DNA of 35,547 bases, taken from NCBI GenBank assembly GCA_025964435.1, contig JAOPYV010000131.1:1-35547 (forward strand). The letters are read 5' to 3'. Position numbers and translations under genes: made by a program. The notes below the pieces were generated by a model. It was not told where the DNA came from, made no database searches, and saw only the letters and a list, made by a program, of their open reading frames with translations. Source of the DNA: Thermoleophilia bacterium. Lineage in GTDB: Bacteria > Actinomycetota > Thermoleophilia > Gaiellales > SKUG01. Positions 1-35,547 of this stretch are shown one piece after another (the stretch's first letter is position 1; every line of letters starts with the position of its first letter).

Positions 1-602
1 TCCACGAGGCTGTCGCAGCGCTCGCAGCGGCCGTCCACGACCTGCTCGTTCGCCAGCACGGTCTGGTCGACGGGACACCAGTTGACGGGCGCGTCCTTCT
101 GGTACGCGAGGCCCTTCTCGAAGAAGCGCAGGAAGAGCCACTGCGTCCACCGGTAGTAGTCAGGCGCGTGCGTGGAGAGGCGGCGCGTCCAGTCGATCGA
201 CCAGCCCATGTGGGCGAAGTCACGCTCGATCGACTCGATGTTGCGCTCGGTGACGTCGCGTGGGTGGCCGCCTGTCTTGATCGCGGCGTTCTCCGCGGGC
301 AGGCCGAAGGAATCGTAGCCCATCGGGTGCAGGACCTTCTGGCCGTTGCGCCGACGGTAGTGGGTGATGACGTCACCCATCGTGTAGTTCTTGACGTGCC
401 CCATGTGCAGGTTGCCCGACGGGTACGGCAGCATCTCCAGCACGTACGAGCCGCGCTCGCCCTCCGCAAGGCCGTCATTGGGAACGTCGGCGACGCCGGC
501 CGTCTCCCAGGCCGCATGCCACTTCGGCTCGATCGCCGCGTGGTCGTAGTCAGGAAGGTACTGCTCTTCGGTGGGCGCGGAGCCCGGAGTGCTAGCTGTC
601 AT
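1..602 (-). CDS. leuS: Leucine--tRNA ligase LeuS, N-terminal part (gene runs off the window)
   Basis: Cytoplasmic class I aminoacyl-tRNA synthetase that charges tRNA-Leu. About 200 N-terminal residues are present and the reading frame leaves the window at base 1. Translation gives the LeuS N-terminal signature: a segment reading LPYPSG, then NLHMGHVKNYT (the HIGH nucleotide-binding motif as HMGH), then MGYDSFGLPAENAA. Further on is a paired-cysteine stretch (NWCPVDQTVL then GRCERC), as expected for the zinc-binding insertion. The chosen ATG is at 602-600. No Shine-Dalgarno sequence precedes it. A TAGCAT hexamer lies exactly 6 nt upstream, so the mRNA may be leaderless. Family identity is certain. 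Confidence 0.97.
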   Translation of the reverse strand, partial: MTASTPGSAPTEEQYLPDYDHAAIEPKWHAAWETAGVADVPNDGLAEGERGSYVLEMLPYPSGNLHMGHVKNYTMGDVITHYRRRNGQKVLHPMGYDSFGLPAENAAIKTGGHPRDVTERNIESIERDFAHMGWSIDWTRRLSTHAPDYYRWTQWLFLRFFEKGLAYQKDAPVNWCPVDQTVLANEQVVDGRCERCDSLV

Positions 603-608
603 GCACGA

Positions 609-614
609 ATGCTA
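609..614 (-). promoter_or_regulatory. -10-like hexamer TAGCAT for leuS
   Basis: TAGCAT on the minus strand, followed by 6 nt and the leuS ATG. It fits the actinobacterial TANNNT -10 pattern with the transcription start at or beside the start codon. No convincing -35 is visible. The same spacing recurs at three other genes in the window. Confidence 0.5.
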
Positions 615-729
615 CCGCTCGCAGCGGGGTGCGACACGAAGTCGTGACGATGCGCGCGACTTCCGTGACACATGCCCCGAGATCATGTCGATCGACCTGC
701 ACGCCGCATTCCCACATGGGCACCGCGGA

Positions 730-803
730 CCCCGGGTAGCTCAGTGGATAGAGCAGCACTCTGACTCAGTGGCAGGTCGCGGGTTCGAATCCCGCCCCGG
801 GGA
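730..803 (+). tRNA. tRNA with a noncanonical anticodon arm, anticodon most simply read as GAC (Val)
   Basis: A cloverleaf can be drawn: acceptor 730-736 with 796-802 (CCCCGGG/CCCGGGG, 7 bp), D stem 739-742/751-754, T arm 779-783/791-795 around TTCGAAT, and discriminator A803. CCA is not encoded. The anticodon stem pairs 757-760 with 768-771, leaving the 7-nt loop CTGACTC, so positions 34-36 read GAC (valine). Two oddities stand out: position 37 would be T instead of a purine, and pair 27-43 is G-G. The loop also contains TCTGA, which would be CTG (Gln) if shifted, but then the stem does not pair. The gene is probably real; the isotype is uncertain. Confidence 0.75.
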
Positions 804-856
804 TCCGCTACGATTTGCGTAGTCAGAGTGCCGCTCAGCGAGAGCTGAGTTACCAC

Positions 857-887
857 ACGAGGCCCGCGCCCGAGGTGCGGGCCTCGT
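857..887. terminator. Strong GC-rich hairpin after the tRNA, between convergent genes
   Basis: An 11-bp perfect stem (857-867 with 877-887, core GAGGCCCGC/GCGGGCCTC) encloses a 9-nt loop. It sits between the plus-strand tRNA and the 3' end of the minus-strand gene at 913-1650, so it may terminate both. Neither side carries a long T run. Confidence 0.6.
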
Positions 888-912
888 TGCGTAGAGGGAG
901 TTCCCTGCTACG

Positions 913-1650
913 TCAGGCGACGCGCTCGCGCGCCTCGGGCACGTCGCCCGGGAGGTCGGCGATCAGCTCGGCCTCGAAGGGCTGCGACGGCAGCGTCACC
1001 GGCTGCAGCATGATGCAGGCGAGCGGGGTCGGAAGCTTCGCGTGGAGCTGGGTGCCGCTGAGCTGCATACCGAGGTCGACGGTCCAGCCCTCAGGCGAGC
1101 CGACGAGGACGCGCATCGGCTCCTCGCTCGCCCAGCTCGGCACGAGGCAGGCCGAGCCCGTTTCCACGGGGTGTTCGATCCACCAGGCGACACCGCCGCC
1201 ATCGCGCACGACGCCGAACAGGGTCAGCTCGGGAGCGGAAAGGAAGGATGGGAGCGAGCTGGATCCGCCGCCACCGGCTGGCAGGGGCACATCAACGCCG
1301 AGCGCACCCGCGGGCACCCCGAGGCGCGCGCCCGTGGCATCGCGCTGGATGCGATGCGCGAGGTAGCTGCGGTCACGCTTGAGGTCGACCCACGCCGCCC
1401 CGATGACGCCAGCGATGCACAGGAGCACCGACACCAGGAGCACGACGGGCGAGTTGGTCCACATGTGGTCGATCGCGCAGAACATGTCCGTCCCGCCACC
1501 GCGCCGGCTGCGACCGTACCCGGTCGCCGACGTCGTGATGCAGCCACCGGGGATCAACGACGCGTTCACCACGAAGAGCACGAATCCGAAACCGACGCCG
1601 GTGGCGAGGATGTAGCGAGCAGGCAGGTCACGCAGGAACATGCCCTGCAC
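913..1650 (-). CDS. Unrecognised two-helix membrane protein
   Basis: A 245-residue protein with no family I recognise. There are two hydrophobic segments, about residues 13-33 and 67-88. The short loop between them holds two cysteines and a glycine/arginine-rich stretch. The C-terminal two thirds is soluble, begins with a Gly/Ser-rich linker, and looks beta-rich. The frame opens with GTG at 1650; an ATG three codons later (1641) is an alternative start. An AAGGA lies roughly 20 nt upstream of the GTG, too far to decide. The gene stands alone: the twin palindromes at 1698-1802 separate it from the upstream minus-strand gene and a hairpin follows it. Coding is supported by a long open frame with typical codon use. 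Confidence 0.65.
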   Translation of the reverse strand: MQGMFLRDLPARYILATGVGFGFVLFVVNASLIPGGCITTSATGYGRSRRGGGTDMFCAIDHMWTNSPVVLLVSVLLCIAGVIGAAWVDLKRDRSYLAHRIQRDATGARLGVPAGALGVDVPLPAGGGGSSSLPSFLSAPELTLFGVVRDGGGVAWWIEHPVETGSACLVPSWASEEPMRVLVGSPEGWTVDLGMQLSGTQLHAKLPTPLACIMLQPVTLPSQPFEAELIADLPGDVPEARERVA

Positions 1651-1697
1651 ATCGACCCGAACGTGACGATCCTTGAACCATTCGCCCGTCGCCCCGA

Positions 1698-1740
1698 GTG
1701 TGGCGGCTCAGTACACGTATGCGCGACTCAGCCGCCACAC
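1698..1740. repeat. Palindromic repeat, copy 1
   Basis: Arms 1698-1712 and 1726-1740 (GTGTGGCGGCT... and ...AGCCGCCACAC) are complementary over 15 nt except for C1709. They enclose the 13-nt loop 1713-1725. The element, including the following TTCGG, is repeated 62 bp downstream with one base difference. It lies between the 5' end of the minus-strand gene at 913-1650 and the 3' end of the DUF3147 gene. Confidence 0.9.
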
Positions 1741-1759
1741 TTCGGGCGGCCCGCTTGAG

Positions 1760-1802
1760 GTGTGGCGGCTGAGTACACGTATGCGCGACTCAGCCGCCAC
1801 AC
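1760..1802. repeat. Palindromic repeat, copy 2
   Basis: A perfect 15-bp inverted repeat (1760-1774 with 1788-1802) around the same 13-nt loop as copy 1, also followed by TTCGG. A 14-nt spacer (1746-1759) lies between the copies. It could be a REP-like extragenic palindrome, a protein-binding site or a terminator for the DUF3147 gene. No T run supports ordinary intrinsic termination. Confidence 0.9.
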
Positions 1803-1817
1803 TTCGGCGTCAGGCGA

Positions 1818-2168
1818 TCAGGTCACGACGCCGAGGCGCGTCAGCAACCAGGCGTAGCCGGCGTAGGCCGCGACGAGCGCCGCGCAGGCGGCACCCATCG
1901 AGATTCCGAAGCCGAGACCGCGACCGAGCAGCAGCGGCAGCGCGAGGAAGAGCACCATCGACGGCAGGACGATCCAGAGGATCGCCCACGAGAGGTCGAC
2001 GACCTGGTCGACATCGCGCGTGTCCAGCCAGAGCCAGGTCAGCGCGAGGATCGACGTGAGCGGGAGCGAGACGAGGATCGCGCCCCAGAGGCTCGAGCGA
2101 CGTCCGACCTCACTCGCGGCAACGACGAGTGCTCCCGAGAGCACGCCCTTGAGGACGAGCTGCCACAC
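1818..2168 (-). CDS. DUF3147 family small membrane protein
   Basis: A 116-residue, almost entirely hydrophobic protein with about four transmembrane segments. The pattern matches the DUF3147 family: LKGVLSGALVVAASEVGRR near the N-terminus, then SLWGAILVSLPLTSILAL, TWLWLDT, and a WAILWIVLPS segment. Function of the family is unknown; it is usually found in membranes of diverse bacteria. The start is a GTG at 2168, one nucleotide from the stop of the upstream PAP2 gene (2170), so the two are very likely cotranscribed and translationally coupled. Confidence 0.85.
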   Translation of the reverse strand: MWQLVLKGVLSGALVVAASEVGRRSSLWGAILVSLPLTSILALTWLWLDTRDVDQVVDLSWAILWIVLPSMVLFLALPLLLGRGLGFGISMGAACAALVAAYAGYAWLLTRLGVVT

Positions 2169-2169
2169 G

Positions 2170-2802
2170 TCAGCGGCGGTGCAGGATCGAGGTCGCGGCG
2201 AGCCCGGCCTGCATGCCGACCTGTGCGCCGCGCTCCACGTCGCTCGGGAAGTGTGCGCCCGCGTGGATGCGGCTCAGGCCGGTCTGGCGGGCCCACCACA
2301 TGAACTCGGTCGTGCGGGCCGGCCAGAGGCTCGAGAGCACGGAGGCGGCCGCGTAGGCAGCGCTCGTGTGCCCGGACGGGTACCCGGCGTCGTTCGGCTT
2401 CTTCCCGATCAGTTGGATCGACGGATCGACCTGGTACGGGCGCAGTCGATCGTAGCCCTGCTTGGCAACCTGGGTCCGCAGCGCGGCGGTGCCCATACCG
2501 AGCAGCATCATGCCGGTGCCGGCCCAGCCGCGCATGAAGCCGGTCGACTGGCGGTACTCCTTCGCGAAGCGCTGCCAGACGTCCCAGCCGCCGTGCTCGG
2601 AGAGCCAGGTGGTGAACTGCGCCGCCTCGGGCGAGGCGCTGGCACGGGCGTTGAGCACGCGCACCGTCTGCAGCTCGTGCGCCTCCACCACCGCGTTCGG
2701 CGGTCCGGGCAGGTTCGCCGGGCGGCGACCGTACGTGGGGAAGCCGAAGCGATCGACGCCGGTCGGCACGGGAAGCACGTGGTTGAGGCTGTGAATACTC
2801 AT
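2170..2802 (-). CDS. PAP2-superfamily phosphatase / vanadium haloperoxidase-like protein
   Basis: A 210-residue protein with the three PAP2 active-site motifs in order: KQGYDRLRPYQ (motif 1), GYPSGHTSAAY (motif 2, PSGH), and SRIHAGAHFPSDVERG (motif 3, SR-x5-H-x3-D). These bind the phosphoryl or vanadate group in acid phosphatases, lipid phosphatases and haloperoxidases. It lacks the multiple helices of membrane PAP2 phosphatases and resembles the soluble type. The ATG at 2802 is preceded by AGGTG at short spacing; the frame stays open upstream, but that extension runs into the divergent transporter gene. Its stop nearly touches the DUF3147 start. The substrate cannot be told from sequence. 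Confidence 0.88.
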   Translation of the reverse strand: MSIHSLNHVLPVPTGVDRFGFPTYGRRPANLPGPPNAVVEAHELQTVRVLNARASASPEAAQFTTWLSEHGGWDVWQRFAKEYRQSTGFMRGWAGTGMMLLGMGTAALRTQVAKQGYDRLRPYQVDPSIQLIGKKPNDAGYPSGHTSAAYAAASVLSSLWPARTTEFMWWARQTGLSRIHAGAHFPSDVERGAQVGMQAGLAATSILHRR

Positions 2803-2905
2803 GTCACCTGCACCGTCGCGATGGCGGGTGATCCCGCTCCGGGCCTGCAGCTCGGTGCTGCCTCCAGCGGCCGCGCGTGTGGCCGCATGCGTCCCGCGCG
2901 ATCCG

Positions 2906-2911
2906 TACGAT
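2906..2911 (+). promoter_or_regulatory. -10-like hexamer TACGAT for the AI-2E-family gene
   Basis: TACGAT ends 6 nt before the ATG at 2918, the same geometry as at leuS, proA and the Phd-like antitoxin gene. This suggests a leaderless transcript. It lies in the 115-bp gap between the divergent PAP2 and transporter genes. Confidence 0.5.
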
Positions 2912-2917
2912 TGGGCG

Positions 2918-4111
2918 ATGCCCAGTGATTCGAACACCAGCACCACGAGCACCCTCCACGAACCGCCGGAGCTGAGCGCCATCGCCCCGACGCGCATCTC
3001 ACTCGAGATCCCGTCGAAGGTCGTGGTCAAGGTGCTGCTGCTGATCGCCGTCTTCGCGCTCTCGGTCATGATCCTGCGCGAGCTGCAGAGCCTGCTGGTG
3101 CAGATCGCGGTCGCGGTGTTCCTCGCGGTCGCCGCCGACCCCGTCGTGCGGAAGCTCGAGCGGCGAGGCATGGGTCGCGGCAGGGCCGTGCTCTCGGTCA
3201 TGCTCGCGGCATTCGCCGCCTGTGCCATCGTCGTCGCCGTCTTCGTGCCACCGCTCGTCGAGCAGGGCGACCGCTTCATCACCGCAGCGCCGGACATCGT
3301 CGATGACGTGCGCGGCAGCAGCTGGTACCAGGACATCGACGAGCGCTTCGACGTCATCGGCAAGGCGAGCGAGCAGGCCGAGAAGCTGCCGGGCGTGGTG
3401 AGCGACCAGATCGGGTCCGTCTTCGGTGCCGTTGCCGCAGGCGTGCTCGGCACGATCACGATCCTCTTCCTCGTCGTCTTCCTGCTGCTGGGTGGCGGCC
3501 AGGTCATGCAGGGCACCGTTCGTGTCTTCCCGAAGATCGCCGAGCGGCGCTGGTGGACGATCGTCCAGGGCGCCTACTCCGGCATCGCGGCCTACGTCGG
3601 CGGCGCGATCATCATCGCGCTCTGCGGCGGCACCGTGCTGACGGTCACGGCGCTCCTGCTCGACCTGCCGTACGCGCTCCCGCTCGGCCTCTGGATGATG
3701 CTGCTGGAGATCATCCCGATGATCGGCGCCACGATCGGCGCCATCCCGGCCGTCATCGTCGCATTCGTCGCAGGTGGCACGGTCGAGGGCATCATCATGA
3801 TCCTCGTCGTGATCGTGTACCAGCAGGTCGAGAACCTCATCGTGCAGCCGAAGGTCCAGGGCCGCGCCGCGTCGCTGTCACCGTTGATCGTCTTCGTGTC
3901 GGTGCTCGTGGGCTCGCAGCTGCTCGGCGTGCTCGGCGCGCTGTTCGCCGTGCCGGTCGCCGGCGTGATCCAGATCTTCCTGCGCCAGCTCGTCGACGAC
4001 CAGGGATCGCATGACACGTCCGTTCCGAAGCTCGCGCTCGAGGGCGCACCTGAGGCACCCGACGCCGATGGCGACGGACTTCCCGGCGTCGCGAACGACC
4101 CGAGCGACTGA
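2918..4111 (+). CDS. AI-2E family transporter (PF01594-type permease)
   Basis: A 397-residue integral membrane protein. After a hydrophilic N-terminus of about 35 residues come paired helices (VVVKVLLLIAVFALSV and SLLVQIAVAVFLAVAADPVV), a third helix near residue 90, and a soluble domain of about 100 residues. Five or so helices follow, with the family hallmarks LLLDLPYALPLGLWMMLLEIIP, then IGATIGAIPAVI, VIVYQQVENLIVQPKVQG, and a final LGVLGALFAVPVAGVIQIF. Members export diverse small molecules or ions; AI-2 export is shown for only a few, so the substrate here is unknown. It is one of few plus-strand genes and is divergent from the PAP2 gene. The ATG is 6 nt after a TACGAT hexamer, with no Shine-Dalgarno. 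Confidence 0.9.
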   Translation: MPSDSNTSTTSTLHEPPELSAIAPTRISLEIPSKVVVKVLLLIAVFALSVMILRELQSLLVQIAVAVFLAVAADPVVRKLERRGMGRGRAVLSVMLAAFAACAIVVAVFVPPLVEQGDRFITAAPDIVDDVRGSSWYQDIDERFDVIGKASEQAEKLPGVVSDQIGSVFGAVAAGVLGTITILFLVVFLLLGGGQVMQGTVRVFPKIAERRWWTIVQGAYSGIAAYVGGAIIIALCGGTVLTVTALLLDLPYALPLGLWMMLLEIIPMIGATIGAIPAVIVAFVAGGTVEGIIMILVVIVYQQVENLIVQPKVQGRAASLSPLIVFVSVLVGSQLLGVLGALFAVPVAGVIQIFLRQLVDDQGSHDTSVPKLALEGAPEAPDADGDGLPGVANDPSD

Positions 4112-4131
4112 CCAGCACCCACGGCGGTCGC

Positions 4132-5406
4132 CTACATCAGTGGCGCGAGGTTGCGCAGCACGCGCTCGGTCACCTTCCAGTGGAGCGGGCGTCGGCGCCA
4201 CGCCTCCAGGTGGACCTCGTTCGAGTTCTGCATGTCGACCTCGTAGAGGTCGCCGAGCTGGGCGGCGAGCTTCGCGTCGTGCACCTCGAGGTTGACCTCG
4301 TAGTTGCCGAGCATGCTCCACCGGTCGATGTTCGCCGTGCCCACCGTGACCCACGCGTCATCGATCACCGCGGTCTTCGCATGGAGCATGAAGTTGCGGT
4401 AGAGGAAGACGCGCACACCGGCCGCGAGCAGGTCCTCGAACATGCCGTGCGCGAGGGCATCCGTCATCGGGTGGTTGGAGTGCTCGGGCAGCAGCACGCG
4501 CACGTCGACGCCGCGCCTGGCAGCCTCGGTCAGGCTGTCGCGGAATGCACGGTCGGGCACGAAGTACGCGTTGGTGATCCAGATCCGGTCGGCGGCGCGG
4601 TCGATCGCCTCGAGGTACATGCCGCGGATCGGGAAGATGCCGAGCGACGGATCGTTGCGATGGACGAGCACGTGCGGGTCCCACGCCCGGCCCGGCACGT
4701 TGGCCAAGCGCGTGGCGCCATTGGGAACGTGCTGGTTCCAGAAGTCGCCGAAGGCATTCGCCAGCTCCAGCACGGAGGCGCCCTCGAGGCGAAGGTGCGT
4801 GTCGCGCCACTGCAGGAAAGGCTCCCCGAAGTTGTAGCCGCCGATGAAGCCGACCTCATGGTCGACGACGACGAGCTTGCGATGGTCGCGCAGGAAGTTG
4901 CCCGGGCGGAGCGCGTTCAGGCCCGGCGTGATCTGCTTGAAGGGATAGGCCTCGATGCCGTCCCCGAACCAGACAGCGTTGATCGCGTGGTCCGAGAGCA
5001 GCCAGTCCCACAGCACGTGGACCTGGACACCGCGTCCGCGGGCACGTCGCAGCGCATCGCGCACGATGCGACCGCTGGCATCGTCGACCCAGATGAAGGT
5101 CTCCACCAGGATCTCGGTGCGGGCCCCGTCGATCGCGGCGACGATGTCCTCCATCAGCTCGTCACCACGCATGTACAGGTGCATCGAGTCGACCTCACGC
5201 GTGAGCGTGATCGGTGGGAAGTCGACGCTCGGGTACGTCGCGGGGCGCGTGGCCTCGCGCTTGCGTGCGACGTACCGCGACTTCACGAGCACGCCGAGGG
5301 CGAAGATCGCCTGCAGCAGGACGAAGCCGATGAACAGTCGCGACAGCCGCGTCCGCAAGCGAAGCTTCTCATCGACCTGGGCAATCGGTTCCAGCGGGGA
5401 ATGCAT
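4132..5406 (-). CDS. cls: Phospholipase D-family cardiolipin synthase
   Basis: A 424-residue membrane-anchored enzyme predicted to make cardiolipin by phosphatidyl transfer at the membrane. One transmembrane segment lies at about residues 24-42. Two phosphodiesterase domains follow, each with an HKD motif: H175, K177, D182 in DHRKLVVVD, and H342, K344, D349 in LHAKTAVID. The linked signatures GGYNFGEP and GTANIDRWS are typical of cardiolipin synthases, as is the length; many relatives have two N-terminal helices where this has one. The start ATG is at 5406. Convergent with the AI-2E gene (20 bp between stops) and 35 bp downstream of proB, so it may share the proB transcript. Exact phospholipid substrate is inferred from family. 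Confidence 0.87.
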   Translation of the reverse strand: MHSPLEPIAQVDEKLRLRTRLSRLFIGFVLLQAIFALGVLVKSRYVARKREATRPATYPSVDFPPITLTREVDSMHLYMRGDELMEDIVAAIDGARTEILVETFIWVDDASGRIVRDALRRARGRGVQVHVLWDWLLSDHAINAVWFGDGIEAYPFKQITPGLNALRPGNFLRDHRKLVVVDHEVGFIGGYNFGEPFLQWRDTHLRLEGASVLELANAFGDFWNQHVPNGATRLANVPGRAWDPHVLVHRNDPSLGIFPIRGMYLEAIDRAADRIWITNAYFVPDRAFRDSLTEAARRGVDVRVLLPEHSNHPMTDALAHGMFEDLLAAGVRVFLYRNFMLHAKTAVIDDAWVTVGTANIDRWSMLGNYEVNLEVHDAKLAAQLGDLYEVDMQNSNEVHLEAWRRRPLHWKVTERVLRNLAPLM

Positions 5407-5441
5407 GGACGAGACGTACCCGCCACGCGCCGCGGTCTACC

Positions 5442-6512
5442 TCAGAGCAGCACGAGCTGGTCGCGATGGATCGCCGCGCGACCGCCCCGTCCATCGGCGA
5501 CGGCGATCAGCGTGACGAGCTCTCGCCCGTCGTATTCCACGATTCCCTTGGCGAAGGCCGGACCCGTCGCACCCTCGCGCAGCTCGACCGCGTCGCCGAC
5601 ATGGAAGCCGCCCTCGACGCCGACGATGCCCACGTTGAGCAGGCTCGCACCGCGCTCGACGATGGCGTTGCGGGCGCCAGCATCGACCTCGATCGTGCCG
5701 CGCACGGGCTTCGCGTGGCGCAGCCAGAGCTTGAACGCCGAGCCGATGTTCGAGCGCGGCGCGATCCGCGTGCCGAGCGGCTCGCCGGCGAGGATGCGCC
5801 CGACCACGCCCGGGGCGGCGGCGCGGGCGATGTGCGTCATCGTGCCGCCGGCGCTCGCCATCTCGGCGGCGATCACCTTGCTGCGCATGCCGCCGGAGCC
5901 CCAGTGCGACCCGCTGGTCGCGGTGTCGACGCGCTGCAGCAGCGAGTGGTCCTCGACGAGCTCGATCAGCTCGGCGCCCGGTGAGTCGGGATGTTCGGTG
6001 TAGAGGCCGTCGGTGTCGGTCAGCAGCAGCAGCCGGTCGGCGCCGAGCGCCACCGCGACCTGCGCGGCGAGCGCGTCGTTGTCGCCGAAGGTGATCTCAT
6101 CGGTTGCAGTCGTGTCGTTCTCGTTCACGACCGGGATGGCGCCCCACGACAGCAGCTGCTCGAGCGTGGCCTTGGCGTTGACCCACGAGGCGCGATGCGC
6201 GGCGTCGTGCATCGTCAGCAGCACCTGGCCTGCCTTCAGGCCGCGCAGCTCGAACATGCTCGACCAGCTCGCGAAGAGCGCGCCCTGTCCGACGGCGCTG
6301 GCCGCCTGGAGCGCCGGCAGCTCGGTCGGGCGCTTGGTGTGTCCAAGGATGCCCAACCCCGTGGCGATGGCGCCCGACGAGACCAGCACGACCTGGTGGC
6401 CCGCAGCGACCGCCGAGGCGATGTCATCGACGAGCGCGCCGAGGAGGCCGACCTGCCGGTGACCGGACGAGTCGACGAGGGAAGAAGAACCGATCTTGAC
6501 CACCACGCGCAC
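5442..6512 (-). CDS. proB: Glutamate 5-kinase ProB
   Basis: Phosphorylates L-glutamate to gamma-glutamyl phosphate, the first step of proline synthesis, in the cytoplasm. The 356-residue protein has the amino-acid-kinase fold followed by a PUA domain. Visible motifs are VVVKIGSSSLV at the N-terminus (phosphate binding), VLVSSGAIATG, PVVNENDTTAT and FGDNDALAAQVA, then LLLLTDTDGLY. The PUA domain occupies roughly residues 270-350. The start is GTG at 6512. It lies 36 bp downstream of the LuxR-type gene on the same strand. proA is not adjacent: it is about 7 kb away inside the rplU block, so the two proline genes are in separate transcription units. Confidence 0.96.
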   Translation of the reverse strand: MRVVVKIGSSSLVDSSGHRQVGLLGALVDDIASAVAAGHQVVLVSSGAIATGLGILGHTKRPTELPALQAASAVGQGALFASWSSMFELRGLKAGQVLLTMHDAAHRASWVNAKATLEQLLSWGAIPVVNENDTTATDEITFGDNDALAAQVAVALGADRLLLLTDTDGLYTEHPDSPGAELIELVEDHSLLQRVDTATSGSHWGSGGMRSKVIAAEMASAGGTMTHIARAAAPGVVGRILAGEPLGTRIAPRSNIGSAFKLWLRHAKPVRGTIEVDAGARNAIVERGASLLNVGIVGVEGGFHVGDAVELREGATGPAFAKGIVEYDGRELVTLIAVADGRGGRAAIHRDQLVLL

Positions 6513-6548
6513 ACCGCAGCCGTACCCGGCAGCGGGTGGTGCCGAACG

Positions 6549-7283
6549 TCAGACGAAGCCGCGGACGAGCGCCCTGCGGCTGGAGAGCTCGAGCTTGCGC
6601 AGGATGCTGCCCACGTGGTGCTCCACCGTGCGTGCGCTCAGCACCAGCTCCGCGGCGATCTCCGGATTCGTCAGGCCTGCCGCGACGTAGCGGGCGACCT
6701 CGCGCTCGCGGCGCGTCAGGGCGATGAAGGCGTCGGGGTCGCGCGATGGCGGTGCAGGACTTAGCAGCGGCCGGGTCTGGAGCTCATCGCCCTCACCCTC
6801 GATGCTCGCGGGCAGGATCGTCAACGCGGCATCGATGAGCGCACCGGGATTTCCTGCGGCAGCGCGAACGACCTGGCGGGCGTGGAAGCTCCACGGGGTG
6901 ATCGCGAACTGGGCGACGAGCGCATGGGCGGCCGATTCGCTGAGCGGCGGCACGGGTGCCACGCGGTAGTCGAAGCGGTGCTCGAGCAGCTGCCGCATCG
7001 CCGCGGGCAGGCTGCGTCCTGCGAGCAGCAGCATGGACTGCGGCGTGGCGTCGAGCCGCGCGTCGATGCGCGCCACGTCGATGGCGTCGACCAGGTCGAC
7101 GTCATCGCAGACGATCATCGCGGTGCACCCGCGCCCGAGCGCGGCCATCTGCAGGTGGTCGAGCATCGTCGACGTGCCCATGCCGACCGCGCCGAGCAGC
7201 GCGACGGCGCGCGGCAGCGGGCCGTGCGTGCCGAGATGGCTCGCGAGCTCGTCGACGAGACGGATGCGGTCGGGTTGGATCAT
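6549..7283 (-). CDS. LuxR-type transcriptional regulator with a degenerate ATPase-like N-terminus
   Basis: A 244-residue protein. Residues about 187-244 form a LuxR helix-turn-helix: [20 protein letters not shown], then [24 protein letters not shown]. The N-terminal 150 residues resemble a cut-down AAA/STAND module. It has a Walker-A-like GAVGMGTST at 31-39 in which Thr37 replaces the invariant Lys, and a Walker-B-like AMIVCDD at about 55-61. ATP hydrolysis is therefore doubtful. Much shorter than the 800-1000-residue LAL regulators. The ATG at 7283 has GGGAGG only 1 nt away, and a TACCGT hexamer 7 nt upstream, so it may be leaderless. It lies 44 bp after the UPF0182 gene. Its targets are unknown; proB directly follows. 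Confidence 0.82.
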
Positions 7284-7326
7284 CCCTCCCACGGTACGAC
7301 GCGCCCTGCGACCCTGCCTAGGGGGA

Positions 7327-10212
7327 TCAGTTGCGCTGCGGCGCGGCGAGCAGTCGCTCGACCGACTCGATCTCCCGGCCGTAGCACGCCCAGTCGCCCT
7401 GCTTCTGGCAGGCGAGCGCTCGTGCGTAGGCAGCATCGACGTCGGTGAGGCGCTTGAGCAGCTCCTGCTGGCTCAGCCCGGCGAAGTCGCCAGCCGTCGG
7501 TGCTGGCGTGTCGCCAGCACCATCGTCCGCCGGTGCATCGCCATCGCCGGTGTCCGCGTCGTCGGCCTCATCGAGGATCTCGCCGCCGCGCTTGGCGAGC
7601 AGCTCGCGCACGGCATCCTCGAAGTCCTCGCCCCACGCCACGGTGTCGCCCAGGACGACGACCAGCCGCTGGAACTCGGGAATCTCGGCTTCCGCGTTCT
7701 GCAGGTAGACCGGCTGCACGTAGAGCAGGCTCTCCTCGATCGGCAGCACGAGCAGGTCACCGAAGATCACCGTGTTGTTGCCGGTGGTCCACTGGCGCAC
7801 CTGGTCGGAGACCTCACTGTCCTGCTTGATGCTCGCCTGCACCTGCGCGGGACCCTGCGTCAGAGTCTGCGTCGGCAGCTCCAGCGTCAGCAACTCGCCG
7901 TACTGCGTGCCGTCGCTGCGCGCGACCATGTAGGCGACCATGTTCTTCTTGCCGAGCGGCGAGAGCGGGCGCACGAGGAGGAACTCCTCCTTCGTCTCAC
8001 CGGGCAGCTTCGCAAGGATGTAGAAGGACTCCATCGGCGAGCCGCCGAGCTCGGGCACTTCCCACTGGTCCTCGCGGGCGTAGAAGTCCGCGACGTCGGC
8101 CATGTGGTAGCGGGTCCAGTACTGGGTCTGCTGCTCGAACAGCTCCTCGGGGTAGCGCAGGTGCGCGCGCAGGTCCTCGGGCATCTTGTCCATGTCGGTG
8201 AAGAGCTTCGGGAAGATGTCGCGCCACGAGCCGAGGATCGGATCCTTGTCGTCAGCCACGTACAGCGTCACGTCGCCGTCGTAGGCGTCGACCACGGCCT
8301 TCACCGAGTTGCGCGCGTAGTTCATGCCCGAGAGCGTGCCGCCGGAGCCGATCGACTCGCTGTAGGGGTAGCGATCGCTCGTCGTGTAGGCGTCGAGCAC
8401 CCAGACGATGCGGCCCTCGGTGACGACGGCGTACGGATCCGCATCGATCGTCAGGAACGGCGCCAGCTCGGTGACGCGCTCCTTGATGTTGCGGCGGAAC
8501 ATGACGCGGCTCTTGTCGGTGAGCTGGTCGGTGAAGAGGTACTTCGTGTCGCCGAGCGTGGTCGCGAAGGCGACGCGGCGCGCGAAGCTGTCGACCTTGA
8601 TGCCACCGTCGCCGGAGTACGTCGTGCGGGTCTCCTCGACCTTGGCGTCCTCCTCCGTGGCACCCGTGGCGGGCGTGACGGCGCGTGCCGACACCTCGCG
8701 CTGCTTGGTCGCGACGATCACGGCGTTGTCGGGGTTCTCGCCGAAGTAGACCTCGGGTCGATCGATCTTGATGTCCTCCTGGTCGACCGGCGCCGGAGGC
8801 AGGTCCTTGAGGATGAACTTCGGGCGACCCTGGCGCTCGGTCTCGTTCGGCCAGGCCGCGACGGCGCCGTAGCCGTGCGTGTAGACGAGGTGCTGGTTGG
8901 TCCAGCCCTGGTTGACGATCGGCGCGCTCTGCTCGAGCTCACGCACGCTCACCATCACCTGGCGATAGGCGTCGCCGACCTGGTAGCGGTCGACGTCGAC
9001 GTCGGAGAACTTGTAGTACGGGCGCAGCGCCTGCAGCTGGTTGGTCACCTTGTTCAGCTCGTCGGGGCTCCACAGGCGGATGTTGTCCGTGGTGCCGCGG
9101 TTGTCCTCGAGCAGCTGCGCCTCGGTCAGCGTCGCCTTGTCGGTGAAGTCCTTCGACGTGATCTCGTCGAGGTTGAAGGCCGAGCGCGTGTTGGCGATGT
9201 TGCCTTCGATGACCTTCTTCTCGCGTGCGTTCTCGTTCGGGTCGACGAGCACCTTCTGGACGGCGCTCGGGATGATGCCGGTGACGACGATGCTCAGGGC
9301 GACCCAGCCGATGATCGAGCCACCGACGACGCGCCAGTTCTCACGGCGGGCGAACCAGACGATGAGGCCCGCCAGCACGATGCTCGCGACGAGCATCAGC
9401 CAGTAGCCGGGGATCCGCGCGTGGGTGTCGGTCCAGCCAGCACCGGCGACGTAGCCCGTGGCGGAGGTCGCGAGGCCCCAGATCGAGAGACGGAACTGGA
9501 AGGCGGACACGAGCAGGAAGGCAGCGGCCAGTACGGACAGGTGGATGATCGCCGAGCGCGCGATGCGCGGCCCGGGCAGGTAGCGGATCACCCCGGTGGC
9601 GACGTAGACGATGCCGACGGCGATCGCCGACAGCACGAGCACGACCTGCAGCGAGCGCGCGATGAGCTCGAGCAGCGGCATCGTGAACACGTAGAAGGAG
9701 GCGTCCTTGCCGAAGTGCGGATCGGTCACGCCGAAGTCGCTGCGGCCGAGGAAGCGCAGCACCGTCTCCCAGCGCGAGCTCATGACGAGGCCGGCGATGA
9801 TGCCACCAATGACGGCGACGCCGAGCAGGATCGGCTTGAGCACGAACTGCGGCACGATCGGCTGGTCGGGCGCCTCAGGGTCGACGGGTCCCGCGAGGAA
9901 CGGCACGTACAGGTCGTTGCGTGCATTGCGACGCGCGACGATGAAGTTCGTGAACAGCAGCGCGAAGGTGAACAGGCCGAAGGCAAGGCCGAGCGCGGTT
10001 CCCCACTGCAGGCGCGTGACGAGCACGTCGCGCTGGCCGAGCTCCTGGAACCAGAGCAGGTCCACCCAGAAGCGCAGCACTGCGCCGCCGACGAGGATCA
10101 GCGGGATCACGATGGCGAGGATGCGTCCGCGCCATCGCCGGAGTGCGCCGCCTCCACTGGTTGCTGGGCGCTGGGGCCGCCGTGGCGGCATACGTCGAAC
10201 GTTGTCTTCCAT
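7327..10212 (-). CDS. UPF0182 family large membrane protein
   Basis: A 961-residue protein matching UPF0182 (COG1615), a conserved actinobacterial and cyanobacterial family of unknown function. Residues 1-30 are basic; about seven transmembrane helices lie between residues 30 and 330, beginning with [16 protein letters not shown] and the family segment [14 protein letters not shown]. The rest is a large, probably extracytoplasmic domain ([18 protein letters not shown], then [45 protein letters not shown]). The C-terminal tail is acidic ([15 protein letters not shown]) and ends in a charged helix. Length is normal for the family. The ATG at 10212 has only weak Shine-Dalgarno sequence; TAGGCT lies 8 nt upstream. 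Confidence 0.95.
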
Positions 10213-10258
10213 CGTCGCCGAGCCTACAGGGCACGGGCGCAGGCGTGATGGTCAGGTC

Positions 10259-11968
10259 TCAGCAGCGAATCGTGCGCTGGACGCGTCCGGCGGTCTCGCG
10301 GTCGCTCACGTCGTAGGCGCGCACGACGATCGTGCGTGCTCCCGACGTGCAGGGAACCTCCGCCTGCCAGCCGTCGGCACCGTTCCAGTCGACGGCGCGC
10401 AGGCGGCCGTCGACCTCGAAGGCGACGCGGTCGACGCCCAGGTCGTCGGAGACGTTCGCGACGATCGGCAGGAACGACGTCGACTTCTTCGTGATCGAGG
10501 TGCTGCGCGCCTGCTTGGTGATGCGGCGAGAGACGATGCCGCCGCGCATCCGGAACGACGAGATCGTGCGCACCGCGCCCTTCGTGCTCGTCTTGCTCCA
10601 CGTGAACGTGCCGCTGTGGGCGGTCGTGCCGACGCGGGTCCAGGCGCTGCGCGACAGCACCTTCCAGACGACCTTGCTCGTCGCCTTCACGACCTTCCGC
10701 GGCGCCTTGAGCTCGAGGCTGGCTACGACGGGTGCTGCCTCGCCGCCGCCAGTTGCGGAGCGCGGCTGGCGCGCGGCCGCGGCGACGGCCGCGGCAGCGT
10801 CGAGCCGGCCTGCGCCGTAGGCCTGGTCGTAGCCGGCGTCGCCGAGGTCGCGCGCCGTGCCGATGATCGTGTCGGTGACCGCGCGGCGACCGAGGCCCTG
10901 TGCGAAGAGCAGGGCGGCCACGCCGCCGACGTAGGGCGACGCCATCGAGGTGCCGTCCCAGGAGTCGTGGCTGCCGTTCATCGTCGACGAGAGGATCTGG
11001 GCGCCGGGCGCGGTGATATCGAGCCCGGGGCCGAAGTTGGAGAAGCCGGCACGCTGGTCGGCGATGTCGGTCGCACCCACCGACATGCAGCCGTCGTAGC
11101 GGCCGGGGTAGCCGACCTGCTTGGCGCTCTCGTTGCCGCTGGCGCAGACGACGATGGCGCCGCGCGATGCCGCGTAGTTGACGGCGGATTCGAGCAGGTC
11201 GGATCCCTCCGTGCCGCCGAGCGAGAGGTTGATGACCTTGGCGCCCTTGTCGGAGGCGTGCACGATGCCGCGCGCGACCTGCGAGTAGTTGCCGGCGCCG
11301 TCGGAGTCGAGCACGCGAACGGCGAGGATGGTGGCCTCGGGCGCGATGCCGGCGATGCCGGATCCGTCGTTGGCATTGCCGGCCGCGATGCCCGCGACGT
11401 GCGTGCCGTGGCCCTGGACGTCCATCGGGTCGGGGTCACCGTCGACGAAGTCGTAGCCCTGCTCGACGCGACCGGCGAGGTCGGGGTGCACGTAGTCCAC
11501 GCCCGTGTCGACGATCGCGATCTTGATGCCTGCGCCGCGGGTCACGTCCCATGCCTGGGTCGCGCCGATCGTGGCGAGTGCCCACTGCTGGCTGAAGAAG
11601 GTGTCATTGGGCGTCCACGTGGCGGCGACATCACCGGAGATGCGGGCGACGTGGTCGATCTCGACGTAGTCGATGCCGGGCTGCGCGAGCAGGCGGCGCT
11701 GGGTGGCGGCGAGGCCGCCGGCGCCGGCCGGAACGACGACGGCATCGAGCGAGCGGATGCCACCCTTGACGGCGGCACGTGCGGTTCGTGGCGCGACACC
11801 GGCCGAGCGCAGGACATGATCCTGCGACGTGGCGGTGGCGGCGGAATCGAATCCGACGATGAGACGCGGTGCGGCTGCTGCATGCGCTGCCGAGGACATG
11901 CACAGCACGCCAAGGCAACTCAACAGGAACACGACCGCCGGGTGGGCTCGGCGAGTGGGCGTATGCAT
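10259..11968 (-). CDS. Exported subtilisin-like (S8) serine protease
   Basis: A 569-residue secreted peptidase. A signal peptide covers about residues 1-31 (basic start, VVFLLSCLGVLCM core, AHA-AA cleavage). A short propeptide or inhibitor-like segment follows (APRLIVGF to about residue 105). The catalytic domain holds all the S8 residues: D154 in IAIVDTGVDY, H187 in GHGTHVAG, oxyanion N279 in ASGNES, and S341 in GTSMASPYVGG. From about residue 400 there is a C-terminal region with a basic Ser/Thr-rich stretch and an Ig-like tail containing two cysteines. The ATG at 11968 gives the correct signal peptide; the open frame extends further upstream, but through the repeat-rich gap and the tRNA-Ala. 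Only a weak Shine-Dalgarno (CAGGG) is present. Confidence 0.93.
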   Translation of the reverse strand: MHTPTRRAHPAVVFLLSCLGVLCMSSAAHAAAAPRLIVGFDSAATATSQDHVLRSAGVAPRTARAAVKGGIRSLDAVVVPAGAGGLAATQRRLLAQPGIDYVEIDHVARISGDVAATWTPNDTFFSQQWALATIGATQAWDVTRGAGIKIAIVDTGVDYVHPDLAGRVEQGYDFVDGDPDPMDVQGHGTHVAGIAAGNANDGSGIAGIAPEATILAVRVLDSDGAGNYSQVARGIVHASDKGAKVINLSLGGTEGSDLLESAVNYAASRGAIVVCASGNESAKQVGYPGRYDGCMSVGATDIADQRAGFSNFGPGLDITAPGAQILSSTMNGSHDSWDGTSMASPYVGGVAALLFAQGLGRRAVTDTIIGTARDLGDAGYDQAYGAGRLDAAAAVAAAARQPRSATGGGEAAPVVASLELKAPRKVVKATSKVVWKVLSRSAWTRVGTTAHSGTFTWSKTSTKGAVRTISSFRMRGGIVSRRITKQARSTSITKKSTSFLPIVANVSDDLGVDRVAFEVDGRLRAVDWNGADGWQAEVPCTSGARTIVVRAYDVSDRETAGRVQRTIRC

Positions 11969-12088
11969 GTTGCGCCCTGCATCGGTTCGCGTTTGCTCCA
12001 GCTTGAGCAGAGATCGAACTTTGCTAGGAAGCGACTGACTACTCGCACGGATGCGCGCGGATCCGAGCGTTTCGCCCGCCCTCTGGGG

Positions 12089-12139
12089 GGACGTGTCGCA
12101 CATGAGCATCCAATACGAGACATGAGGTGCGACACGTCC
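12089..12139. repeat. 13-bp perfect inverted repeat upstream of the protease gene
   Basis: GGACGTGTCGCAC (12089-12101) and its exact complement GTGCGACACGTCC (12127-12139) flank 25 nt. Inside the arms, ATGAG occurs as a direct repeat next to each arm. It lies about 120 bp upstream of the protease start, so it may be a dyad operator or part of a long leader hairpin. Confidence 0.8.
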
Positions 12140-12186
12140 TCGTCGCACGCGACGCCGCCCCGCGCCATATGCCACGTGCGTGGGCG

Positions 12187-12246
12187 GTTGGGGGCCGCAT
12201 CGTTGGGGGCCGCATCGTTGGGTGCCGCGCCGTTGGGTGCCGCGCC
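12187..12246. repeat. Four tandem 15-bp repeats
   Basis: Two copies of GTTGGGGGCCGCATC (12187-12201, 12202-12216) are followed by two copies of GTTGGGTGCCGCGCC (12217-12231, 12232-12246), and then a partial GTTGGCGCG. The pairwise pattern suggests two rounds of duplication. The repeat is noncoding and lies between the tRNA-Ala terminator and the inverted repeat. Confidence 0.9.
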
Positions 12247-12275
12247 GTTGGCGCGAAGCAGACGCCAGAAACAAC

Positions 12276-12304
12276 TCGAGGCCCCGCAAGATGCGGGGCC
12301 TCGA
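12276..12304 (-). terminator. Intrinsic terminator of tRNA-Ala
   Basis: A 12-bp perfect stem (12276-12287 with 12293-12304, core GAGGCCCCGC/GCGGGGCCTC) encloses a 5-nt loop. On the minus strand it is followed by a T-rich tract (GTTGTTTCT), directly after the tRNA 3' end. Confidence 0.85.
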
Positions 12305-12309
12305 TGTAG

Positions 12310-12382
12310 TGGAGCTAGACGGGATCGAACCGACGACCTCCTCGCTGCCAGCGAGGCGCTCTCCCAGCTGAGCTATAGCCCC
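12310..12382 (-). tRNA. tRNA-Ala(GGC)
   Basis: On the minus strand the acceptor GGGGCTA pairs with TAGCTCC (one G-T pair). The D arm is GCTC/GAGC. The anticodon stem CCTCG/CGAGG encloses the loop CTGGCAG, so the anticodon is GGC (alanine, codons GCC/GCU). The T arm is GTCGG-TTCGATC-CCGTC-like and the discriminator is A. CCA is not encoded. It is 73 nt long with all expected conserved bases. Confidence 0.96.
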
Positions 12383-12397
12383 AGGTAGTGCTCGCAA

Positions 12398-12403
12398 AGT
12401 CTA
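12398..12403 (-). promoter_or_regulatory. Possible -10 (TAGACT) of tRNA-Ala
   Basis: TAGACT lies about 15 nt before the mature tRNA 5' end. A weak -35-like TGGCAT is 17 nt further upstream. The spacer contains CACCGAATCGGTG, a small palindrome that may also end the rsfS transcript. Confidence 0.4.
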
Positions 12404-12447
12404 GCGCACCGATTCGGTGGATGCCAGCGCAATGCGGAAGCGGGTAG

Positions 12448-12897
12448 CTACGCCTGCGCTGCCGGCTGCTGTTCGCTGCCCGTGGAATCGTCCGGGATGT
12501 CGGACAGGTCGTCCTCGACCGGAGCGACCGCTTCTGCGCCGTCCTCGGTGATCGTCTCCTGCGGCACCTGGCCCCAGAGCGTGTCGAGCCGGTAGAAGTC
12601 GCGCGCGTCGGGCGTGAACACGTGGACGACCACGTCGACGTAGTCGAGCAGCATCCAGGTCCCGTCCGGATCCGATTCCCGGCGGCGGGGCTTGTGGAAA
12701 CCCTGGTCACGCATCTCGTCGACCAGGTGATCACAGATCGCCTTGGTCTGGCGCGTGTTCGAGCCGGTGCAGATGACGAAGAAGTCGGTGTAGCTCACGA
12801 CCTCGCGGAGGTCCACGATGCGGACGTCGGCGGCAAGCTTCTCAAGGGCGGTCTTAGCGATGGTCCGCGCAAAGGCGGCGGTGTCCAGATTCGTCAT
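12448..12897 (-). CDS. rsfS: Ribosomal silencing factor RsfS (Iojap/DUF143)
   Basis: Binds ribosomal protein uL14 and blocks joining of the subunits when nutrients are scarce. The 149-residue protein has the Iojap core: ALEKLAADVRIVDLREVVSYT, then DFFVICTGSN, TRQTKAICDHLVDEM, DGTWMLLDYVDVVVHVF and REFY-like DARDFYRLDTLWG. The last 35 residues form an acidic tail, which is common in actinobacteria. The ATG at 12897 has a good Shine-Dalgarno (GGAAGG, 4 nt). It is the last gene of the rplU-to-rsfS block, 142 bp after nadD, and may have its own promoter: TATGAT lies 9 nt before the ATG. Confidence 0.95.
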   Translation of the reverse strand: MTNLDTAAFARTIAKTALEKLAADVRIVDLREVVSYTDFFVICTGSNTRQTKAICDHLVDEMRDQGFHKPRRRESDPDGTWMLLDYVDVVVHVFTPDARDFYRLDTLWGQVPQETITEDGAEAVAPVEDDLSDIPDDSTGSEQQPAAQA

Positions 12898-12907
12898 ATG
12901 CCTTCCA

Positions 12908-12955
12908 TCATAGGTGGGGCGACGCCAGATTGCGCTGGTTGCCCGACGCTTTCAT
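12908..12955 (-). CDS. Possible 15-codon leader peptide before rsfS
   Basis: An ATG at 12955 opens a 15-codon frame (MKASGNQRNLASPHL) that ends at 12908, 10 nt before the rsfS ATG. A strong Shine-Dalgarno (GGGGGAG) sits 7 nt upstream of the start. It could be a translated leader controlling rsfS or a chance frame. Its stop codon overlaps the TATGAT hexamer proposed as an rsfS -10, so both readings cannot be equally right. Confidence 0.3.
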   Translation of the reverse strand: MKASGNQRNLASPHL

Positions 12956-13039
12956 TCCGATTCTCCCCCTGCGAAGTCGGCTCGAATCCCCCAGAACCAC
13001 GAAATTCGTGCCAACTCGCGCACTTCCTGACGACGCTCG

Positions 13040-13732
13040 TCACGAGGTCGACGGACCGTAGAGCTGCAGCACGTCGTTGACGATCGCCTCGGGGATGAGC
13101 GCGCGCAGGGCGTCGACATCACCCGTGGCAGCGACGTCGCGCACGATCGTCGAGGAGATCGGCACCTCCGGCATCGGTACGAGGTCGACCTCGGCGCCGC
13201 CGGCCTCGAGCTCGCGCACCGTGGCGGCGAGCGTGTCGGCTGCGATCTGGTCAGGACGCGCGACGATCGCGATGCGGGCCATGCCGCGCAGCTGCTCCCA
13301 CCGCTCCCAGGAGTGGAGCGTCGCAGCCTGGTCGGCGCCGACGACGAGCCACGCATGCACTTCGAGGTCGTCGTAGCCGAGCGACGCCGGCGCCTCGATG
13401 ACTTCCGCCACGGTGTCGACCATGTAGCCGGGGTCACCGTCCTCGCCCCGCTCGACCTCGCTGTCGGAGACGACGACGTGGTCCAGGTCGGCGAAGGCGC
13501 GCACGGCCATCGTCAGGCGCGCTCGCGCCGAGACCTGCGGCGCACGGCGGTGTGGCGGGATGCCTGCCGGAACGACGACGACGCGGTCCAGCCCGCACGC
13601 GGCGTGCACGGCATCGACCACGGCGCGATGGCCGAGGTGCGGTGGGTTCATCATGCTGCCGAACACGCCGAGGCGGTACGTGCCGCGACGCGGTGGCAGG
13701 GATTGGTCCTGGTCAGCGGATATGTCCGTCAC
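13040..13732 (-). CDS. nadD: Nicotinate-nucleotide adenylyltransferase NadD
   Basis: Transfers AMP from ATP to nicotinate mononucleotide in NAD synthesis. The 230-residue protein carries the nucleotidyltransferase signature GVFGSMMNPPHLGHRAVVDA (a variant of GG-x-FDP-x-H-x-GH), then VVVPAGIPPHR, a WLVVGADQAATLHSWERW segment and PEVPISSTIVR (the ISSTxxR motif). The usual acidic residue of FDP is replaced by M (SMMNPPH). The likely start is GTG at 13732, which overlaps the proA end by 20 nt and has GGAGG almost adjacent, implying coupled translation. The first 17 residues precede the conserved core. Confidence 0.93.
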   Translation of the reverse strand: MTDISADQDQSLPPRRGTYRLGVFGSMMNPPHLGHRAVVDAVHAACGLDRVVVVPAGIPPHRRAPQVSARARLTMAVRAFADLDHVVVSDSEVERGEDGDPGYMVDTVAEVIEAPASLGYDDLEVHAWLVVGADQAATLHSWERWEQLRGMARIAIVARPDQIAADTLAATVRELEAGGAEVDLVPMPEVPISSTIVRDVAATGDVDALRALIPEAIVNDVLQLYGPSTS

Positions 13733-14921
13733 CCTCCACGACGTACTTCGTCGTGGTCAGCTCGCGCAGGCCGATCGGCCCGCGTGCGTGGAGCTTGTTG
13801 GTCGAGATGCCGACCTCCGCGCCCAACCCAAACACGCCACCGTCAGTGAAGCGCGTCGACGCATTGACGTAGACGGCCGCGGCATCGACACCGGAGGTGA
13901 AGCGAGCGGCGGCCTCGGGGTCGGCGGTCACGATCGCCTCGGAGTGGCCGGTGCCGTAGCGATTGATGTGGTCGATCGCGGCGTCGATGTCCGGCACCGT
14001 GGCGACGGCCATCACGAGATCGAGGAACTCGATGTCGTAGGCCTCCTCGTCGCGCCGCACCTCGACGCCCGCCGCCTCGAGCTGCTCGACCAGGTACGAC
14101 AGCAGGTCGTCGGCGCGCGATTCGTGGACGAGCAGCGTCTCGGCCGCGTTGCACACTCCCGGGCGCTGGGTCTTGGCGTTGATCACGACGTTGCGCGCCA
14201 TCTCACGGTCGGCGCTCGCATCGACGTAGACGTGGTTGTTGCCACCTGCGGCGGCGAGCACCGGCACGCGGGCATGCTCGAAGAGGAACTTCTTGAGCCC
14301 CTCGCCGCCGCGCGGGATGACGAGGTCGAGGCCGCCCTCCAACGCGATCAGCTCGCGGAACGCCTCGCGGTCCTCGGGCGGGAAGTTCCAGACGCACTGC
14401 TCGGAGAAGCCGGCAGCCTCGAGCGCGTGCCAGAGCCGCTCGACGAGCGCGCGATTGGTGTCGACGGCCTGCGACGAGCCGCGAAGGACGATGCCGTTTC
14501 CGGTCTTGATCGCGATCGCTGCAGCGTCGGCAGTGACATTGGGGCGCGCCTCGTAGACGACGCAGACGACGCCGAACGGCACGCGCTCCTTGCGCAGGCG
14601 TAGTCCATTCTCGAGCGTACGCTGCTCGATGATCTCGCCGATCGGGTCATCGAGCGCGGCAACCTGCTCGACCGCAAGCGCGATGTCTTCGAGCCGCTGG
14701 TCATCGAGACGGAGCCGGTCGAGCAGGGCGGCGGTCATGCCACCCTCCTCCGCGCGCCGCACCTCGTCGGCATTGATCGACAGCAGCTCGCTCGCGTCCT
14801 GGCGCAGCCGGGCCGCGTAGTCGAGCAGCACGCCATCACGGCGCGCACGTGGCGAGCTTCCCAGCGTGCGAGCAGCCTCGCGGACCCGTTCAACCTGGCG
14901 CAGTTCAGTGACGACGTTCAT
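13713..14921 (-). CDS. proA: Gamma-glutamyl phosphate reductase ProA
   Basis: NADPH-dependent second enzyme of proline synthesis; it reduces ProB's product to glutamate semialdehyde. The 402-residue protein shows the aldehyde-dehydrogenase-like fold with VPFGVVCVVYEARPNVTADA, then NGIVLRGSS, VIPRGGEGLKKF, and the catalytic-cysteine motif RPGVCNAAETLLVH. Near the end are HSEAIVT, AAVYVNASTRFTDGG and FGLGAEVGIST. The ATG at 14921 is preceded by no Shine-Dalgarno but by TAGGTT exactly 6 nt upstream, so it seems to have its own leaderless promoter within the 51-bp gap after obgE. nadD overlaps its 3' end. Confidence 0.96.
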   Translation of the reverse strand: MNVVTELRQVERVREAARTLGSSPRARRDGVLLDYAARLRQDASELLSINADEVRRAEEGGMTAALLDRLRLDDQRLEDIALAVEQVAALDDPIGEIIEQRTLENGLRLRKERVPFGVVCVVYEARPNVTADAAAIAIKTGNGIVLRGSSQAVDTNRALVERLWHALEAAGFSEQCVWNFPPEDREAFRELIALEGGLDLVIPRGGEGLKKFLFEHARVPVLAAAGGNNHVYVDASADREMARNVVINAKTQRPGVCNAAETLLVHESRADDLLSYLVEQLEAAGVEVRRDEEAYDIEFLDLVMAVATVPDIDAAIDHINRYGTGHSEAIVTADPEAAARFTSGVDAAAVYVNASTRFTDGGVFGLGAEVGISTNKLHARGPIGLRELTTTKYVVEGDGHIR

Positions 14922-14927
14922 ACCGTC

Positions 14928-14933
14928 AACCTA
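14928..14933 (-). promoter_or_regulatory. -10-like hexamer TAGGTT for proA
   Basis: TAGGTT on the minus strand, 6 nt before the proA ATG. It matches TANNNT and the geometry seen at leuS, the AI-2E gene and the antitoxin gene. No clear -35 is visible. Confidence 0.5.
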
Positions 14934-14972
14934 CCGCGAAGCGCCGACAAGTATGCCGGCGGCGCACGACGA

Positions 14973-16373
14973 TCAGACGTCGTCGTTGGCGACGTCGACG
15001 TCGAGCGCTTCGGCGAGCTCGTACGGATCGTCGTCGGGGTCGGCGTTCCACCACAGCTCGAGCGGGATGCCGAAGGCCTCGACGGTCGTGCCGTTGCGGG
15101 CACCGGCAGCCTTGAGCGCACGCAGTGCGCCGGATTCCTCGAGGAAGTCGTAGAGCCGCTCGCGTGCGTGCTCATCCTCGGCAGCGCGCTCGGCGAGCAG
15201 GCGCATCGCCGGCTCGCCAGCGATGCGGAAGGTGCTCTTCTCGCGGAAGATGCGCCAGCGTCGTCGCTTCGGGCGCGGCCGGAAGACGCGGTACTCCTCC
15301 AGCTGCAGGTCGGGCCGCCGCACGTCGCCGACGGGCGTGCCGTCGCCGTACTGCTCGGCGTACTGGAAGAGCGACGAGAGGAACTTCGAGAGTCCCTGGG
15401 TCGTGGCGCTCGACAGTGCGCGGATGTCGAGGATCGGGCCGCGCTCGCCGGCCAGCTCCTCCATCGCGTGGGAGACATCCGCCTTGGCTCGCTCGGCGAT
15501 CTCCTCGCTGACGAGGTCGAGCTTGGTCAGCGCGATGATCTGCGGCAGCTGCGCGACACGCGGCGAGAACTTCCACAGCTCGCCCTGGATGACGCGCGCG
15601 GCGCGCACGACGCTCTCCGGATCATGCTCGGCGTCCTCGAGGCTGATCACGTGGACGAGGATGCGCGCACGTTCGAAGTGGGCGAGGAACTCGTGTCCCA
15701 TGCCGATGCCTTCGCTGGCACCTTCGAGCAGGCCGGGAACATCGACGACGATGACCTGGCTGCCGTCGGGGCGCTCGATCGTGCCGAGCACGGGCGCGAG
15801 CGTCGTGAAGGGGTAGTCGCCGACCTTCGGCTTGGCGTTGGAGATCTTGCGCAGCAGCGAGCTCTTGCCGGCGTTGGGCAGTCCCGCGAGGGCTGCATCG
15901 GCCATCAGCTTGAGGCGCATCTCGAGCTTGAACTCGTCACCGGGCAGGCCGATCTCGGCGAACATCGGCGCGCGCTTCACGCTGCTGACGAAGTGGGTGT
16001 TGCCGCGGCCGCCGACGCCCGACTTGGCGACGACTGCTTCCTGGCCGGGATAGACGAGGTCGCACAGCTTGCGACCGGCCTCGTCGTAGGCCTGCGTGCC
16101 GGCGGGAACGGGGATGACGAGGTCATTGCCGTTGCGGCCGTGCTGCTTCTTCTTGTTGCCGTTGCCGCCGTCCTCGCCGAAATAGACGAGCTTGCGGCGC
16201 AGGTGGGCGAGGTCGCGGCGCGAGCTCTCGACCCGGAGGATGACGCTGCCGCCATCGCCTCCATCGCCACCATCCACACCACCGCGAGGCACGTGTGCCT
16301 CACGACGCATGGATGCTGATCCGTCACCGCCGCGTCCAGCGCGAACGACGATCGTGACGCGATCGAAGAACAG
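14973..16373 (-). CDS. obgE: GTPase Obg/CgtA
   Basis: Essential ribosome-assembly and stress GTPase, 466 residues with the start used here. It has a glycine-rich Obg fold (FFDRVTIVVRAGRGGDG, then GGVDGGDGGDGG, PVPAGT, VVAKSGVGGRGN) and a GTPase domain: G1 GLPNAGKSSLL, G3 DVPGLLEGASEG, G4 TKLD where NKxD is usual, G5 near SSATTQG. A C-terminal OCT domain follows (EEYRVFRPRP... FRIAGE...). No ATG or GTG precedes the conserved FFDRV. The N-terminus fits a CTG at 16373, 4 nt after the rpmA stop, or a TTG at 16406 overlapping rpmA. The first ATG (16310) would remove about 20 conserved residues. Confidence 0.93.
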   Translation of the reverse strand: MFFDRVTIVVRAGRGGDGSASMRREAHVPRGGVDGGDGGDGGSVILRVESSRRDLAHLRRKLVYFGEDGGNGNKKKQHGRNGNDLVIPVPAGTQAYDEAGRKLCDLVYPGQEAVVAKSGVGGRGNTHFVSSVKRAPMFAEIGLPGDEFKLEMRLKLMADAALAGLPNAGKSSLLRKISNAKPKVGDYPFTTLAPVLGTIERPDGSQVIVVDVPGLLEGASEGIGMGHEFLAHFERARILVHVISLEDAEHDPESVVRAARVIQGELWKFSPRVAQLPQIIALTKLDLVSEEIAERAKADVSHAMEELAGERGPILDIRALSSATTQGLSKFLSSLFQYAEQYGDGTPVGDVRRPDLQLEEYRVFRPRPKRRRWRIFREKSTFRIAGEPAMRLLAERAAEDEHARERLYDFLEESGALRALKAAGARNGTTVEAFGIPLELWWNADPDDDPYELAEALDVDVANDDV

Positions 16374-16377
16374 GGTG

Positions 16378-16635
16378 TCAGCCAGCCATCTCGAGCACGT
16401 CGACAAATCGGCCGCGGCGACCGCGACGGAACTTGACGGTGCCGTGGACGGTCGCGAAGAGCGTGTCGTCCTTACCGAGCTTCGTGCCATCGCCGGGCTG
16501 GAACTTGGTTCCACGCTGGCGCACGATGATCGTGCCTGAGTGGACCAGCTGGCCGTCGAAGCGCTTCACGCCGAGGCGCTGCGCGTTCGAGTCGCGACCG
16601 TTTCGGCTGGAACCCTGACCCTTCTTATGTGCCAT
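16378..16635 (-). CDS. rpmA: 50S ribosomal protein L27 (bL27)
   Basis: An 85-residue basic protein of the large subunit whose N-terminus reaches the peptidyl-transferase centre. It begins [20 protein letters not shown] and continues [25 protein letters not shown], then [10 protein letters not shown], as typical for bacterial L27. There is no N-terminal cleavable extension of the Firmicutes kind. ATG at 16635 with GGGAG 7-8 nt upstream. It lies 52 bp downstream of rplU, with obgE directly after it; this order is widely conserved in bacteria. Confidence 0.98.
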
Positions 16636-16687
16636 TTCAGTGTCTCCCTCGTACTACGTTGAAAGTGTGTGGCTGGCGCTGACGGAG

Positions 16688-16990
16688 TCAGACGCTCAGG
16701 GAATCGACGGAGACCTTCACCAGCGTGCGGCGGTAGCCGAGCATGCGCTTGCTGGAGCGGCCTTCCTTCGTGCTGAACTTCATCGAGCGGTTCCCGCGGA
16801 TGCGGACGGTACCGATCTTCGAGAGCGTGACGGTGGCGCTCGCGGCGTCGGCGCCCGTGAGCACCTTCTCGCCGTCGACGACCAGGAGTGTGCGGGAGAC
16901 GAGCTCCTGCGCTTCGGGCTGGTCCACGAGGAACCAGCGTCCCTGCTGGACGCGATGCTGCTTACCGGCAACTTCGATGACTGCGTACAC
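16688..16990 (-). CDS. rplU: 50S ribosomal protein L21 (bL21)
   Basis: A 100-residue 23S rRNA-binding protein. Characteristic segments are MYAVIEVAGKQHRVQQGRWF, then VLLVVDGEKV-like TLLVVDGEKVLTGA, ATVTLSKIGTVRI and the basic GYRRTLVKVSV end (usual RQGHRQ). It is the first gene of the rplU-rpmA-obgE block. The start is GTG at 16990 with an excellent Shine-Dalgarno (AAGGAG, 7 nt). A promoter-like pair lies at 17074-17102, giving a leader of about 75-80 nt that contains GC-rich inverted segments. Confidence 0.97.
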   Translation of the reverse strand: MYAVIEVAGKQHRVQQGRWFLVDQPEAQELVSRTLLVVDGEKVLTGADAASATVTLSKIGTVRIRGNRSMKFSTKEGRSSKRMLGYRRTLVKVSVDSLSV

Positions 16991-17073
16991 GGTGGTGCTC
17001 CTTCGAATGTCTGCGGCGCTTCCCAGGGGAGGGCGCGCGCGCTGCGGCGCCCAAAGCGGGCACCGAAGCAGGA

Positions 17074-17102
17074 ATCTTACACGGACGACCGTCCGGCCGC
17101 AA
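17074..17102 (-). promoter_or_regulatory. Sigma-70-type promoter of rplU-rpmA-obgE
   Basis: On the minus strand, -35 TTGCGG (17102-17097) and -10 TAAGAT (17079-17074) are separated by exactly 17 nt. It lies in the gap between the VapC-type toxin gene and rplU. It is the best classical promoter pair I see in the window. Confidence 0.6.
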
Positions 17103-17125
17103 ACGATAACCGACGCGCGGTCGGG

Positions 17126-17518
17126 TCAGGCGACGATCGTACTCACGTGTGGCGAGGCGACGAGATGCTGATCCCTCGTGATGATCGGCATGTCATGGAC
17201 GATTGAAGTCGCCGCAAGAAAGCGGTCGGCTGGGTCCTGGTGCGGCAGGTCGATGAGCCTGCTGCGAAGCGCGATTGCCGACGTGAGGGGCATCTCACGA
17301 AGCGGATACTCCCCCAGAAGCCAAGCAATGCCCCGTTGCGGGTCGGGCCCAAGGTCGATCCTGCCGTTCTCGTGCAGCATCAGCGTTTCCCAGATCGAGA
17401 TCGGCGAGAGCGCGAGCTCACGTCGCCCGCCTTCGATGATCTCGACAGCTTCCGGCGAGAGCTGACCTGGATCGGTCAATGACCAGATCCACGTGTGCGT
17501 ATCCAGCAAGAAGCTCAT
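17126..17518 (-). CDS. VapC-type PIN-domain toxin
   Basis: A 130-residue ribonuclease toxin of a type II toxin-antitoxin pair. PIN acidic residues are in place: D6 in FLLDTHTWIW, E44 in PISIWETLML, D95 and D98 in HQDPADRFLAATS, and D116 in IITRDQHL. These coordinate the metal for RNA cleavage. The N-terminal LLDTHTWIW form is typical of the PIN subgroup paired with Phd/YefM antitoxins. The ATG at 17518 overlaps the antitoxin stop by 4 nt (ATGA). The pair sits immediately upstream of the rplU promoter and looks like an inserted accessory module in a core region. Confidence 0.92.
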   Translation of the reverse strand: MSFLLDTHTWIWSLTDPGQLSPEAVEIIEGGRRELALSPISIWETLMLHENGRIDLGPDPQRGIAWLLGEYPLREMPLTSAIALRSRLIDLPHQDPADRFLAATSIVHDMPIITRDQHLVASPHVSTIVA

Positions 17519-17754
17519 CGGAGCACTTCCCAGTCAGACGGATCGCTTGCCGGACCCACGATGTCGCCGATGATGCGGATGCGTCCAGCCAGGCCACCGA
17601 GGTGTCGTCGCGGCACCTCCTCGAGGGACGGCGGACCAACCTGCGCGATCGGCACACCGCGCTTCGTGATGACAAGCGGCTCGCCCGAGACGCGAACTTC
17701 CTCGAGCAGCGCGAGGCACGTGGCCTTGAATTCGGAGATGGCGACAGTTCGCAT
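17515..17754 (-). CDS. Phd/YefM-family antitoxin
   Basis: A 79-residue antitoxin with the Phd/YefM DNA-binding half: VAISEFKATCLALLEEV, then GEPLVITKRGVPIAQVGP. The C-terminal half (from about residue 45) should wrap the toxin. The ATG at 17754 has no Shine-Dalgarno; TACGAT lies 6 nt upstream, so the transcript is probably leaderless. Repeated CCATG-containing sites overlap this promoter (17765-17799), which fits autorepression by the toxin-antitoxin complex. The 4-nt overlap with the toxin gene indicates coupled translation. Confidence 0.9.
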   Translation of the reverse strand: MRTVAISEFKATCLALLEEVRVSGEPLVITKRGVPIAQVGPPSLEEVPRRHLGGLAGRIRIIGDIVGPASDPSDWEVLR

Positions 17755-17760
17755 GGCCTC

Positions 17761-17766
17761 ATCGTA
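17761..17766 (-). promoter_or_regulatory. -10-like hexamer TACGAT for the toxin-antitoxin pair
   Basis: TACGAT on the minus strand, separated by GAGGCC (6 nt) from the antitoxin ATG. It abuts the operator-like repeats at 17765-17799. Confidence 0.55.
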
Positions 17767-17799
17767 CCATGGTCAGGTGACCATGGTCATCTGACCATG
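17765..17799. promoter_or_regulatory. Triple palindromic operator of the toxin-antitoxin pair
   Basis: Three phased CCATG units: TACCATGGTCA (17765-17775), TGACCATGGTCA (17778-17789, a perfect palindrome) and TGACCATG (17792-17799). They cover the region just upstream of the -10, where a Phd-like repressor would block transcription. The last unit ends 2 bp before the stop of the next minus-strand gene. Confidence 0.75.
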
Positions 17800-17801
17800 T
17801 T

Positions 17802-19148
17802 TCAGCGGGGTGCGTCGGCGAGGTCGACGACGATCGTGCTGCCGGTCGCCCAGCCATCGCCGTGGAAGGGCCGGAGCGTGGCGGTGCCTGCGTCGCCACG
17901 GACGCGGAAGGCAAAGCTGGCCTCCTCACCCGGGCGTACCTCGCGCTCGAGCATGCGTGCGGGAACCTGCGCGTTGACCCAGCCCTCGCCGGTCAGCGAG
18001 AGCGGCGTTCCTTCGACCAGGCCGAGCAGCACGCCCGCGTCGCCGTCGCGCACCCACGGGGCGGAGCCGTCGTTCTGCACGTGGACGACGACCGTCCAGG
18101 CGGATTCGCCGGCGATGATGCCGGAGTTGGCGGGCGTGTAGTCGATGCGTGACTGGCCTGCGACGAATGGTGGCACGTCGAACTTCACCTCTCGCGTGAT
18201 CTCGGAACCGAATGCGCCGCCCGGACCTTCCAGGCGCCACTGCGTGGTGGCGGTGCCACCGACTGCTCCCCGGGCGGCGAGCTGGACGATGAAGCGTCCC
18301 TCCCCCCCGGGCTCGACGTCGCCGTCGCTCCCTGCGAGTGCACCATACGGGGCACCGACGACTCGGGCTTCGACATCGACGCGGCGCAGCTGCACGGTCG
18401 CGGCATTCCACGGCACGGACCCGGTGTTCTGCACGACGACGACGAGCGGGCGCGGCGCGCCGGCGCTCACCTCGAGCAGCCCGGCCTCCTCGGTCGCCGC
18501 AGCGTCGGTCGGTGCAGCCTCGGTGAACTGGTACTCGCCGACGCCACCGATGCCGGGTGCGAGGCCGAGCGGCCGTGAGCCGGCGATGCCCGCGATGTCG
18601 ACGTTGCCGGGGTCGCCTCCGAGCTCGGTCAGGAAGCGCGAGACGTTGGTCGTCCAGTGGTTGTTGAGCCCGGTTGGGTCGTTCTCCGCGCCGACCGGCG
18701 CGTACTTGAGGTTGATGAGCGCGACGGTCGTACGCCCCTCGGAGAGGTAGTTGGTGCGCAGCCCCTCGGCGACGGTGTCGATGCCGTCGGCCCAGGAGTC
18801 GAAGTCGTAGGGACCGTTCGGGCAGCCCCAGCCCCACGCGTTGAAGGGCGCGCAGGTGATCGCGCCGAAGTTCGATTCGGCGCCGGCGATCGCGACGAGC
18901 AGGCGGGGATCCAGCTGCCAGCGCCCACCGCTCGCGAGGAACGCGCCACCCTGGCCGGCCATGGGCGAGCCCTTGCCGATGAGGTAGGCATCGAGGTCGG
19001 CGGCGGACGGCATCGCGCTGACCGTGACGACATCGACGCCGCCGGCCGGCACGGTCGACGAGGTCTCGGCTCCGATCGCGCCCAACGGCACCGCAAGCCC
19101 AAGGGCTACGGCGACGAGAAGGACCAGTGGGGCGAGCAGGCGGTTCAT
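17802..19148 (-). CDS. Exported lysozyme-like protein with two NBR1-type Ig domains
   Basis: A 448-residue secreted protein. The signal peptide is about residues 1-27 (MNRLLAPLVLLVAVALGLAV core). A lysozyme-fold domain follows at about 65-180: LLVAIAGAESNFG (the Glu is the likely catalytic acid), NAWGWGCPNGPYDF, SWADGIDTVAEGL, then a Tyr-Leu segment and NHWTTNVSRFL. Two Ig-like domains of the NBR1 type occupy roughly 220-330 and 335-448, recognised by NTGSVPWN and NDGSAPWV, the QWRLEGPGG strand and the final FHGDGWATGST. It probably acts on peptidoglycan outside the membrane. The ATG at 19148 has GAGGTGG upstream and gives a proper signal peptide; the open frame runs 22 codons further. Confidence 0.82.
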   Translation of the reverse strand: MNRLLAPLVLLVAVALGLAVPLGAIGAETSSTVPAGGVDVVTVSAMPSAADLDAYLIGKGSPMAGQGGAFLASGGRWQLDPRLLVAIAGAESNFGAITCAPFNAWGWGCPNGPYDFDSWADGIDTVAEGLRTNYLSEGRTTVALINLKYAPVGAENDPTGLNNHWTTNVSRFLTELGGDPGNVDIAGIAGSRPLGLAPGIGGVGEYQFTEAAPTDAAATEEAGLLEVSAGAPRPLVVVVQNTGSVPWNAATVQLRRVDVEARVVGAPYGALAGSDGDVEPGGEGRFIVQLAARGAVGGTATTQWRLEGPGGAFGSEITREVKFDVPPFVAGQSRIDYTPANSGIIAGESAWTVVVHVQNDGSAPWVRDGDAGVLLGLVEGTPLSLTGEGWVNAQVPARMLEREVRPGEEASFAFRVRGDAGTATLRPFHGDGWATGSTIVVDLADAPR

Positions 19149-19245
19149 GCCACCTCGGCATCGGCGCGCGGACAGGACCGCATGAACGCTACGCGCAGGT
19201 TGGGTCGGGTGCAACCCGGCACCAGCACTCGCACTGCAGGGTTAC

Positions 19246-20087
<842 letters not shown>

Positions 20088-20091
<4 letters not shown>

Positions 20092-21197
20092 TCGTCTCGG
20101 AGGAAGGCCGGGATGTCGTAGTCGTCGTCGCTGGCCGTGGCGCCAGATCCGGTGCCCGGCGCGGGTGCCGTGCTCGGACCGCGGCCCCAGCGAGGCTCGT
20201 CGAGCGGCCGACCAGCCATCGCGCGAGCGGGGCGGTCGGTGCCCTTCTTGTCGAAGCCGGTGGCGACGACGGTGACGCGAACCTCGTCGCCCATCGACTC
20301 GTCGATGACGGCGCCGAAGATGATGTTGGCGCTGGAGTCAGCTGCGCTCGAGACGATCTCGGCTGCCTCGTTCACCTCGAACAGGCCCAGGTCGGGACCA
20401 CCCGTGATGTTCAGCAGGATGCCGGTCGCGCCTTCGACGCTGGCTTCGAGCAGCGGGCTCGAGATCGCGCTCTTGGCCGCCTCGGCTGCGCGGTTCTCGG
20501 CGCTCGCCGTGCCGATGCCCATGAGGGCGGAGCCGGCATCGCGCATGATGGTGCGCACGTCGGCGAAGTCGAGGTTGATGAGGCCCGGCACCGTGATCAG
20601 GTCGGTGATGCCCTGCACGCCCTGGCGCAGCACGTCATCGGCGACGCGGAAGGCGTCGACGATCGAGGTGTCCTTGCCGACGACCTGCAGCAGCTTGTCG
20701 TTCGGGATGACGATGAGCGTGTCGACCTTGTCCTTGAGGATCTTGGTGCCACTCTCAGCGCTCTGCATGCGCTTATTGCCCTCGAACTGGAAGGGCTTGG
20801 TGACGACGCCGACGGTGAGCGCACCGAGCTCGCGGGCGATCTCGGCGACGACGGGCGCGGCGCCGGTTCCGGTGCCACCACCTTCGCCGGCCGTGACGAA
20901 GACCATGTCAGCACCCTTGAGCGCTTCCTTGAGCTCGTCGCGACTCTCCATCGCGGCTTCCTGGCCGATCGACGGCTCCGCGCCGGCACCAAGGCCGCGC
21001 GTGAGCTTCGAACCGATGTGGATCTTCACCTGCGCGTCGCACATGAGCAGCGCCTGCGCATCGGTGTTGACCGCGATGAACTCGACCCCGCGCAGACCTG
21101 CGTCGACCATGCGGTTGACGGCATTCGTACCGCCGCCGCCGACACCGACGACCTTGATCACTGCGAGGTAGTTCTTCGAGCTGTCCTGGAGTGGCAT
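20088..21197 (-). CDS. ftsZ: Cell division protein FtsZ
   Basis: Tubulin-like GTPase that forms the Z ring. The 369-residue protein has [16 protein letters not shown] at the N-terminus, the tubulin signature [16 protein letters not shown], the T7-loop region FADVRTIM and the C-terminal-domain strand [11 protein letters not shown] linker of about 35 residues follows, ending in [13 protein letters not shown], the conserved peptide that binds FtsZ partners. The ATG at 21197 has GAGGTG about 9 nt upstream. It lies 32 bp after ftsQ and overlaps the phosphatase gene by 4 nt. Confidence 0.98.
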
Positions 21198-21229
21198 AGT
21201 GCCGTCACCTCTATTGGATTCGGTTCAGT

Positions 21230-22540
21230 CTAGACAGGTGCGGCGGATACGGTGGGTGCCGTCGCATCGGTCGTCGTCTCGGGTGTGCCCTGTGCCGCCG
21301 CACTCGCGGGCATTTCCGGGGCACGCGGCGTGTTGCACGCGACGTTCGACGCGGCGCACCACACGGGCTTCGCCGGCACGGTCACGTCGATGTAGGTGAG
21401 CTCCACCTTGTCGCGGTAGCGGGCCCAGTCACGCATCAGCTCGGCAGCAACCACCTTGGTACGCAGGTTGCTCACGCCGCCGGGTCGGCCGAAGCGCACC
21501 TCGACCCCACCGACGAGCTGGCCGACCAGCTCCTTGCCCGACAGCTCGACGAGCTCGAAGTCGAGCGAGGAGGTCGCGGGAATGCTCTCGAGCAGCTGCA
21601 GTGCAGGCTCATCGCTCACGCGCACGCCGGGCGCGAGCTTCTCGCCGCGCAGCCGCACGATCGGGATACGCCCCTTCCAGTCCTCCTGCTTCGCCTTCGA
21701 CAGGATCCGCCCGTCGCGCGAGACGAGCCAGCTGTTGCCGTCGCCGAGCGCGAGCGCCAAGGGCTGGTACTCGGTCACGTGCAGCGACAGGCCGCCGGGG
21801 AAGTGGCTCTCGACGCGCACCGATTCGACGAACGGCAGCTCCTGGATGGTCCGCTGCATCGCGTCGGCATCGACCGTATAGATCGTCGAGTCCTCGAGCA
21901 GCGTGTCGACCCGCGCACGGACCTCGAGGTCGGAGACCGAGCTCGCACCCATGACCTCGACGTGACGGATCCGGAAGGCGCTCGACCCGGGCAGCACGAT
22001 CCAACCGGTGACCAGCGCCACGACGGCGACGCCCGCGACGGCGAACCGGATGCGGCGTCGCAGCAGCTGGCTGCGGCGCGCACGGCGGCCGAACTCCTCC
22101 GGGCTCAGCCGGCGCGCATGACGACCGTCGATGTCAGTGCCGATCGGACGCGACTTCTCCCGTGCAGCCGCATTGCCAGGAGCACTGCCAGCCGCGCGCT
22201 CGGTGCGAGGTCGCACCAGCAGCGATCCTCCGGGGACTGCTCGCAGGACACCGCGGCCGATGCCGCCGAAGATGCCGAGCACCTCGCGCGCGAAGCCGGT
22301 GAGCGCGGCGTTGATCGCGGACGGGATGGCGCGCACCCTGCGCGCTATCCAGCCGAAGAGGCCCTCGTGTCGCTCGCGGACGGCAGCTGCGGGCGTGCGC
22401 AGCTGCTGCGGCGCTGCCTTCCGCACGCGCTTCGCAGTCGTCGCGGTGCGCGCGGGCTGGGCGACACGCTGGCGCTCGCGGTCACGGCGCAGGCGCTCGC
22501 GGCGCTCCTGCGCGGCATCGTTGCGAGGCGCGTTGCTCAT
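21230..22540 (-). CDS. ftsQ: Cell division protein FtsQ (POTRA-containing)
   Basis: Bitopic divisome protein linking cytoplasmic and periplasmic division factors. Of 436 residues, the first 165 or so form a long basic, Arg/Ala-rich cytoplasmic region. One transmembrane helix follows (FAVAGVAVVALVTGWIVL), then the POTRA domain (FRIRHVEVMGASSVSDLEVR), and the FtsQ/DivIB domain with PFVESVRVESHFPGGLSLHV, EYQPLALA and WLVSRDGRIL. The C-terminal 45 residues are a low-complexity Ala/Pro/Thr tail. The ATG at 22540 overlaps the murG-murC-murB stop by 4 nt. Both the N-terminal extension and the tail are longer than in most FtsQ proteins. Confidence 0.94.
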   Translation of the reverse strand: MSNAPRNDAAQERRERLRRDRERQRVAQPARTATTAKRVRKAAPQQLRTPAAAVRERHEGLFGWIARRVRAIPSAINAALTGFAREVLGIFGGIGRGVLRAVPGGSLLVRPRTERAAGSAPGNAAAREKSRPIGTDIDGRHARRLSPEEFGRRARRSQLLRRRIRFAVAGVAVVALVTGWIVLPGSSAFRIRHVEVMGASSVSDLEVRARVDTLLEDSTIYTVDADAMQRTIQELPFVESVRVESHFPGGLSLHVTEYQPLALALGDGNSWLVSRDGRILSKAKQEDWKGRIPIVRLRGEKLAPGVRVSDEPALQLLESIPATSSLDFELVELSGKELVGQLVGGVEVRFGRPGGVSNLRTKVVAAELMRDWARYRDKVELTYIDVTVPAKPVWCAASNVACNTPRAPEMPASAAAQGTPETTTDATAPTVSAAPV

Positions 22541-25500
22541 GCACCCACCGTGCCTGGCAGGTCGTCGTGCAGCGGTCGATAGCCCTCGGGCGCGAGCAGG
22601 TGCACCTCGGTGTGCAGCTCGACGCCGAACTGCGTCGACACCTCGTGCCGCGCCAGCTCGATCAGGTCGAGGATGTCCTGCGTCGCGGCGTCCTCGTCGT
22701 TCTCGATGAAGTTGCCGTGCTTGGGTGAGATCCGTGCGCCGCCGATGCGGTGCCCCTTCAGCCCGGCGCGTTCGATGAGCGCTCCTGCGCCGTCGCCTTC
22801 GGCCGGGTTCTGGAAGACGCTACCGAAGGAGCGCGCGGCGCGCGGCTGCGAATCGCTGCGGCGTCCCTGCATCTCCTTGACGCGCGCCTTGATCGCATCC
22901 GGCTCGTCGTGTCCGAGCTGCAGCTCGACGCGTGACACGACGCTCTCCCACGTGATGTTCGTGTGGCGGTAGCGCATGTCGAGGTCGCCGGGCACCACGT
23001 CGCGTGCACCCGATGCCGAGACCAGCCGCGCCCGTGTCACGACGTCGCGCATCTCGCCGCCGTATGCGCCCGCATTCATCTTGAGCGCCCCACCGGCGGT
23101 TCCGGGGATCGCGCAGGCGAACTCGAATCCAGCGAGGCCCGCGTCGCGGCAGAGCCGGACCGCGGCAGCGAGCGAGGCGCCGCCACCGAGCACGACCGTG
23201 CCGGCGTCGGCATCGACGTCGATGCGCGCCAGGTCATCGACCAGTCGCACCGCGAGGCCCGAGAATCCGGCGTCGTCGACGAGCGAGTTGGAGCCCAGGC
23301 CGATCATCGCGACCGGCAGCTTCCGCGTGGCAGCCCATGCGAGCGCCTCCGTCAGCTGACGCTCGGTGCCGACCTTGGCGAAGTACTTGGCAGCGCCGCC
23401 GGTGCCGATCGTGGTGAAGCGGTGCAGCGGCACGTCGCGCTCGAGCCATTCGGGCGCAGGCTCCGCAGGGCCGTCGTCGCCCGTCGATTCGAGCGCCGCG
23501 ACCAGGCGAGGGGCGAGCTGCGTCACGCTGCCCGCGCCCATCGTGATGAGGACGTCGTGTTCCATGGATTCGCCGAGGATGGTACCGGTGTCGCCCGTCG
23601 CAGGATCGTCGATCCCGCGTCCGGCGTACACGTCGGGCGAGCGCTCCGCGAGCGCGTCGGCGATCAGCCGCTCCGAGATTCCCTCGACCGGCGCTTCGCG
23701 CGCGCCGTAGATCGGCAGCACCCACGCACGGTCGGCGGAGCCCAACGCCGTGGCGAAATCGCTCCACAGCGCCTCGGTGCGCGAGTACAGGTGCGGCTGG
23801 AATGCGATGAGCACGCGTCCGCCGCGCGCGTCGGCCGTGGTGCGCGCTGCCTGGATCGTCGCCGCGACCTCGGTCGGGTGATGCGCATAGTCGTCGATCA
23901 CGAGCACGCCGCGCTGCTCGCCCGCGATCTCGAAGCGACGGCCGACCCCGGTGAAGTCGGCCAGCGCGTCGAGTGCCTGCTCCAGCTCGACGCCGAACTC
24001 GCGCAGCGCGCAGGCAGCGCCCAATGCATTGAGCGCATTGTGCCGGCCGGGCAGCGCGAGGCGCGCGGCGACCGCATCGACCTGCACCGCATCCTGGCCG
24101 AAGCGCACGACCCGCCCACTGGCGTGGCGCACGAGACGATCGAGGGCGGCACCGGGTCCGGCCACGAGCACGTCGGGCTTCTGGTCGCGCACCCACTGGG
24201 CGAACAGCGCCTCGACCTCGTCGTCGGTGGCGTAGGTGTGGTGGTGGTCACGCTCGATGTTCGTCACCACCGCCACCTTCGGCGTCAGGTGCAACAGCGT
24301 GCGATCGGATTCATCGCCCTCGACGAAGAACGGGCCGACGCCGACGCGCACGTTCGTCGGCACGCCGTCCTCGGTGATGCCGGGAATCGTCGCGCCCACC
24401 GCGACTGCGGGATCCAGCCCGAGCCGCACGCCCGCGTGGGCGAGCATGCCGGTGGTCGTGGACTTGCCGTGCGCGCCGGCGACCACGACGGAATCGCGCA
24501 GCCGCGTCAGCTCACCGAGCAACTCGCCGCGCAGCACGACGCGGCAGCCGAGCTCGCGGGCGGCGACCAGCTCGGGGTGGTCGGTCGGCAGCGCGCTCGA
24601 GACGACGACGTCCATGCCCGCGACGACGTGTGCAGGGTCATGGCCGATCGCGACCGGCACGCCGGCCGAGCGTACGAGCCGCGCGTACTCGGAATCGGCC
24701 TGGTCGCAGCCGTCGACATCGGCGCCCCAGGCCGTGCAGATCTGGGCGAGCGCGCTGACGCCGGCGCCACCCGCACCGACGAAGTGGATGCGACGTCCGT
24801 CGAGCGGTCGCGCCGCGTCGACGTCGCCACGTCGCAGGCGGCGCCGCGCGCGGATCCCCCCGGAGTGGGCGACGACGGTCGCGATCCGAGCTGCGGCGTC
24901 GGGCCGCGCCAACGCACCGATCCGGCGCGCGAGTTGCTCACGGCGCAGGTCTCCGGACGGCCCGAGCAGGTCACAGACGATGCCACGCAGGTGTGGCCCC
25001 GTCAGTCCCGCATCCTCGAGCAGCACGGCAGCGTCGCGGTCTGCGAAGTAACGGGCGTTCTTGGTCTGGTGGTCGGCAGTGACGTTCGGACTCGGAATGA
25101 GCACCGCGGCGCGCCGCGTGGCGGCCAGCTCGAAGACGCTGCCGCCGGGCCGGCTGATGACGAGGTCCGCCGCTGCGAGCAGTGCGGGCATGTCGTTGCA
25201 GTACTCGATCAGTCGATAGCGCTCCGAGGCGGGCGCGACCGCAGCGAGCTCCGCGAAGTCCCGCCGCCCGGTGACGTGCAGCACCCAGATCGGCTCGCCG
25301 CCCGCACGCGGGTCGCTGTCACTCCCCCACGCCTCCCACGTCGCCTCGTTGAGCTTGGTCGCGCCGCCGGAGCCGCCGACCACGGCGAGCACGCGTGCCT
25401 CGCGCGGCAGCTCCAGCTGCTCGCGCGCCGTAGGCCCATCGATCGTGAAGAACTCCGGGGTGACGGGCCGGCCGACGACCTCCTGGCGCAGCCGCAGCTG

Positions 25501-26001
25501 CGGAAGTGGATACGCAGTCATCAGCCGACGTGCGACGCGACCGGAGATTCGATTGGCGAGCCCGAGGTGGGCATCCGCTTCCGTGGCGACGACGGGGACG
25601 CGCAGCAGCCGCGCCGCGAGGGCGGCTGGCGCGCTGACGAACCCGCCAGCAGCGAGCAGGACATCAGGCCGACGTCGACGGACGATCCGCAGGCACATGC
25701 CAACGGCGCCGATCGCCTGGAAGATCGCGCGCAGCTGCGCCACGCCCGGACGACGCGGCAGGCCGCCGATCGCGAAGAGGTCGGACTCGTAGCCACGCTC
25801 GGCCAGCAGGTCGGCATCGCGTCGACCGCTGCTCGCGGCGAAGGCGACGTCGTGACCTGCCGCGCGCAGCTCGTCAGCGACGGCGAGCGCCGGTGCGAGG
25901 TGCCCGGCGGTTCCGCCCGCGGCGACCAGCACCCGCAGGTGCGGGCTCGTCGGTACCGTCGTGTTCGGGTGACGTGTGGTCATCTTCGTCGTCGAACGCA
26001 T
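22537..26001 (-). CDS. murG-murC-murB: Trifunctional MurG-MurC-MurB fusion protein
   Basis: One uninterrupted 1154-residue frame. MurG (about 21-380): GGTAGH at 29, EADAHLGLANR at 141, VVGGSGGA at 207, RPGGSVFELA at 284; makes lipid II from lipid I. MurC (about 403-838): VGAGGAGVSALA at 408, ATP loop AGAHGKSTTTG at 508, NIERDHHHTY at 581, GRHNALNAL at 652, YAHHPTEV at 705; adds L-Ala to UDP-MurNAc. MurB (about 856-1154): GLGSNSLV at 901, PGTAGGALKMNAGAYGGEM at 966, FGSVFQNP at 1059 with Ser1061, and Glu1132 in TEVHLL; reduces enolpyruvate to UDP-MurNAc. Linkers are short (about 20 residues). ATG at 26001 has GAGGA 5 nt upstream; the start overlaps ftsW by 128 nt. All three parts look intact. 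Confidence 0.95.
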   Translation of the reverse strand: MRSTTKMTTRHPNTTVPTSPHLRVLVAAGGTAGHLAPALAVADELRAAGHDVAFAASSGRRDADLLAERGYESDLFAIGGLPRRPGVAQLRAIFQAIGAVGMCLRIVRRRRPDVLLAAGGFVSAPAALAARLLRVPVVATEADAHLGLANRISGRVARRLMTAYPLPQLRLRQEVVGRPVTPEFFTIDGPTAREQLELPREARVLAVVGGSGGATKLNEATWEAWGSDSDPRAGGEPIWVLHVTGRRDFAELAAVAPASERYRLIEYCNDMPALLAAADLVISRPGGSVFELAATRRAAVLIPSPNVTADHQTKNARYFADRDAAVLLEDAGLTGPHLRGIVCDLLGPSGDLRREQLARRIGALARPDAAARIATVVAHSGGIRARRRLRRGDVDAARPLDGRRIHFVGAGGAGVSALAQICTAWGADVDGCDQADSEYARLVRSAGVPVAIGHDPAHVVAGMDVVVSSALPTDHPELVAARELGCRVVLRGELLGELTRLRDSVVVAGAHGKSTTTGMLAHAGVRLGLDPAVAVGATIPGITEDGVPTNVRVGVGPFFVEGDESDRTLLHLTPKVAVVTNIERDHHHTYATDDEVEALFAQWVRDQKPDVLVAGPGAALDRLVRHASGRVVRFGQDAVQVDAVAARLALPGRHNALNALGAACALREFGVELEQALDALADFTGVGRRFEIAGEQRGVLVIDDYAHHPTEVAATIQAARTTADARGGRVLIAFQPHLYSRTEALWSDFATALGSADRAWVLPIYGAREAPVEGISERLIADALAERSPDVYAGRGIDDPATGDTGTILGESMEHDVLITMGAGSVTQLAPRLVAALESTGDDGPAEPAPEWLERDVPLHRFTTIGTGGAAKYFAKVGTERQLTEALAWAATRKLPVAMIGLGSNSLVDDAGFSGLAVRLVDDLARIDVDADAGTVVLGGGASLAAAVRLCRDAGLAGFEFACAIPGTAGGALKMNAGAYGGEMRDVVTRARLVSASGARDVVPGDLDMRYRHTNITWESVVSRVELQLGHDEPDAIKARVKEMQGRRSDSQPRAARSFGSVFQNPAEGDGAGALIERAGLKGHRIGGARISPKHGNFIENDEDAATQDILDLIELARHEVSTQFGVELHTEVHLLAPEGYRPLHDDLPGTVGA

Positions 26002-27346
26002 GCGCGTCCTCGAAATCCTCGTCGTAGTCGTCGATGTCGAATGCCTCGACCTCGGGTTGTTCGATGGTGAACGAGCGTGGGGGCCGGCGCTCAGTCGCGA
26101 TGTTCGCGAGCAGCCCGAGCGAGACGAGGGTCATGATAAGTGAGCTGCCACCGTAGCTGACCAGCGGCAGCGGAATACCTGTCAGCGGCATCACACCGGT
26201 GACGCCGGCGATGTTGACGGCCGCCTGCCCGACCACCATCGCCGTGATGCCGGCTGCGAGCAGCGCGCTGAAGCGAGTGCGTGCCCGCATCGCGATGCGC
26301 GTGCCGACGGCGGCCAGCACGCTGAACGAGCCGAGCACCATGATCACGCCGAAGAAGCCGAGCTCCTCCACGGTGATCGCGAAGATCATGTCGGTGTGCG
26401 CTTCGGGCAGGAAGGTGATCTTCTGCACGCTGTGTCCCAGCCCCACGCCGAACGGACCGCCCGAACCGATCGCGATGAGCGCCTGCACGAGCTGGTAGCC
26501 ACCCGCCTCGGGGTTGGCCCACGGATCGACGAAGGCGAAGAAGCGCTGGCGGCGATAGTCCTCGGTGACGATCGAGAGGATGACCAGCGCGAGTGCCGGT
26601 CCGATCGTGCGCCACAGGACGTCCCAGCGCGTTCCCGCGAGCACGTAGAGCACGACCGTCGATGCGCCGACCACCAGCCCTGACCCAAGGTCGCTCTGGA
26701 CGCCGACGAGCACGCCCGCGAGCCCGAGTCCGACGCCGCCGGGCGACCGGACGAAGTCGCGCATCCAATGCACGGGCGGCGCGGTCCGCGACAGGTGCGC
26801 TGCGATCATCGCGATGACCGCCAGCTTGAGCGGCTCCGACGGCTGGAGCTGGAAGAAGCCGAGGTTGATCCAACGCGTCGCCCCGTTGCCGTCCACACCG
26901 ACGCCCGGGATCATGACGGCCACGACGAGCGCGACGCAGATCCAGACCATCGGCCGGGCCAGGCGACGCACCAGGTCGAGCGGCATGCGCATCGCCACCC
27001 ACATGGCGCACAACCCGACGAAGCCGTAGATCGCCTGCTTCTGCAGCAGCGCCCACTGGTAGTTGCCGCGCAGCAGCTCCTCACCGCTCGAGGCGCTCGC
27101 CACCATCACGAGGCCGAACACGTAGAGGGTCAGCGCAACGAGGACGACGAGCCTGCGGCGGCCGAGCGCAGCCGTCACTGGCGAGACCTTCGGCAGCTCC
27201 AGGGCGATCGGCGCGACGGGCGCGGCCTTCGCCGCTGCCTTGGTCGCTGCGCGCGCACTCGCGGCGGCGTCCGCCTTCCGGCGATCGTCTCGTTGTGCAC
27301 GTCGTGTCGCAGCCCCCGCCATCATGGGTGAGTTTGACGCCGACAC
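25874..27346 (-). CDS. ftsW: Septal peptidoglycan glycosyltransferase FtsW (SEDS family)
   Basis: Polymerises lipid II at the division site. About 490 residues with ten hydrophobic segments. SEDS signatures are seen: a GATRWINLGFFQLQPSEPLKL segment, LGSGLVVGAS, RRQRFFAFVDPWANPEAGGYQ, GLGHSVQKITFLPEAHTD, FAITVEELGF and the final PLTGIPLPLVSYGGSSL. The N-terminus is a basic Ala-rich tail of about 60 residues. The C-terminal tail is first strongly acidic and then basic. GTG at 27346 is chosen because AGGAG lies 6 nt upstream; ATG at 27325 is an alternative. The tail-coding end overlaps murG-murC-murB by 128 nt in another frame. Confidence 0.94.
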   Translation of the reverse strand: MSASNSPMMAGAATRRAQRDDRRKADAAASARAATKAAAKAAPVAPIALELPKVSPVTAALGRRRLVVLVALTLYVFGLVMVASASSGEELLRGNYQWALLQKQAIYGFVGLCAMWVAMRMPLDLVRRLARPMVWICVALVVAVMIPGVGVDGNGATRWINLGFFQLQPSEPLKLAVIAMIAAHLSRTAPPVHWMRDFVRSPGGVGLGLAGVLVGVQSDLGSGLVVGASTVVLYVLAGTRWDVLWRTIGPALALVILSIVTEDYRRQRFFAFVDPWANPEAGGYQLVQALIAIGSGGPFGVGLGHSVQKITFLPEAHTDMIFAITVEELGFFGVIMVLGSFSVLAAVGTRIAMRARTRFSALLAAGITAMVVGQAAVNIAGVTGVMPLTGIPLPLVSYGGSSLIMTLVSLGLLANIATERRPPRSFTIEQPEVEAFDIDDYDEDFEDAHAFDDEDDHTSPEHDGTDEPAPAGAGRRGRNRRAPRTGARRR

Positions 27347-27431
27347 CGGACTCTCCTGCACCGGATCCTGCAATCCGCTGACGTCCGACGTCGCAGCGCG
27401 GACGACGACGCCGAAGTTCAGCCTCGGGTGA

Positions 27432-27950
27432 TCAGCCCGGCAGGTAGTGCTGGAGGTTGAACAGCTCCGCCTCGGCACGTCGCGCGTAGGACGCCACGCC
27501 CTTGTCGTCGAGCCCTTCCTTGATGAAGGAGCCCTGGCCCGCGGCAAGCTCGCCGAGGCGCCACTTCATCTGGCCCACCATGGAATCCGGCGTGTAGTCG
27601 TTGAGGTACTTCTGCGCGTCCTGCACGATGTCGTCGGACCCGCGGGTATTGAGCTTGTTCCCGACCATGGCCGGCCGCATCTCCATGTTGGGGTAGCCGC
27701 GCGCTGCCTTCAGCGTCTGCTGGGCGAAGGACGCCTCGCGCAGCGCCATGCTCGTGTGGTACGAGCGCCCGATCGGGGTCCAGCTCTTCTGCGCGGCATG
27801 CCAGGAATCCGTCGACAGGCCGATCCGCGCATCCGCGAGCTGCGCGAGCTCCCGCACCTTCGTCGCCGGGCTGGATGCGGCGTTGTTGATGATGCTGTTG
27901 AGCTTGGCACCCTGCTGCGTGAAGGTGTGCTTGAGAATGTTGATTCCCAT
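27432..27950 (-). CDS. Unrecognised 172-residue protein in the murD slot
   Basis: I do not recognise the family. The protein starts MGINILKHTFTQQGAKLNSI, is soluble, largely helical by pattern, and rich in Asn, Gln, Lys and Ser in contrast to its Ala/Arg-rich neighbours. No signal peptide, membrane helix or enzymatic motif is visible. The ATG at 27950 has GGGGGA 7 nt upstream. It lies between mraY and ftsW, where murD usually is, with a 100-bp gap before it that may hold a promoter and an 85-bp gap after it. It shows no MurD features (no ATP loop, no ligase motifs) and is too short. Its different composition suggests insertion into the cluster. Confidence 0.75.
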   Translation of the reverse strand: MGINILKHTFTQQGAKLNSIINNAASSPATKVRELAQLADARIGLSTDSWHAAQKSWTPIGRSYHTSMALREASFAQQTLKAARGYPNMEMRPAMVGNKLNTRGSDDIVQDAQKYLNDYTPDSMVGQMKWRLGELAAGQGSFIKEGLDDKGVASYARRAEAELFNLQHYLPG

Positions 27951-28050
27951 GGTGTATCCCCCGGTTCGATGGCCCCTGTTCCCCACCGGGCTATCGCAGG
28001 GCGGGATCGAATCGTTGCAGCGGCAAACGATGCGACGGGAAACCACGGCC

Positions 28051-29085
28051 CTAGTGCGTGCGGAACCAGATCGTGAAGCCGGTCGCCGAGAAGAGCGACG
28101 TGACGATCGCGAAGCGGATCATCACCTGGGTCTCGCTCCAGCCCTTGAGCTCGAAGTGGTGGTGGATCGGTGCCATCAGGAAGAGCCGGCGCGGCGTGCC
28201 GGTGATCCGCCGCGACGCCTTGAAGACGACCTTCTGCAGCATCACGCTCAGGCCCTCGACGACGAAGATGCCGCCGATGATGACGAGCAGCAGCTCGACC
28301 TTGAGCACCACGGCGAGCGCCGCGAGTGCGCCACCCATCGCGAGTGAGCCGGTGTCGCCCATGAAGACCTTGGCCGGATAGGCGTTCCACCACAGGAAGC
28401 CGATCAGCGCACCGCCGAGCGACGCACAGAAGACGGCGACGTCGAGCGCGCCGTGCGAGCCGAGCGTCAGCGGCGGGATCGACGAGAGCTCGCGGTCCCA
28501 GAGGATGAAGGCGATCGCGGTGAAGGCGCTCAGCGAGATGACGACGGTCGTCGCCGCCAGCCCATCCAGCCCGTCGGCCAGGTTGACGGTGTTCGACGTC
28601 CCCGCGAGCACGAAGAACAGCAGGATGTACCAGCCCCAGCCGATGTCGAACTTCATCTCCGTGAAGGGGATCTCGAGCACGGTCGAGATGTCGAGCAGGT
28701 TGTGGCTGGACCAGCCCAGGAAGATCGTGATCAGCGCGAGCAACACCATCTTGGCCGTGCCCGTGATGCCGAGCGACCGCTTGTTGACGACCTTCATCGC
28801 GTCGTCCCAGAAGCCCATCAGCGCGCACATCATCGTCGTGGTCCACACGACCATGCCGAAGTTGGTGTGCTCGCGACCGACGAACCAGTACGGGATGCTC
28901 ATGCCGAACAGGATCAGCAGGCCGCCCATCGTCGGCGTGCCCTTCTTCGCGACGGCATGACCCTGCGGCCCGTCCTCGCGGAACTCCTGGCCGAACTCAC
29001 GGCGCTGCGCCCAGCGGATGAAGAGCGGGCCGAGCAGGATGACGATCATGGAGGCGAGCACGCCTGCGAGCAGCATTCGGGTCAT
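28051..29085 (-). CDS. mraY: Phospho-N-acetylmuramoyl-pentapeptide-transferase MraY
   Basis: Membrane enzyme that transfers phospho-MurNAc-pentapeptide to undecaprenyl phosphate, forming lipid I. 344 residues with about ten helices. Key motifs are DGPQGHAVAKKGTPTMGG, GFWDDAMKVV (catalytic Asp pair), NTVNLADGLDGLA, NAYPAKVFMGDTGSLAMGG and LMAPIHHHFELKGWSE, which is the HHH loop. The ATG at 29085 overlaps the murF stop by 4 nt (ATGA), so translation is coupled. The 100-bp gap after it and the unknown gene break the usual mraY-murD junction. Confidence 0.98.
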   Translation of the reverse strand: MTRMLLAGVLASMIVILLGPLFIRWAQRREFGQEFREDGPQGHAVAKKGTPTMGGLLILFGMSIPYWFVGREHTNFGMVVWTTTMMCALMGFWDDAMKVVNKRSLGITGTAKMVLLALITIFLGWSSHNLLDISTVLEIPFTEMKFDIGWGWYILLFFVLAGTSNTVNLADGLDGLAATTVVISLSAFTAIAFILWDRELSSIPPLTLGSHGALDVAVFCASLGGALIGFLWWNAYPAKVFMGDTGSLAMGGALAALAVVLKVELLLVIIGGIFVVEGLSVMLQKVVFKASRRITGTPRRLFLMAPIHHHFELKGWSETQVMIRFAIVTSLFSATGFTIWFRTH

Positions 29086-30578
29086 GCGTCAGCACCGCGC
29101 AATCCGTGGTGGTGGGCCAAGGCCATGGCGAACAGGCCGAGCCCGGAGGAATTCGATGCCTTCACGAGCACGACGTCGTTGGGCGCGCTCCACTCGTCGA
29201 CGGCGGTCAACGCGGCATCGACGGACTGGTAGCGATGCGCCTTCGTGCCGCGCGTACGCTTCCAGCCGTCGGCCAGGGCGTCGGCATCGGAGTTGTCGCC
29301 GATCACGACCAGCGTGTCGACCTGCTCGCGAGCTGCAGCGTAGGCACCGACGGAGGTGTGCAGGCGCTTGGAGGTCGAACCCAGCTCAGCCATGCGCCCG
29401 AGCACCGCAACACGGCGCGCGGTCGTCGGTGATGCCGCGAGCTCGTCGAGCGCGGCGGTGACCGATTCGGGATTCGCGTTGTAGGCGTCGTCGATGACCG
29501 TGCCGCCGCCCGCGAGCGCGTGGCGATCACCACGACCGCTGGTGAAGACGGTGCTGCCATCGCTCGAGCCGATCTGCAACGCATCCTCGGCGAGCAGCGA
29601 CGCCGAGCCCGTCAGCGAGACGACGGCGGCAGCTGCGGCCGCCAGGTTGCGTGCGTGGTGCAGGCCGTGGACCGGCAGCGAGAATGGTCGCTCCTCGCCC
29701 ATCAGGTCGATCGTGCCGGCAATGCCCGTCTCCGTGCGGCCGACGCTCGTGACGAGCACCGCGGAATCCTCGGCCTCGTCCTCGCCCGCGCCGAAGGGCA
29801 GCAGTCGATCCGGCACGCGCGCGGCAGCTTCGACGAGCTCATCCTGGTTGCCCGGGAAGATGCCGACGCCGCCGCTCCACGTGTGTGCGAGCAGCTCGGC
29901 CTTGGCGGCGACGATCGCATCGCGTGAGCCGAGCAGCTCGAGGTGCGCCGTGCCGGCGGTGGTGACGATGCCGATGTCGGGATCCGCGATGTCGCACAGC
30001 CATGCGATCTGGCCGGCGCCGCGCATCCCCATCTCGCAGATGACGACGTCGACGTCCGGCCCTGCACTGAGCAGGGTCAGCGGCACGCCGATCTCGTTGT
30101 TCCAATTCGCATGCGACGCGACGACGCGCACGCCGGAACGCTCCAGGAGCGCGCGCAGGATGTCCTTCGTGCTCGTCTTGCCGCTCGACCCGGTGATGCC
30201 GACGACGCGCCACGGTGAGCGGCGACGCCAGGCGCGCGCCAGTCGGCCGAGCGCGGTCGCGCCATCACAGTCGGAGGCGACGAGCACCGGGCCGTGCTCG
30301 GCAGCGGCGGCGAGCAGCTCGTCCCACTGGGCGTCCTCGATCTCGAGGTCGGTCCCAGCAAGCACCGCAACGGCGCCGCGCCGGAAGGCTTCCTGCGCGT
30401 GCTCGATGCCATGCGTACGTGAGCCGAGCAGCGCGACGAACACGCTGCCGGGCTGCACCAGGCGCGTGTCGATGGTGACGTGCGCCACCTCGGTGGCGGC
30501 GAGCTGGGCATCGTCACCGACGGGTCCGTAGACCACGGTGCCGAGTGCCTCGACGATGTCGAGCAGCGTCCAGGTCAT
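29082..30578 (-). CDS. murF: UDP-MurNAc-tripeptide--D-Ala-D-Ala ligase MurF
   Basis: Cytoplasmic Mur ligase that adds D-Ala-D-Ala to UDP-MurNAc-tripeptide. About 498 residues in three domains: an N-terminal UDP-binding part (TIDTRLVQPGSVFVAL), the ATPase domain with GITGSSGKTSTKDIL, NWNNEIGVPLTLL and ICEMGMRGAGQI, and a C-terminal domain with IDDAYNANPESV and VLGRMAELG. The ATG at 30578 lies 4 nt after the murE stop, and the gene overlaps mraY by 4 nt. No Shine-Dalgarno is obvious, consistent with coupling to murE. Confidence 0.97.
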   Translation of the reverse strand: MTWTLLDIVEALGTVVYGPVGDDAQLAATEVAHVTIDTRLVQPGSVFVALLGSRTHGIEHAQEAFRRGAVAVLAGTDLEIEDAQWDELLAAAAEHGPVLVASDCDGATALGRLARAWRRRSPWRVVGITGSSGKTSTKDILRALLERSGVRVVASHANWNNEIGVPLTLLSAGPDVDVVICEMGMRGAGQIAWLCDIADPDIGIVTTAGTAHLELLGSRDAIVAAKAELLAHTWSGGVGIFPGNQDELVEAAARVPDRLLPFGAGEDEAEDSAVLVTSVGRTETGIAGTIDLMGEERPFSLPVHGLHHARNLAAAAAAVVSLTGSASLLAEDALQIGSSDGSTVFTSGRGDRHALAGGGTVIDDAYNANPESVTAALDELAASPTTARRVAVLGRMAELGSTSKRLHTSVGAYAAAREQVDTLVVIGDNSDADALADGWKRTRGTKAHRYQSVDAALTAVDEWSAPNDVVLVKASNSSGLGLFAMALAHHHGLRGADA

Positions 30579-30582
30579 CAGG

Positions 30583-32076
30583 TCAGGAGACGCCGGCGGC
30601 CTCGAGGGCTTCACGGGCAACGGTAACATCGTCGAACGGGACCGTCTCGTCCGCGAACGTCTGCCCCTGTTCATGCCCCTTGCCGGCGATCAGCACGACG
30701 TCGCCCGGCTTGGCCAGGCTGATCGCGTGCTGGATGGCGGCGCGACGGTCGACGAGCTCCACGAGCTCGGCCTCACCGCGCATGCCACGCTTGATCTCGG
30801 CGATGATCGCCGTGGGATCCTCGCTGCGCGGGTTGTCGCTCGTGACGATCGCGACGTCGGCGCCATTGGAGGCAGCACGACCCATGAGCGGTCGCTTCGA
30901 GCGGTCGCGGTCGCCGCCGCAGCCGAACACGACGATCAGCTCGCGATCACAGAACTCGCGGGCACTGGTCAGCACCTGCTCGAGCGAATCGGGCGTATGT
31001 GCGTAGTCGACGAGCACGGTGAACGCCTGGCCGGCCTCGACCGGCTCGAAGCGTCCACGCACGCCGGGCACGCTGTCGAGCCCCGCCTGCACGTCGTCGG
31101 GGGTCAGGCCCGCGAGCAGCGCCATCGTGGCAGCCGTCAGCACGTTCTCGACGTTGAAGCGGCCGCGCAGCCGCGACCTGAGCGCGAAGTCGCCGACCGG
31201 GCTCTCGACCTTGATCGAGGCGCCATCGGCGGTCAGCGCGAAGCTGGCGCTGACCGACGCGCGGTTCATCTCACGCAGCGTCCAGCCCCAGACGGGCACG
31301 TCGCCACGCTCGGCGTGGACCAGCTCGTCGAAGAGGCGGCTGCCCCACTCGTCGTCGCAGTTCACGGCGGCGGGGAAGAACTGGCCTTCCGGGCCGGGCT
31401 CGGTGAACAGCAGTCGCTTGGCCTGGTAGTAGGCCTCGAAAGAGCGGTGATAGTCGAGGTGGTCACGCGTCAGGTTCGTGAAGCCGACCGCGGCGTAGCG
31501 CACGTTGCGCGACCGGTGCTGGTCCAGCGCGTGGCTCGAGATCTCGATCGCTGCGGCGTCGTCGCCGGCGCTGACCATCTCGTAGAGCAGGCCGTGCAGG
31601 TCGAGCGCCTCGGGCGTCGTGTGGCTGGCCACACGCTCCTCGCCGCCAACCGTGATGCCGGTCGTGCCGATCACGCCGGCCTGCTTGCCAGCTGCCTCGA
31701 GCATGGCGCGCAGCAGGAAGGTGGTCGTCGTCTTGCCGTTGGTGCCGGTCACGCCGAACACCGGCAGGCGCCGCGACGGCTGCTCGAAGAAGGCATCGGA
31801 GATCGGACCCATCGCACCACGGACCGTCTCGACCTGCACCTGGAGGATGTCGACCTCCGGCAGGTGGCGCTCGACGACGAGCGCGACGGCGCCGTTGGCG
31901 ACCGCCTCCGCAGCGAAGTCATGTCCGTCGAGGCTGGCACCGGGCACGCAGAAGAACAGCGCGCCGGGATGGATGCGGCGCGTATCCATTGCCACGTTCG
32001 ACACGTTGACGCCGGTGGCGTCCCCGTGGAGCGTCACGTTGGGCAGCGCTTCGATGATGTCGGAAAGCTGGGGCAC
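30583..32076 (-). CDS. murE: UDP-MurNAc-dipeptide--diaminopimelate ligase MurE
   Basis: Cytoplasmic Mur ligase that adds the third amino acid of the stem peptide. The 497-residue protein has DTRRIHPGALFFCVPG, the ATP loop GVTGTNGKTTTTFLL, the dipeptide region ASHTTPEALDL, SSHALDQHR and the DNPR motif in TSDNPRSEDP, which in this family marks meso-diaminopimelate as substrate (lysine enzymes differ). The start is GTG at 32076 with no Shine-Dalgarno; TAGGAT is 9 nt upstream. It is the first dcw gene of this cluster and is divergent from the plus-strand gene at 32253. ftsI, ftsL, rsmH and mraZ are not upstream of it in the window. Confidence 0.97.
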   Translation of the reverse strand: MPQLSDIIEALPNVTLHGDATGVNVSNVAMDTRRIHPGALFFCVPGASLDGHDFAAEAVANGAVALVVERHLPEVDILQVQVETVRGAMGPISDAFFEQPSRRLPVFGVTGTNGKTTTTFLLRAMLEAAGKQAGVIGTTGITVGGEERVASHTTPEALDLHGLLYEMVSAGDDAAAIEISSHALDQHRSRNVRYAAVGFTNLTRDHLDYHRSFEAYYQAKRLLFTEPGPEGQFFPAAVNCDDEWGSRLFDELVHAERGDVPVWGWTLREMNRASVSASFALTADGASIKVESPVGDFALRSRLRGRFNVENVLTAATMALLAGLTPDDVQAGLDSVPGVRGRFEPVEAGQAFTVLVDYAHTPDSLEQVLTSAREFCDRELIVVFGCGGDRDRSKRPLMGRAASNGADVAIVTSDNPRSEDPTAIIAEIKRGMRGEAELVELVDRRAAIQHAISLAKPGDVVLIAGKGHEQGQTFADETVPFDDVTVAREALEAAGVS

Positions 32077-32085
32077 AGTCCCGAA

Positions 32086-32091
32086 ATCCTA
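32086..32091 (-). promoter_or_regulatory. Possible -10 (TAGGAT) of the dcw cluster
   Basis: TAGGAT on the minus strand, 9 nt before the murE GTG, in the 176-bp gap between divergent genes. No clear -35 is present. If used, the mRNA would have only a few nucleotides of leader. Confidence 0.4.
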
Positions 32092-32252
32092 CCTGTCCCG
32101 TCGGTTGCGCGGCTCACCCACGGGGCCACTACCGCGGCCACTGCCGAGGCCGATGGCGCCCATGTCGTGTTCCGGCCCGCCTCCGCCGACCCGCATCCAG
32201 CGAGGAAGCGGCAGACGATCCCTCCCCGAGATCCCCTCAGGAGCGCCCCACG

Positions 32253-32693
32253 ATGCAGACCGCACCTCCTCGCCCAGCGACGTCGCCCGTCGCGCAGGCC
32301 GCCAGCAACGCGCCACCGCGCTTCGTGCCCAACGAGGACGACGGCGTCGGCACCGCCGTGCACCACCTCGACGCTGCCATCAACGGCCTCGCTCCCGGCA
32401 CGAAGGGTGCTTCCGACGAGGTCTGGGCCAGCGCCCGCGACTCCGCTTGGCAGGCGGTCGATGGCCTCCGAACGCTCCACAGCCCGGACGACGCCGCGAC
32501 CGGCGCCATCACCGCCGCCAAGTCCGGCATCGCGAACCTCGAGGAAAACCTCCGCAAGCTCGCCAACGGCTCGGACGCATTCATCGACTACGAGCTGTTC
32601 AGCGGCAACGTCGCCGGCGCCGTCACCCACTTCACCACCGCTCGCGACCTCCTCACCGGCGACAGCGACCACGGCAGCGACGGCTTCCTCTAG
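32253..32693 (+). CDS. Unrecognised 146-residue helical protein
   Basis: I do not recognise the family. After a Pro/Ala-rich N-terminus of about 30 residues the protein reads as amphipathic helices (AVHHLDAAINGL, WASARDSAWQAVDGLRTL, AAKSGIANLEENLRKLA) and ends in an acidic Gly/Asp/Ser tail. There is no signal peptide or membrane segment. The ATG at 32253 has AGGAG about 9 nt upstream. It is divergent from murE and followed by the structured element at 32712-32831. The codon pattern and a good ribosome binding site support coding; function is unknown. Confidence 0.7.
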   Translation: MQTAPPRPATSPVAQAASNAPPRFVPNEDDGVGTAVHHLDAAINGLAPGTKGASDEVWASARDSAWQAVDGLRTLHSPDDAATGAITAAKSGIANLEENLRKLANGSDAFIDYELFSGNVAGAVTHFTTARDLLTGDSDHGSDGFL

Positions 32694-32711
32694 CCCGAAG
32701 CTGCGCTTTCA

Positions 32712-32831
32712 GGGGCGCATCACGGCCGCTGGAGGGGCGCTCGGCGAGCATGGATGCGAGCCGTGAGGAGCGCGAGCCTGAGCAGGATGCGAAGGCGCTC
32801 CGTCGCCCCGAAGGCGGCCGTGATGCGCCCC
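32712..32831. ncRNA. Highly structured intergenic element, candidate RNA
   Basis: Seventeen-nt arms 32712-32728 and 32815-32831 are perfectly complementary (GGGGCGCATCACGGCCG and its reverse complement) and enclose 86 nt. Inside, further pairs can be drawn: GGGGCG with CGCCCC, and GGAGCGC with GCGCTCC, giving a long rod with inner hairpins. It lies between the 3' ends of the plus-strand unknown gene and the minus-strand HU gene. It could be a structured RNA, a bidirectional terminator or a small mobile palindrome. The strand is undetermined because the outer stem is symmetric. Confidence 0.45.
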
Positions 32832-32843
32832 GGAAGACACGAA

Positions 32844-32867
32844 GGGCGCCGGCCACAGCCGACGCCC
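32844..32867 (-). terminator. Terminator of the HU gene
   Basis: GGGCG-C-CGGC (32844-32853) pairs with GCCG-A-CGCCC with one mismatch around a short loop. On the minus strand the stem follows the HU stop by about 25 nt and is succeeded by a T-containing tract (TTCGTGTCTTCC). Confidence 0.6.
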
Positions 32868-32892
32868 CTCGAGGTGAAACGGAGAAGAAGGG

Positions 32893-33183
32893 TCACTTCT
32901 TCTTGCCGTTCACCACCTCCTTGAGCTTGCTGCCCGGCGTGAAGCGCGGGACGCGAGCTGCGGCGATCTGCATCTTGTCACCGGTGCGCGGGTTGACACC
33001 CTGGCGCGCGGCTCGCTCCGAAACGGAGAACTTGCCGAAGCCAGTGATGTTGACGTCGGAGCCGCCCTTGAGCTCGCCCTCGATTGCCCACAGCACGGCT
33101 TCAACAGCCTCGCCGGCATCCTTCTTGGAGAGGTCAGCGCGCTCCGCGACCTTCTCGATGAGACCCGTCTTGGTCAGACCCAT
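32893..33183 (-). CDS. hup: HU-family DNA-binding protein
   Basis: A 96-residue nucleoid protein that bends DNA. It matches HU along its length: LTKTGLIEKVAERADLSKKD, then AVEAVLWAIEGEL, VNITGFGKFSVSERAARQG, and NPRTGDKMQIAAARVPRFTP, the DNA-embracing arm region. It ends in a short Lys tail (NGKKK); the long Lys/Ala tail of mycobacterial HupB is absent. The ATG at 33183 has AAGGAG 8 nt upstream, the best ribosome binding site in this region. A TTGAAA at 33276-33271 followed after 16 nt by TACAGG may be its promoter. It is divergent from the HD-domain gene. Confidence 0.96.
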   Translation of the reverse strand: MGLTKTGLIEKVAERADLSKKDAGEAVEAVLWAIEGELKGGSDVNITGFGKFSVSERAARQGVNPRTGDKMQIAAARVPRFTPGSKLKEVVNGKKK

Positions 33184-33325
33184 TGAATATCTCCTTAGAC
33201 GTGTTTGTGTCGACCCCAGGGATCACTCCCCCATTGCGACGTCGACATCCTGTACAGCCCGACCCCGGGATTTCAACCTGCTGATGCGGGTTGGACTGGG
33301 ATCGGACAGGGAAAGGATTACAGGC

Positions 33326-34273
33326 ATGGATGACGCACAGCACGACACGACAGGCCAAACCGACCCCGAGCTGGACCCCCAGCACCTCGAGGAAGAGCCT
33401 GCATTCACCAGTGAAATACCAGTATCGAACCTTGCTCGACAAGTGGCCTCCGATCGGCAGGAAGCGCTGTCGGAACGGCCGGTCCACGAGTTCATTGCGG
33501 AAGCCCGCATCAATGTGCCATCCCGCGGAAATCGCGTGCTGGAGCAAGTGCTCGAGCGCATCAACACCGACGATGAGCTGCGCACGTGGTGGCACATCGG
33601 CAACCTGAATGCCGTTGCACGCATGGGCATGAACGACCATTCCTGGGTCCACATGCAGATCGTCGCGAACATCGGCATCAAGCTCGCGCGGCTCCTGTTC
33701 CGCGCCGGCGTCGAGCCCGCGCTCGTCACCGACTACGGCCTCACGCGCAAGGACGCCGAAGTCGTCGTCCTGCTCGGCTGCCTGCTCCACGACGTGGGCA
33801 TGAGCATCCATCGCAACGGCCACGAGGAGTTCTCGCTCTTCCTCGCCGATCGCAAGGCGCACCAGCTGCTCGACGGGCTCTACGACGAGGTCGCACGCAC
33901 CGTCATGGTCAGCGAGACCCTCCAGTCGATCATCAGCCATCGCAGCGGCGGCATGCCGCTCACGCTCGAGGCCGGCATCGTCCGCGTCGCCGATTCGCTG
34001 GACATGACGCACGGCCGCTCGCGCATCCCGTTCGAGCAGGGTTCGCTTTCGATCCATGCCGTCAGCGCCGCCGCGATCGACCGCGTGCGCCTCACCTCCG
34101 GCGAGGAGCGCGCGATCCGCGTGCACATCGAGATGAACAACACCTCCGGCGTCTTCCAGGTCGACGAGCTGCTGCGCAAGAAGCTCAAGGGCTCAGGCCT
34201 GGAGCCACATGTCGAGATCGAAGTGATCGTCCACGAGCAGGAAAAGCGCCTGCTCGATCGCTTCACGCTCTGA
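33326..34273 (+). CDS. HD-domain phosphohydrolase
   Basis: A 315-residue protein. The first 45 or so residues are acidic and probably disordered. An HD domain spans about 60-230 with H109 (WVHMQ), H155-D156 (CLLHDVGMS), further His at 162 and 166, H205 (IISHRSGG) and D223 (RVADSLDMTHGR), so the metal-binding set is complete. A C-terminal alpha/beta domain of 80 residues follows. It resembles uncharacterised HD hydrolases common in archaea and some bacteria. The substrate is probably a nucleotide or phosphate ester, but this is inference from the superfamily. The ATG at 33326 is preceded by AAGGAT at 7 nt. The gene heads a plus-strand group with the two genes downstream. Confidence 0.85.
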   Translation: MDDAQHDTTGQTDPELDPQHLEEEPAFTSEIPVSNLARQVASDRQEALSERPVHEFIAEARINVPSRGNRVLEQVLERINTDDELRTWWHIGNLNAVARMGMNDHSWVHMQIVANIGIKLARLLFRAGVEPALVTDYGLTRKDAEVVVLLGCLLHDVGMSIHRNGHEEFSLFLADRKAHQLLDGLYDEVARTVMVSETLQSIISHRSGGMPLTLEAGIVRVADSLDMTHGRSRIPFEQGSLSIHAVSAAAIDRVRLTSGEERAIRVHIEMNNTSGVFQVDELLRKKLKGSGLEPHVEIEVIVHEQEKRLLDRFTL

Positions 34274-34308
34274 CCGACGCAGGCGTTTCATGCAATTGCG
34301 GCCACGCG

Positions 34309-34327
34309 GCAGGCCGCTGCGGCCTGC
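34309..34327. terminator. Compact hairpin after the HD-domain gene
   Basis: GCAGGCCG and CGGCCTGC pair perfectly around a 3-nt loop, 36 nt after the HD-domain gene stop. There is no T run, so termination strength is uncertain. Confidence 0.4.
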
Positions 34328-34364
34328 AACTGGCCGCTTCCGGAACCCGACGACATGGTGAGAG

Positions 34365-34378
34365 GCACCACGTGGTGC
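34365..34378. promoter_or_regulatory. 14-bp perfect palindrome upstream of the small gene
   Basis: GCACCACGTGGTGC is a complete dyad, 39 bp before the TTG start at 34418 and followed by TTTCCCCC. It may be a repressor operator or a hairpin; no loop is left for an RNA stem unless the centre opens. Confidence 0.4.
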
Positions 34379-34417
34379 TTTCCCCCATTCATTGGAACAC
34401 CGGAAGGAGGACCGAGG

Positions 34418-34714
34418 TTGAGCTTCCTCGATTACCTCAAGGAACATCGCGGTCAGTTCATTGACCACCGCGCCGCCCCGCCCACACGGCCGAGCATCAG
34501 CGCGGCGGACCTGGACGTCATCGGCTTCGACGGCCCCGCAGGAGTGCCGCAGCAGGCACAGGGTGGCGGTCCAGGCGGCGCGCTGACGCGACGACGGCGC
34601 GCACGTACCACGGCACGGAGCATCCGCTTCCGCCACGTGCAGCCCGTCTTCACGCGCTCCGCCTACTCGGATCCATTGCCCTACGAAGAGACCTGGGAGC
34701 GTGCATTCCGATGA
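34418..34714 (+). CDS. Unrecognised 98-residue basic protein
   Basis: I do not recognise the family. The start is taken as TTG at 34418 because AAGGAGG lies 7 nt upstream; an in-frame ATG at 34355 would add 21 residues but lacks a ribosome binding site and crosses the palindrome. The product reads LSFLDYLKEHRGQFIDHR first, has a Gly/Gln-rich centre and a patch of consecutive arginines (TRRRRARTTAR), and ends PYEETWERAFR. No signal peptide or membrane helix is seen. It overlaps the next gene by 4 nt (ATGA), so the two are cotranslated. Confidence 0.65.
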   Translation: MSFLDYLKEHRGQFIDHRAAPPTRPSISAADLDVIGFDGPAGVPQQAQGGGPGGALTRRRRARTTARSIRFRHVQPVFTRSAYSDPLPYEETWERAFR

Positions 34715-35271
34715 GCCATGGCCTCGCTCGCCGCGAATCGCGGCTGTCCCCCCTGCTGCGTCGCTTCCAGGATCCCGCCGACCGCGCCTCGGATGCCGCC
34801 GACTCCTCCGATGAGTCGCTCACCCGCTACGATCGCCTGCTGACCGAGGAAGCGGAGCTGTGCGCCGTTCCCGCCGACCTGCTGCGCGCGATCTGCTGGT
34901 ACGCCTCCGGCTGGCGACAATACGAGCCGAGCGGCCGCACGCTCGCCACGCCCGAGGCGCAGGGTACCCGCTGGGGCTGCATGCAGCTCTCCGACCACTG
35001 GCACCCGGACGCTTTCCCCGCCGCCATGAGCGACCCGCGCGCAAACGTGCGCTACGCCGCGAACCTGCTCAACTGGCTCCAGGAGCAGACCGGCTCATGG
35101 GAGCGCGCCGCGATCGCCTTCTTCGGACACGACGCCCGTGCCGAGCACGCAGCGCGCCGCGTGGGCCGCTACCGTGACGATCGACCGTGGCTCCAGCGGC
35201 TCGAGGACGCCGCACCAGCCGCACAGGCAGGACCAGCGGTCGACGACCTGTACGCCGACCTCGCGCTCTAG
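34711..35271 (+). CDS. Transglycosylase (SLT)-like protein lacking the usual catalytic Glu
   Basis: A 186-residue protein. Residues about 50-140 resemble the lytic transglycosylase/lysozyme fold: VPADLLRAICWYASGWRQY, then GTRWGCMQLSDHWHP (compare G-x-x-GLMQ), DPRANVRYAANLLNWL and SWERAAIAFFG. The position of the catalytic Glu in the usual ES-x-x-G motif is Ala65 (YASGW). It has no signal peptide, so it may act in the cytoplasm, be secreted another way or be inactive. The ATG at 34711 overlaps the preceding gene by 4 nt. A hairpin follows the stop. Confidence 0.65.
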   Translation: MSHGLARRESRLSPLLRRFQDPADRASDAADSSDESLTRYDRLLTEEAELCAVPADLLRAICWYASGWRQYEPSGRTLATPEAQGTRWGCMQLSDHWHPDAFPAAMSDPRANVRYAANLLNWLQEQTGSWERAAIAFFGHDARAEHAARRVGRYRDDRPWLQRLEDAAPAAQAGPAVDDLYADLAL

Positions 35272-35297
35272 CCCGAGGCGCAACGAACGAGCAGCTC

Positions 35298-35328
35298 CTC
35301 GCGCGCGCACGTTACGCGCGCACGCGAG
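35298..35328. terminator. Hairpin between convergent genes
   Basis: CTCGCG and CGCGAG, then GCGC and GCGC with one mismatch, pair around a short loop. It lies between the transglycosylase-like gene stop and the convergent partial gene, so it may serve both. It has no long T run. Confidence 0.5.
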
Positions 35329-35342
35329 AACATTCGGGCGAG

Positions 35343-35547
35343 CTACTCCGAGGGGAGCTCCTGGGCGCTGGCGAAGAAGCCATTGATCGCCTCGCGCTGC
35401 TTCGCGACTTCCTGTGCCGGACCCGAGGCGACCGCGATCACGCCACTGCCGTCACCATGCCGATATGCGGCGACGACCTGCTGCTGCGGCGCGCCACTCG
35501 CGGCGTGCACGAACTCGTAGCCGAGCCAGCGCGAACCGTCGGCCGAG
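35343..35547 (-). CDS. C-terminal fragment of an unrecognised protein (gene runs off the window)
   Basis: The last 67 or so codons of a minus-strand gene whose start lies beyond the window. It reads from SADGSRWLGYEFVHAASGAP through QQQVVAAYRHGDGSGVIAVA to REAINGFFASAQELPSE and a TAG stop. The alternation of short beta-like strands with a final helix is like small exported beta-sheet lipoproteins (LpqN/PsbP-like), but that is a guess. The frame is open throughout with typical codon use. Confidence 0.55.
   Translation of the reverse strand, partial: SADGSRWLGYEFVHAASGAPQQQVVAAYRHGDGSGVIAVASGPAQEVAKQREAINGFFASAQELPSE

Follow-up and report, generated by a model that had tools for sequence, protein, structure and literature searches.

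Fusions of two Mur-pathway enzymes in one polypeptide are known, as the earlier note on this DNA had stated, and the closest published cases are MurC-MurB (PMC4803751) and MurG/MurC (PMC4929429). The MurB/C fusion of Verrucomicrobium spinosum (Naqvi et al. 2016), of which Met1-Gly477 has been expressed as the MurC part, complements E. coli murB and murC mutants, and the MurC-MurB arrangement has been reported only from specific Verrucomicrobia lineages (PMC4803751). For the actinomycete C. gilvus, Fig. 3 of Laddomada et al. 2016 depicts MurG fused with MurC, a protein not characterised biochemically in that paper (PMC4929429). MurE-MurF fusions occur in Bordetella pertussis and others (PMC6420597, PMC4929429), with a linker of about 20 residues (PMC4929429), and a MurC-Ddl fusion occurs in Chlamydia (cited in PMC4803751). 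It has long been asked whether the Mur enzymes assemble physically into a complex in the cell, often in order to account for the failure of Mur inhibitors in vivo (PMC6420597, PMC4929429). No published three-way Mur fusion was found in the open-access literature.

In two related uncultured Thermoleophilia, MurG, MurC and MurB are encoded as a genuine three-way fusion. One is the genome of the window (G000), the window being the whole stretch of DNA analysed here, 35,547 nucleotides in length; the other (G003) represents a second species in the genus of G000, and a further species of this genus (G001) has separate murC and murB genes. The fused open reading frame runs on the minus strand from an ATG at 26001 to a TGA stop at 22539-22537 and encodes 1154 residues with no internal stop. 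The earlier note had placed a single frame with full MurG, MurC and MurB at 22537-26001, and this was borne out by reading of the open reading frame and by NCBIfam and Pfam profiles; it gave no strand, and the coding strand is the minus strand. MurG and MurC lie in one frame with no stop between them, and MurB follows MurC in an uninterrupted chain. By HMM boundaries the linkers measure about 27 residues (MurG/MurC) and about 19 residues (MurC/MurB), close to the 20 or so first estimated. With ftsW before and ftsQ after murG-murC-murB, the surroundings follow the ordinary order of a dcw cluster. The features, all on the minus strand, are as follows.

20088..21197, minus strand, ftsZ (Pfam and NCBIfam profiles)
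21230..22540, minus strand, ftsQ (POTRA_1), whose ATG overlaps the stop of the fusion (ATGA)
22537..26001, minus strand, murG-murC-murB fusion, single frame of 1154 aa
22594..23445, minus strand, MurB domain, residues 853-1136 (Pfam and NCBIfam profiles; 1HSK is the closest solved relative)
23446..23502, minus strand, linker 2, residues 834-852, bearing a net 52-nt loss relative to the unfused G001
23503..24792, minus strand, MurC domain, residues 404-833 (Pfam and NCBIfam profiles, motifs)
24793..24873, minus strand, linker 1, residues 377-403, a continuation of the MurG helix and then a loop
24874..25935, minus strand, MurG domain, residues 23-376, GT28 fold (Pfam and NCBIfam profiles; AlphaFold2 pLDDT mostly >85)
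25874..27547, minus strand, ftsW, with a C-terminal tail that extends over the start of the fusion
28051..29085, minus strand, mraY (Pfam and NCBIfam profiles)
29082..30674, minus strand, murF (NCBIfam profile)
30583..32076, minus strand, murE

The V. spinosum protein and the fusion of the window both have MurC at the N-terminal and MurB at the C-terminal side of one chain, but V. spinosum belongs to a different phylum and keeps murG separate, whereas MurG is part of the same chain here. C. gilvus is of the same phylum and has MurG fused to MurC in the same order, but as a murG/murC pair with no MurB. The MurE-MurF and MurC-Ddl proteins likewise hold Mur-pathway enzymes in one chain, but join other pairs and only two enzymes. 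The three-way form is thus a real and rare addition to the two-way fusions already published, and not a new system.

All of the MurG, MurC and MurB motifs listed in the earlier note were found in the open reading frame. The MurC domain matches TIGR01082 (murC) over residues 404-833 with 367.8 bits, above the cut-off and along model positions 1-448 of 449; it aligns along its length with the solved structures 7BVA and 1GQQ and contains the motifs GAGGAG, the P-loop AGAHGKSTTTG, VEGDESD, NIERDHH, GRRFE, DDYAHHPTE and QPHLYSRT. The MurB domain, residues 853-1136, likewise matches over nearly the full model length and scores above the cut-offs of both NF010480 (284.4 bits) and TIGR00179 (192.4 bits), and its alignment along the length of 1HSK retains PGTAGG, S1061 (GSVFQNP) and E1132 (HTEV). 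A check for separate murC or murB genes, suggested earlier, found none in the G000 genome, as the only MurB_C and the only MurC-type matches fall in the fusion; this genome is a MAG of 213 contigs and 88% completeness, so an extra copy elsewhere, though unlikely, is conceivable. Beyond these, the Mur-ligase matches of G000 comprise MurE and MurF, both encoded in the window, and a MurD-like gene of contig 15.

The MurG domain required closer reading. Both GT28 halves (PF03033 and PF04101) match it above cut-off, and TIGR01133 (murG) matches residues 23-376 with 202.8 bits over model positions 7-352 of 353, which does not reach the cut-off of 250 bits. The domain aligns lengthwise with 1F0K, and H34 (GGTAGH), E141 (TEAD), E291 and Q312 are kept, and of the catalytic and UDP-GlcNAc-binding positions GGTxGH, GGSxGA and the equivalents of E269 and Q288 are present, with HEQN changed to the lineage motif TEAD. 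The gene order ftsW-murG-murC also supports its identity as MurG. Against TIGR01133, the separate MurGs of five order-level relatives score 224-244 bits and a partial MurG of the same genus scores 189; because these unfused proteins also fall short, the shortfall is a trait of the lineage and not a sign of decay, and a decayed MurG was ruled out because the unfused MurGs of the order score equally low and have a motif resembling TEAD. The idea that one domain is catalytically dead, making the fusion a relic or a regulatory protein, could draw on the score below the TIGR01133 cut-off, on the missing HEQN and on the MurB activity of the V. spinosum fusion, which was undetected in vitro (PMC4803751), but it is very improbable given that the unfused MurGs share the first two properties, that the remaining catalytic residues are present and that G000 yielded no other murB or murC.

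As a separate observation, T/S/M-EAD or a similar form replaces the E. coli HEQN (window residues 140-143) in most MurGs of the order, and HEQN-like forms are kept in the other sampled Actinomycetota. The EAD type is a lineage-specific change near the MurG active site.

The fragmentation of the G000 MAG (213 contigs, 88% completeness) might point to an assembly or sequencing error at one or both junctions. Evidence on this point comes from G003 (JAOPYS010000187.1, Thermoleophilia bacterium isolate RYN_234), an independent MAG, in which MurG, MurC and MurB lie in one uninterrupted frame (3-3146) about 72% identical to the window protein; as the G003 contig begins inside MurG, at residue 123, this frame covers both junctions and leaves the murG 5' end and N-terminus unseen. 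All gaps in the alignment of the G000 and G003 sequences are whole codons, and dN/dS between them (Nei-Gojobori dN and dS) is about 0.38 for MurG, 0.28 for MurC and 0.27 for MurB, values which indicate purifying selection on each of the three domains. Both linkers show a coding-type GC distribution over codon positions and 50% identity between the two species. Retention of the three-domain frame at this level of divergence, with these dN/dS values, excludes chance. The frameshift or mis-join raised in the earlier note is likewise excluded, since G003 also reads through both junctions in that frame. An artefact is hardly conceivable, since both joins recur in a species whose protein differs by about 28%, all indels are codon multiples and purifying selection acts throughout, and two independent errors that restore the frame at the same two sites are not credible; assembly error was rejected on this second species.

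In order to place the fusion among its relatives, 758 distinct genomes were searched (61 relatives, 399 of the class and 397 of the phylum). Among the matches listed (the lists give the best ~150), an uninterrupted match over all three enzymes was found besides the window only in G003, and the expectation that a three-way fusion would be unusual thus held, in that the form was seen only in the genus of the window; this describes the sampled phylum, where a three-way fusion could escape the search if it were divergent and its parts matched separately. Two-way fusions were confirmed by reading of the loci. MurC-MurB fusions are present in at least three other Thermoleophilia genera, in seven genomes (G156 and G145; G398 and G281; G247, G370 and G389; loci L088, L090, L087, L095, L099, L105 and L159), and MurG-MurC fusions in two other lineages, one of the class (G199) and one of the phylum (G533), at loci L089 and L113. 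These use the same junctions as the fusion in the window, yet only one of the two is open in each. Their recurrence at both sites shows that both junctions are fusion-prone, and the three-way form combines them.

Two sets of candidates were discarded. Long open frames at MurG or at MurB (about 1050-1200 aa) proved to be overlapping high-GC frames with the genes in different frames, and full-length matches in G513, G511, G694 and G707 have stops between all three genes.

The probable ancestral state is seen in the rest of the order, where murG, murC and murB are separate and in the same order in all 47 other genomes that have the three in one locus. The distance from the end of one domain to the start of the next has a median of 17 nt in these 47 genomes, two of which have larger insertions. 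In G001, separate murC and murB genes overlap at GTGACTGA, in which GTG is the murB start and TGA the murC stop. Relative to G001, the murC/murB junction shows a net loss of 52 nt in G000 and of 67 nt in G003; as each number leaves a remainder of one when divided by three, the loss removes the murC stop and the murB start and brings murB into the frame of murC. The G001 contig ends inside MurG, and its data cover the murC/murB junction and not the murG/murC junction. In the MurB tree G000 groups with the unfused G001 (95/88), whereas a tree of seven concatenated proteins, of which six occur in each of the three species, groups the fused G000 and G003 (92.6/93). Because the two disagree, one fusion event, two events, or a later split in G001 are all possible.

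Three loci of the order depart from this close packing or from intact frames. In G025 an insertion of about 3.1 kb separates murG from murC (L056 1792-4888), and in G011 one of about 0.8 kb separates murC from murB (L043 3101-3944), both intervals being numbered along the reverse strand of the locus. In G037 (L065 2900-3741), a genome of five contigs, the MurB match falls in two pieces in different frames, an apparent frameshift that is either true or a sequencing error.

We consider it probable that the accidental merging of three adjacent, closely spaced dcw genes produced a trifunctional Mur enzyme here. Where genes overlap, a lost stop would suffice to create the fusion, with no requirement for selection for a new function. 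As the domain order copies the ancestral murG-murC-murB order, it carries no information about design. The protein would be translated from the murG start as one product of about 120 kDa, and its tethered domains most likely carry out their three usual reactions independently of one another.

A structural model is consistent with this picture. AlphaFold2 was run on an alignment of 31 sequences, in which unfused relatives with their genes in one frame were translated across the stops, and gave a model with mean pLDDT 88.4 and pTM 0.57 in which the MurG, MurC and MurB domains are confident. The C-terminal helix of MurG extends into linker 1, and pLDDT dips to about 71-72 at residues 381-400 (linker 1) and below 50 at 841-847 (linker 2). 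The domains are thus well predicted and their mutual placement is not, as would be expected for tethered modules, and the model has no evident channel.

MurB and MurC catalyse consecutive steps, with UDP-MurNAc going from MurB to MurC, so that a local hand-over would be possible for this pair only. MurG acts only after MurD, MurE, MurF and MraY, and direct channelling between it and MurC is not possible. This agrees with the earlier view that one-way channelling from end to end across all three domains is unlikely. In the mechanism that we favour, the MurG domain would make lipid II on the membrane face, the tethered MurC and MurB would carry out their usual soluble reactions nearby, and flexible linkers would keep a 1:1:1 stoichiometry with no channel between MurG and MurC.

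A different possibility is that the single open reading frame yields several products, with MurC and/or MurB made also from internal starts or released by cleavage at the linkers. G000 has a GTG at codon 857, at the edge of MurB, G003 has an ATG just before MurB (four codons earlier in the alignment) and a GTG just before MurC, and linker 2 is predicted by AlphaFold2 to be disordered. However, G000 has no in-frame ATG, GTG or TTG from codon 365 to the start of the MurC domain, and as no stop intervenes, any ribosome starting at murG makes the full chain. No Shine-Dalgarno sequence was evident at the candidate internal starts of G000 or G003, which is weak evidence as other dcw starts in G000 also show little of one. 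Internal starts had been named at the outset as a possible source of three separate proteins, and on this the outcome is divided: candidate starts are present in each species, but none is common to G000 and G003 at either junction. We regard such additional products as unlikely.

The fusion might also have been favoured as a scaffold, a reading offered in the earlier note, by bringing the first two UDP-MurNAc steps, those of MurB and MurC, to the membrane site of MurG and FtsW and by limiting diffusion of intermediates. This idea is plausible, by analogy with MurG-scaffold work in other bacteria (PMC6420597) and not from the sequence of the fusion, and the independent recurrence in the phylum of fusions at both junctions is in its favor. 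Neutral stop loss between overlapping genes would also give this recurrence, however, and the domain order only reproduces that of the ancestral genes, conservation of both linkers is poor (50% identity) and their model confidence low, and the interdomain arrangement in AlphaFold2 is not confident (pTM 0.57), all of which leaves selection as a scaffold rather doubtful. A stronger version, in which MurG would anchor MurB and MurC at the membrane as an integrated precursor machine and the tether would couple entry of UDP-MurNAc to output of lipid II, is quite improbable; if true, the first and last cytoplasmic steps would be regulated together.

The Mur pathway itself is unchanged by the fusion. 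The fusion suggests that being permanently linked at 1:1:1 is tolerated by three essential enzymes of cell-wall synthesis, and that the packing of dcw genes yields fusions repeatedly. As a protein that occurs in nature, the MurG-MurC-MurB chain can be used to test the Mur-complex hypothesis, and it offers a construct already at hand for structural studies and for tests of tethered against split enzymes.

Finally, two features of the surrounding cluster were observed. The gene murD is absent from its usual interval between mraY and ftsW (window 27154-28051), a gap also seen in G001 of the same genus (L033) and G004 of the same family (L036), and G000 contig C15 has, at 8075-9190 (L167), a MurD-like gene whose N-terminal part is divergent. 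In addition, the ftsW tail and the murG start overlap by about 110-130 nt in both G000 (25874-26001) and G001 (L033 ~7991-8103), which is unusually long for two essential genes.
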